In this document: piece after piece, positions 1 to 64,000 of the stretch
How positions within the stretch are numbered: position 1 is the stretch's first letter
Layout: every line of letters begins with the position of its first letter
NCBI GenBank assembly: GCA_021292105.1
Contig: CM037875.1
Location: forward strand, 60,694,408-60,758,407
Length of the DNA: 64,000 bases
Source of the DNA: Anadara kagoshimensis
Taxonomy: Eukaryota; Mollusca; Bivalvia; Arcoida; Arcidae
Reading direction: 5' to 3'
Notes under the pieces: generated by a model
Told to the model about the DNA's origin: nothing
The model's database searches: none
What the model saw: the letters and a program-made list of their open reading frames with translations, nothing else
Made by a program: the position numbers and the translations under genes

Positions 1-27
1 ACAGATATACAATAATGAGATACTTAC

Positions 28-3000
28 GATTTATAATCAAGAGCTGTAAATAAACCTTTGTGTTGCCATGGAAATTGGGGTGGATGAAGCACTGTCTCAC
101 TAGCAAGTACTGGTGTGTTTAAGGCAACAGTTATCCCTACCCCTGTGGCTGTGATGGCACCAACTCCAAGCGCGGTTAATACCTGGAATACCAAGAATTT
201 ACGAAAATAAAAAGAGTAACAGCTCTTGCAACAGCTAATATAACAAAGATCATCGCAAAAAATAAGTCAGTGAGAGAACCAGCCAAACACACTAGGAACA
301 CTGATTATAAATCTCGCACAGGGTTTTACACAACTTTTCAAAAATGTTGGTTTTTTGGACTCCAATGAAAAAATAAATGGGATCCAAACCTACAAATGTG
401 GGTCCCAGAGCTGAATTAAATTAAAAGTATTAATTATATAATTATGGTTATATATAGTCCTGGTGTCACGATAATGTTGAATTTTGAAAATTGTTACAAC
501 TGACTGAATACATTTTTTTCCGAGGCATGGATGCATGAATCACACACGATCACATTCTTTTGTGCACTGTATTGTAGCCATGGATACCGCGATTAAACCA
601 TGCTGTTAAAAAACCTTGGTCTAATTTAGATGTCAAATCATATGATCCGGACTATGCAGGGTTCTGAATCAGGTGTCTTTGATTCTTTTTCTTTAGGTGT
701 ATAGCTTAGAAAATCGCCATTATGACTCTTACATTTAGCCATTATGACAGTATATGCAAGTTTCAACTGTCAGAGACATCAGCATCACGTGTCGAACTGA
801 TTCAATACAAATATGAGTACGACTCCATACGAGCCATTCAAAATTTTGCCAGAAATTTACGAATACTATTTTTACACACCGACCGTATTTATAGTACGCT
901 GGGGAATTCCGTTTTCGACAAATCTTCCTCTATTAACAGAAATTTCAACTCAGTTCATTCACATTCGTTAACAGATTTTTTTGTGTCCAGATGGACGCAT
1001 ATGATAATTTTTTTGCGTCCGACATAATTTATTTTGCTTAAAAAACGCAGAAATATGCGTCCCGTAAAACCCTGCTAGCAACTTGTGTTAGGCACTGGAG
1101 GAAATGTTAAGTATTGTGGTTATAGTACTAGTACAAGTGATTAACCATACTACTTATAAGTTATATACAAACAGTGTCCATAAATACACACATTAATTGT
1201 GAAGAAATTTCAAGACATATCAGGGCCTCAACAAACAAAAGCAGTCTCTTAAGAGACAAATACTCATTTATAATGGACCGATAGACAATAAATTTGGTAT
1301 TGGACACATCGTCTCATGTTGGTATACTTTTGTGTCAAGTTTGATCAATATCCATTCATAGATTAGACATGGAGATATGGATTGGACACTGTATAGGTAT
1401 GGATGGATGACCAGACAGACAGACAAGGTGATTCCATTGAGTTGAATCATTAGAGCTACAGAGCTCTCTCATCAGGTTCATTATTAGAAGCAATCACACA
1501 TTCCACACACTTATTTTTCATAAACACATTTGTGTACATGTTCAAACTTTCTTCCTGATAACCAAACACTGTAGTTTTTAATTGCAGTATAGACTAGTGC
1601 ATATTGTTTAGCCAAATAATGAAATATACTAATAGCATATTTTGTTATTTGGATAAACAGTATGCATTATGTAGAATGTAGGACAGTCTGGTAGACTATG
1701 TGAGAACCAGTCAAGATTCTTTCACTAATATTGAGGTTGTCAGCTAAGTGATTGCAGGGGAAACAGAGCATCCAATAAATTTACCAGCTTTTGGAAAAAG
1801 AGCTGTCTGACTTTTTCACACAAGAATCTGTCCTACGTAATATAAAGACCTAGCCAGAAAGAGCTGCTGTGGCCTATAATCTTACACTTTGGACCACTTG
1901 GCCATCAAGCACCATATATAATTGACAGATCGCCGTCCACGTCCACAATGTTCTGACAAAGGCCCAGAATGCTTGAATTGCACACAAAAAGAATGAAAAC
2001 TGGTCTGAATTGTGCCATTTAAAGATGTCACTGACACGAGTATGTAATTAGTTGCTGTGACCTTGGTTTGGTACCGTGATGGTGGCCAGTGTCTGAACAT
2101 AAAAGGCATGGCCAGCGATACGTCAATTTGTTGGTTGAGGTATTTACATAAACTTTCTGTATGACATTAGAGACTGTAATGTACTTACTGCTTTTTTACT
2201 ATTTTTAGGAAACGAAAACCATGATGATACATTTTTCTGAAATAAAAAAGAACAAATGTTCAAATTTACATACATGACATAAACAATTTATCCAGATTAT
2301 AATCACAGTTTATACCCAGGGCTCAAAATCAAAACCAGTGTGCGCGTTAATTGAATGACTGAACTAATAAAAGTTAGAAGCTTTTTAATATTACCAAACT
2401 TAATTCAACCTGACCTTTGACCTGCCTTTCACTACTGGTTACACACTTGTGTAATTAAAAAGTCTTCACAACAATGTCATCCAGTTTTACCATTGTAAAA
2501 ACTCACCCAAATTCCATGTTGTTGCATAAAAAGAGATGAGAAGCAAGGAAAGAGCCAAAAATGATCCCATTCTTTAGATTTTTAATGACAATTTCCTAAA
2601 ATTCCACATCATATACACAGTGACAGAGTTTTGGGATGAACATGCACCACATATTTTTTTTGATTTGCTAGACATCACACCACAATGACAAGTGTCAACG
2701 ATACATATCTCAACATTTTTGGGCTACAGAACCAAAACCTCAAATAGCTAACCCTACACGATACTTCAAAGATATTCCAACCAGGGATTGAGATTAGCCC
2801 AAGGCCCCCAAAGTTTGCTATGTATTGCTATTGCAGCTTCTCTTCATTTATAAGCTGGGTCCCCAACCCAAAAGAGCTAAGCATCATGTATGCCAACCTG
2901 TGCATGACATGTATATAAGAAAGCACAGCTTTTTTGCAGCCAGAGATCACGAAAGCAATGCTTTCACTATAGACGTGCCACGTGTGTACATAATTCTTAA

Positions 3001-3689
3001 CTCAATCAGACTACAGAGTCTATTAATCCAACACAACAATCCCTATATTGGTGAATTGAAAAATGTGTGTCAAATCCACATGACTTTTACTACAATATGC
3101 CGTGACCGAAATGGGATCTCATGAGATCATTCTTTGTTTGGAGATCCCACCAATGTCTGGTACACCACTGTTAACAGTGTAAAAACAGAGTATGCCTTAA
3201 ACTGTCAGTATCTAAGTTTTTCGAATTATTTCTGGTTTTTCCTAAGAGATTACAGTTTCAAAAGGTTTGTGATAGTAAATAATCTGCATTTGCATTTGTC
3301 CTATGCTGAAATGAGAATAAAAACTTCTGTCAAAACTTCGTCTGCCGCACTTTCTTAACGGTCACACCATCAGTCATATTAGATTGGAAATCGCCAGCAT
3401 GTTACACTTTCCTATTGCAGTGAACAAAATCAAACATGCATAATAATCATATCCCCTTCTAAAAGCTACTACCATAGTGGCTCTACGTGACTACGTCCTT
3501 GTGGTCGAGCTGGAGGACATTTATTGAAATAAGTTTCGGATGTCATTTTGGTCAATAAATGATAACATGGCTAAAGAGAAACGATAAATAAGAATAAGTT
3601 CACATATTATAAATCACCTCTGACACATGATGAACAGTTTTAGCACGTAAGAGTGCCTGCTTAGATAACCGGCCAGCGACCGCTGCCAT
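28..3689 (-). CDS. CYC1: Cytochrome c1, heme protein (5' part, two exons, continues off the left edge)
   Basis: Subunit of mitochondrial complex III (bc1) that passes electrons from the Rieske protein to cytochrome c at the inner membrane. Exon 1 coding part is 3689-3618: 24 codons starting MAAVAGRLSKQALLRAK, a basic, acid-free matrix-targeting start, ending at a GTGATT donor. Exon 2 is 182-28 (CAG acceptor, GTAAGT donor). The phases agree (0 in, 2 out), so the reading frame joins cleanly. Exon 2 encodes a hydrophobic sorting stretch (VLTALGVGAITATGVGITV) and then ASETVLHPPQFPWQHKGL, which matches the start of mature animal cytochrome c1 (human SDLELHPPSYPWSHRGL). The CxxCH heme motif should lie in the next exon, outside the window. 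Intron 1 is 3.4 kb. The gene lies head to head with GPAA1. Identity is secure from exon 2; exon 1 is supported by phase, splice site and presequence character. Confidence 0.9.
183..3617 (-). other. CYC1 intron 1, no further gene seen
   Basis: A 3.4-kb intron with no convincing coding exon. The short open frames at 722-1027, 2825-3124 and 3134-3358 have no recognisable domain and no good splice context. About 655-1075 is bracketed by short inverted CAGGGTT / AACCCTG ends and may be an old transposon remnant, but the inverted match is only about 8 bases. A fragment near 1740-1845 (CACAAGAATCTGTCCT) resembles repeats at 16030-16075 and 20930-20980. Confidence 0.5.
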
Positions 3690-3979
3690 TTTTGTTCTGG
3701 TGTACCTTATTCTGTAGTGAACCTGGAGAAATCATAGCTGTTTGACCCAACGAAAATTAACCAATTTTAGGTTCGTCTCAATTTCATTTTAAACACTTCA
3801 TGCGAACAGAGAGCATGGTTGAATGAAATAGCAAAATATTTTCATTATAATTAAAAAGGGCATTTTAGATAGCGAACCGTTCATAGGACAGACACCAAAA
3901 CTGAGAAATACGCTCAAAATTAAAAAATAATAATTATTATAATGCCGCGGTAATATAACAGGAAAATAGGGGCATTATA

Positions 3980-4336
3980 AAGATAGTTCCCATGTGACGT
4001 CACACTGCCCACTTCACAGGTAAAGTAGTGGCCATTTTGTAGGCATTTAGAAATTGAATCTTATTAATTCTTTCTAAAATAGGGTGTATAAAATTTATTG
4101 TCGCATCGTTGTTATGAGGACAAAAATCTTATAAAATATACCAAATCAAAGTAAAAACATTGGCAATTTCATAAATTTAAAAATTGTATTGATATCCCGA
4201 TTACTTTTTGAAAAACAATAATTTAAAAATTAACAAATTTGGTTAAAATAGATAGGTAAATGATATAGATTGCCCAACAAAATGGCGACCATTCTACTGA
4301 AAAATTCGTCTGCTAGAGGTCCATGGGAACTATCTA
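3980..4336. repeat. MITE-like element with short inverted ends
   Basis: Ends read AGATAGTTCCCATG (about 3980) and CATGGGAACTATCT (about 4336), an inverted pair of 14 bases bracketing about 355 bp of AT-rich sequence. No coding capacity is seen. A SINE sits about 25 bp to its right. Confidence 0.55.
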
Positions 4337-4360
4337 TTACACAAAAACGGGATAATAAAG

Positions 4361-4690
4361 CGAGTTGAGTTGAGTAATGGTGTTTAACGTCCCAGTCAAG
4401 AATATTTCCCTTATATTGAGACGTCGCCATCTATAGGAGAAGGTGCAAAAATTTTGCCTGTGCGTTGCGCTGAGTGGCATTATCAGATTATACAGCGTGC
4501 CAAGTCCACCGTGACACGGGACCTCATTTATTTAAGCTCTCATCCGAAAGAAACGTAACTTTCATTTCGTAATACCGAGTGCTTGGCTAAAGAACAGTCA
4601 CTACCCACTTTCAAGTCTTGGGTCAAGTCCGACCGGGGATTGAACACACCATCCCCACTAACGGAGCGAGCACCGTCTACCAACTAGGAA
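4361..4690 (-). repeat. tRNA-derived SINE, copy A
   Basis: Starts at the tail end with GTTGAGTAATGGTGTTTAAC and CCCAGTCAAGAATATTTC, followed by the conserved body (GAGACGTCGCCA, TTTTGCCTGTGCGTTGCG, CGAGTGCTTGGC) and a degraded tRNA-like head near 4630-4690. The head lies to the right, so the element is on the minus strand. It belongs to the same family as the copies at 31134-31474, 49351-49640, 52166-52498 and 62580-62950. Confidence 0.75.
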
Positions 4691-5562
4691 ATATTATATT
4701 AGCGTGTAAAAACCTCTTCCATCTCGGAATAGCCATGTGACAATACTATTATCACCCTGTGATAGCCCGGTACAGGGGAGATAACTCGTACATGACACGT
4801 GTTGTCGTTTGGTAAACAATAGCAATGGCGGCCAGACGTGTTTTGCAGTTCATCGGAGGCAGACTTGGAATTAATTGTACATGACTAAGATGCAGAAAAC
4901 AAAAAAAAGGCTACCCAAGCTTCAGTGAAAATACTGGTAATGTTTTTACGGAAACGGAAAAACAGGTAAACCTACATTCTAACTCCCGTGAAAGAAGCCC
5001 ATGCACAGCTACTGCGTAATTTTTATGCTGGTGTGCGCAATAGGATGGTCAAAAGTGTAAACTGGCAGTATTTAAGTTTATTCAAAACTTAAATATTGTT
5101 TGTGTCATTTTACATGATAAGCTTGGTTTCCATATAATAAAATAATGCCCTCGGGTGACAACCCTTCTGACGGATGTCCACATACCTAGAGGACAATTAT
5201 TGTATAGTAACACCCAGAACCAAAGACGGTATCATAATATAAAGCAACTACTTTCCAAAGAATCTCTCTAAAACAGTTAAGGACACATACATGTATATAT
5301 AACTTAAAGTAATATATGTACAATTCGAATTTATCTTCTATGGATGAACCCATTTGTTTTGCTAGGATTCAATTGCTCTTGAATACGGTATGGGTCATGG
5401 CCTCCGATTACGTAACTTTAACGATCAGATGACGTCATGGAATGACATGTCTTATCATACGCCATTTGTTGTTTGATTGGTCGACAATTCCATCCTTATT
5501 TGGAAAAGGCTGTTCCATCAATCCCATATGTTTGGCGATCAATATTTTTATTATTTCAATAT

Positions 5563-5845
5563 AAGAAATAACATTATATTTGAGTGTATTCATTCGGTAT
5601 TATGAATGAGAGTCAGGTTGAATAACATATTTAACATGAACTGCTTCGAAGTTTATTCAATATGCAGGAATAGCATATTAAATGATCAACTGCTTTGCAG
5701 TTCATGTTAAATTTGCTATTTAATCTGACTCTCATTCATAATACCGAATGAATACACTCAAATACAATGTTATTTCTTAAATAATGAACTCAATACATCA
5801 AACTTAAATACTATTTAAGTTTGATGTTTCGAGTTCATTATTTAA
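5563..5845. repeat. Two adjacent long hairpins (MITE-like)
   Basis: The arm at 5563-5640 (word GAGTGTATTCATTCGGTATT) is repeated inverted at about 5696-5779. Right beside it, 5779-5845 forms a second palindrome (ATGAACTCAATACATCAAAC against GTTTGATGTTTCGAGTTCAT). Both could fold into long stem-loops. There is no coding capacity. Probably foldback MITEs. Confidence 0.7.
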
Positions 5846-6954
5846 GAACTGAGTTCAGTTTTGTAACAGTTTAAGCCATATAAACTTGGTGTTCTTCTGT
5901 TCTTTATAATACAGCTTACAGCAGGGCTAGAGGGGGTCTAGTCACTTGTGGTGAAGGGCAATATGTCATATTGAATATTTTACCATCCATAAAAAGATAA
6001 CCATTTACAATCGAACTAGGGATGAACACTGATGATTTTTGATCTAAAATTTTGTGTCAGGCTGAACTTCATGGCTAACGGCTCATATTTCACAACTCTT
6101 TGTTTCACTATTAAAGTACGAGCCTTTAAACACGGGATCTACGTTTTCTTCAACGTTCTGTGCTTTTATTTTATTCGCTTCATTCCTAAGATAATGCTAC
6201 TCGCGCGACATTATAACGCATTTCCTTTCAACGGGCGTCAGTGTTATTACGCGGTACTCTAATTCGTCATGTGTAACCTTTGTGTTCAAGGTAATTTTTT
6301 CCACGACCATTTACGGTATTCTGAAAAATCGAAATAACTATCTGGGAAAAAAAACGAAAATAATCTACACGTCTCGGGATCCAACTTCGTGATTTAAAAA
6401 AAAGAGTACATAGTTTGGCACAAAGCTAGTTCAATTACATACGGTCAAGTTATTGTTAAGTATCGTTTCAACGTTTGCTGATAATATTTGTAAGTATTTG
6501 ACTATTTCTGCATTTTCAGACTTTAAAAAAGTATTGATGAATTGATTTTTGTTACAAATTGACTCCATAGACTGGTTGATTGAGGGCACAACGTTACATA
6601 ACAACTACTCAATAATTTACGTAAAACCCTTATGTAAATTCAGTGCCGGACGCTTGGGTTCTGGGTAAGAATTCAAACGCGTTATCGATCGCGATCATCC
6701 TTGTCAATTGTTTACTTCCGCCGGCAGATGTGCACTGTCTCTGAGTGCTGTCTATGCGAAATTTCCTCTAAATTTTGGTTCTCCTGAAAAGCTTTGGTTG
6801 TATACCGACCTATTACTCTGACGGAGCTAGGTTTGAAGAGTAACTACAGTTGCATGTTGACAGGAACGAGTGGAGAATTGGAACAGGTCAGTAAGGAGCT
6901 GAAGTCCAAAAGCACTTGCTTCTATCACTGAGGGGCTGTGGGACGACAGAACCT

Positions 6955-7110
6955 GCTCCATACTAGTATCATGAATACAAGTCAGCTCGTCCCAATTCCT
7001 ACTAGTCTCAACTTCTTTAAACCAACTCGTCCCAGTTTTCGTTACCAACTCGTCCAAAGTGTAAAACCAATTCATCCCACAATTTTTACAACTCGTCCCA
7101 ATTTTCTGAA
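6955..7110. repeat. Imperfect tandem repeat, ~30-bp unit
   Basis: The words AGCTCGTCCCAATT, CAACTCGTCCCAGTTTT, CAACTCGTCCAAAG, CAATTCATCCCACAATTTT and CAACTCGTCCCAATTTT follow each other at about 30-bp spacing, some 300 bp upstream of the first GPAA1 coding exon. Divergence between units suggests it is old. Confidence 0.6.
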
Positions 7111-7431
7111 CATTTTAACTTAAATCAACTTGAACACAAGCAGTCATCATAACAGGTTTTGAATGTTACCATTGTCGTGAATATTGCGAAAAATAAAGTG
7201 CTTGTAAAAATTTAGTGATTTACAGTATCCGGAAAACATACATTGTACTAAAGGCAATATCAATTATAGGAATTCATGTATTTGCATGTTATTGTTAACA
7301 GGAGAGGTCACTAGTCACATGATTTTTGCTTACCAATAGACAAAATTTGATAAAAATACAAAAGTACCACTACATGTATTGTTGAGAATTGTTCTGATAT
7401 TTTATTATGATTTATTTTTTTCAGAATTGTG

Positions 7432-10400
7432 ATGGGTTTGTTATCTGATCCGAAGAAGAGACAGAAGATAGTAGATGTTATATCAAACTACAATAACAAA
7501 CTATGTGTGGTGTGTTATGTTGTTGGTGTTGTGTGGTTTTTAGCTCTGGCCTATCAACCTTTAAATGCCGGAACTTATTTCTCTGAAAATGCCTTACTTC
7601 CAGGTAATGTTAAATAAGAATAAATGGACATATGTTTAATAAGACAGAGTTTGCACCAGTTTCTAGTAAAACCTACTAGCTATATTATACAGTTATGGAA
7701 TTTTTACTGAATAAATATTACACTATATATTGATTTACTCAGAAGATCATATCTGCATTGTAACAGTGTTAAATAGATGCTAAAATATTCAGTTTTTGGT
7801 TAGGTTTAAATGGGATTTTATGTCCCAGTCAAGAATATTTCACTTATATTGAGATGTCACCAGCTATAAGTAAAGTTGCAGAATTTTTCAACTTTGCAGT
7901 GTGCTCAGGCAGGGTGTCATGACATAGCCTGAGGGGGCATCAGTTTTTAAGGTCTCTTCCGAAGGACCCTGTGAATTTCATTTGTAAATGCAGATTGCTT
8001 CACCAAAGATAAGTTGCTACTTTTTTCAAGTCTTGGTCAGGCCCAGGCTATGGTTAAACCCACGACCTCCCTCATATGAAGCAGGCATGCTGTCACTATG
8101 TCATTTTGCAGGACCCTATGGTGTGACTGATTATTATGTCACTGGTCTGTTTTATTGTTTATATTTTACATTTCACAGGTTTGGTTGATGTGGAGTTTCA
8201 GTCGGGGATTGATATGGATGCTTACATCCAAGAACTACAGAATGAACTGAAGAAAGATAAACGGTAATTGTAACACTAACAGAAAGCAGGAAAAGTGCAT
8301 GGTCAGACTGGGGATCAAACCTGGGACCTCCTGCACTATAGACGAGTGCTGTGCCAACTGAGCTAACAAGATCACTAAATTCCTTCTCAGTTATTTTTTA
8401 GTTTCCCACTGTCTCAAGTAGGAAATATCATCCAAATTCTAATGAATGGACTTTATAGGGCCCACAATTGCCAGTCAACCACTTCAAAGGGCACACTGGT
8501 TACCAAACAGTAAACAGAAAATAAAGAAGAATCAGTAAAACAAATTATTTCTTTTTGCTGTCAAAATATGCTTCTAGTTGAAGTTTTACTTCCAGTCAGA
8601 ATCAATATTTTAACAATAAATACAGACTCCTATTTTCTGTATCACCCTGTATAATGACCATATTGTATATTTACATTTAATCTTTTATGCATGCAAGTTA
8701 TAAGTAAAGGCAGTAAAACCTGTGTTGAAGACCACCTTTATATAAATAGACACCTGTTTAATATATCGGTGTTAATCTTTGGCTTAAAACACCATTCACC
8801 AACTACCATCCATTCATCTTTTATCATTAGAAAACATCTATTTTCATTAATATATATTTCTACTATGAATTTTTCAGTAAAGTACCAAGAGATTGGGTGT
8901 ATAAAAAGTTTCAGGAGCTTGGTTTAGATGCCTATGTACAGAATTATACAGTTAATTATCCGCTAGAGATAACTAGAGGTCAGGTATGTACCTGTATAAA
9001 GTCATATATATATATAAGTACCAGTATGTTTAGAAAAGTGTGGCATGTTGCTTGTTAGAAATTAAATGATATTCAATGCAAAGACATCATATTGTGACAA
9101 TATCTGAAATTTATTTTATAGATAAGGTCATCACATTAAGTCAAATAGTGTATCACTTAAAATTTTGGAATTTTGATGGTCAAATTGGAAAATTTATTCA
9201 TTTTTGTCTTGGGGAAACTAACTTTATTCGGTAGTCAATTTAGCCAAACAAAATCACTGTAGTCGTAAAAGAGAATAACTCATACATTGCATAAAGCCAG
9301 TTAAAGTTAACAAACATTGGTGACAATGTAAGCAAGTCGCACAGAAACACAATCCTAAGTTAAAAAGAGTGTACAGTACTAGTGGCCATTTTAAGGTGAC
9401 AAAAATGCTATACAACATGGAGTACATAAATCTTTGAGATTGTACTTTGGGCAGTGTGACCTGCCAAAAACCTATATAATTTTTCAGAACTTAGAAAAAA
9501 AATTCTCCACTTTCTGGAAAGTAAAAGTTCTGAACGAGCAAAGGAAAAAAACTGGCTATAATAAGGGGATATACCTGGATGTAAAATGGAAGTAGTATTC
9601 TGATAGTTGGATCTGAGATGGTTTTATCCGGATTGTAATCCAGTTTTCTTTCTAAGGAAGGTAATAGGGCTTGTAGAATACAGGATAATGGAGCAAACAT
9701 TCTAATGTATGAAATAGGTAAGTATCACTCATAAAAATAAAATTTACTGTTAATTTTTTTTTTAGAAAGTACAAGGACAGAATGTGTATGGTATACTACA
9801 AGCCAGACGATCCTCCAGCACAGAAGCTATTGTAATGTCTGCTCCATTACGTCCTGCTGATTCAAAACTTACCAACACAAACGGCGGCATTGTTCTAATG
9901 ATGGCCCTAGCAAAACACTTCAGAAGTAAGAATTTTATTTTTAAATTATAAAATAAAAAATAGTAAAAATGAACTTTTTTAAATTTTACAACATCAATAA
10001 ATCTGTCTTGTTGGTTAATTTCCAAGATATTAGTGGTCACAACATTTTAGGGAACCCATTGGTAAAAAACCAGGTATTCCAAATACTAGTAGGACATATT
10101 TTAAATCCAAATACAGAAAATTGTTCTAATGTGAAAGGGGTAAATGCCAGAATAATCAACCTTAAAACAGTAGTGGACATGTGAATATAATAACTAGGTG
10201 GTCACTATAACATGCTTAAGTTACTTAACTTTACAAACATAATGGACAGTTGACTATAATATACCAAGGTGGTCACTATAACATGTTTAACTGTACAAAC
10301 TTAATGGACAGGTGACTATAATGTATGTAGGTGGTCACTATAACAGGTTTTACTATAGCATGATGCAGGTGACAAATCTGTATATATGTATCTCTTTCAC

Positions 10401-10945
10401 TCATAAATGTATATTTTATGTTAGTATTACTGATCTTTTGTAGAACAAACATACTGGTCTAAGGATATAATATTTCTAGTAACTGATCATGAACAGATAG
10501 GGATTCAGGCATGGTTAGATGGTTATCATGATATTCAATCTCAATGTGAGTACTTTTGTTCTATCTGTGGCATTAGACTTAAACTCAAGACCTTCATCTT
10601 GTACATACAGGTACTTGCTTTAATTACCAGAGAATGTTAATTGATACTTTTATCATAACCAGCAATTCAGTTTGTGACTTATAATTGAATGTACATTTGT
10701 ATGTACAGTCAAACCTGTCTATAAAGGCCACCCAAGGGAACCAGTAAAATTGCCCTTTATATGCAGGTGGCCTTTATATACAGGTTCAAAAACTGTGAAT
10801 AAAGAACAATTGGGATACAATTCTACTGGCCTTTACAAGCAGGTGGCCCTGGTATAGAGATGGCCTTTAAGGCAGGTTGGACTGTACACAAGTTGATTTT
10901 ACTATAGGGGATTTTCATGATTTACACAAAATACTAAAAATTCTT

Positions 10946-10984
<39 letters not shown>

Positions 10985-13900
10985 ATCCTTAGTACGAGTA
11001 ATTATTAATTTTTAAATTCTGGGCTTTGAGGCCGACAAAAGGGAACTTTTAATTGATGAAAACTAAATTTAATACTACAAAATAGGTCATAAGGCCAATG
11101 GGCCTAGTATTAAAAAACAAAATAAAAAGAAATACTTTTACAACTTAAATGAACAATACTGTCAAGTAAATAAATTAAAGTCACTATGTCATGAGTATGT
11201 AAATGTTTGTGTGTTTCATTTATGACAATGTAAAGAGTCAGTTCTTTCATGCAAGAGTAATACAGAAGGTCTGACCAATCAGAATGCTTTAAAGAAAGGA
11301 GAACTGAATGATCATTTGATTATACTGTATTTTGATAGAACATATGCACGGAATAGCTATGTTGTTTTTGGTGACCTTGTCTGTATGTTTTTAGATATTC
11401 AGCCTGGAGATCTGAGGGGTAGGAGTGGATCCATACAAGCAGCTCTGAATCTAGAAATACCAGATAAAAATGTTCGATCATATGACGTAAAGATAGAAGG
11501 ACTAAACGGACAGTTACCAAATCTGGATTTATTTAATCTAGTTGTCAGATTGTGTTACAAAGAAAGAGCATTGGTTACACTTCATAGGAAGGTAAACAAA
11601 ATACGTCTCAATATGTGTTTGTCTTGTCTCCTGTCTATCATTTACGGTCTGTCATTTACAGTACTTGTGTTGTTTCTTGTTCTTGGTTGTGTTGTCAGTT
11701 ATTTTTCAGTTTCAAATTTCTTTCTTGTGTAATATGAAAAATTGAGTAACAATTCTTGTCCAGATTAATTCTCCAAAACTATGAATGCTGCCAGCACTAT
11801 TTTACAAAACTTAATACAAAGCATCAACATTCACAAGAGATCAAATATTATTAACTAGAGTTAGTTTGCTTGTTTTCTTGAGAGGTATGAGCCTTTGAAC
11901 ATAAATGAAAATTACAAGTTCTGACAGGGGATCCTAATGACTGAATTTGCTTGAAATTGAAATCCTCCATACTTTTTAGCTTCATCAAATTGAATTACAC
12001 AGTATTTAATTTTTGTGTATACATATAGCGAGATGCCTATGAAATGGAATCATGGGAAGGATATCAGAGATCTTTGATAACTATGCTGAATATGATGTGG
12101 GCTCAAGCATCTGGTCTCCCCTCAGGAAATCATGGACTGTTCCATCGTTATCGGATTGAGGCTGTGACCTTGGAAGGTGTACAGAAGAAGAGAGGTTATG
12201 ATTTGTTTGATCTGGATAAGTCAGGAAAGTAAGAACTACTTAATGAAAGATTGATAGATTTCATTTTAGTTTTCCTGTAAAACAAAAATACATGTAATAT
12301 TGAACTTATGTCATCTTTGCAATGTGAGTGTTTAAATCATACGCTGAAAATATTAGCAAGGGGATATAGATATAATTTTTGATCGCTTGTTGAAGTGTTC
12401 ATTCATTCAAGTTTTGTCTAGACCAGTTCTGTTAAACCCTTTGTTTGATTTCATGAAACTTGGAAAAAATCAACATTGAATGAAAATGGGCAATATTGTC
12501 AATCTGGTCCATCTGAAAATTTTTCAGTTATTTTTTTATGTCTAATCCAGTTCTCTTGACCCACCCATTTATTATTTGCATGAAAAAGTACAAAATTAAG
12601 TGATAATGTGCATATTTTCAACATTACATACATGTACCTTTGATTGTAGTCAACAAGAAACCAACTTTTTTTTCAACCAAATACTTACATTGTTTTCCTT
12701 TATAAGTCTTTTCTCATTATTAAACCTCTTTATTAATCTAACATTTGACTTAACTGTTGTTCTGTTTTTCAGGATAGTAGAGGGTATTTTCAGAAGTCTT
12801 AATAATCTTCTGGAAAGATTCCATCAGTCATTTTTCTTCTACGTTCTGCCTTCAACAATGAGATATGTTTCTATTGGATTGTACATGCCACCATTTGGAT
12901 TGATATGTGCTGCTGCTTTAATAAAAATATCCTTTTGACTCAAAATAACAAAAATGCTGCTTAGAATTTGTCATCTTTTCCAACAAAATATTCAATTTTA
13001 CTCAATCAATTGATGTATTTCATAATTTGCCAAAAAAAAAATCCAATTTCAAATCTAAGATGTCTTTAAACAAATGTTAAATTAAACATTTTTCACACTG
13101 TTGTCTGGTACAATCAGGGTAAGCAGAATGTTTAAAAGTTGCCTTAAAAGGAAATTCGTTGTAATATCAAGTTGGGGCATGAAACAATTTGTTATGCCAT
13201 GAACAGTTTCATGCCTGTTAGAAGGAATTGAAAAAAAACCCACAAAAATAAAAATAATTTTACCATTTGTATAGGATATTAAGTAATAAAATGTTTTACA
13301 TTGTATGATATAAATTGACCTTAACACTTTGTAAGCTGTAGCATTATGGATTGGGGTAGGATGCAAAGAGAATGCTGAGAAAAATGATGAAAAGCAAGAG
13401 GAGACTACTGTACCAGGTAATCAGGAAAATGTTGGTCCATCTGGAGATGATGGCGGGAAACTAAAGGATTTATTGGCCGATATAAAGAAATCTGAGGGTT
13501 TATCTAAAGATAATGACTCAGAGGAGGGGGAGGATAGTGAAGAAAGGAAACAGGTGGAAGAAGAGTTAAGAAGACTACTGGAGGAAGGAGATGTTAGTAG
13601 TACTTAGTACACATGTACTGGGAATTTTTTGTATGGTTGATTGATCTTCCAGTAAAGAATATTTCACTTAAATCCAAATGTCACCAGCTATAGATGAATC
13701 GGCAGACATTTTTACCTGTGGAGTGAGGTCTAGGTAGTAAGGCAATGTACAGTGATCGTTTTTTAAGGTGCCATGCCTGCTGTGACATGAGGCACAGATT
13801 TTTAAAATACCGTATTGATTGATTGATTTATTGATTAGTAGGTTGATTGATTGATTGATATCCTAGTCAAAAATATTTCATTTATATCGAGATGTCACCA

Positions 13901-16853
13901 GCTATAGATAAAATGGCAGAAATTTACCTTTATAGTGCTCTCAAGGCAATGTGCAGGGAGGGTTCCTTTAGATGCCAAGCCTGCTGTGACATGAAGCATT
14001 GATTTTTAAAGTCCCTCCAGAAGGGCCTTTGATTTCATTTCTAAATGCCAATTGCTTGGCAAAAGAACCTGGCCAGGGTCAGAACCCATAACCTTTTACA
14101 TACATATATAGATATACAGGTATATTTTAAGTTTCACTGTATGTGTGTTTGTTTTATTGTTTTAAGATATTTATTAATAGTTGGTATTTTCTTGTCATGA
14201 CCTATATTTTGCTTAGTTGTCTTAAAGCTGTAAGGTTTTTTTGGTGATTTGACACAATTATATTTAGTGTATATAACTTTGTTTCAGGATTCATCATCTA
14301 CAGGTATAATGTCTGTGTTCCCTGTTATCCTGACCTCCTCGTTACTAGCAATATTAGCCTACATGGGACCAGAGTTTATGGCTGGATCTGCTAAACACTT
14401 CCGTATGAGGATGGAGGATATTATTACATATGGTCTAATGGCATTGTTTACAGCATCTCTTATGTTCCCCAGTATGATTAGCAGGTAAATTAATTACTAC
14501 GGGAAATATAAATTTTTCTGACAAAATTTTCATTGACCTACTATTTTTCATAGATTATGCAAATTAGGTGTTGCTTTAAGCCGATTCTTTAAAAAATCTA
14601 TTCCTCTGAAAACACTAAGAAAAATATATTTGGTAAAGAAGATACTTGTTTGATGCAGATTAAATATTGTGTCTGACATGTCCGTCTGAAATCCATGGTG
14701 GATGCTCTTATTGTACATGTTTATAAAAAAGCAGTTAAATCACTATTACAGTTTTATTTATAGACTGGTTTAGTTCAAATTTGATGTATAGAAAGTGTAT
14801 TTATAACCATTTGATATATTTAACTGGTTTTTCTGATTAATATTTTATTGAGGGAGAGAAATGATAGTAGTCTGATCTATAGCCTTAAGTGAAACCCTAG
14901 TCGGGTCATATCACATTGAGATTACCCATTTAAATAATATTTCATTGACCTAATTTTCACAGATTATACACAGATTAGGTTATTTAAGAAGACTCTTTCA
15001 AAATCTTCTTTAAAACTGCTAGACTGATAAGAACCAAGTTAGTAAAGGAGATCCTTAGCCGATGTAGATTAAAAAAAATTATGTCTGGCATTACCATATG
15101 AAAACCAAGATGGCCACCAAGATGATCTTCATTGTATGCTATTTATAACCATTAAAATGTTTCGACATACATATATTTCATAAAAAACATTCAAACACTA
15201 AATTTGTTATAATTTTTTCTGTAACATCTATCATATGGTTCTTATTTTACAGGAAAAATCAGGACAGAAGGCTAGCATTTGACTGGGAGTTATTGAAGTG
15301 TATCGCTCTGATATTCCAGTCATTATTTCTGTTTTCTGTAGCACTTATGAACATTTCCTTGTCATTTTTCCTTGCTGTAGTATTAGTTCCAGTAACTGTC
15401 AGTTTAAAACCAAGACAAAATAGGTAAGATTAGATTTTATATCCTTGGAAAAAAATTTGAAAATTACTTTAATTGTTACCTCTATGCCAGTTTTTGTACT
15501 AATATCAAATATGGGTCTCTGTAGCTGATTTTCTAAAGTGCTATATTACCCATATCTGTGCTTCTTGCTACCTAGGTTCCAATCCCATTCTGGACAGATC
15601 CTAGTGTGTGAAAGTTTCTCAGTTCCTTGATGAAAGTCATTGGTTTTCTCTGAGCACATTGTTTTCCTTCACCATTCAGAATTAACCACCTTGATCATGT
15701 TGATGTAAGTGATAAATCTTGATCATCATTATTCCTCTAAAGAAACTAATGACTTACCACTTTTCATCCACACATCAGCATGCATGCAACAGAAGAAAAA
15801 AACTTAATCTTGTGGTCCTAAGTGCATTGCTTGTATAGCCATTGACATCTTGAGATAACTTAAATAATTATTTATTAAGACTGGGCATTATTTGGGACAT
15901 GCTGAAAGTTGTATATGTGAGAGAGATTGGAGGAGTGATGTTCTATGGCCCACTCAAGAGCGTTTCACTTATATAGAGGCGATCAGTTCAGGGAAGGTTA
16001 GCGGAAACAAGAATACCTAAAAACACCAATATCAGCAAGGGAATTGACAACTTTCTTGCACTAAGATCTGACCAAGTGTGAAACATAATTAGGCAGAGAG
16101 AGGCAATGTGATTGGTAAACACATACTTAAGACTTCTTGGCTACCAAGACTTATTACATTGGGAACCCAGGAAAAATGAGTAAATCTTGGTGAAAAAAAC
16201 TGTCAAAATTGTATTTACCAATATATACTGGGTTAAATCAAATTGTGTAAACTGAATACAGTTGAATCCAAAAGTCTGAAGCCTGGAAGGTTTCAGACAT
16301 ATTTCTCTGTTTTTGTATTGTCATGATTATGATAATGGCTCCAGTTTCACAATCATTCCTTGACTAAGATTTTTTAAACTTAAACTCTGTTGGAACTTTG
16401 ATAGAACTAAATGCAGATGTTATAAGCTTGACATCATCTTCAAAATGACACCTAAAATTCTTAAATATCTTAAAAATTCACAAAATCATTATGATTTCAA
16501 AATTGCCATTTAAGTTATGCTTAGTGAAACTTGAGTCTGGATTTTTACGTACTGCTGTAACGTAGATTTATTTTGTATTCTATTTCAGGTTGTGTAGCTT
16601 GTTACAGAAGATGTTACTATTTATAGTATCACCTGGATTTATGATTTTAATTGCTGCATTAATTAACTGTTTGTTTGAAAAATATAAAGATCCGTGGGAC
16701 TTGTTAGGTAAAACGTGGGACGCTATGAAACAAGGATTAATGTTGACTATAATAGATAAATATTTCTTTGGTAGCTGGATGTTTGCATTTTTCTGTTTTG
16801 CTGTGTTACCTAACTGGTTACTGTTCTGGGGTATAGCACATTGTGATTCATAG
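7432..16853 (+). CDS. GPAA1: GPI-anchor transamidase subunit GPAA1 (12 coding exons)
   Basis: GPAA1/GAA1 is the ER-membrane subunit of GPI transamidase thought to bring the GPI lipid to the substrate. Coding exons: 7432-7603, 8179-8263, 8878-8983, 9766-9925, 10444-10545, 11395-11591, 12029-12228, 12773-12926, 13336-13592, 14288-14484, 15253-15423, 16589-16853. Phases agree throughout except at the exon 8/9 junction, which is one base short (see findings). The protein would be about 688 residues (human 621). Visible features: an N-terminal membrane segment (LCVVCYVVGVVWFLALAY); a luminal M28-peptidase-like domain (NVYGILQARRSSSTEAIV, KDIIFLVTDHEQIG, GLNGQLPNLDLFNL); LNNLLERFHQSFFFYVLP and YVSIGLYMP before the second membrane segment; an unusually long acidic loop in exon 9; and several C-terminal membrane spans ending LPNWLLFWG. 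The start ATG is the first codon after the acceptor and matches the family N-terminus. Confidence 0.95.
7801..8105 (-). repeat. tRNA-derived SINE, copy B (GPAA1 intron 1)
   Basis: Contains GTCCCAGTCAAGAATATTTC, ATTGAGATGTCACCAGCTAT, a body with the TGCAGATTGCTTCACCAAAG word and a degraded head ending near the CCTCATATGAAGCAGGCATG stretch. Same family and orientation as copy A. Ends about 75 bp before GPAA1 exon 2. Confidence 0.7.
8277..8385 (-). repeat. tRNA-like SINE head
   Basis: The reverse complement reads TTAGCTCAGTTGGCACAG (A box) followed by CAGGTTTGATCCC (B box) at normal tRNA spacing. It is flanked by ordinary intron sequence and has no good acceptor-stem pairing, so it is read as a SINE head rather than a tRNA gene. 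Confidence 0.6.
10150..10350. repeat. Tandem repeat, ~65-bp unit, three copies
   Basis: The phrase GGTGGTCACTATAACATG recurs at about 10199, 10268 and 10331, each followed by a related stretch with AATGGACAG(T/G)TGACTATAAT. It lies in GPAA1 intron 4 and has no coding role. Confidence 0.75.
10706..10884. mobile_element. Mariner-type MITE, copy 1
   Basis: Bounded by TA dinucleotides. The left end CAGTCAAACCTGTCTATAAA and the right end TTTAAGGCAGGTTGGACTG form terminal inverted repeats, with internal inverted words (GGTGGCCTTTATA). CAGT-type ends with TA target sites are typical of Tc1/mariner-derived MITEs. Related copies lie at 34766-34925, 44414-44596 and 56628-56750. Confidence 0.8.
10948..10982. 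repeat. (TA)n microsatellite
   Basis: About 17 uninterrupted TA units in GPAA1 intron 5. Confidence 0.95.
12927..13335 (+). other. Candidate U12-type (AT-AG) intron of GPAA1
   Basis: After the ...ATA AAA codons of exon 8 the sequence reads ATATCCTTTT (12927-12936), a match to the minor-spliceosome 5' splice site ATATCCTT. Near the 3' end, GACCTTAAC (about 13317-13325) matches the U12 branch-site core CCTTAAC, and an AG at 13334-13335 follows about 11 bases after the branch adenosine, the spacing typical of U12 introns. Using this acceptor gives exon 9 a start (.VALWIGVG) that aligns without a gap to human LKALELWMQ. As the sequence stands the join is one base out of frame; see findings. The alternative is a weak GT donor at 12907 joined to the AG at 13340-13341, which is in frame but loses a conserved part of the membrane segment. 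Confidence 0.6.
13631..13800 (-). repeat. SINE fragment, copy C1
   Basis: Contains CCAGTAAAGAATATTTCACT and TGTCACCAGCTATAGATGAA, then a diverged body. The tRNA-like head is missing. It lies in GPAA1 intron 9. Confidence 0.6.
13841..14095 (-). repeat. SINE copy C2
   Basis: A second copy directly follows C1: TATCCTAGTCAAAAATATTT, GAGATGTCACCAGCTATAGA, then the body and a partial head ending CCAGGGTCAGAACCCATAAC. A TTGATTGATTGA-type simple repeat joins C1 and C2. Confidence 0.65.
16336..16560. repeat. Partial copy of the MITE at 49861-50115
   Basis: The left end CAGTTTCACAATCATTCCTT is shared with the complete element at 49861-50115. The right end is eroded. It lies in GPAA1 intron 11. Confidence 0.5.
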
Positions 16854-18297
16854 AACTGTAAGACCAGCATATTACCAGGAATTAAACAGTGAAATAGTAA
16901 GATACACTTTATGTTATTGAAATCAGGAGTTACAGAATGATTGGTCATACAAATATGGAGACTCGTCCATAGAGCAGGGATAATGACCATATCCTGTTGT
17001 AATTGTATCAAAACTATCATGTATTTGAAAGAAGGAAATGGATTGTTTCAGCAAATGTTATATTGATTGCTTGTCAAAATATGTACCAGTACTGCATTTC
17101 TCTAGGTACAAAATTTATCTATTTATCAATACAAAATTTATGCAGTCTCAACAAATCTCAAACCTTAGATATTAAATCTAAACAAAATTTTATAATATAT
17201 TGACACTACTTGTTGATAGAAAACTTATTTTCAGGGAACACTTTATAATTGGTTGTGTAAAATTAATTAAAACTCACTTTAAATACAGCAGCATTCTGAC
17301 TTTGTTAGCAAAAAATCTTTTCAATCTTTGAATTTTTTGAAAAGAAGGAGATGATCATTACTCCACTCTAGAGATAACTTGTCATTACAGTCTGTTGTAA
17401 TCAAACCACAAAATGAAAACTTATCTAAACTGAACTATTGGACTAAAGTACATCATCTATAATGTCTTGTAAATTAAACCATTAAAACTGAAAACTAAAC
17501 CAGATCAGTAAGTGTGCAGTTAAGACTGGTACTATTTTACTGTAACAATGCAATCAGTCTGTTAGTCAAAATGGCTACTAAATTCTGAACATTTTTTTTT
17601 TTAAAAGTAACCTATTTTACTAATTCTACTAGGATACAACTTTTTTAATGCCTTGTAAATTGTGAAAAGTGATAACTAACTTTGTCTAGAAGGTTTTCAG
17701 TTTAGACAAGTTCTACTTTAAGCTGTGTCAATTTTGATGGGGTGGGGGGGGGGGGATTAACAGCTGTTCAATACTTAAATTACTTTAAGGTGTGACATTT
17801 TTTTGTAGAGGAAACATAGAATAAGATCAAATGGAGAGTAGAGTCATTTTATTGTTTAACTTTTATGTACTTTTCATATTTTTGCACATTTTGTAGAAAA
17901 TTAAAAGAACAAAACTAGTTGTTTTGAAATATTTCTTTGTAAACTTTTTTTACTGATATATGTTTCGTAAACTTTTTTTCTCCTGATGTATCTTTTGTAC
18001 GGTAATTATTGATATGGGTTTTTGTTACTTAGCTGACACATGTTGAACGTGATAGCAAAATAGTTTTATCTACAAAATCCTACAGGGATAGGATAATTTT
18101 CACAAATACAACGATCTCTACCTTAGAGTTGACAAAATTACAGGTGTTTTTAGATAAATGTTACATTCTAGTGATATACACATAGTTAAATTTAGTGTAA
18201 TTAAACTACGATACAAACAAGTTAAAATTCTATAAATTGCAATATACATACTTTATGTTCAAAACATTCACAGTATGAGCTTTTTTTCTGCAACAAA

Positions 18298-18300
<3 letters not shown>

Positions 18301-18340
<40 letters not shown>
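18301..18340. repeat. (TG)n microsatellite
   Basis: Twenty uninterrupted TG units. A shorter TG run follows at 18480-18492 inside a duplicated segment. Confidence 0.95.
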
Positions 18341-18346
<6 letters not shown>

Positions 18347-21211
18347 ATAAGTGTTGACACTAGAGGTATACTGAAATTTTAGTTGTATGATATGAAACCA
18401 TTGTAATTAGCCCTCTGCTAAAGTTTGGTAGCAAGTTTCATACTTTGCATAATACCGGTACATATGTACTTGTAGAGGTTGTGTGTGTGTTTGTGTTTTC
18501 AATAAGTGTTTACACTAGAGGTATACGATAACACAAAGCCATTGTTATTAGTCCAATGCTGTTTTCTACAGCGTTTGAAGTATGATAGTTGACACTGTGT
18601 ACTCATTTTTCCATTATGTCAGTTAGGTACAAATTGTGTGCAATTATGAAAGTAGATGCCAGTATTTTTCTAGTCTCAGTAAATCAGTGTTATACATGTA
18701 TATGTCAACAGTTAATCATCATCGGTGTTCCAAGTAATGTTGGAAATTTGATTTTAGTAAAAGCTTACACATTTGTATAAACTAATTAAATATTTAATTT
18801 CAAGTAAAAATCACTTGACATGCTGAGCAATGTCTGATCAGCTATTTCAATTTGCCAGATAGCTTTTTGGTCGAAAATTTAAGTGAACTTGCTATGTGGA
18901 ATGCTGATTTAGATGTAGTTTTTTGCCGACATATTACTAGACAATCCAAAATTATGTCTACCTCTTACTCATTCCAGAAAACAAAAATGTAATAATAATA
19001 ATTTTTAATTTATTTTTAAAACCTATCCAAAGAAGATCTATTCTGGTATTAGACCTTTTTTCTTTGGTTGTCTTTTCTCTTCAACTTCTTTATATTACAA
19101 AATTGGGATCTCACATTCATGTATGCATTTATTTGGAAGCAACAAATACCAGAATAAATTCACAAAAAAATATTACCGGTATCTGATTTTGATATATTAA
19201 CATCACTCAAGATCTGAAGTTGGTGGTGGAAATTAGTAGCTGGTAAGAGTGACCCAGAATTGATTCATTCCAGTACCAAGGGAGAACATTTAACCTTCCT
19301 GTTTCATGACAAAACTATTTTTTTTAGAGATTTTGTTTTTCTGGTTACACCACATTTGTTACAATAACTGATGAAATCAATTTTTTGTATTTTTGTACTC
19401 AGGATGATAAATCATCATACATTGTATTGTTTGTTTATATATTACAATTAAGATGACAGATGTACATGCCAGAAATATTTCATAGGAATTTAATCTGAAT
19501 ACACAATAAAAAATTAAAAAAATTAACAAGTCTTGAAATCATATTGTGTTTGTATAAATTACAGAAATGTTTAAATGTAACAGAAGAGGGAAAATTACAA
19601 TACCAAACAAGTACTGTAAATGTATTTAATTTTGTGTATATTTTTTTAAAGGTATATGAAATTAGATAATTTGGCATAGTTAAATTTTCATGGTTTTAAA
19701 TATGCACTATAATACAATAAGCATAATTTCATTTTTGCTCTGTATTAATTTTCGTGCAAAACAAACGGCCACGAAATATATGAAAAAATTAGTTCACCGC
19801 AAAAATAAATATATTTTAACCTGGGACCTTCTCTACTACTGGGACCCTATATCGTTTGAGCTAATCTGCAACCTGTTTAGTCTGACCAGTCACATTCCTC
19901 CCTTCCTTTATTTCAATTTAATTACCTTGAATTGAAACCCTGAGGTGACTTGTTTGTTGGTCACTTCCCTTGTAGTAGGCTTCCCAGGAAAGGTAAACAT
20001 GCTGTGGTTAAGGCGGGACTTGAACAACCATGGACCTATATTTACAATTGCCATTGTTTCTCCTTCTATGAGTGTTATAGATAATAATTGACGTCATCAT
20101 GTAAATACGTCATTCACTTGTGAAGTCAAATCATGGCATTTGAATACACTACAATCACAAAGTACCTTCCAACGTTCCGTTCTATTTTTATCTTTTTCAG
20201 TTAAATACAAGAAAGGAATGCTATTATGTACATCAGTTAATCGATGTACTTTTGGTTTTAACATGAAATTGTCATTTTTTCAAAGTAGTATGAATAAAAC
20301 GTATGGCGAGCGGAAGAACTATTTTTTGTTATCGTTTATCCATGTGGACGCTGTCATTTTTCCGACAGTGGGTGTCAAGGCAGTATAAAAATTAAATGTT
20401 TCAAAATACACACAAAGTATTACATATTTTGCAATTTTTTGAAGTTGAAGATTGTAAATATAGGAAATGACATTCCAAATAATACATGAACGGCTTCGCC
20501 ATCATGCAATTTGGACTGGCCATTGTTATTTATACTTGCATTGATGACGAAAAAAAGAATGTTATTTCTTCATTGAAAATAACAGGATGCTCTATAAATT
20601 GATATAATCGTCCATGACTCCATCTGTTGAATCCAACCCACCATGTTAGTGGGTTTAATTTACAAATGAATAATTACTCCATATACAACATACATGTTAC
20701 TCACATAGGCGGTACATGTACTTATTTCTTCTATACAGTACATATACTCCGAACATGTTTATAACACCAGGCAGATCAAGTTGGACAATATGCTTTAATC
20801 CTGTCTAGTGCAGATATAGAGAGTAATGGAGTTTTACGCCCCAGTCAAGATTCCTTACTTGTATCGATATGGTCATTTCGTGGATAAAGGAGGAAACCAG
20901 AGTGCCTGGAGAAAACCACATAGCCTTCTACAAGAGAACTGACAAACTTTCTCACACTAGAATCTGTCCTGAGTGGGATGCACACCTAGGTAGTGAGTAC
21001 AGATGTAGACCAGTAAAGCAGTCCTATCAATAGATTACCAGTAATATTGGTATGGTGTAACTTAGATATTAACTGGATTGGACTTCAAATTTGACCTTAA
21101 GTTTTCAGAATGTTCAACTATGAAACTGGAAATTTGTTGGAACCAAATTATGTCCAAAGTTATTAATCAGTGAAAAAAATTCATATTGTTATTGATTTAT
21201 ATTCTGTATTT

Positions 21212-21373
21212 AGTCCAACTAATCAGCTAATTAAATCCCCATTTTAATTTTTGACTTGTTGGGGGTTTTAAGTTTGTGAATTTGTTTGGGGGTTTGTCAC
21301 AAACCCCCAACATGACAAACCCCCAACAAGTCAAAAAATAAATTGGGGTTTAGTGGGCTAATTAGTCAGACTA
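21212..21373. mobile_element. Palindromic MITE with ~55-bp inverted repeats
   Basis: The left arm starts TAGTCCAACTAATCAGCTAA and ends TTGACTTGTTGGGGGTTT. The right arm is its inverted copy (AAACCCCCAACAAGTCAAAA through CTAATTAGTCAGACTA). A second inverted word, TTTGGGGGTTTGT / ACAAACCCCCAA, lies in the centre. The arms differ by a few substitutions. It sits about 340 bp upstream of the TRAF7-like start codon. Confidence 0.8.
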
Positions 21374-21714
21374 TCCTAGAGGAGTTGTTAATGTCCATGA
21401 AATATTACCTCAGGTAATTTTATTACGATTTTTATTTCCGCAAGTGATGGTTTCAATGCCCATTAGTATCTTATTAAAGGTCTAATGAAAACAAACACGA
21501 ACTTTTTCAGATTAGCGTGTCTGAACGAGATAGACTGTTTTAACAGTGGTGCGCCAGATAGTGGTGGGATTACAACGAAGAAAGAAACCCGGAAGTAAAG
21601 TTAATCTGATTGGGAAATTCCAACATTATATATGATTCACCTGAGTAGGAAGTAACTTGACTAAAATTCAGTCTCAACGGACAAATGTAACAAGTTATAT
21701 AAAATGTAGACTAC

Positions 21715-24700
21715 ATGGCGTTTTTGTCAGACACAAGTCATAACTTTGTTCCCGATGGCCAAGTAAAAGAGGACATACCAACAGTTTTGGTGGATGAACT
21801 AACACAACATCTAAAATGCACCTATTGCAATGGTTTATATCAAGATCCGGTTATCAATGTTCGATGTGGTCATACGTTCTGTAGGAAATGCGCATTTGCA
21901 ATAACCCACTGTGTCAAAGATGGAAATCACATAGACACAACACAGCTTGTTTTAAACAGGTAGATTTTGAAATGTTTTATCATCATCATTCATCATCACT
22001 GTCATCATCATCATCATCACTCTCATCATCATCATCATCATCATCATTCATCATCATCATCATTCAAATTGTTTTTGGTCATCTCACTTATCATTACTGA
22101 GTAGCCTTTCAGTGAATTTTATTTAGATCAAAACACCATGTTCTCGAAAGCAGATGGCAAGAAAGCAGGAATAATAAAATAATTGTCAAACTTCAGTAAT
22201 TTTTACCACATTTGGCATGGTGCTCTTCAATTTGTGGAAATGATTGTGGTGAATAATTTCCATGGAATTAAATACTTTTCCCTAAAAAATTATTCTTGCC
22301 TTTGCCCAACATTGCAACAATGATGCACATCACTAGCACCTGGTTTTATTGTGACACACAGAAGATTAATAAATGAATACCTGTATCTCAAAAAACAGGT
22401 GCCAGTGGTCAAATCTAGCATTGTTAAATGTTGATTATTCCAAATTTTCAGTTCACATAATGGAGAACAAACTCTACTTGCAGTCACAAATTGCTGAAAT
22501 AATGCCGATGCTACTTTAAACAATAAGTCATTCAATAACTCCTGCTTTCAATTAAGCAGCTCCCTTAAGGATGACTCAAAGGGGGGGGGGTGTCAATATA
22601 ATTTTTCAAATTCAGGAGATTTCAACCTCCTGCACGGGAGAAGCAGTGATAGCGGGAGATTCCAAATTTTTTGTCTTGATATCGGGAGGGTTGGCAGGTA
22701 TGAAAGCTTTTACTCTGTTATCATTTGGTGTAATAAAGATGTCAACTTAATTCCAAGACAAAACAATATAGAAAAACAGACTTTTCAACAGATTAGAGTT
22801 GGACTGTAGTGCGAGCAGTCAACAGTCCTGCAGATGTAACGAGGCTGAGCTATTCAATTAGGCTTTGTTGTATGGCTAGGTTTCCATTCCTGGTAGCCAA
22901 AATCGCCATTGGCTACTAATTTCTGAGGAATTCTTTCAAAAAGTAACCTATTTTAGCAAATTTGTGGAAAAATACTTTAAAAAGGACTATATTTTTACAA
23001 ATTTTGAAAATTTGGCTACTAATTATTTTCAATTTGTGGAAACCTAGGTATGGTATATAGTAGATATAATGGATCTTTTAGTCTTGTGGTAGAACACTCA
23101 TTTTCACCCAATAGGTTCAGGTTCAGTGTGGATTTTTTCAGGTGTTTTCTCCCCTGTGTTGCATAGATAAAAATTAAGGCCCTGATATTTTATCACATCT
23201 TATTTTCCTCATTGTTAATGTTAACAAAATAAAAGTAGATGACATGGTTAATTTAAAGTCACAGAAGTAGCGGTCAGCTTCCACTGTTTTGTTAATTTAA
23301 TATTATAATTTTCATTTTTTTATCATTTAAAAAATAATCATCTGTCATTACTTTCAGATCTGTTGTTGATCAGATTTATGATCTACATATTCACTGTCGA
23401 TATGGAGTTATAAAAGAAAATGGCGAGTATAAACCAGATCCCACGGGTTGTCCAGAGAGAATTACAATAGGTAAGAACCAAATAAAGTAGTGAAAACAGT
23501 TTGAAATCTCCACTGTTTTTGTTTCACATGAAAAGAGCGAGACATTAGTCTTTTGACCCTCTGTCACCAGCATGTGTCAGTGTCATGTCAACTTTCTAAA
23601 TTTTAGAGTTTAGTTAAAACTAATTTTGCTTGAGACAATAAGAGATAAGAAAGTAAAACTTGGAATTCAAATTCATTTTGTAACTAGCAATCTGCTTAAA
23701 ATGAAATATGAAGTTCTGTTGACCTTGTCTTAAAGTTTTGATTTTTGTGAGCCATGCCTCTTAACTGCAGTAACAATGGTTCAAAGTGATTTCTGTGCTA
23801 TGATTTAGCAATTTTTTTACAATAAGCCAATTTAAAATTAAACTTTAACTTTAAAATTTTAGCTACGATCTAGATACTAAAATGTGTTATTTTTTCAGAT
23901 TGTGTATGTGAGAGATGTGAATATTTAAATGTAAATTTTCTTGTATATTATTACAGGACAGAGACATGAACACGAAGATCAGTGTACATTTATATTTGTT
24001 GTATGTCCTAACTCTGAAGAATGTGGACAGTTTAGGAAATTTGAATTAGAACAACACTTCCAGAGTTGTGCCTTTATGCCATGTCCAAACCATATAAAAG
24101 GTATGTATTCAATTCAAAACTGATATTCACACCTGTCTGTAATGGTAATCTTAGTCACACCTGTCTGTAATGGTAATCTTAGTCACACCTGTCTGTAAAG
24201 ATAATCTTAGTCACACCTGTGTGTTTTGACACCTTTGTCACACCTTTCTGTAGAGATCGCATTTGGGGGCATTTATAAACTGGAAATGGTGACCTTTATA
24301 TGCATATATGATCAGTTACACTTAATTTCAAGCAAGAGAGGTTCAGACTGAGTTTACACTATTGGCATACTCTTCCATTTTGACCAGCATACCACATAAA
24401 CAGTACCGCTTAACATTTGTACAGTGCATGTACTTATACTATAGTACCATTAAAAACCATCACTTGGGAGCATTGATCAGGAGGGTTTTAACCAGCCAAC
24501 CTTGGTATTCCCACAATAACATAGTTTTTACAGGATCAATTTACATGTATATGATGCCATATCCAATGATAATAATGATTCTGAACAAAAGTAATGGGGT
24601 GTCACATGGTTTGTTGTTAGTTGGTCCCCGATTCCTTCAGAAAGTTATATGTTACTTGGTCTCAATGATACTTCAATAGATATAGTAGATTTATGACAAA

Positions 24701-27700
24701 TTTAATGCAGCATATACATGAAAATAATTGGTAGCTGTATTTGACATGAAGAAGATTATGACATTAATTTCTGTTTTTAAAAAAAACTACAGTAAAACAA
24801 TTAAGCTGTGGCGACTTTATTTTTAACTTCATTACAGAGCAACTTCGTTATATTGTTATAAATAAAAATAATATAGAGAAGGGCCGGGCCCAATATTTAA
24901 CTTCATACTATCCATGTATTGGCTGAAAGCATGTTCCTTATATTTGTGTTTTACTGTAGAAGTAGAATATTAAAACTTAAATAAATATAATGTCAATACA
25001 TCAATGTTACACTTTTAGGATGTGAATTTAGGGGTAAGAGTGATCAGATAAGTGAACATGAACTATCCTGTGGATACAGAAGTGTACAACAATCAACTGG
25101 ATCTGTGGATCCAAGTTTACAGGTGTGTAATCACTGTATATAACCTCATCTAATCTATTCTCTTCATGCCTGTTGTCACATAAAGTCCAGATACACTGTC
25201 TCCATCTTTGTCCTTGCCTGCCACGATCTTTGCTGACCCCCAACTGATTCAGCCCAGTTGTGATCTTTTCTGTTCGGTAGTACTCCTCCATGTTGTCTTT
25301 GGTTGGCCAACTTTTCCCTTTTTTCTGAATGCCACGTCAGAGCTGTTGTACATATTCTGGTGTTGTCCATTCTTATTACGTGACCAATCCATTATCATTT
25401 CTTGTGTGCTATAATATCCCTTAATTTTTGTGTTTTTATTTTTTGATGCAGATATTAAACATAAACAGGGCCAAAAATGTAAGCCTGCTAAACCTACTAC
25501 AGTAATCTGAATATTTTCTGTTTATACCAGAAAGTTTCACTGCCCTTTTATCCTTGCCCATCATATTCTTACATGATCATGAGCATTAATAAGTATCGTC
25601 GCCCAGTATTAATTTTTATTTTGCTGGTCATTACCAGCAGTCAGGTTTTGGTTAAAGTGATTTGATCATGTTGGTGTGTAAGGTAAGCTAAACAGTTTTT
25701 TTTTCTGACATCTCAACACCCAATACTCCACTCTGCTATACTCAAGATTCATGATGCTTACTTGTTTGGAGCACCTAATCTCAACTCTGTTACTCATGGT
25801 TCATGTCAAGGTTATGTATTTGAAATCATTTAAATTTATTTTTATAGGGTAAACTTCTAGATGAGAACAGAGAATTAAAACAAACTGTTAGATCTCTAAC
25901 AGACAGAGTATCAAAGTTAGAAGAAAGTAACAACACACTAAGGTCTCAACTAGAATATTGTATCAGGTAATTTAAACTACAGTTAATATGTGTGTCATTT
26001 ATGTGTATGTTATATACTGTAAAGGGAATTATTTTTCGCTGGGTGAAAATTTCGAGATTTCTGAAATCTGGAATTTCACGTGGGTGTAATCTTCACATAA
26101 CCAATAAAGAAAGGAACAATCTAGAGGATTAGTGACAAAGTCATTCGGAACATCCTCTGGATGTGAAATGATAAAGGTGACAACTTTCTCCTTTTTAGCA
26201 GCATATTCATGTATTTGCATCTTGGTGACGAATATGAAGCCGTCTGAATGATTTTGCTAAATCTTTCTGAGTTTATGGAGTCTAATGCGATCTACCCATC
26301 TAACTTGGTTAGATTTTTGGGAAAACTTCGAATCATACTTAATTTTGGAGCCAAACATGCAAAAAATAGACTTTTCATAAAAAATTCTGTTTGACTCCTG
26401 ATCAATAAATGTTCATTGTACATGAAAGTCGTCCATTGACCGAAAAAAGTTTAAGATCTTACGGAAAAAACAGTATTTTATATTTTTTCTATGTTGTACA
26501 AAAAATCCACAGTAAGTGTTCAAAGTTGATCCTATCATCCAAAAAAAAAAAAAATCCACAACATACTGTGTGCAGCATGAATGAATTTTTTCCATACCAA
26601 AATTCTGCATTAAACAGCATGTGTTCAAACGCCATTACGGTTATCAACTTGAAACTCGGCTAAATATATATTTTAAGGTATTACGAAAACAACAGTATTT
26701 TTATATTTGTTCTATTTTACATACAAAATTTATATAAAATGTTTAAACTCAACCCTGTCTTTCAATACACAAAGTGCGCCAAAATGCATGTGTGATTTCT
26801 AGATTCTATTTATGTCAGAATTTGTATTGTTAGGATTGTGTCCGATTTGAAGACAATATTGTTAGTCAAAAATACAAGGTAATAAAATCAATAAGTACAG
26901 GTACTTCTTACCTGTATGTCAAACTGAACGACTTACTACAACATTTAATATGATAGTGAATGTGTACTAATGATGATACTGATTCAGGTATGAAAATAAA
27001 CCACTTTAACAATGTGATCTAGTGATAATATCTGCCATGTATTATGTATGAAAGTGATTCTTCATTATTTCTTTATTTAGTTGATAAAATTAATATTCTG
27101 TGATTATAAATAATAAATTACGGTATACAAATTAAACTTTGATTCAACACTGATTACCATGGTTACAATGACATGGTCTAAATATATCACAATAAATAAG
27201 TTCTGAAATATATACAATGTATCTTTCTTTTCCATTATTTCCTGTGAAATTATAAAGAAAAAACTCTTTTAACACTATCAGAATGTTATAGAAATGCTGC
27301 ATGTTTTGTATGTATATATTTAATTCTGTTCAACATTCTCTATAAATTCTTCAGGAGTGTATGATTCATTCTATTTATAATGCTGTCATTTGGAATCTTC
27401 TTATATTACCAATAAGAGTTATTTTAAGTAAATTATTAATTTTAATTGATAAAGAGTCTCAGCTAATCAAATTTTCATCCTTAAATTGTAATGATGATTA
27501 AATACATGTACAACGTAAGGATTCAATAGTCTATGATGTTTATAGTGTGACAGTGAAATATTTTCCAATAACATGCTATATGTACTGTTAATTATCATGC
27601 ATATTAATTTTACCAGTGTGATAATTTCAGTGATTTTCAGGATGAAACAGTAGTGCTGATTCATATCCATCTCCTTATTAAATACAGTCATAGTCACCAT

Positions 27701-29376
27701 TAGAATTAATTACGTTAATTTACCCAAACAATTTACACTTTAAAAGTACATATGTACCGGTAATATATTTACAAAATTTGATAGAGGGGCTGCTTAAGGG
27801 GTTTCAACTAATAATAATCTGTCCAGTAATCTGTTAATGTAGTTTTATTTTATTTTATTTTAAATTTATGAAACCCATGAACTTGTACAAGTATGTTAAA
27901 ATTAACAAAAGTCATTGTTTTAGGAATAAACTATGCCAAATTGTATCCTGGAACTGGCAGGACATTGATTTTAAAGTTTATACAAAAATGGTACTGGTTG
28001 CAGCGTAACATCTAAAAGTTTATTATGTGGCAAAGATAATGGAGTTTGCCGCTGTACCATGTGATCAATACCACCTAACGTTTCTGCAAAATGTTTTGGA
28101 AAACCTTAACGTCAAAAGTTTCCACAATAATGTTGTTTTTACTGGAAAATGTCATCTCATTTCGATTCCATATCCATTGGTAATAATTGTTTCACAAAAC
28201 GTTAGGCAGTATCACCTAACGACAAACCCCATCTGGCAATATTTGTGTATATGAATTGGGAGTGCAGTTTCTTTATTATGATAACATGTATATTGTTTTA
28301 TGCTAGTAATTCAGCCATTGTATTGTTTTAAATAGAAACTTTAATGTTTATCATTGCAGTAATATGCAAGCAATGGGACAAAAATATGAGAATATGCAGT
28401 CCAGCCTAGAACAGATGTTGATGCCTAGGAACCGTAGATCTTCTGGTTCTCCAGGTACGACAGCTGACGGATCGGGACTAAGATCAAGAACAAACAGTAG
28501 CAGTAAGTCTATTATATTATATATATAATGTAAAAGAAGAAACATTAGCGGTAGAAAAAAATTGATTTCCTAAACTATTTCTGGGTAAAAAAAAGGGAAA
28601 TAATTTTTGCCAAGATTATATATTTGGGGTACAAGAGCTGAAAATTGTGAATATATTTTTTCCTTGTGCATGTTTCTTCTTGTACAGTTTATAAACTACA
28701 TGTTGTAAATTAATTGTTTCAGCTGGCCTGCTCTTCGTAATAAATGAATTATTGCATCTAGCCTGCATGACAGTAGAAGAGCTGTTGTCATGCCATTAGT
28801 ATTCACTGTGAAATTTAAGAAATCAAAATCAATCCATTCAGTTAAGTCTTCAGTATGTCTGTCTTTGTGTAAAGATTTGGTTCCATAAGGTATAGGTTAT
28901 AATCTAAGCAATGGTCATTGTAATATAAATTGCATCAAGTTACTTTTTTAAAAAAAAAAAACAATATGATGTTAATAACATTTAAATTAATGTTATGAAC
29001 TAGGAAATGTATAACCATGCAGCAACCACCTGTTTTACAGACAGAATTGTTCTGATATGTCACTGTAAATGTTTCATTTTGGAAGGCTAAGTAATTTGAA
29101 AAATCACCATGTTCTAACACAATTTAACTCTTTTTAATGTGGCTTGTAAGTTCAGTTTTCCAGCCTATCTAGTACATGCTGTATTAGTAGTGCAATGTAT
29201 AGACTAGACCTACTGTAACTACATGTATTGTATTTTAGGTTCTTTTAGAAAATCAGTATCAGGGAGTCCACATAGTACAACGATGGAAAACTGGGAAATG
29301 CCTTTCCAGTTTAAATGTATTGGAACATTAAGGTGAGTGGCATAGTATATGTGTTTATGTTTGGTGGTGGTGGTGT

Positions 29377-29407
<31 letters not shown>

Positions 29408-32400
29408 GGGGGTTATAAAAAGGTTATACATACATATGTTACAAACAAGGTTTTAAAAGTTATTATTTTAAACAAACTTTGTATATGCATTATTGAACAA
29501 ATGAATGACTTTAAAAATTTAATGCTGTAACCATTGTGTGTTTACATAAAAAACGACTGATCTGAGAAAACTACTAGCGTTTTTGACAAGTTTGGGGAAA
29601 TGATACATTTTAACATTTTATGTGCTGTTATCTTGTATAGAGATAGGTGATCTTAAGTGACAACTTAGAATCACAGCAGCTCACACACCCTAGGTGTGAA
29701 TCCCATGCTGGCAGATCTTATAATGATAAAGTTTGTTAATTCGCCTGCTGAAGATTTTTTTCTGGGCACTCTATATTCCTCAACCATCCCAGAAATAACT
29801 ACCATTACTCTTAAATGGGGCATTTAACACCATAACGTCACTCAACTCAACTGTATTGTTTTGTGTTTTGTAGTTCTGTTAAATTTGTTTTTGTGACAGT
29901 ATCTTGTTGCTGTTGTTATTGAAATGTTTTGTAATGTTCCTCGTATTTAACAGTCATGATATTAAATTTGAAATATCTGTTACAGAGGTCATCAGAATAT
30001 TGTTTGGTGTTTAGCAACATATAAAAATAAAGTCTACAGTTCTGGTGCTGACAGTTTAATTAAGGTGTGGGACATGGAAGCCTTGGCTAAAGGATGTATA
30101 AAAACTCTACAAGGACATACAGGTGTGGTAAGTTATTATTTTATTTTACGCCATAGAATCTCTAGTTTACAATGACATAGGGAGTGGTAGGTCATTATTT
30201 TATTTTATTACACCTTATGTAAAAATCTAGCAATTTCATTGGATAAGAGCTATGTAACAATTTGTACTGTCACATAAAATTTATAATGTCACATAGCAAC
30301 GCGCGTGACTATGTGACAGTATGTTTGTTCGAGTCGCCTCCCTTCACTGGTTCACATCAGTGCTTTGAACAAAACATGTTTTCAGTTGTATCTACGGCAA
30401 GCGTCTCATTGTTATTGATAATGTTTACAGTCGTCTGTAACAACAACGGATGATGTTTGTCGAGGTTTACAATGACTTTCTTGGCAATTTGTTAGAGTCT
30501 AAAGACTCTGCATCAACTATACGGATCATAAACGGACCGTGGATATGTTTCTGGTAAAATAAAACAAACATTCGGTGTAATAAAATAAATATTACATTTC
30601 TGACAGGGTGCCAGTACATATTGTCACCTCTCGAAAAGCATTGTCAGCCTCGGCTTTCGCCTCGGCAAACAATGCTTCCTCGAGGTGACAATATGTACTG
30701 GCACCCTGTCAGAAATGTAATATTTATATAATATGCCATAGAGTTTAAAATTACAATGACATACAGGGGTTGTAAGATATTATTTTATTATATGCCATAG
30801 AGCCTCAAGTTTACAAGGACATAAGGAGTGGTAGGTCAATATTTTATTATATGCCATAGAGAGTTGTCCTCATGAGTTGGAAAATTCACATCTCTAAAGT
30901 GCCCACTCATTCTGCAGAGTTTAGAAAAGTGTACCCTGTAGTAGACAAAACTATTAATCAACACAAAGAAGCTTCAGAAAGCAAAGTTATATACAACATT
31001 CAATACTAATGTTTTACAGCATTTGATCACCCTAAATAGTTTTTCAAGGTGTACTGGATAGCTGTTGAAAGTGATGATCTGCTGTATACAAGGGGAGATA
31101 ACCTGTGTAACAAAGTCTGAAACGTTTGATGAGTTGAGAGTTGAGTAATGGTGTTTAACGTCCCAGTCAAGAATATTTCACTTATATCGAGACGTCGCCA
31201 GCTATAGGCGAAAGTGCAGAAATTTTGCCTGTGCGTTGCGCTGATGGCATTATACAGCAGGGTTCTTTAGCGTGCCAAGCCCACCGTGACATGGGACCTT
31301 GTTTATTTTAAGTTCCCATCCGAAAGAACCGTGACTTTCATTTCAGAACACTGAGTGCTTGGCGAAAGAACAGTCACTACCACTTTTAAGTCTTAGGTCA
31401 GACCTGGCCGGGTTCAAACCCACAATCTCTCACGTACGGAGTGAGCACTCTACCAACTGAGCTACCGCAGTGGCTTGATGAGCTTTTCTATATACATTAT
31501 ACATGTGCATATAGCTATATTTCGTTCTATCTTAGGTTCATTGTATGGCTGTTGGAAATGAGGATCTGTTGTATACTGGGGGAGATGATCTGTGTATAAA
31601 GGTTTGGAACCTGGATACCCTCGCTGAGTTGACTAGTCTACAGGTAATGATGATTTTTATACCCCACTTGGAAGGAGAAGGGGTATGGTGGTTTACCTCT
31701 GTCCTTCTGTCTGATACACAAATATCTCAGTAACTACTTAACGCAGCTACTTGAAATTTTTTATGTCAATACATTTTGGGCCAATACTACAAGTACCAAT
31801 TTCAAGTCTGTCGGACATCTACTTCCTGTTTACCGACATATGTTAAAGGCTGGGGTATACTTAGTGAGCAGTAGCTCACAGATTTCTTGTTAATTTTCAT
31901 TTGATATATTTATAAATGACAATAATAAATATCATTTAAAATGTTTTATAATGTAATCTACCAGTCCTTAAAGTTTCCTTAAACTTTATTGATAATTACT
32001 AGGTATGGCAAAGTGCATCTCGCACCCCAAAAATAGAAAATGCTGATTATATATTTATCCTTTATTTATTTTTTATCATTGGTATAAAATCACTTCAATG
32101 GATTTCGTCAGTGTACCTAATGATACCCCATAAGATTTGTGTGGAATGATTATTTTCATTGGCTATGGCAATGTGCTGTGAGGGGTCATAAATGTACCAC
32201 ACCTGCTGTGAAGCGGATCATTGGTTTTTTAAGGCATCTTCCTAAGTACCCCTAAATGCAGAGTGCTTTGTTAAAGAACAGCCACTACCTATTTTCAAGT
32301 AATAGTCAGACCCAAAGTTGAGTTCAAACCCACTAACCCCCCCCCCCACCCCCCACCCCCCCCCCCCCCCCCACCCCCCCACACACACACACACACACAC

Positions 32401-35400
32401 TGGTACATGACAAGTTGAAGAGATTGTGAGCATAAGTCGTTATCAAGCACCTTTTGTCTTTATTACAGAATGCCCATGAAACATTATAAGTGCAATGGTA
32501 CTTGTAGGAGATTACTTATTTACCTCATCATTCTCGTTAATCAAGGTAAGTTGTAACACCTGGGAACAGTAGTTCAAAGCTCCACTAGCTTAACCAGTAA
32601 CAGTCAGTGAAAATTCAAAATATTTGACTGTTTGATGTAAAAATTATACATGTACATTTTTAACTTTAACTGCTTCTTTTGATAACAACAATCATGTGCA
32701 TTGACTATTGAACAGAAATCTCAGAAATATTGCCTAAAACTTACAAAACTGGTTAACCTAATGGGGCTTTAAACTACTTGACCCTGGTTTATAATTTGAT
32801 TAAGGAAGAGCTATTACATCAATATTTGGTAATAAGTCCAGAGCATGCAAAATTTAATGATTATTTATTACAATTGTGTCACCTTCTTTGTTAAATTAGT
32901 CAGTTTTCAATATTCATATCATGAAATAGCACATTATTAAGTTATCAAATTTGATAAAGACACCCATTGTTTACAAATAAAAGCTTATAGTTGTTGATTT
33001 TGTACCAGAAAATAATGCTTAGTTACTGAAATAATACTGTGCTAATAAAACATCCAGAGAGAGACAGAGATATGAACTATATAAATTTAAAGGAACCTAC
33101 CTTCTGTCGGGTTTAAATCTGTCTTGAATGTCATTTGTATTAGAAGTTTACCAATGTTAGCTATATAGACTGTCACTTATTGATTATTTAATCTTAACAT
33201 TGTTATTTAAACACATTTAAAACCAGTTTTAACTGATACAAAAGTAACCCTCAAACAAACTCCAACTGGGAAATCTATGTCCTCCCAAGCATGTACATGA
33301 TCAAAACAAAAACGGCCAAAGCCACACTTTTCTCTACCCAAGAATTGTTCCTGTGGAGTTTCACATGTTTCATAAAGAACTGTAGGATTATTTCCAGGAT
33401 ATGTGGTAGAAAAAAATGTTTATGGAAGAAATGGAGTGAATACTATTTGCCTCCCCCTTCAGTTGGGGACCTAATTACAAACTGCTTTTATATTGTCTAT
33501 ATTGATTATAATTACAGATTTGGGAAGCTAAAACATTAACATTAAAACACACAATATCTGGTCTACATCATTGGGTGAGAGCACTTGCTGTCAGTCCTGC
33601 AAAGGTAAGGAGAATGTTTAAAACTGTTATAGTGTATGTAAGTTTTATCATGTGATTGGTTGGTATACTTTGTAGGAATAAGTAGTTTACAAGTACATAC
33701 ATACAAATGTGATTTATTTTAATAAGCTGTTATGGTAGAAATGGTCAAATAATTGTATTCCCTGCAAACTTATTTTGGGGGTATATAGTACCGTAATCAT
33801 CATGTCTATCTGTCTGTCTGTGTTTGTCTTTTTCTCATGTCTGCTCAATAACTTCCCTATATTTAGATTGGTTTTCATGAACTTGGCACAAATCATTCAT
33901 AAAAAATTTAATGTATGGTGCATACTTGATTAAGTGAGAAGATCAAAGATCAAGGTCATGAGGCCAAATATTGCATTTTCTCCTTAAAATAAGTGCACAA
34001 ATTTTATGCTAGGGAAGGTGAGTATTTGGCTCTCAAGAGACAGTTATAGTATTTAAACTGGCTAAGTTAACCCTTAATTGGTCAAGGATTGTGAGTTTAA
34101 ACCTCACTCATAACAGAGTTTTCTTTGAGAACATTTACATACATGTAATTTGTCCAGACGTTAGCTATGAAAAAAGCTAAATACAAGGTTAGTCTTTCTA
34201 ATGATTTGAGCAGTTAAGTAATAGTGTTTAACGTCCCAGTCAAGAATATTTCACTTATATAGAGACATTCTGTCTAATGAAACTCTACCATAATTGTGGT
34301 CCATTGTCTCATAGTTAAAGAAACTGTAGTGAATCATAAAATAGTAGGCTACCTTTATACTGTAGGTTCATGAATAAACAATACAAATAAAGACTTAAAT
34401 TTGATTTAGTTAAAACATATTTATTGTTTTGTATTTTCTTTGCACCCAACCTCACATAAGAGGTTCATGTGTTAAACTTAATTTGCCAATTTTCAAAGTT
34501 CTTCTTTGCTTTTTGGATCATGATTTGTACTTGGAATTATGTTTGTTTTTGATTTATACTTTATGAACTGTTCAGTGGTTTGTTTCATTTTATTTGTATG
34601 TTATTTAAGGACAAGATATACAGTGGATCACATAACACCATAGATGTATGGGATACAACAGGGACGTTTAATCTGAAAGGCAAAATTGACCATCAGTTTG
34701 GTTCTGTGTATTCACTAGCAATAACAAAACAGTACCTTATAGCTGGTAAGTATATCACAAACTAGTAGTCAAACCTGTCTATAAAGGCCACCCAAAGAAA
34801 CCAGTAAAATTGACTTTTATGGGCAGGTGGTCCTTATATACAGTTAAAATAACATGAATCAGGAGAAATTTGGATAAATTTTACTGGCCTGTATATTGAG
34901 TTGACCTTTAAGGCAGGTTTGACTGTATCTAATAGGTTAATAGTATCTTATACAGTCTCGGCTTTTAAGTATTAACAGAAAACAACATTGCCACCACTTT
35001 TATGAAATGTTCATTTTATCATTTCAACGTTATTATTAGGACTTAATGTAAGTTCTTTACATTTATACTGTAGTCCTTAGCCTTAATCATGCTAAATTAT
35101 CTCTTTGATTGCTGTAATGCAGACGTTTTTCCGCGTTAAATTAGCCATGCTGTTTTTATTGCCTTTCAAGACGAACATGACTGGTGATGTTGCTAACTTT
35201 TGAATAATACCTCCAAACATTTACAATTATATTAATGTCAAGTCTTTGGGGTGGTCATTACATATGATTAATGAATGTTCTGTCCTATATGCTTGTACAA
35301 GTCTTGAACAATAGGTAACAACATTGTCGACCTGAAAGGTGTACCTTATGTCAGGGAAATGACAGACAATAACGGGACAAAGATTATTATCAGCAATATC

Positions 35401-38400
35401 GATATATTCTTTACCATTGATATTGTTCTTCAAATGATCCAAGTGATCACTCGTAATCTCTGATAAATTGAACAAAAATGAAATGAACACTAGCAATAAA
35501 AACCTTGAGATGGCAAGATTTTGTAAGACGAAGTGAACACTCCCAATAAACTGGAGATGGTAAGATTTTGTAATGACTGATAAAATAAACACCTCCAATA
35601 AAACTATGTTAAGATTTGGTAATGACTAAATGAACTTGAGATGTTAAGATTTCATAATGACTGATATAATGAACACCTTCAATAAAACTGGATATAACCT
35701 AATTAGTTGTATGGTTACTCTGAATAGAACCTTTTGTTTCAATGATTTGTAAGCATTGAAGATTAAAATCACTTTATCTACATCTAAAATTATTTGTTGG
35801 TATTAATTGTTAATAGGTACATATAATAGAAACATACAGGCCTTCAACATTAACACATACGAGCATGTATCAGCATTACGTGGTCATATAGGGACGGTGA
35901 CAGAGTTAGCAGCCTCACCCTCGGGGAGGTTCTTATTCTCCTCCTCTACAGATAATACAGTCAAGGTGAGGTGTAGGAGTGTAGATCACCTGAATAGTTC
36001 ATTAACACCTGGATTGTTCATTTACACCTGGATTGTTCATTTGCATCTGGATTGTTCATTAACACCTGGATGGTCCAATAATGCCTTGGTTGTTTATTAA
36101 CACCTGGATTATTCATTCAGTCCTCAATATTTGGTGATTTCGGAATTTCCAATAAGATTTTGCACCTGAAGGCCAAACTTGGATATGTCTACACACATTA
36201 TCAGGACAGATCACATTATGATAAAGTTTTTCAGTTTGCTGGCCAAATGTTGGTGCTTTCACCAGGTACACCAATTTCCTCCACAATTCACAAGCGTTTA
36301 GATCTAAGTGAAAGGCATTAACTGGGACATAAAACACTATTACAACACTGTAAAGAACAAATGACTGTTGAAGGACTTTAGATTTTAATGTTCATGCATG
36401 GATGTGTATATCGCTTGCATATGTATCTTTGCTTATAAATGCCATTTTTCATGTTCATAAAAATGTACCCTAGTAATGTCCAGTATAGAGATGTATTACA
36501 TTAAGTTTAGGTGATTTTGGTCTATTGTAGGAACTTACAACCAGAATATACAGATATTTAACATTACTAGTTACCAGCACATACAGACATTAACTGGTCA
36601 TATAGGAATCATTAACAGTGTTGTAGCCTCACCCTCACATAGATTTCTCTTCTCATCTTCTGTGGATAGTACAATTCAGGTGATCTACATTCCAATTTAT
36701 AGTATTATTTTAGTATTTAGCACAGGATTGTTCACTTTATGTTGCATATAACTTTTTTTTACAAATTATTGAGCGAAATTTGATAATGTAAAGGTGAAGG
36801 GCTTTTAGAAATTAAGGGATTATGTCCCTGTTTATACCAAATAAATGGGAAATAGTGAATATCTTTAAATATATTCTTGTAAAAAGTATAAGTGTTTGAC
36901 TTCTAGCATCTATCCTCATAGTAATTCATAGTTTCAATTTGCACAAATCTTAGTTTAGGGTCCCAAATGGGGTCATTGTAGAAGGATGCCTATAAATAAT
37001 ATGAAAGTCATAATTGATGAATGTACAATAGCTAGATCCTAGACATTTTAGATGTAGATATTTTAGATGTAGCATCCTTAGGACAAGTACATTTTGTACT
37101 ATTTGATAATTTATAGTTTCTATAAATCATTAAGAAATCCCTTTTGATCAACATTCAAAAGTTATACCTTAGATATTCCATACCCTGCATCCTAATGGTG
37201 TGTTGTTTTTTTTAATTTCCACAAGTCTTAGCTTTGGGGGGTTCAAATGGGGATATTTTAATATACGATGGTTGGTTGGTTGAATGTTGCTTAACGTCGC
37301 ATCAGCAATTTTTCAGCTATTCGCGACGAGAACTATTTAATTAATCTCTATGGATTAATCTATGAACAATTTTTGTGTATGCATGTGAAGTGCGAGTGTG
37401 TTGTATGGTCTGCTCACAGAGTCAGTACACCGCAGACAAGCGTACCACTCCCCCAGTCCATTATACTGATACCAGGTGAATCAGTCAAGGCCAACAGTAA
37501 GGAAAATTCACTTTCCACATGTGGTCCGAGCGGGACTCGAACTCACAGCGGTGAGAGACCCTGGATTTGAAGACTGACGTCTTATCCATTAGGCCACCGT
37601 GCCCTCTTTTAATATACGAGTCCCTAAACCAATCCAGCTTGGTGAGCTTACAATGTCTAAATCATTGACATTTGATGTGGTATTTTAGCACTGATAGTAA
37701 TTAACAGTAATCTATACATGATTTTTGGGCTGTGGGGTCTTACAAGGGGAAACTTTTTAGGGAGACCATTGATTTATGAAAAGTTTCTATCTAATCTGCA
37801 AGAGATATTGGACTCACTAAATTAAGTTTTAACACATGAATTTAGAGAAAAAATTCTTATACAGGCACTATAAATAGTTTTAATACTTCTATATCTGATT
37901 GACTTGTTTTTGGTAGTACTTTCCTTTTCATGTTTTGAACTTTAGGAGTGTTGTTTTTTTTTTTTTTAACCCATGTATTATTTTTGTTACAAACATTTAG
38001 ATCTGGAATTTAGAGAACATGTTACCGATACAGACATTACAGCGACATGTTGGTAGTGTTAATACGTTAATACTGATGGGTGATTTCCTCTTATCTGGTT
38101 CAGAAGACAGAGAAATTAAGGTAAAACTGTAGATCATACTAAGGCTTAATTAAATCTTAAGTCTGTCCCAAGCCTGGCTTAATAGGTTTAATGCTCTAGG
38201 CTTGCCTTAGAGGCTTAATAAAAGCTTAAGTTTGATCATAGCCTAGCTTAATATGCTTAATTAAAGCTTACATCTGTCCCAAGCCTGGTTTAATAGGCTT
38301 AAGTAAGCCTTTAATCTGTCCAAAGCCTGGCTTTATAAGCTCAATTTAAGCTTAAATTTGTCTCAAACCAAAAAGATAACAAGACTTGGAAAAAATCCTT

Positions 38401-38864
38401 GGTTTAAAACAGTACAAGGGTCCCTCTTGGTTTGGTTGTCATTCCACTGCATTTCAGCACCCAGCATTGCTGTCAGTTCATGTACCATACATATTTTAGT
38501 AAGTCGGACTTACGTAATGTGAAATTAAATTGATGCCCAGGGACTTGCCATGTAGACTGACTTGATCTTGAACTAGTTTTAATACTAGGTCTACAGCCTG
38601 GACAACATTAACCAGCCTTCACAATTTTGAACTTTAGTTTTAAGAAATGTATTCTTGTTGTTTTGAACTATAAAATTTTGTAGAAACATAAAAATGTAAC
38701 ACTGTCTTGCTGTAAAAAACTTGTACTCATCAGTGTTCATGCTACCAATCAAAAACACTAGATTAATTATAGGACTAACTGTTCAGTTAAATCTTAAATT
38801 CACTATGTATTTTCAGGTGTTTAAACATTTCCAGATGCAGATGGGTTTTGCACTGCAGACTTGA
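21715..38864 (+). CDS. TRAF7: TRAF7-like RING/WD40 E3 ubiquitin ligase (15 coding exons)
   Basis: TRAF7 is a cytoplasmic E3 ligase and MEKK3/JNK scaffold. Exons: 21715-21959, 23358-23470, 23957-24100, 25019-25122, 25848-25966, 28360-28502, 29239-29332, 29986-30127, 31536-31643, 32469-32545, 33518-33604, 34610-34745, 35817-35965 (13a), 38001-38120, 38817-38864. Product about 609 residues (human 670). A stop at 21700-21702 lies in frame upstream of the ATG. RING at residues 35-70 (KCTYCNGLYQDPVI, RCGHTFCRKC, then C..D as in TRAF7); TRAF-type zinc fingers in exons 3-4; a coiled coil in exon 5; a Ser-rich linker in exons 6-7; seven WD40 blades from about residue 312 (e.g. GHQNIVWCLATY, DSLIKVWD, LHHWVRALAVSPAK as in human LNHWVRALVAAQS). 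Exon 10 carries a one-base frame break. Exon 13 has an alternative copy, 13b. It lacks the long Ser-rich N-terminus of human TRAF7, so 'TRAF7-like' is the safe name. Confidence 0.9.
21979..22065. repeat. (ATC)n microsatellite
   Basis: Interrupted ATC/TCA triplet run just inside intron 1 of the TRAF7-like gene. Confidence 0.9.
22879..23044. mobile_element. Small MITE with GGTTTCCA ends, copy 1
   Basis: The left end GGTTTCCATTCCTGGTAGCC and the right end TTTGTGGAAACC are inverted, flanked by CTA on both sides. The body contains GGCTACTAATTTCTGAGGAA. A near-identical copy in the opposite orientation lies at 53559-53722. Confidence 0.75.
24129..24255. repeat. Tandem repeat, ~31-bp unit
   Basis: The unit CACACCTGTCTGTAATGGTA + ATCTTAGT occurs about three and a half times in TRAF7-like intron 3, with units nearly identical at first and degrading to the right. 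Confidence 0.85.
24362..24680. repeat. Dispersed repeat (copy 1 of 3)
   Basis: Shares words such as CCATATCCAATGATAATAAT and a run of short inverted pieces with 28027-28255 and 48050-48310. No coding role is supported: its open frame matches no family, and the frame differs between copies. Confidence 0.45.
25140..25400 (-). mobile_element. LINE remnant: 3' end of a reverse-transcriptase ORF
   Basis: Translated on the minus strand in shifting frames, this gives MDNTRICTTALTWHSE, GKVGQPKTTW and LGVSKDRGRQGQRWRQCIW followed by LCDNRHEEN. This is the familiar C-terminal tail of many non-LTR retrotransposon ORF2 proteins (H..RM, ALRW.P.GKRKRGRPKTTWRR, A.DR..WR..V.ALC). It is broken by frame changes and lies in TRAF7-like intron 4. 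The LINE clade cannot be named from this piece. Confidence 0.65.
28027..28255. repeat. Dispersed repeat (copy 2 of 3)
   Basis: Contains TTTTGGAAAACCTTAACGTC and ATTCCATATCCATTGGTAAT, shared with 48050-48310 and more weakly with 24362-24680. It lies in TRAF7-like intron 5. Confidence 0.5.
29361..29412. repeat. (GGT)/(GT)n tract followed by poly-G
   Basis: A compound simple repeat starting 28 bp after the exon 7 donor. The poly-G run exceeds 20 bases, so its exact length is likely to be unreliable in any assembly. Confidence 0.9.
30112..30860. repeat. ~60-bp tandem repeat that includes the exon 8 splice donor, split by an insertion
   Basis: The unit ACAATGACATA.AGGGGTTGTAAG + ATATTATTTTATTATATGCC + ATAGAG occurs at about 30112 (exon 8 end and donor), 30171, 30748 and 30810. 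Copies two and three are separated by about 510 bp of inserted sequence (roughly 30213-30727), which itself ends in a long palindrome. The tandem copies preserve GTAAG/GTAGG words at the position of the real donor. Confidence 0.65.
30586..30727. repeat. Near-perfect palindrome, ~60-bp arms
   Basis: The left arm ATAAATATTACATTTCTGAC, AGGGTGCCAGTACATATTGT and CACCTC is repeated inverted on the right (GAGGTGACAATATGTACTGG, CACCCTGTCAGAAATGTAAT and ATTTAT). The short centre is GC-rich (CAGCCTCGGCTTTCGCCTCG). It lies in TRAF7-like intron 8 and is likely a foldback element end. Confidence 0.85.
31049..31123 (+). pseudogene. Decayed duplicate of TRAF7-like exon 9
   Basis: The stretch TAGCTGTTGAAAGTGATGAT, CTGCTGTATACAAGGGGAGA, TAACCTGTGTAACAAAGTCT, GAAAC aligns without gaps to exon 9 (31550-31614). 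In the exon 9 frame it reads WIAVESDDLLYTRGDNLCNK, against MAVGNEDLLYTGGDDLCIK, and then a stop replaces the conserved Trp of the WD40 motif. It ends 3 bp before the target duplication of SINE copy E. There is no usable donor, so it is read as a dead exon. Confidence 0.8.
31134..31474 (-). repeat. tRNA-derived SINE, full-length copy E
   Basis: Best-preserved member. The reverse complement starts GCCACTGCGGTAGCTCAGTT and GGTAGAGTGCTC (A box TAGCTCAGTTGG), then GGGTTTGAACCCGG (B box), and ends with TTGACTGGGACGTTAAACAC and CATTACTCAACTC. Flanked by an 8-bp direct repeat TTGATGAG (31126-31133 and 31475-31482), the expected target duplication. It lies in TRAF7-like intron 8. Confidence 0.9.
32160..32338 (-). 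repeat. Diverged SINE fragment
   Basis: Carries CTATGGCAATGTGCTGTGAG, the CCACACCTGCTGTGAAG body word and GTTCAAACCCACTAACCCCC in the position of the B box. It runs directly into a poly-C tract. Confidence 0.5.
32338..32400. repeat. Poly-C and (CA)n tract
   Basis: Long C runs broken by single A residues, then about ten CA units. It ends 68 bp upstream of TRAF7-like exon 10. Confidence 0.9.
34206..34265 (-). repeat. SINE tail fragment
   Basis: GTTAAGTAATAGTGTTTAAC and GTCCCAGTCAAGAATATTTC match the 3' end of the SINE family. The rest is absent. Confidence 0.7.
34467..34608. repeat. Dispersed repeat sharing TTTGCTTTTTGGATTGTGATTTG
   Basis: Related stretches occur here and at about 42200-42290, 47040-47130 and 57340-57420. 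The common core is AATTTGCCA.TTTCAAA, TTTGCTTTTTGGATCATGAT and GTTTGTGTTTTATTTGTAT. This copy ends at the acceptor of TRAF7-like exon 12. Confidence 0.5.
34766..34925. mobile_element. Mariner-type MITE, copy 2
   Basis: The ends AGTCAAACCTGTCTATAAAG and TTTAAGGCAGGTTTGACTG match copy 1. It starts about 20 bp after the exon 12 donor. Confidence 0.75.
35485..35700. repeat. Tandem repeat, ~60-bp unit, about four copies
   Basis: The phrase AGATG(G/T)TAAGATTT..TAATGACTGAT...GAACACC(T/C)CCAATAAAACTGG recurs at about 35505, 35550, 35610 and 35640. It lies in intron 12, just upstream of exon 13a. It produces the 123-residue open frame on the minus strand at 35227-35598, which is not supported as a gene. 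Confidence 0.7.
35817..35965 (+). other. TRAF7-like exon 13a (alternative exon, WD40 blades 5-6)
   Basis: 149 bp. It begins in phase 1 after a TAG acceptor (35815-35816), completing the Gly codon of exon 12, and ends in phase 0 at AAG|GTGAGG. It encodes GTYNRNIQAFNINTYEHVSA, the GHIGTV turn, ASPSGRFLFSSS and DNTVK, i.e. the last strand of blade 5 and most of blade 6. It is immediately followed by a ~20-bp tandem repeat (35990-36110). Confidence 0.9.
35990..36115. repeat. Tandem repeat, ~20-bp unit
   Basis: The unit TTCATTAACACCTGGATTG recurs six or seven times with substitutions, starting 25 bp after the exon 13a donor. Confidence 0.85.
36531..36679 (+). other. TRAF7-like exon 13b (second, intact copy of exon 13)
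   Basis: 149 bp, exactly the length of exon 13a. It begins after TCTATTGTAG (acceptor 36529-36530) in phase 1 and ends in phase 0 at CAG|GTGATC. The frame is open throughout and reads GTYNQNIQIFNITSYQHIQT, LTGHIGII, ASPSHRFLFSSS, VDSTIQ. It matches 13a at 30 of 50 residues with no gap, and the differences cluster at non-structural WD40 positions while GH, SPS and D are kept. Because 149 is not a multiple of three, including both copies or neither would shift the frame into exon 14. Confidence 0.85.
37269..37606 (-). repeat. tRNA(Arg)-like SINE, complete, with 13-bp target duplication
   Basis: The reverse complement starts GGGCACGGTGGCCTAATGGA and TAAGACGTCAGTCTTC (A box as in arginine tRNA), then GTGAGTTCGAGTCCCGCTC (B box), and ends GACGTTAAGCAACATTCAAC plus CAACCAACC. 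A perfect 13-bp direct repeat TTTTAATATACGA (37256-37268 and 37607-37619) brackets it. A decayed relative lies near 41930-42010. Confidence 0.9.
38133..38368. repeat. Tandem repeat, ~55-bp unit, about four copies
   Basis: The phrase CTTAA.TCTGTCCCAAGCCTGG + CTTAATAGGCTTAA recurs from just after the exon 14 donor through about 38368. Confidence 0.75.
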
Positions 38865-40795
38865 ATTTTTTAACCACTTTCAAGGGTACAAGCAATCATC
38901 ACATTGAATTCAGACATATTTGAAAATCGGTTTAGTGAAAAGGTTATATTGGAGAAGAAAACTGGATTTTACAAGGATATTCAATTAAGTTTGTTTATCA
39001 GGTTATCTGACTATGTCTGAATATGTATCATCAATTAAGAATAAGTGGCATGTGATAACACAGAATTGTAACATAATATATAATAATAAGGAAGATATAA
39101 CACAATGGTACCTGTGGAGGGCACCTGCTTCTGTAGACTTACAGGAAAGGTAGGTAACTTGTGCAGGAACACTCTAGTCTGACCGGGATGTGGCTTGACT
39201 CATGACATGGGAATGTGTGGTCTTTATTGGGAGTGATAGATCTGTAGATCCACAGTCCTAATGGCCCTGTAGTCCTGTAATCATATAAGGACAAAAATCT
39301 CCTGCCATATTGTCTACAAATATACAGGAATTGGAACAAAATGTTATAATAGAAAAGAAAGTAACGGGATAATAAACAACCAGTGACTCCTATCATTGAT
39401 GTTGAGAGACATCTGTTGGATGTGTTCAGTCATGTGTGTGGGGTTTTTTTTGTGTGTATGTGTGCATTGCATGTGTGTGTGATAGAGAGTTTACTTGTAT
39501 AAACCAAAGATATTAAATACGTTTTAAAAATTATATAGATATATACTTTTATTAGGGGATTATGTATTTAATAAAATTATAATTATATAAAAAATGGTGG
39601 AATTAATTATGTATGCTGCATGGTGATTTTTAAATACATTTTCACAAGGCTAGTTTAGAATTTATGTACCAAGGTTAATCTAGCCTTACCATTTGATGTA
39701 CAATTTAAACAGCTTTGTGGATATGGAACCTCACATAGTGTTCAAATACTTATATACATACATGTTTATAAATAGAGAAAATAAAACAAATAAAATTCAG
39801 TTTTTAATGCAAGACTCAATCTGTTATTTTTTATAGAAAAATTATACATAAGCTAATTCCTGGCAAAAGGGGCCTTAATGACCAGGGAAAAATGGAGTGA
39901 GTGACTTTGTCATCAAAGAACTATTCTTGCTGCTGCTCATTGAAGTGGCATTTTCTTGCACAAAAACGAGCTTTACCCCAAATAACATAAGATTAGGCAC
40001 CCTCTAGACTACAGCTTAAGTGGTGTTATAAAATAAAGCTTTAGGTCTTAAATATTTTCTGAACATCACCATATAATAACCAGCTGACAAGACAAAAACT
40101 ATTCAAGAAGAATCATGAGAGTCCAGGGGTTCAAAATTCTCTGGGTCGGAGATCCTGGACCTACTGCTTTTACATTGGGACCTTTGATATATAAACTAAA
40201 AGTCTGATGGACTTACCATTTTGCTACATGGACAATTCTACTTTATCTGTATAGTAACAAGATAGCACATAAACTTAATTTCAATGTTGATATTGAACTT
40301 TCAATCTTTATATGGGATCAGCCAAAAAGAAAAGAAAAAGGTCCTGGACCTTCCATAACAAAGCATAATTTTGAACTCCTAATGACAGCAGTGTATGCGA
40401 CCAATGAACTGCTGAATAATACGCAAAGGGTACACAGTTGGTGCGAATGAAAATATTAATTGTTTTGATCTTAAAAGGATAAAATTTAGGAATTTTAAAA
40501 CTATATTATATACCGAAAGATTAAGTAACGAATGTTATTCCATCCTGTTATTGCCATTTTAAATAAAGCTAGTAAAATTTTGTCAATATAATTTAAAATT
40601 CACCAACTTGCCAGAACAACCAGGAAGTGATTAGAAATAGTTTTGACATGTTTACACCTTTTAAAGGTGTAGTCTACCTTATACAAAAAAATTAAACAGG
40701 AAATTGCAGCTCAATAATAAGTATCACAGGCAATTACAGGCTTGGGTAATCAATACACCATTTGACACTTCAATCAAGGATTGATCCATTAAACA

Positions 40796-40852
40796 GGGTT
40801 TTACGTCATAGTCAATATTTCATTTATATCGATATGTCACCAGCTATAGGTG
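40796..40852 (-). repeat. SINE tail fragment
   Basis: ACGTCATAGTCAATATTTCA, TTTATATCGATATGTCACCA and GCTATAGGTG match the tail half of the SINE family. Confidence 0.6.
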
Positions 40853-41521
40853 CACATACGAAACTGTTGTACGAGACCCATCTTGAAAACTTTGCAGTTA
40901 AACGAAACAAATGAAAAGATGTAAAATGGGCTTAGCATAAAGTGCTAATAAAATATACATCTCTGATTTGATTGGAGATGTTCATGTAGTCGGTTGAAGT
41001 CTTCAATATAATAACTGACATCTTTTGATAATAAGTATGGTCGTGAAGTATTTGTCCATGTATAAACTAATTGTATATAATTGGTAAATACAATGCAACT
41101 ATTATACATGAAAAAACAATAGAAGAAAAACTAAATGAGAGGGACCTTGATGACCAAAACAACGAAAGGCTACATTTGAAACATATGACAAATGTTATTA
41201 CATTTGCTTTAAATTTTCTATTACTTTCCTGTTTTATACCTGCTTCTCCTGATTATGGTGTATTTGTTTGGCAGTTAATACCCTATGGTAGAGCTTGTTC
41301 CCAGTATGAGAACAAGTCTATACTCGATACAGGGATATTGCAACTCTAGCCTTATTAAAACGCTCGTTTTGTTGCCTTTTTCACAATAAATGTTGTTGAC
41401 AAATATGATGCCCTTGTATTTAAGATTATATTGGATTTATTTAAGGTACCATAGTTCCATGTTCCTTTCATTTTGAATTCTACAAGAGGTTGTAGCTAAA
41501 GCCCCATTTATACGGCGAGAA

Positions 41522-41700
41522 TTGCATACCTAAGTATTTTTTACTCATATGTAAATTTACTCACATATGCAAATTGTGTCGTATGAACAACTTTGCGTAT
41601 ACGCAAATTTTACTCATGTAAGTAAATTTGCACCTAGTAGGGACCAAGTGCAAATTTGCTATAGTATGTGAGTATTTTATACTAAGGTATGCAAATTTTG
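41522..41700. repeat. Inverted-repeat element
   Basis: TTGCATACCTAAGTATTTTT + ACTCATA on the left is inverted as TATGTGAGTATTTTATACTA + AGGTATGCAA on the right. The words GTCGTATGAAC and ACTCACATA also recur in both orientations. MITE-like, non-coding. Confidence 0.6.
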
Positions 41701-42846
41701 CTACAGTGTCGTATGAACACACAGTAATATTTACTCACATAATTTTAAACGTATGGGCTTATGCCAGGTTATTTATCTCTATGAGTTAATGTTCATTCAG
41801 GTGCAGGAGTGAATATTGGTGTTTGTCATCTGCCTTGTACCAGAAAAAAATGTTGTCCACTGATATACAATGTCACAGATTAACATTACATATATCCCAT
41901 TGTATTGACATCGAGCTAACCAACAGGTGTCAATTGTAAGGGAGACCCACTCACCACATACGGTGTTACAATCGGGGATCTAACTTATAGCGGTTAAAGA
42001 AGCCAACCACTATTAATCACCACTGCCCTCATTGATTTGTAATAATAATCAAATAAAGATCAAAAGTTGTAACTGAAATAGATTTATTTGACAAAAGCAC
42101 AAAAACTAGTGACAAACGGTCACCAAAATTTGACGTTTTACCAGTTTTCGAAGAGAAAGTGCTTAAACAACAAAAGCTTTTACGTGTTTGACTTAATTTG
42201 CCAGTTTCAAAATTTTGACTTTGCTTTTTGATTGTGATTTTGACATTGAACGGTGTGTTTGTGTTTTATTTGTATAGTTATTTAGACATTTTATGTTTCT
42301 TACTTTACATTTGTTGTTGTGTATGTTGGTGGCTTTAGTTATTGTCGCCTACATGAACCCGGTACCTTTAGCTTTCATTTCCTTATTTAATTTTAATTAT
42401 GTCAATAGCAATATTAACGCTTATGGTAAATAACGTCATCGTTTCCGATAACGAAATCTATATGCTACTATCAGATTCCAGATTCTGGCGGAAAGATAAA
42501 ACTTTAATTTTTAATATTCGCGCGTTAGAGATATGTTAAGTATAAAAAATAATCGGCCGTAAACAATGCCATTTCATTGTTATTACAGCTTTGCCGGAAA
42601 ACTCGAGTGTCTATATGTATTTTGGTCAAAACTTAATATCCGGAAATTTATCTAAAAATCCATATACAATATAACTGTTTGATATGAAAATTTCACAATT
42701 ACTGATAAGATTTGATTGGACTCCATCAGGTCAAGATACCATTATAAATCAGTAACAGGCAACATTTAATAATACATTTGTTTTAGTATCCTATCTCAAC
42801 CATCTGGCTGTCTTCTCTACCAGTAATTGGTACAGAAACAGTAAAC

Positions 42847-45800
42847 ATGTATTCTATATCTACTGAAAATATAACACCTGTATCAAACAATACATCACCT
42901 GATTTACCCGAGAGTAATCAAAATAATGGTGACGATTTAACATACACCTTACTAACAGCAGTGGTGTCATGTCTGTCCATCATCGGTGGTTCCGGTATCG
43001 CTTTAATTTATGTATGTTTTCGAGAACTCAGAACACCTAGTCGAAAACTTTTGGTATATCTGAGTGTAATGGATGCACTTACGGCGTTTGGTAACATACT
43101 GGGAGTAATCTGGTTGCTTTGTAGTAAGAACTCTGTGATCAACCATAATCTGGGATATTGTAAGTTCCAGAGTGCTCTGACAATATTCTCCAGCATCAGT
43201 TCTTTCTCCTGGACGGTTATCATTGGTGTGTGTCTGTTCTACAGTATTGTGAAAAGTCAGCCGGCTTTTATTGTTACTTACATGAAATTGTTTCACATTA
43301 TAAGCTGGGGCCTACCAGGTAAGTGTTTTGTTGTTGTAATTAGTCTAGAGCCTCATCTGATACGACTTTAGTAACCAAACACAGACATACCAAACATATC
43401 CATACCTTGCAAATTAGGCTAAACACCTGGACTTTTACCAGGAAAGTGAGACCGTGTGTTCCGGAAGGGTAAGCGCCTCCTGTTTAACTGACTAGACTTA
43501 ATTTTCTATAGAATGTATTGTTTTTCTATCTTGTGACATTATTTATGGCTCCTGTCATTGGCTCATCGGCCAAAACATTTACTTAAGTCGTTGTCGTAAC
43601 AAACGTTTCGTAAAAAGCTTAATGGAATTTCTTACACAATACTTGTACGCACATGTAAATAGTTTATTTATCAAAACTTTTGCATTTTTCTTTCGCGTTT
43701 TTAAAGGTTTCGTCACCATGATAGCGTTGGCTGTAGACGTACTTGGTTACGACCAGACATTAGATCAAGCCAGTTGGTGTTGGATAGATCCGCGAGTCCA
43801 GAATGCACTATTTTGGCAGTTCTTCACGGGGAAGTTCTGGGAAATGTTGTCATATGTTCTTATTGTTGTGTTGTACACAACCGTCAGTTGTTATATCTGG
43901 AAAATGGTAAGATTTATTATTGTTTAATAAAGTAAAAAAAGTAAAAATGCCTTTTGTATTTAATGGAAGTTAAATAATTCAACGTTTTACATTTTATTTA
44001 AGGTCTTTTGTTCAATACATGTAGTTTAAATGTTGAATAGGAAAATTAATTGAATTTTTAATTAACGTTGTAAGGCATTCTATTACATAGAACAAATTCT
44101 AGTCATTAATGCGATGCCGCGTTCTCGTTACCAGAAAGAATTTACAACGCTTCAGTGTTGGAATGTTTTCAACAGTTTTGTATTGCCCGTAAATGGATTG
44201 TGGTGTTCATAGCATCTTTTCTATAAATTGTCTGCGATCTTCATGGCGCCTTTTTATGAAATAATTATGGTGTTATAGCGCCTTTCAATATATTGGTGTT
44301 GGTTTTCATAGCGTGAAGCAATGGGCCACACGCTATCGGAGTGACACGAGGGCGTCCACTTCTATCAGAGATTATACAATTTAAACATTTAGACATTACA
44401 ATAATTAAGAATACAGTCGAACCTGTCTTAAAGATCACCTCTATATTATAAGGGCCACCTGGTTTTAAAAATCAGTCAAATTTTCATCCCAATTGCTATT
44501 TATTCATGTTTATTGAACCTGTATATAAAGGCCACCTGCCGATAAAGACCACTTTTTCTGGTTCCCTTGGATGACCTTTATAGACAGGTTTGACTGTATG
44601 TATAACAAATATTTCAAATTGAATGAAATGTCATATATAATCGGCTTTCTCAAATTTCTTGATGCTTTATTTTTAAGTTCTTTGAATATAACTTTTACTT
44701 TTCATTTCATCACATTTAATGACTTTTTTTTTTTATAAATTTATTCCTTAGTCAAAGAAAACCACATCAAAACTGAAGAAGAGATCCAAAAATATTGTCC
44801 AAGATGCCAACAGAAAGCTTCTGTTTGTTCCGTTTGTTTTTATTGTTCTGCGTGTTTGGGGCACTCTGCGGTTCCTGTTGGGATTCTTTGCTCACGACTA
44901 TGCCAGTTCACCTGAAGCATCTTGGATAGTTCCGCTTCAGGTAAAGTTTAATTAATAAATCTGTCCAACGGTATATAAATGTAGGGTAAGAATAGGAAAG
45001 GGTAGCTGCGGTTATACACAAAATCATGGACTGGTATATCTAGGTATAATATGTAATACATTCAGGGCCGTAACTACTATAGAGACAGACGAGGCAACTG
45101 GCAGACGAGGCATGCGCAGTTGCCTCGTCCAGGATTTTTTCAATTTCAATTATGACATGTAATTAAAAATTTAACTTTGGATCAATGTTATTTTTAAATT
45201 TTATATAGTAAATTAGAATATACATGTACAGCATAACGAGCAGGTTATATAGTTTTTGCTGCATCTGACTGTCTGTCTGTGTCTTTCTTGCTTTACAGAA
45301 TTATTCAATATGAACCATAGTAATTTCTGAAAGATTACCATTTCCGTCCGTTTCCTTGCGGATTGTTAATCCAGTGAGTCACTAAATATATAAGGGCCAA
45401 CGACGTATTAAAAATGTTTTACATTTTTTTTTTTTTTTTTTAATTTTGCATTTAAACTGAAGGAAATGGCAGGATTTTGTGTAAAAAATCCGGCTTGCCT
45501 CGCTCACAAATCAATCCTAGTTACGACCCTGACATTCCGAGAAATGCATTAAATTCTGTTGAAAAGGAATCAATATTTTAGTGTTGTCTCCAGACGTATT
45601 GTTGATTTCTCTCTAAGAAGTTTTGTATTGTTAGAAATATACTATTGTCTAAATTTGCTGCTAGTTAAAATATGAAAATCACACACACACACACATACAC
45701 ACCTTAGGTACACTCCCTTATGCAAAGTATTTCCTCAGCTGTATCTGGTTAAATGAAATATTTTAGCCTTTTGGATATTTTTCAACCCCTTAAGAAATTA

Positions 45801-46879
45801 GTTTAACAGTTTTGGTTTAAGCACTACTGATGAAGAATTGTATTTCGAAACGCTATCTTATGCTGTAAAATTAACACTGTTAACATAACAAGTAATTAAA
45901 ATTTCAATGCATGTATGTGTTAAATATGTGTTGTAAAAACGGATGGAAACAAGTTTAGGAACAACACATAACAGTTAGAAGAAATAGTAATAGTTTCTTC
46001 TTCAATATTTAATGCAACTGGGAGATAATACCGGTATTGCCTTGTGATACCCCTCTCAATTACGTATGTGTCAGTCTTCGTCACTTCTGGTCTGGGAAAC
46101 CGTCGGACACATCAATATTGACTATTCTACCCATTGGAATGCAAAATACAAAATTGATAAATTTGGTGACCGGTGACCTTTAAATGAATGAATTTTAAAT
46201 CAATGATCTAAACAGCATTTACTAAACTTTGGTATCTTTGATGCTACTGGAACTATTTATGTGGGACCGTATACGATCGTCTTTATACCTTTAAGCTACA
46301 TCGGTGTCAATTAACGTGTGGATTATTTGTTGCAGTACGCACATTGTAAGTCTGAAAGTTAAATCAAAACCAAATAATACCAATCCATGTCTAAATCACA
46401 ATTTTGAAGTAAAGCTGGCAAATTAAACAGGTTAAACACGGAATCTTCCATCAAGGAAGTGAGACCGGTTACTCCGGAAGGGTAGGCATGGCCTTCTGTT
46501 TCTAACTGCACTCGTCACATGTGAAATCAAAATTGAGAATGAAAGGGACATGGAACTATGGGGCGTCCAATATATCAAGGGTAATTTTAGATACAGATAC
46601 ATTATACAGTAGCTAGAGTTAAGAGTAATTTATGTACAGGTGAATCATATCTCCATTTTGTTCTTGCAGGGTTTTGGAGATAGTGCGCAAGGTTTTACCA
46701 ACTTTGTTGTGTATTGCTTTTGGACACAGAAAATCAGAGAACGGCTATTGGTCGTCTGCTGTATGAGAAATATCCACGTGGAAACAAGCGTGCCGACTGT
46801 ATCCAGATTTCTCAAGAAGTCGACAGTTGATGTATCCAAGGTTATCCCATCAACAGTTGAACCAGGTGCTGTTATTTAA
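42847..46879 (+). CDS. GPR157: GPR157-like G-protein-coupled receptor (4 exons)
   Basis: GPR157 is an orphan seven-transmembrane receptor, reported in vertebrates on primary cilia of neural progenitors. Exons 42847-43318, 43707-43906, 44752-44940 and 46670-46879 join in phase to give 356 residues (human 335). An N-terminal extracellular tail carries N-glycosylation sites (ENITP, SNNTSP). Then TM1 about 35-60, TM2 (LLVYLSVMDALTAFGNI), TM3 preceded by a Cys (YCKFQSALTIFSSISSFSW, human LSTFANTSSFFW), TM4 (FHIISWGLPG, human FHVVSWGVPL), the loop ASWCWIDPRVQNALFW (human VGWCWIDLEAKDHVLW), TM5 (GKFWEMLSYVL), TM6 (KLLFVPFVFIVLRVWGTLRF, human KLVLIPLIFIGLRVWSTVRF) and TM7 (GFGDSAQGFTNF, human GIGNTFQGGANC). 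An AATAAA at 47327-47332 probably ends the transcript. There is no sign of damage. Confidence 0.92.
43421..43520. repeat. Repeat shared by two introns of the GPR157-like gene
   Basis: GGAAAGTGAGACCGTGTGTT and CCGGAAGGGTAAGCGCCTCC are matched at 46432-46530 (GGAAGTGAGACCGGTTACTC, CGGAAGGGTAGGCATGGCCT). The two copies lie in introns 1 and 3 in the same orientation. Confidence 0.65.
44414..44596. mobile_element. Mariner-type MITE, copy 3
   Basis: TA|CAGTCGAACCTGTCTTAAAG on the left, TTTATAGACAGGTTTGACTG|TA on the right; same family as 10706-10884. It lies in GPR157-like intron 2. Confidence 0.8.
45063..45531. mobile_element. Non-autonomous DNA transposon, CAGGGYCGTAACTA ends
   Basis: The left end CAGGGCCGTAACTACTATAG and the right end TAGTTACGACCCTG are inverted. 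ACATT flanks both sides (45058-45062 and 45532-45536), a likely 5-bp target duplication. Inside, inverted words around TTGCCTCGTC / GGCAACTGGC occur. There is no reading frame. The superfamily is not assigned. Confidence 0.7.
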
Positions 46880-48049
46880 AGACATCTTTAAAACTCTAAA
46901 AATATCAACAATGAGTTATCATTGCATGCTTGATGTTGGAAGTGTTACGAAAAACTGTATCTTCTTGACACCTAGTTTTATTAATTTGTTTCAAACTGGT
47001 TCGCCAATCTAGCAATTATTGTTGGAAATTCGGATGTTTTAACCTAATTTGACAAAATACTTTTTACTGTGCCTTTGAAATTGTGATTTGACCTTGAACC
47101 GGGATGTTTGTGTTTGATTATACACAGATATATGGAGATATATGGATAGTATGGAGATAGTGTTCATTTGTGAAGACGCTCAGGTTGTACTTTTGTGTAC
47201 TTTATGCATTTCAAACAAAGACTGTGGAGACGAGTTTACATAAAACCTTGGTCTTGTTCTCGAATCCTTTTCGAGTATCGAATGTACAAATGTATATGTA
47301 TGTTATCGTACCATTGTATTTTTGTGAATAAAATATTGTTTCAAATACTTTTATGTACTAAAATCATCAGTAGCAAGCAAATGTTAAGTTAAATGGCATG
47401 ATACATGACGAAATTATATCAAATAGGGATGTCAAGCTTTCGAAGAATTTCTTTAAAACACCATCTTTTTAGCATAAACTCGAAACTCGAAAAATTTGGT
47501 CAACGAACAATTTCTTGAAATATTTATATATACTCAATATAAAAAGTTAAGGACCATATCAAAAACATTATTTAATTTTGTAGAACGTAAATCATATCAT
47601 CTCATTCACGCGTCTTATAATTTCGTTAAGGAGATTTACTTTCATGCACAAAAAAATTACTTCATAACATGATTTAAAACAAGAAAAGAATAAGAACAAA
47701 ATACAGATGGATTTTGCATTTTTCAATTTTCGGATTTTTATCTCAAATTTAACAATAGTCCCCAACTTCTTTGTTGAGTATATGTAAAATAACCTATCAC
47801 ATCCTATTTCATTTGTAAATGTGTCACAATGGTTATCTTTGCGTTTCCGGGTTTGTAGTCATGACTGCCAACTAGAATTTCTAGTGGAATAGCCGATACA
47901 TATTTTAGTCCAGCCATTCTAGAGATCTTACACACGAAATTTGGTTTCAATTGGCTCAGTAGTTTAAGAAAAACAGGTATACCTGTTTTGTTTATTAAGG
48001 TTACAATAACAAATGCAATAGATAACTTTCTTTAAAATCATTGGGGTGA

Positions 48050-48310
48050 GCCAGGGTTTTACCAGATCAATACTCCTTAACATCATCGTTTGTGGAAAGT
48101 TTTGGAAAACTTTAACATCACAAATATTCCGGAATAACATCATTTGTGGAAAGTTTTGGAAAACCTTAACGTCACAAATATTCCGGATCATCGTCGTTTT
48201 TATTTGGAAATGCCAACTTAGATTATTCAATATCTATTGACAATAATAGTTGTCAGTGTACAAACGTTATGCAGTATCCGGAGGTACTCTGGTAAACACC
48301 ATTTGAACAG
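48050..48310. repeat. Dispersed repeat (copy 3 of 3) with an internal tandem duplication
   Basis: GTTTGTGGAAAGTTTTGGAA, AAC.TTAAC.TCACAAATATTCCGGA occurs twice in a row (about 48079-48188), so the minus-strand frame here shows a repeated peptide (RNICDVKVFQNFPQ). It is related to 28027-28255. Confidence 0.65.
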
Positions 48311-49350
48311 GGACCGTTATAGCGACCAGCCACGGTTGAATTCCGTCAGAAACAATCGCATTTGAGTCTGATTATTTCATCCAAATTACTTAAAAATAAA
48401 TAACTAATATACCTATATTGATATAAAATTTTATTAACTGTGTAAATGTTGAAATGGAACATAAAATAAAAATCTAACCTTATTATAAAGCTATAATGTA
48501 AGAAACAAAAAAGCCAAGTGGGTCTTAATGGTCACCTGTGTGAAATAAATAACATCACTGACTGTAAGTCACCTTTGAACCCATGGCCTTCAATCATATA
48601 TAAAAAAAGTACACAAATTTACAAACAAGTTCTGAAAATTGACCATTTGATTTCATGTTATTGAAACATATATCAAAGTTAAATGCTTAATGTATATCCT
48701 GTATTATAATATGCATAATTCCTATACAAATGTTTTGTAGTTTTAGAGATAATTAACCATTTCATAATTGATTACCTTGACCTCTAATTCAATGACCTTG
48801 AAACATATCAAAATATTGGTTATGTCAATTCCTGTTTATATTCCAATATACTACCAATACAAAAATGTTTTATAGTTCTTGAGATAACTAATCAATTTCC
48901 ATAGTGATGACCTTGATCTTTGATCCCATGACCTTGAAACATATGAAATGTTGATTATATCTCCAATATACATACCGGTACCTATACAAAATGTTTTATA
49001 TTTTCAGAGATAATTAACATGCTATGTTATATCAATATTGTACTTACTATATTACATTATATATATTGTATACAAAGTGTTTAGAGTTTTACAGATAATT
49101 ATGCAATTAACATGTTGGTGAAGTTGGCCTTCCACACATGGATGTACATGTAACTATTTACCAAAACAAATGTTGTAACACATATGCCTATTAGTTATTT
49201 AGCTTTTCAGATAATTTTAAAAACATGTCATTTTCACTATCATCTTAAGTCCCTTCTCCATTTCCCCATTTGGAACCTCATTGGCAAGATTTGTGCACTT
49301 TCAAAATACATGTAACCAGGATGATATATAAGATATATTTTGTCTGGAAT

Positions 49351-49640
49351 CCATAATTTGAGTTGAGTAATGGTGTTTAACATCCTAGTCAAGAATATTT
49401 CACTTATATCAAGACGAAGGTACAGAAATTTTGCCTCTGCGTTGCACTGATGGCATTATACAGCTGAGTTCTTTATTGTGCTATGCCTATCATGAAACAG
49501 GACTTCATTTATTTTAATTTCCCATCCTAAAGAACTTGGTAATGCCGAGTGCTTGGCGAAAGAACAGTTGAGGTTCGAACACACAATCTCCCAATTACGG
49601 AGTTAGCACTCTACAAACTGAGCTACCATAGTTGATGAAT
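49351..49640 (-). repeat. tRNA-derived SINE, copy H
   Basis: Tail GTTGAGTAATGGTGTTTAAC and CTAGTCAAGAATATTTCACT; body TTTTGCCTCTGCGTTGCACT; head with GAGTTAGCACTCTACAAACT and GAGCTACCATAGT (A-box complement). Near full length, with an internal deletion in the tail half. Confidence 0.8.
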
Positions 49641-49860
49641 CCATAATTTGAAGGGGAAAAAATTATTAAAGTTTTTTACCCTTTGACTCCATAATACTGG
49701 CTTATAGGGCTCCAACAATCCCCTTCATTTGTGATAATCTGAAAGGCCTTCACTCAGGCATGATAGTTATCAAGTTTCATCACATTTAGCCACACAGTTT
49801 TGGAGAATATTAAAGTGTTAAGACATCAAGCACACAGACAAAAGGCTTAAGTTTCAGGCC

Positions 49861-50115
49861 TCGGTTTCACAATCATTCCTTAGCTAAGATTTTCCTTAAC
49901 TTAAATCTTGCAAAATTTCAAATCTTTATAATTTTGTTAATTTTCAAGATATTGAGGAATTTAAAGTGTCAATTTTAAGATCAATTTTAGATTAAAACAT
50001 TTGCATTTAGTTTTGACAAAAATATTCACCAGTAGTTCCAAAAAGAGATTCACAAAATTTGCTAAATTTAAGTTAAGGAACATCTTAGCTAAGGAATGAT
50101 TGTGAAACTGGGGGC
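49861..50115. mobile_element. MITE with ~45-bp terminal inverted repeats
   Basis: The left end CGGTTTCACAATCATTCCTT, AGCTAAGATTTTCCTTAACT pairs with the right end AGTTAAGGAACATCTTAGCT, AAGGAATGATTGTGAAACTG. Non-coding. A decayed copy lies at 16336-16560. Confidence 0.8.
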
Positions 50116-51029
50116 AGTTGCCATAAAGGTACATACACTACTAATAATTCCAATATGACTAGTTTAATGTTTTAACACAAATGCTTTCATGTTTAAAAAT
50201 GTTATCTAAAGATGACTAGTTTTTAATAAATATATTAACATGTGTACTTTTATATTTTACAACAATGTTTAGGTGTATACATATCATATATAGTCAAACA
50301 ACATTGAACTGTCTGTTTGACCTTTTATTAGGGATATTCATACACTAATAGTAGGATCCACAATACATGGGTAGTGTTAAGATTCAAGATAACACATACA
50401 CACTGTAGTGCTTACTCTATGAAGTGAGTATTCCTCATAATGCACACAAAATGAACATTTGAGATTCCTTTACATCAATTAACTTGTCCATGATAAATAT
50501 TTAAATTAAAGGTCAAGCTGACAGTTCAATGTTGTTTGCCTATAACCATAATTTGCTACTATGTAGCATAACTATGACATTATTTATAAAAATAATAATA
50601 TACACATGACATTAACAAAAACAATACATAAATACATCAGTAAAACATAGGTACATGTATATCAATTCTTGGTTTAATACTAATAGCATTTTAAATTTGT
50701 AATTGTAGAATGCATTCTTATGAATATTGAAAACATTTCTTATTTGGAGAAAAATTTTAATATTGTTTACTGCTTTACATTGGCACATGATTATTTCACT
50801 CATTTTGGTATGTCATTTGCATTAGCACAATTTAAATTTAACACTTAAGATATTTTAAAGCTAAACCATTTTTTTGTTGTATGTGAAAATAATGTATTGG
50901 ATACAAAAAAAAAGAAAGAAAGAGAGAAAATCAAAAGAAATAAGCAACAGCTTTACTTCTTATTTTCTGTTTTCACTTCTACTTTACATCTCAATATAAA
51001 CTTGTGTAAAAAAATCATACCAATAGTAT

Positions 51030-52058
51030 TTATTTTTTCTTTAACCATAATACATTCCAGTCCCATGATGCAGACTTTGATGGGTCTATTTGCTTAGACC
51101 CATTTTCTAAATAAGGTACAAAATTTCTTTTCATCATAAATTCGATAATCCCTTTTCCAGAGGTTGCATTTTTATGAAAAACCCATTCCATAAATACAGC
51201 TTTTATATTTACTGAATCAAAGAATTTTTGACCACCAATTAAAGCTCTATATTCAAATCCTTCTATATCAATTTTAATTATAACATTTTTAAAATCTTTG
51301 ATTTCTTTCAGCTCTAATAAGTTATCTAGGGTGAAGGTATTAACAGAACCATAAGTTCCACCAATCTCCAAGTGCCAAAATTTTTTAACCTTTTTGGTAT
51401 TTTCTGCTTCAACATCAACAAATGTCCCTCCCATATTATTGACATCTACGCCTAAATTGACAGTTACGCCTGATTTATCAGATAAAGCGTTATGTATTAT
51501 TTTTATGTTGTCCTGTAAATGGCCGTCTCTAACGGATAAGCACAGATGTTGTACGTTTTTATTTAAGGCCTCTACAGCTAGCACTTTCCTTCCAAATTTG
51601 GCGACATTTAAAGTAAACACACCTAGATTTGCACCAATATCAATAAAATTTAAGGACGGATCAGATCTCAAATAAGTCAAAAGTTGATGAATTTTTGGTG
51701 CTTCAAATACGCCTGCTTGTATAATTCTAGATGATACAAATTTATCCTCCTTTGGTGTGTACACATATATTGGAATATTTCCGTATGATGTTTTAAGCCT
51801 GGTTTTGATAAAATCATAGCAGCCATTACAAACATGTGTGTTTACATCCCATTTAGACTGGTAAGAGTACACACTACGGAATGTGTTATCTATACAGTTT
51901 GTGTTGTTTACTTTTGGATTCATTTTAATTGGTACTGGTACCATCAGAGGTTCTCTTTGTTGTGTTGGACCTGACATTATGTCTGTATTTTTGTATACCA
52001 AATAAATGAAAACTGGTACAACTATAATAACACCAAGTATGACATGTGTGGTCTTCAT
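51030..52058 (-). CDS. Membrane-anchored FkbM-family methyltransferase
   Basis: A single uninterrupted coding exon gives 342 residues from the ATG at 52058-52056. That ATG is preferred because it places a type II membrane anchor (THVILGVIIVVPVFIYLVY, residues 4-22) at the N-terminus, as expected for a Golgi/ER lumenal enzyme. The frame stays open upstream to an acceptor (exon starts about 52131), which makes the rest 5' UTR or an alternative N-terminus. The lumenal part has the SAM-binding motif FIDIGANLGVFTLNVA (about 138-153), the acidic strand-2 residue in VLAVEAL, and the FkbM signature IKIDIEGFEYRALIGG followed by FMEWVFH. Cys pairs (NCIDN, CNGCYD) suggest disulfides. The family methylates varied small molecules and glycans; the substrate here is unknown. 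Single-exon form may reflect retroposition or intron loss. Confidence 0.88.
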   Translation of the reverse strand: MKTTHVILGVIIVVPVFIYLVYKNTDIMSGPTQQREPLMVPVPIKMNPKVNNTNCIDNTFRSVYSYQSKWDVNTHVCNGCYDFIKTRLKTSYGNIPIYVYTPKEDKFVSSRIIQAGVFEAPKIHQLLTYLRSDPSLNFIDIGANLGVFTLNVAKFGRKVLAVEALNKNVQHLCLSVRDGHLQDNIKIIHNALSDKSGVTVNLGVDVNNMGGTFVDVEAENTKKVKKFWHLEIGGTYGSVNTFTLDNLLELKEIKDFKNVIIKIDIEGFEYRALIGGQKFFDSVNIKAVFMEWVFHKNATSGKGIIEFMMKRNFVPYLENGSKQIDPSKSASWDWNVLWLKKK

Positions 52059-52165
52059 TATAAAGCTGGTATCAATGTCACTGTGAGTACATGTATGGCT
52101 GGTGTACTGTCCTCTGTTTACACATAAGTTATCTGTAAATATATATAAAAATGTCATCAATATTA

Positions 52166-52498
52166 TGATTGATTGATTGATTGATTTCCCAGTCAAGAAT
52201 ATTTCACTTTTATCAAGACTAAGCCAGCTATAGGTAAACTAGCAGAAATTTTTACCTTTGCAGTGAACTCAGGGTAATGTGCAGGGATGGTTGTTTAATG
52301 TGCCACACCTGTAAAGACATTTGGCATCTGTTTTTTCAGGTTTCTTCCAAAGGACTTGATGACTTTCATTTCTAAATGCCAATGCAAAAAAAGTCACTTC
52401 CTATTTTTAAGTCTTGGTCAGACCTCTGCTGTGGTTCGACCCTACAACCTCCCACATACGAAGCCAGCAATTTACAAAATCAGCTACCTTAGTGGTAT
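52166..52498 (-). repeat. tRNA-derived SINE, copy I
   Basis: TTCCCAGTCAAGAATATTTC, AGCCAGCTATAGG, a diverged body and a head with GGTTCGACCCTACAACCTCC then CAGCTACCTTAGTGG. It lies just upstream of the FkbM exon acceptor, in its 5' intron. Confidence 0.75.
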
Positions 52499-53558
52499 CA
52501 ACATTTTGAAGAAGATATCCCATAAGGCTTGTAACTGCTTGACTGGCCATTTATATATTTCATTTCAGAACAAGCAAATATATTAAAAATGGCATGATTC
52601 ATCACAGAAGCGTGTTGTGATATTTTCTCCTTCTTGTTACACTCATTTGGAGGGAGGTGGTGGTCTAAAATTGCAGGGATGAAGCTTAACTATGTCTAAA
52701 ATTACAGGGATGAAGCTTAACTATTTTGAGTTAGGGACCCAGCTCACTTCAGACAAGAAGTTCTAATAGTAATAAATAGCTAAATTCTATAAAAAGTTAG
52801 GGGGCCTAAACTAAATTTTTAAGACTCATGACCTACTGAGCTAATCTTATAATCCCTGAATATTAAAACATATATAAAGAACATCCAATAGAATAAAAAG
52901 TTAATTCTTTATAGATATACAAAACTTAAGTTACTTAGAGTAACAGTCATAAACTGTAGGTGAAAATGTCTTTGTTTTAAACATATTTAGCTGATACATA
53001 TTGATTCATGTTTGTGCATACCACTATTTAGATCTCTTCTTCCATTGAGTACAGCTAGACCACCAACTGGTGTATCGTCATAGTAATTTATTAGTGTGTA
53101 TACAACTTATTTAAGTTACGGCCAATGTTATTACCACATATTTTTTTATACCCGTTTATCCGTACACACCCTTACATAATTAATAAATTATATCAATTGA
53201 ATATGATTAAATAGTCAAATTTAATATTAAATCCAAACTTTATTGATATTCTTCCAAAAAAATTGTCTAAATGATAGATGATCCATCTTGGGTCATGTTG
53301 AACTGTAAAAATGATCCGACCATATGGTGAAAACAAAATGGCAGATCTAAAAACATATTTATGTCACAATATGTGTTTGATCAAAATGAAGTATTATTTG
53401 ACCCAAATATGACAAATTTATTTTATTTATACTTTAATTATCATAAATGATGTCTTTATAGCAATTTTGTGACAGTGAACTATGTCTAATTAAACTTAAT
53501 TATTATTTAGACTACTGTTTGGTATTAATCCCTTACTATTCAACATATACATTACTAG

Positions 53559-53722
53559 GTTTCCACAAATTTGAAATAATTAGTAGCCAAATTTCCAAAA
53601 TTTGTAAAAATATAGTCCTTTTTAAAGTATTTTTCCACAAATTTGCTAAAATAGGTTACTTTTTGAAAGAATTCCTCAGAAATTAGTAGCCAATGGCGAT
53701 TTTGGCTACCAGGAATGGAAAC
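53559..53722. mobile_element. Small MITE with GGTTTCCA ends, copy 2 (inverted)
   Basis: Reverse orientation of 22879-23044: GGTTTCCACAAATTTGAAAT on the left, GGCTACCAGGAATGGAAAC on the right. The two copies are nearly identical over their length. Confidence 0.75.
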
Positions 53723-55529
53723 ATAGACATTATTCTGTACATGATCTATATATATATATCCTCAAGTGCTCTAACTTCGTGGTAGCGTCAAGTTCATGGC
53801 ATTTTGTTTATACCGGATATCAATCATATTCATAGGGAGCACATCACTGTACATGTTCAAAGTCAAAAAGGCACCATAAGTGTTCAACTTTCCATTTTTG
53901 ATAGAAAAAATTTTAAAATATGTTTGAAAATTACGAAAATATGTAAAAATATCGGAAATTTTAATTTTTATACAGATTTTACTATTCCTAAATTATTCTA
54001 AAATTACCTCATTATTTTTTCGTCACATGTAAAATAAATCAAGATGTTAACTATGTCATCTGCAAATTGAGTCTCTGACTTATTTATCCGATCCTAGTTT
54101 GAAACATTTAGTACTAGGTAAACATAGTTTTTAATGAAATCAAAAACGTGCGACACTTACGCCATTTTCAGTCAAATATATGCATTTTTCACTATATAAT
54201 ATGATGTAAAAACGGGTGTAAAAATGAGGTCAATTGCTCATGTCATACCGAAGTGTACGATCGTTTTTTCTTGATATAAATTTTATTTTTTAATAAATTC
54301 TGTTGTTAATCTAAACTAGACTACTTAAAATATTTTTTTTCGATAAAATAAGTTTTTTAGAAATTGATCATGTGAAATCACGCTGTCCGGGAGACCTCCC
54401 ACGAACTTTCCACACATTCTTCAATATAGCATCTAACCCGAGGGTATTGTTTACAAACAAGTTTACCGGTATATAACGAAAATAGCCGAGGTTATTTCCG
54501 ATTTTGAAAGTAAAGTGACAAGAAATTTGGAGTAAGACTCAAATATTTATTGTTTGCTGCCGATTGCCAATTAATTTTTTGACACTTACTGTTAGTACCA
54601 CGAACTTAGGACACACGAGGATACGTATGTGTGAATTTCACATCTATACAAATTATACAACTTCCTGGGCGTGACAGACTTCCCTGGGCTTATTTTTAAG
54701 GTACCGATCCTGTGCATGTACACAGGGATTAAGCTAATTTGGGGCTCAATAGCCCATAGCTTCTAAAACTATGTATGGGCTACTAAATTTTACACATATA
54801 TTTAATTTATTAATATTACTATTTATTTTTGAAGAGCTGCCCCCCCCCCCCCCCCCATATCCTGTTGAGCTTCACCCCTGGTACAGACACAAATGTTATG
54901 TCTGAAATGCATTTAATCAATGCTTTTTTCCGCTATCTCAATATCATTAAGTTACAAATTTGTGAGCTAAACTTAAAATTGTCACGTCCTTGTCAACGGG
55001 GGGGGGGGGGGACTAAAATTGATGATGTTGATGATGTTGATGATGATGGATAGGATACAGACCGCGCTTTCATAAATGAATAAAAAAAATTAAAACAATG
55101 ACCCAACATTACAGATTGTATTAATATAAAACCATACTTTTTATCTTAAATACCGGCTTTCTGTTTTCCAGTTGTTGATCGCGAGTTGCTTTCGTTTCTT
55201 CAATTTATATCCCGCCTTTGTTTGGAGCACCCATGTAACAAGGCGGGATAATTCGCTGATGTGCTAAATATGCTTCCTTCTAGCCCAGACATTAGAAATG
55301 AACAACAGAAATATATTTTATGTAATTGTTGTCAGGAAAAGGTGTTTCTATTTACCATATTTTTTTTAATTTCAATTCAGTGGAATTTGTCTATTTGAAA
55401 AAGCGTTCAATGGCGGATCCAGGGGTGGTGGGGGTGGGGGTGGCACTGGCAACCTATCCATCATCATCAAAAGCCTCGTATTTCTTTACCAAACTCTGGC
55501 CCCTTTGCACTGCTCTATTGCGTTTACTA

Positions 55530-55607
55530 TGTTAACATCTTTTCATTTTTTAAATTAATTCGTTATACACTGTATAACGAATTAATTAAAAAATGAAAAG
55601 ATATTAA
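55530..55607. repeat. Palindrome, ~36-bp arms, almost no spacer
   Basis: GTTAACATCTTTTCATTTTT, TAAATTAATTCGTTATACAC is followed at once by its inverted copy GTATAACGAATTAATTAAAA, AATGAAAAGATATTAAC. Only a few mismatches; it could form a cruciform. Confidence 0.85.
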
Positions 55608-56130
55608 CGTGAAAACTATTTTTCCCCAACACGTGTATTTTTGCACAATTTCCATAAAGAAATGCAACAAATATTTTAAAAATTCTTATCAACTCCTGTT
55701 TTATTTTTATTTATAAATCTTCACACTTGTATAGGTAATTTCATAAATGTACCCCTCTTTCACGTTTTTCAACCAAATGGTTTTCACTTGAATTTTCCTA
55801 CTTAGTCGGAGTTAACTCCGGATCAAATCCAGTTGCACATGTAAATTATGATCGAGAATTACGTGAGTGCGATATACCATTTTTTGAATTTAATCATAAA
55901 ATACATTCAAAAAATGGCATATGACATGAGTAATATCTCGACTTACTCTAGCCTTATATCGTTGTAATAAAGATGTCGCCGAAGGTAAGGGTGTTGTTTT
56001 TACTCCTTTAGGGACTTCTAATTGAAGAAAACAAGAGAGTCGAACAATGATAAAATTATTCAACTGACTATTAAACTGTTTTATGTTGAATATCGTCGCA
56101 TCTATTGGTATATTAACCGTTAGTAGCTGC

Positions 56131-56452
56131 TCGCTCCGTAAGTGGTAGGTCGTGGGCGGCGTCTTGATATAAGTGAAATATTCTTGACTGGTACGTTAAA
56201 CACCATTACTCAACTCAATTCTATATATTGGTATATTCTCAAGGCTTGGGAATAGGTAGTAAATGTTCATACGCTTAGCACTCGGCACCAAGAAAGGAGT
56301 TACGGGTGTTTCGGACAAGACTTTTACTCCCAAGGCGCCGTGTCACGAGGCTAACCCTAGCTGCACAATCCCATCAGCGCATATCACAGGTAAAAAGTCT
56401 GTATTTTCAACTGTGTCTGGAGACGTCTCGATATAAATAAAACATTCTTTAA
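56131..56452 (+). repeat. Two SINE pieces in plus orientation
   Basis: 56131-56218 has GTAGCTGCTCGCTCCGTAAG fused directly to the tail (CTTGATATAAGTGAAATATT, GGTACGTTAAACACCATTAC), i.e. a copy lacking its middle. 56240-56452 carries the middle (GCACTCGGCACCAAGAAAGG, GTTTCGGACAAGACTTTTAC) and GACGTCTCGATATAAATAAA. They may be one rearranged copy. Confidence 0.65.
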
Positions 56453-56627
56453 AAATTCATTTTGAAAATATGGTCAATTGATACTAAATTTCAACTGTCA
56501 ATAAGAGCCAATTAAATGTTAAATTGTAAAAGCTTTTAATCTAAAAATTATATAAAAATTATATTGGTTTTTCTCTAACCAGTTGGTTAAGCTAATGGAG
56601 CTTTGAACAATAGAGCGTATATGGGTA

Positions 56628-56750
56628 CAGTCAAACCTGTCGTAAAAGCCACCTCTATAAAGAGAAGCTATTTCTGGTCCTAACTCTTCTTTACCCTTGT
56701 TATTTAAAACCTGTATATAGGGACCACCTACTCATAAAGACCAATGCATG
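56628..56750. mobile_element. Mariner-type MITE, copy 4 (right end lost)
   Basis: TA|CAGTCAAACCTGTCGTAAAA, then internal words ACCTGTATATAGGGACCACC shared with the family. No right terminal repeat found. Confidence 0.65.
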
Positions 56751-57630
56751 CCAAAAAACAAAACCAATTAATTTCATGAGTTGCATAAAACCTCAGTGAC
56801 TAATTCTTGAATTAACGGCTCAATCACCGTCAACTGACTTGTTACTAGGTCTCTAATGGTTCACTAATCAAATCAACCAAATATATGACTGTTTCTTTGG
56901 ATAAAAGAAACCTTGATATCAAGCCAGAATCGTCGTAAAACGTCATTGGGTTTAATCGGTCTTTAAAGACTCTCTCCTTCCTGCAGCTTCCTCAGCTATA
57001 ACCGATGTTGTCCATTTCTGTACTGAAATTAATACCTGCTCACGGGCAGGTTAGTTGAAAACTCGTTTATGAGAAATCACTACCGTGACAAAGTACCTGT
57101 GCAACCTAACAGTATCTTATTTGATCCACAGGACATTGTTGAGTTGTTTCTTAAAGCAGGTGAATTCTGCAAACCGATGAGCGGCGATTCATTTATAAAT
57201 CGGGTTTAACGGAGTAACTCCAGGTGGTTCAACTTGAAACACCTGGGCATTGAAACACCTGGGCACGTGCTAGTAAACAATAGACAATCGAGATATCCAA
57301 AATGGAACAGCAAATACCAAAATCACGACATTAAAAATTTATTCAAGTCCAATTCTCATAACAAAAGTTTTGCTTTTGGGATTGTAATTTGAACACGGAT
57401 CGATATGTTTGTGCTCGATGTATTAAACATGTTTAAGAATGGGATCTTTTTAGCCAAGTATAATGCTAGCCGACCCAAAAAGTTCAAAGCTTTCCTCAGA
57501 ATGGACATGGCGGCATTTAATGAGTTGCTTGATATGGTTGTATCTTTCAATAGGAGAAAGGACACCTTGATGAGAGAATCCGCCTTAACTCTACTATTTT
57601 TGGCTTCAGGTATGAATATTATGATAATGA

Positions 57631-57648
57631 TGAGAGAGAGAGAGAGAG
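57631..57648. repeat. (GA)n microsatellite
   Basis: Short GA run in the first transposase intron. Confidence 0.9.
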
Positions 57649-57882
57649 TAACTCTTCAAATATTTATTTGATTTTTAACTTGGTTTGCGTGATGTATTTA
57701 ATCACAATGTAAACAAGAAGACTATTGAATAAATGCAAGTTCAATTTTATTAGTGTGACATTAATTTTGAATTTAAATTGCTCTCTGATTTACAGGAGAC
57801 AGCTATGAGTCATTACAGCACCTCTATAGAATATCAAAATCTACAGTTTCATACATCATCCCTGAAACCTGTGAAACAATAT

Positions 57883-60222
57883 CACGGGGGTATACCAATT
57901 TCCCAAAAATCGCATCCAGCCGATGGATACGCGCTTTATAGCATCCGTCGGTTACTTCATACAGTCGTGTGTTACAGTATCCAGCCGAGGAAAATCATCA
58001 CGGTCAGATACAGGTAAAGAGAGATTTTTGCGAATTTACAAGGTTTTGATTAAGTAAGGTGATGGAATTTGGTATAAGAATGGTCTTACACTGTATTGAC
58101 ATCGTCAGATTGCATATGGCATGCAGAATAATCAAACTAACTCCAGAAATGTTACTCTGAGCAGACAATGTTGATTTTTTCAATATAAAATGCTTCATCT
58201 TATGTGTAAAGGTGTAATTTTTTATGTACACACGCACAACACAACACTCTTTTTGTTCCCTTCCATTTTTGCTTGCAACTATGTAATTAAGTGCAATAAA
58301 TCGGACGTTAAAGATTTCGTAGTACGGCATCCGTTCTGCAGTTTACAACAGTGGTACGGCATCCGTTCCTTAATGTTACGGCATCCGTCTTCAGAAATGA
58401 CATTTCGTTTTGCTCCACTTTTGATATATAACCTTGTAAGTAGCATTTGTACGCAATTGATTATAATCAAACAACACACCTTCACCACTACTGATGTATT
58501 AATATTACAATCTGTATATTTATAAAATGAAAAGTGACTTAAAAATAACCAGAGCTACGAATAACACACCACAGCAAAAACAAGAAACTTAAGAAAAAAG
58601 AGGCACGATACATGTATATGAGAACACATGTAGGGACCCGACTGTGGACGGACAGTGTGTACTTTTGCAGGGCCCTAACTATTTAACAATTCATATATGA
58701 CTGAGTAACTCTTCTTTCGTTCAGAATTGTCATTATGTATTATTTCATAAAAATTCAAAAGTAGCACATGACAGAACATTGCGGTTCAGCTAGAGGGGGA
58801 GAGGGATCATTTTTAGATTTATCAGAGATCCAACGAGAGGAGCTTGTAACGCTTTTACCACTGACATCAACTCCACTGAGAAGTAGGATTTGCAGTAATT
58901 GTGGGAAGGATTTCTTGACAAATTCCACTCAAAAGTCCCATTTAAATTTACGACATGCACCCTATTTTTTTTACAGTACAGCTGGTCTCAAGGGTCATGT
59001 CAAGGCAAAGCACACTAGACATTGGATGTGCAGCAGCTGTGAAAAAGTTTTTAAACGGCGATTAAGCTTGAACGAACACACGAAGGTCAAACATTCTGAT
59101 AAGGGTAAAAGACTCATTTGCAATATGTGTCAAAAGAAGTTTACCCGCCTCGGCCATCTGCATGATCATATGAATTGCCATTAATCAAGGACGTCTTATA
59201 AAAGCCGATGCAAGCGGAGCTTTGCGAATAAGTGCAGTTTTATGTGGCATGAGCGTGAGTGTAACGGTCAAGCGAAAAATGTTTGTTCTATCTGCAAACG
59301 CAATTTCACTTGCAGCTCATCTCTGAGAGACCACATACAAATAATCCACGGGGGCAAGAGGAACATATGTGAATTTGGTAACTCCTACATATGGAGATCG
59401 GGTCTTCAGAGGCATCTAGGAGGTCTTGTGCATGATCCAGCACACGGGTTCCAACTGCGTCGGATGACTAACTTTGATGTCTCTGGGATCTTAACCTGGC
59501 CAAGAACTGTCAATCAGTTTATGATGTTGGGGCAGCTTCACATAAATATATACACGGGTTTCATGTGCATTTTGTTTCAGTGCTACTGCAATTAGATGTT
59601 CGAATATTTCAGGGTTTAGACATGTACTAATATTGCAACATATGAGACTTTTTTTATTTTAATCAGACTTTGGTTCCAAATTATTATACTATTCACTGTA
59701 TACAAACAAAGATGGATGCCGTACCTAATATTACTTAAAATATCTGGATGCCGTACCATGTTCCGTCGGATGCCGTACTACGAAATCTTTAACGTCCGAT
59801 TTATTGCACTTAATTACATAGTTGCAAGCAAAAATGGAAGGGAACAAAAAGAGTGTTGTGTTGTGCGTGTGTACATAAAAAATTACACCTTTACACATAA
59901 GATGAAGCATTTTATATTGAAAAAATCAACATTGTCTGCTCAGAGTAACATTTCTGGAGTTAGTTTGATTATTCTGCATGCCATATGCAATCTGACGATG
60001 TCAATACAGTGCAAGACCATTCTTATGCCACATTCCATCACCTAACTTAATCAAAACCTTGTAAATTCGCAAAAATCTATCTTTACCTGTATCTGACCGT
60101 GATGATTTTCCTCGGCTGTATGCTGTAACACACGAATGTATGAAGTAACCATCGGACGGATGCTATAAAGCGCGTATCCATCGGCTGGATGCGATTTTCG
60201 GGAAATTGGTATACCCCCCGTG
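57883..60222. mobile_element. 2340-bp inverted-repeat DNA element carrying a C2H2 zinc-finger frame
   Basis: The termini are CACGGGGGTATACCAATTTC and GAAATTGGTATACCCCCCGTG. The inverted repeats are about 450 bp (57883-58335 and 59770-60222) and differ at few positions. The 5-bp sequence AATAT flanks it on both sides (57878-57882, 60223-60227), and removing the element plus one AATAT restores a continuous Harbinger transposase codon series (ETC-ETIY). Just inside each repeat, TACGGCATCC occurs three times per side (58323, 58355, 58377; inverted at 59714, 59746, 59768). No transposase is encoded; the only protein-like content is the zinc-finger frame. CAC termini with a 5-bp duplication recall Transib-type elements, but the rest of the terminus does not match, so the superfamily is left open. 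Confidence 0.88.
58768..59595 (+). pseudogene. C2H2 zinc-finger reading frame inside the inverted-repeat element
   Basis: One frame with a single internal stop (59182-59184). The first half (138 residues from an ATG at 58768) holds CSNCGKDFLTNSTQKSHLNL.H, a finger that has lost its cysteines (FYSTAGLKGHVKAKH), CSSCEKVFKRRLSLNEHTKV.H and CNMCQKKFTRLGHLHDHMNCH. In the same frame after the stop come a degenerate finger (CKRSFANKCSFMWHE), CSICKRNFTCSSSLRDHIQI.H and a finger with one Cys missing (CEFGNSYIWRSGLQRHL). About seven fingers in total, four of them canonical. It could be a captured host zinc-finger gene or the element's own terminus-binding protein. It may still yield the first, stop-terminated half. 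Confidence 0.75.
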
Positions 60223-60330
60223 AATATACAAGGCACTAAAATACAAGTTCCTCAAGGTAAGTGTTAATGTGTAACGACGTAATTATGTCTTTGCTACGAG
60301 ATTACAAACAGCAGAAAAATTATATGTTGG

Positions 60331-62107
60331 CTACGTTCTTGATGGTCCAGGCGATGTACTACAACTGGACGGAGAAGGTGAAACACTATCGTGCATTGAA
60401 CTGCTATCATAGGAACCAAATCTTGCTGGTGTCTGCATATTCTGCCAAATGTGCGACTGTTGTTGATAAGAAAAAGGATGAGGACTGGAATCTTCGTATT
60501 GGGATTCAAAAATCATGCTTATGATTCTTAATTTTAAGTTGTTCTTAATTCTATCATTTTTTATTTTTTCAAGTTCAGATGTTATGTATGCTACAAATGC
60601 AGAATCTCCTCCAATATTATGAGTTATTGGTTCCTGTTGTTGTGACTTTTTTGTTCTTATGTCACTGAGAACTTTCACAGCTTCCGCCATTACTTCCATT
60701 GGAGCAGACATTTTTCTCTTTTTATAATGACCAAATCTCGTTTCATCTGGAATTTGAGTACCATGCAGATTTTCTGAAACCTCTGATGCCACATTATCTT
60801 TATCTTGTGACTCTTGTGAAGGCATTTCCTACAAAGTAGATAATATGTGTTCGTTTTTTAGGTACCAGATAGTTTACATGAATTAACGGGAAAACATTTC
60901 AAAAGAGTTTGAGGAAAGGTGAAACTTCCAACAGTGCATAGGCGCTATAGATGGTAAACAAATAGCTGTAAAATGTCCAGTTCGAAGTGGATCTGCATTT
61001 TTCAACTATAAGCATTACTTCAGCATAATATTTTTAGCAATAGTTGATGCAGACTATAACTTCTTATATGTTGATGTCGGTTGTAATGGTAGATCTAATG
61101 ACAGTGGTGTTAAAGTTGAATACATTAATAGAAAATGGTGGCCTGAATCTGCCACCTGCTAAATACATTTCAAAATGTGGAAAAAAGAATATGGTACTAC
61201 CGACTGTCAAGGGCAAGACGGATAGTTGAAATTGTATTCGAAATATTGGCAGCAAGGTTTTGAATATTTCAACGATGGTCCAGACAAAGTTACAATGTTT
61301 GTTCTTGCAGCATGCGTACTACGATCAAAAATTGTATGCACCCGACGGAAGTTTTGATCTGACGACTCAGGGTGAATGGAGAAACGATGGACGGAGGAAT
61401 AGTTTTATTAATTTTGTACAGGAAGGAGGAAATCGTAAATCCACAGATTCCCGTGAAAAAAGAGCTGAGTTTTGTGATTATTTCAATACAAATGGTCAAG
61501 TATCTTGGCAGTGGAATAAGGTTTAAATTAAAGGGAAACTCACCATGTTGTTCAATGACTTCCTTGGTGTAATTTGTGGTCTCAGGAATGAATCGAGACT
61601 GTAATAGTATGGCCACTTGCTCTTGACAACTTCATCAGTTCCACATTCACTTTTTTTGCTTGTCCTAATTTTTGTTAATTCTCGTGTGTAATAATTTCTG
61701 AGATGTTTTAGTTTTTCGTTTATCTCTTCAACTGAAACATAAAGCATATTTGAAAAGTAATTTATTGTCAGGGCGTATCTTTTTTTTTTTTTTTTTTTTT
61801 TTTTGAGAGAGAGATATTTAATGATTTGAATTGGCCTTAACATATATAAACATGCGCGATATAAATTTGCCATTACATTTGATTTTATTTCATTAAACAT
61901 TATGTACCTACCACTAAATCTATCTTCTAATACTTCTTTTACTTTTTCTAGCGCACTGTGTCTTGCATCTTTTTTACAATAGTTGGGATTTGAAATATCC
62001 CACAAAACTGGCTCCCTTTTATATTCGCTGATGAGGGTTTTCACATCTTCTGTTGGCCAAAATACTTCTTTTTTCTTCTTATATTTTGTTAATTTTTCTT
62101 CATCCAT
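60331..62107 (-). CDS. Harbinger partner protein: MADF-BESS DNA-binding protein (3 exons)
   Basis: Exons 62107-61912, 61731-61544 and 60828-60331 join in phase across GT-AG introns to give 293 residues with no break. Residues about 18-125 form a MADF domain (FWPTEDVKTLISEYKREPVL, WDISNPNYCKKDARHSALEK, then EEINEKLKHLRNYYTRELTK and KSKWPYYYSLDSFL). About residue 205 onward, FVAYITSELEKIKNDRIKNN, LKLRIISMIFE is a BESS motif. This MADF/BESS pairing is the usual second protein of invertebrate Harbinger elements, which carries transposase into the nucleus and to DNA. Intron 1 contains a T(20+) tract (61782-61804); intron 2 (61543-60829) spans the whole third transposase exon on the other strand. 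The gene looks intact although its transposase is dead, so domestication or recent death of the element are both possible. Confidence 0.85.
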
Positions 62108-64000
62108 GATGTTAAGATCTTATGGGAAGCTTGTGAACCTTGACCTTTTTGTTCTGTTTTCTGATTGGTCAATAGTAGGTCAGGGATTTAAGTTTTATAA
62201 GATAGAACATGTTCTATTTCTCAACATATTTTATAAGCCTCCTGGTGTTTTCTACACTGTGTACTTTGATTTATAAATCATGATTCACGAATCATGATAC
62301 ACCGTGTGAATTGGCATCTAGGTAATAGTTAAGTGTTATTTACCTGATCACCGAGGCATGAGAGAAACCAGGTAGTAGATGACCTTTATTAGCGACTTCT
62401 GTCTTGTCAGAAAGCATGAATTTTAAACAGGATCATTATGAGTACTTCAAAAGTAATTCTTATTCAAGGAGAGATTTCATAAAGAGTGATTCCATTAATC
62501 ATACATACGTGGATTAACTTATTTACCTTTTGAAACCAAGGGTCATGGCCAAGAGAGAGAGAGAGAGAGAGTTAATTTTTCGGTTGCAGGCAGCTCAGTA
62601 GGTAGGGTGCTCGCTCCGTAAGTGAATGATCGCAGGTTTGGTCTCTGACGGGTCTAACCCAAGTTTTGAAAAAAGGATAATGACTGTCTGCTCGGTATTA
62701 AAAAAATGAAAACGAGTCTTTCGGACAAACTTTAAAAACCGAGACCCCTTGTCACGGTAGGCGTGGCACAATAAGAACCCTCACTGCATAATGCCATCAC
62801 CTCAAAGTACAGGTAAATATTTCTGCACCTACACCTATAGCTGGTGACGTCTCGATATAAGTACCTCAAAGCACAGGTAAATATTTATAGCTGGTGACGT
62901 CTCGATATAGGTGAAATATCATTGACTTAGACGTTAAACCCCATTAATGAATGATCAATCAAACTTATAAGACCGGGATTCAAACAGAAAGACTTTCCAC
63001 TCATGAGCTTGATTTATCAACCCAACTGAATCACCCAGACCACGTCCATCCATTATCGGCCAAAATGAATCAAAACACCGGCATCCCTTCGATGGATAGA
63101 TGTATCGATCTACCACTTCCAAAGGTCCAGCGAACTCCTTTAATATAACCCCAAAAGAGTCTCACGGTCTGGATCTGCGGTGCACGACTACACCTCGACA
63201 GATATAAAGAGACCGACACGACAAGTTACCGACGGCGAAAAATTTCGACAGTACAGTTGATAGACATATATATCGATAAAGATATTCTGAACTCATCGTC
63301 ACGCATAGCCATCTGCGTCAATATTACTATTTTTTAAAAAAGCTAGACTGATTAGTTTTTTAACTGGTTTAGATCCACTTTGAATGCGAGGTAAAAAAGA
63401 CGCATGACAGTGTTCAAGGTGCAGGAAATTACACCATTTGTACTAAAAAAATAACGGAATTTTTCTGGGCCAGCATGCCCCAAAATCCCCCTAGGAGGTC
63501 GCGCCTTCTGTGCGAACTTGTTCTCCCTTCCAGTCACCAAGACTCTGGATCCGCTCTTGGCGTTTTCTATAAAATCATAAGGGAGATATAACTTTGTACC
63601 GTGGGCCTAAAATTTACTGACAAGTTGGCCGCCAGAAGTTTTCAAAAACTTCCAAGTACTTTATAGAAATCATATGCAAATTTATACATAGACTTAAAAT
63701 AAATCTTTCAAGACACTGATTTTCGGAATGCAACGTGTAGATCTATTTGAAATGTTACTTGAAAACATATTTCAAATTGAATGACTCAAGTATGTCACGT
63801 GAAAATGCCGGATTATTATTTACTGGAATGGGGGAAAAGATGAAAAAAATATTAATATTTCCCTGAGATATTTCGATATGCATTAAAATGATAAAATAAG
63901 TGTATCATAATCATTAAAAACATATTTTTCTATACTTCTACATCTGGAATCATTACCCAATTGTGAGAAATAAAGAACTGTGGGTATTTTTCCATCATGT
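62108..64000. other. Right-hand region, no gene seen
   Basis: It contains a palindromic ATCATGATTCACGAATCATGAT at about 62278-62298 near the right side of the Harbinger element, a (GA)n tract (62550-62571), a SINE (62580-62950) and an AT-rich stretch to the edge. The open frames at 62951-63148 and 63352-63540 match no family I recognise. Confidence 0.5.
62580..62950 (+). repeat. tRNA-derived SINE, copy K, with internal duplication
   Basis: Plus orientation: head GCAGGCAGCTCAGTAGGTAG and GGTGCTCGCTCCGTAAG, body GAGTCTTTCGGACAAACTTT and GTCACGGTAGGCGTGGCACA, tail ending GACTTAGACGTTAAACCCCA. The segment CAGGTAAATATT...TAGCTGGTGACGTCTCGATA is present twice in tandem (62810-62850 and 62873-62910). 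Confidence 0.8.

What the first reader, a model, noticed from the sequence alone, without database searches (positions are those of the whole stretch)
35817..36679. Phase-locked mutually exclusive exons in the WD40 propeller of a TRAF7-like ligase
Two tandem exons (35817-35965 and 36531-36679) are each exactly 149 bp, start in phase 1, end in phase 0, have good splice sites and encode gap-free homologous 50-residue segments with 30 identities. Since 149 is not divisible by three, splicing in both or neither shifts the frame into exon 14; only one-at-a-time use makes a protein. Structural WD40 residues (GH turn, SPS, D) are kept while surface positions differ, which points to selected alternative versions of blade 6, a likely substrate-binding face. 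I know of no such pair in vertebrate TRAF7.
Basis: partly seen in the sequence, partly recalled or inferred. Interest (0 to 1): 0.88.

Follow-up and report, generated by a model that had tools for sequence, protein, structure and literature searches.

The report
Swappable exon pair in clam ligase
A clam gene for a TRAF7-like protein-tagging enzyme carries two alternative versions of one exon, an old duplicate pair that related bivalves seem to share, and choosing one or the other probably changes the part of the protein that grips its targets.

Summary
The two exons are real: 35817-35965 and 36531-36679, both 149 bp, AG/GT flanked, phase 1 to 0, open, 30/50 residues identical. Using both or neither breaks the frame; dS 1.83, dN 0.34.

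Relatives show the same pair. Bivalve TRAF7-like proteins with near-identical flanks differ sharply in this segment: Pecten X2/Mizuhopecten X1 flanks 84/86, exon 28/50; Mercenaria/Ruditapes 84/86, 20/50. Models of Mya and Mytilus edulis hold both types in the same order. A tree of 17 bivalve segments splits into A and B, matching upstream and downstream where order is known; separate duplication in each lineage is rejected (AU p 0.009). Two sea urchins show a like swap (85/86, 21/50).

The segment spans blade 5 strands c,d and blade 6 strands a,b. The two positions that best separate A from B are published contact sites, D-1 and R1.

Best reading: mutually exclusive exons that switch the ligase's binding face, a known kind. 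The gene is a paralogue of vertebrate TRAF7, not its orthologue. No reads were available, so exclusivity in RNA is inferred.

The parts
21715..38864 (+). TRAF7-like E3 ligase gene, coding part, about 15 coding exons (13a/13b counted once); relatives have RING, zinc fingers, coiled coil and a seven-bladed WD40 propeller
   Evidence: tblastn of P0001, P0002 and P0005 against the window; Pfam hits of relatives and AlphaFold2 models of P0002 and P0005
34610..34745 (+). exon 12 (136 bp, enters in phase 0, leaves in phase 1), ends ..YLIAG
   Evidence: translation and splice sites
35817..35965 (+). exon 13a, A-type version, 149 bp; acceptor TTAATAG, donor AAG/GTGAGG
   Evidence: 49/50 identical to Tegillarca granosa P0001
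36531..36679 (+). exon 13b, B-type version, 149 bp; acceptor ATTGTAG, donor CAG/GTGATC
   Evidence: highest identity among the 17 rows is to the B-type segment of Mytilus trossulus P0005, 33/50
35966..36530 (+). 565-bp intron between the two copies; 18 nt from the 13b acceptor to the nearest upstream AG
38001..38120 (+). exon 14 (120 bp, phase 0 to 0), IWNLENMLPIQ..REIK; supplies the Trp that follows exon 13 in blade 6
38817..38864 (+). last coding exon, VFKHFQMQMGFALQT and stop
   Evidence: same ending in P0001
32469..32545 (+). exon 10 (blade 3): 77 bp, one base short of frame near its 5' end although its protein is conserved; probable assembly error or allele, not part of the exon pair
   Evidence: 91% identity to P0002 over 23 residues

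Best explanation
Exons 13a and 13b are an old tandem exon duplication spliced in a mutually exclusive way. Each mRNA takes one of them. The ligase then has either the A or the B version of the last two strands of propeller blade 5 and the first two strands of blade 6. Frame: each is 149 bp entering in phase 1, so mRNAs with both or neither carry early stops (shown by translation) and should be removed by nonsense-mediated decay (inferred). Choice: both exons have ordinary GT-AG sites and are 565 bp apart, so neither a too-short intron nor U2/U12 incompatibility explains exclusion. Regulated splice-site choice, perhaps helped by RNA pairing, with decay as a backstop, is the most likely mechanism (inferred). 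Function: fold-bearing residues stay, while residues expected on the top-face rim change type: R1 T/S/L/N/M to H/N/Q, D-1 T/S/A to V/I (one S), and the residue before GH R/K to T/S/Q/M. The two isoforms therefore most likely bind different partners or substrates with the same RING (inferred).
For: Equal length, phase and splice signals, 30/50 identity, no stops; dS 1.83 against dN 0.34, no similarity in flanking introns beyond shuffles. Same-protein contrast in relatives: A/B pairs Pecten X2-Mizuhopecten X1 flanks 84/86, exon 28/50, and Mercenaria X3-Ruditapes X1 84/86, 20/50; same-type controls Mizuhopecten-Argopecten 83/86, 42/50 and Mercenaria-Dreissena 81/86, 36/50. Among 64 usable of 73 proteins, 131 pairs have flanks at least 85% identical and 14 of these have exon 13 under 70% (breakdown in the full report). 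Mya P0041 and Mytilus edulis P0031 models contain A then B, fused by cutting into the exons. Tree: A against B split, support 93/92, not starred; of 16 labelings of five lineages the three best agree with gene order in the three lineages where it is known. Duplication in each lineage by itself rejected, AU p 0.0087. B-type in an uninterrupted 621-residue frame on a 2028-base contig (P0007, unnamed, scallop-like), too short for a gene with such introns, so probably a spliced 12-13b-14 form. D-1 and R1 are the two best A/B-separating positions of 50 (definitions from PMC3419727).
Against: No RNA data for this species, so neither 13b use nor mutual exclusion is seen directly. Database isoforms may rest on prediction. 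Labels A and B were first given by eye; the tree uses only 50 columns. Single-lineage tests are mostly not significant (p 0.09, 0.07, 0.04, 0.20), and A-to-A identity exceeds both cross values in only 5 of 10 lineage pairs, against 9 of 10 for B-to-B. A first tree with 45 rows and distant outgroups did not gather the A rows: Potamilus, Pecten and Mytilus A fell on the B side (support 50/92). R1 overlaps between types (Asn in the A row of Dreissena). 13b has a donor (GTGATC) further from consensus. The three named oysters and the gastropods showed one type each in this database, although 90% clustering can hide a second. The window gene also has a one-base defect in exon 10, which would matter if it were real.
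Confidence: 0.85

Rival explanations
1. 13b is a dead or dying copy: a duplicated exon that is never used in this species.
For: No reads from this species; donor GTGATC far from consensus; this gene also holds a decayed partial copy of exon 9 at 31049-31126 with a stop in place of the Trp codon, so duplicated exons do arise and decay here; the Tegillarca model P0001 uses 13a.
Against: No stop or frame change in 13b despite near-saturating synonymous change, dS 1.83; 13b is nearer to the B-type of Mytilus trossulus (33/50) than to its own neighbour 13a (30/50); it carries the residues typical of B at positions 22, 29, 45 and 50.
Confidence: 0.07
2. 13a and 13b are consecutive WD40 blade exons included together, or 13b is a cassette exon added at times.
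For: WD40 repeats resemble each other (13b matches exon 14 at E 6e-5), and gene models P0031 and P0041 place both in one protein.
Against: Joining them stops 20 residues into 13b; 60% identity over 50 far exceeds the 38% over 45 of the next best match; in relatives one copy completes seven blades; the two fused models cut into the exons, as expected of software forced to keep a frame.
Confidence: 0.03
3. The pair is real and used, but the difference has no functional meaning: both versions are equivalent and kept only because each is used in some tissue.
For: No binding data exist; many of the 50 positions do not separate the types.
Against: The same positions carry type-specific residues across arks, mussels, scallops and heterodonts, and the two strongest are known contact sites.
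Confidence: 0.15
4. Separate duplications in each bivalve lineage, made alike by convergence or gene conversion.
For: Single-lineage tests are weak: arcid p 0.09, heterodont 0.07, pectinid 0.20; the 45-row tree did not gather the A rows.
Against: All lineages at once are rejected, p-AU 0.0087; the best labelings agree with gene order where it is known.
Confidence: 0.06

Closest known systems
Coronin-1D exons 5a/5b of tetrapods (PMC3203266, passages read)
   Same: A pair of mutually exclusive, duplicated exons coding for part of a WD40-type beta-propeller
   Different: Another gene family, found in tetrapods; this pair is in a RING ligase gene and spans bivalve orders
Tandem duplicated exon substitution events (PMC9741552, passages read)
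   Same: Homologous exons changing one region of an otherwise identical protein; the authors analysed 236 in human and call most events ancient
   Different: That survey is of human genes; the passages that I read do not name TRAF7
FGFR2 IIIb/IIIc, cited in PMC6071210 (passage)
   Same: Two exclusive exons with decay of mRNA that holds both
   Different: Different gene and domain; in the clam the decay step is inferred only
Vertebrate TRAF7 (domain map in PMC12801879, passages)
   Same: RING, TRAF zinc finger, coiled coil, seven WD40 repeats
   Different: The clam gene falls in a separate clade with cnidarian, sponge, echinoderm, hemichordate, brachiopod and annelid proteins; a TRAF7 proper exists beside it in Argopecten, Saccostrea, Pomacea and Lingula

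Membership tests
Mutually exclusive duplicated exons (criteria of PMC3228551, section 5) | internal exons of similar length in the same gap | tested here: met
   149 and 149 bp between exons 12 and 14
Mutually exclusive duplicated exons (criteria of PMC3228551, section 5) | conserved splice sites and reading frame | tested here: met
   AG/GT on both, phase 1 in and 0 out, no in-frame stop
Mutually exclusive duplicated exons (criteria of PMC3228551, section 5) | sequence homology | tested here: met
   30/50 residues, tblastn E 2e-19
Mutually exclusive duplicated exons (criteria of PMC3228551, section 5) | transcripts hold exactly one of the two | not testable with these tools
   No reads for the species. 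Indirect: of 73 relatives, the 64 usable rows hold one segment each; two gene models hold both with trimmed edges (P0031, P0041), P0033 holds none, and six more were left out as incomplete or misaligned
Vertebrate TRAF7 orthologue | domain order RING, TRAF zinc finger, coiled coil, seven-bladed WD40 | tested here: met
   In relatives, not by a scan of the window gene itself: RING in P0005 and WD40 in P0002 and P0005, long helix and seven blades in both models; PF02176 (zf-TRAF, name recalled) is listed for some relatives such as P0009 and P0024. The window gene aligns to P0001, P0002 and P0005 over these regions
Vertebrate TRAF7 orthologue | falls in the clade of vertebrate TRAF7 | tested here: not met
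   14 TRAF7-like rows (window represented by Tegillarca P0001) and 14 TRAF7 rows form separate starred groups, SH-aLRT 100 and 96; Capsaspora joins the TRAF7 side (quick tree)
Docking-site/selector RNA pairing control | complementary intron sites stronger than chance | tested here: inconclusive
   Best duplexes -29.0, -37.4 and -30.8 kcal/mol for the three intron pairs; only the pair of first and third introns exceeds its 8 shuffles (-29.3 to -35.7)
Exclusion by short intron, distant branch point or U2/U12 mismatch | very short intron, long AG-free stretch, or U12-type sites | tested here: not met
   565-bp intron, 18 nt from the 13b acceptor to the nearest upstream AG, donors GTAAGT, GTGAGG and GTGATC

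The most novel reading that the evidence does not exclude
The A/B switch predates the split of protostomes and deuterostomes: bivalves and sea urchins inherited one exon pair that toggles the R1 contact residue of blade 6 (mostly T or S against N or H) in a TRAF7-like ligase family not seen in vertebrates here, an old built-in selector of ligase targets that has gone unnoticed.
Probability: 0.28. Interest if true: 0.8.

Novelty: new member of a known kind. Interest (0 to 1): 0.6.

Why it matters
It gives a ready test of whether alternative exons can re-target an E3 ligase: two isoforms identical except for 50 residues, with the predicted contact residues named. Because the pair seems shared by farmed bivalves (mussels, scallops, clams), its use can be read from RNA-seq of those species. 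It also points to a TRAF7-like family that many invertebrates have beside TRAF7 and for which I found no functional work.

Tried and rejected
Considered and rejected: constitutive tandem blades (frame and blade count); dead copy (dS/dN, B-type residues); short-intron, distant-branch-point and U12 explanations for exclusion. The RNA-pairing scan was inconclusive (only 8 simple shuffles per intron pair). A search with a short 136-residue alignment, meant to separate isoforms that 90% clustering merges, returned 9 proteins at E 1e-20 or better, none more than 67% identical to the window, so no ark clam transcript was found. The first 45-row tree of 50-residue segments with distant outgroups was poorly resolved (8 of 42 inner branches starred, 21 open) and did not gather the A rows; I then used bivalves alone. 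Whether the sea urchin pair is the same duplication could not be decided: shared p-AU 0.37, independent 0.40, cross-swapped 0.04. The chance figure for D-1 and R1 ranking first and second (3x2/(50x49) = 0.0024) is my own arithmetic and assumes independent positions. In the rows shown, the PDB sequence and fold searches gave WD40 propellers of other families.

Print status: searches for TRAF7 with 'mutually exclusive' (117 papers, 20 listed), TRAF7/mollusc/alternative splicing, TRAF7/bivalve, mutually exclusive exons/bivalve, mutually exclusive exons/WD40 (12 listed) and mutually exclusive exon/mollusc/exon duplication showed no title or abstract start describing this pair. Only an open-access library was searched. 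Of these papers I read passages of PMC12801879, PMC5240507, PMC3203266, PMC9741552 and PMC7969005; the others I saw only as listings.

Full report
What is there. The window holds a TRAF7-like gene on the + strand, coding exons from 21715 to 38864. Its closest database relative is a Tegillarca granosa protein (P0001, 83% identity over 93% of the query), so the window is most likely from another ark clam (order Arcoida). Exons 13a (35817-35965) and 13b (36531-36679) are confirmed: 149 bp each, AG acceptors, GT donors, phase 1 in, phase 0 out, open, 30/50 residues and 94/149 bases identical without gaps. Both join exon 12 (34610-34745) to exon 14 (38001-38120) in frame. With both, the frame stops 20 residues into 13b; with neither, it stops within exon 14. 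Synonymous change between the copies is near saturation (dS 1.83) and non-synonymous change low (dN 0.34), and the introns beside them are no more alike than shuffles. The similarity is therefore old and kept by selection on the protein. A contrast in the same gene is a partial copy of exon 9 at 31049-31126, which has a stop where the Trp should be.

Relatives. Of 244 proteins found with a model of the window protein (13a version, exons 7 and 10 left out), 120 were listed, and I took the first 73 as the TRAF7-like set; one of these, P0071, has slime moulds as its nearest named kin and lies outside. The database is clustered at 90%, so isoforms of one species are merged and each record shows one version. 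I compared 86 flanking residues (exons 12 and 14) with the 50 of exon 13. Proteins of related species with near-identical flanks differ sharply in exon 13: Pecten maximus X2 and Mizuhopecten yessoensis X1, flanks 84/86, exon 28/50; Mercenaria X3 and Ruditapes X1, 84/86 and 20/50. Pairs of one type do so less: Mizuhopecten and Argopecten 83/86 and 42/50; Mercenaria and Dreissena 81/86 and 36/50. Over 24 bivalve rows (22 species or unnamed records plus the second copies), 16 of them labelled, mean exon identity is 0.59 within A (28 pairs), 0.59 within B (28) and 0.49 between (62), with flanks 0.76, 0.77 and 0.78. Scanning 64 usable of 73 proteins (nine left out: P0001, P0031, P0032, P0033, P0041, P0062, P0066, P0067, P0070), 131 pairs have flanks at least 85% identical. 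In 14 of these exon 13 is under 70%: nine are A/B pairs, one pairs A with an unlabelled record, one is the sea urchin pair, and three are B/B pairs among heterodonts (27, 29 and 30 of 50), so B itself changes fast there. For the 65 pairs with flanks of 95% or more the median exon identity is 98%. In sliding windows over whole proteins the trough lies at exon 13 in three of the four pairs scanned; the fourth involves the gapped model P0031. Two gene models, Mytilus edulis P0031 and Mya arenaria P0041, hold an A-type followed by a B-type segment in one protein, joined by cutting into the exons, as software would do if the whole exons did not fit in frame. A third, P0033, has neither.

One old duplication. 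With 17 bivalve segments (two from the window), a maximum-likelihood tree puts 8 A-type and 9 B-type rows on the two sides of one branch (bootstrap 93, SH-aLRT 92; not starred). Gene order is known in the window, in Mytilus and in Mya: A upstream, B downstream. Of 16 ways of labelling five lineages, the three best (0.567, 0.547, 0.540) all agree with that order. B-to-B identity exceeds both cross values in 9 of 10 lineage pairs, A-to-A in 5 of 10; the A copies of heterodonts are the divergent ones. A tree in which each lineage duplicated the exon for itself is rejected (delta lnL 36.4, p-AU 0.0087), while the A/B tree equals the best tree. Taken singly, the lineage tests are weaker (p 0.04 to 0.20), and an earlier 45-row tree with distant outgroups did not gather the A rows. 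On balance the pair existed before arks, mussels, scallops and heterodonts separated. Potamilus (A-type) and Pinctada (B-type) were seen with one version each. The three named oysters showed an A-like version; whether oysters lost B is open.

Beyond bivalves. Strongylocentrotus purpuratus X2 and Lytechinus pictus X1 are 85/86 identical in the flanks and 21/50 in exon 13. Sea urchins therefore also seem to have two versions. The Lytechinus form is nearer to bivalve B and the Strongylocentrotus form slightly nearer to A, but 50 columns cannot tell shared from independent origin (p-AU 0.37 and 0.40; the swapped assignment 0.04). At R1 they have Asn and Ser; the Lytechinus form also lacks the His of GH. 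Of the 18 non-oyster rows (two of them unnamed), 13 have Thr at R1; the others have S (2), G, Q and H. Thr is thus probably the older state; it is kept in the A rows of arks, Potamilus and Mytilus but not in those of Pecten and heterodonts.

What the exon does to the protein. AlphaFold2 models of an A-type (P0002) and a B-type (P0005) relative give seven blades with high confidence (block means about 90-98 within the propeller). Exon 13 supplies strands c and d of blade 5 and a and b of blade 6. His 24 and Asp 46 of the blade 6 DHSW tetrad and a Ser of strand b (position 42, my assignment) are the same in all 17 bivalve rows. PMC3419727 (passages read) defines R1, R1-2 and D-1 as the residues generally required for binding on the top face of WD40 propellers. 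By its rule (V/L/I, R1, R2, V/L/I; D-1 before the tetrad Asp) I place these at positions 29, 27 and 45 of the exon; the 16-residue spacing of R1 and D-1 agrees with the G-beta numbering in that paper. Ranking the 50 positions by how well they separate A from B, position 45 comes first and 29 second. At D-1, A has T/S/A and B has V/I (Ser in Mya). At R1, A has T, S, L, N or M and B has H, N or Q. Position 22, just before GH, is R/K in A and T/S/Q/M in B. Position 27 (R1-2) does not separate the types; positions 19, 50 and 16, which are not among the three contact sites, rank third, fourth and sixth. The ranking is not fully independent of my labels, but the tree gives the same labels without them.

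How exclusion could work. Passages of PMC6071210 list known ways. A short intervening intron does not apply (565 bp). U2/U12 mismatch does not apply (donors AAG/GTGAGG and CAG/GTGATC). A distant branch point with a long AG-free stretch, as in OGDH (PMC7969005, passages), does not fit 13b, where the nearest upstream AG is 18 nt away. Decay of double-exon mRNA fits, since 149 is not a multiple of three. Competing RNA pairing could not be shown: one intron pair exceeded 8 of 8 shuffles slightly and the other two did not. I therefore favour regulated site choice with decay as a backstop; this step is inferred.

Gene identity. With 14 TRAF7-like rows, 14 TRAF7 rows and two outgroups, the TRAF7-like proteins and TRAF7 form separate groups (SH-aLRT 100 and 96; quick tree). 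Both occur in Argopecten, Saccostrea, Pomacea, Lingula, Nematostella, Lytechinus and Oscarella; the two vertebrates in the tree are in the TRAF7 group. No record named as a vertebrate was among the 73 TRAF7-like relatives.

Known or new. The criteria for mutually exclusive exons (PMC3228551, section 5) are met on length, splice sites, frame and homology. That paper found such features in exons not annotated as mutually exclusive in only 6 of 1705 genes on the Drosophila X chromosome (section 13). A pair inside a WD40-type propeller is known in coronin-1D (PMC3203266, passages). The finding is a new, old and widely shared member of a known kind. What is unusual is its place in an E3 ligase and the coincidence of the strongest A/B differences with known contact positions.

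Limits. No read data could be used. Isoform labels come from database names. The assembly carries a one-base shortfall in exon 10 (77 instead of 78 bp) although the protein there is 91% identical to Potamilus over 23 residues; I take it as a sequencing error or allele. The Tegillarca model also lacks this exon, and lacks exon 14 too, which leaves some doubt. The whole genome could not be searched because the tool did not complete.

Noticed in passing
32469-32545: Exon 10 of the TRAF7-like gene is 77 bp, one base short of frame, although its protein is well conserved; the Tegillarca model omits this exon. Assembly error, allele or something lineage-specific.
   Followed up: partly
31049-31126: Decayed partial copy of exon 9 (31536-31643) of the same gene, with a stop in place of the Trp codon.
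   Followed up: partly
26814-26873: A 20-residue stretch in an intron matches (75%) an extra segment in the coiled coil of the Tegillarca model P0001; possible alternative exon.
   Followed up: no
P0061 and P0064 (Strongylocentrotus purpuratus X2, Lytechinus pictus X1): Sea urchin TRAF7-like proteins show the same kind of swap of the exon-13 segment (flanks 85/86, segment 21/50).
   Followed up: partly
P0025, P0043, P0053 against P0035, P0042 (gastropods): Some gastropod TRAF7-like proteins have three extra residues (NAG/NSG/TSG type) at the exon 12/13 border and others do not; possible alternative splice site.
   Followed up: no
42787-43368 (+): Exon-like frame of a seven-transmembrane receptor (Pfam 7tm_2 and Dicty_CAR above cut-off).
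   Followed up: partly
51033-52238 (-): Open frame of 402 codons with an FkbM-type methyltransferase domain.
   Followed up: partly
58765-59181 (+) and 61526-62119 (-): C2H2 zinc finger frame and a MADF/Myb-like DNA-binding frame.
   Followed up: partly
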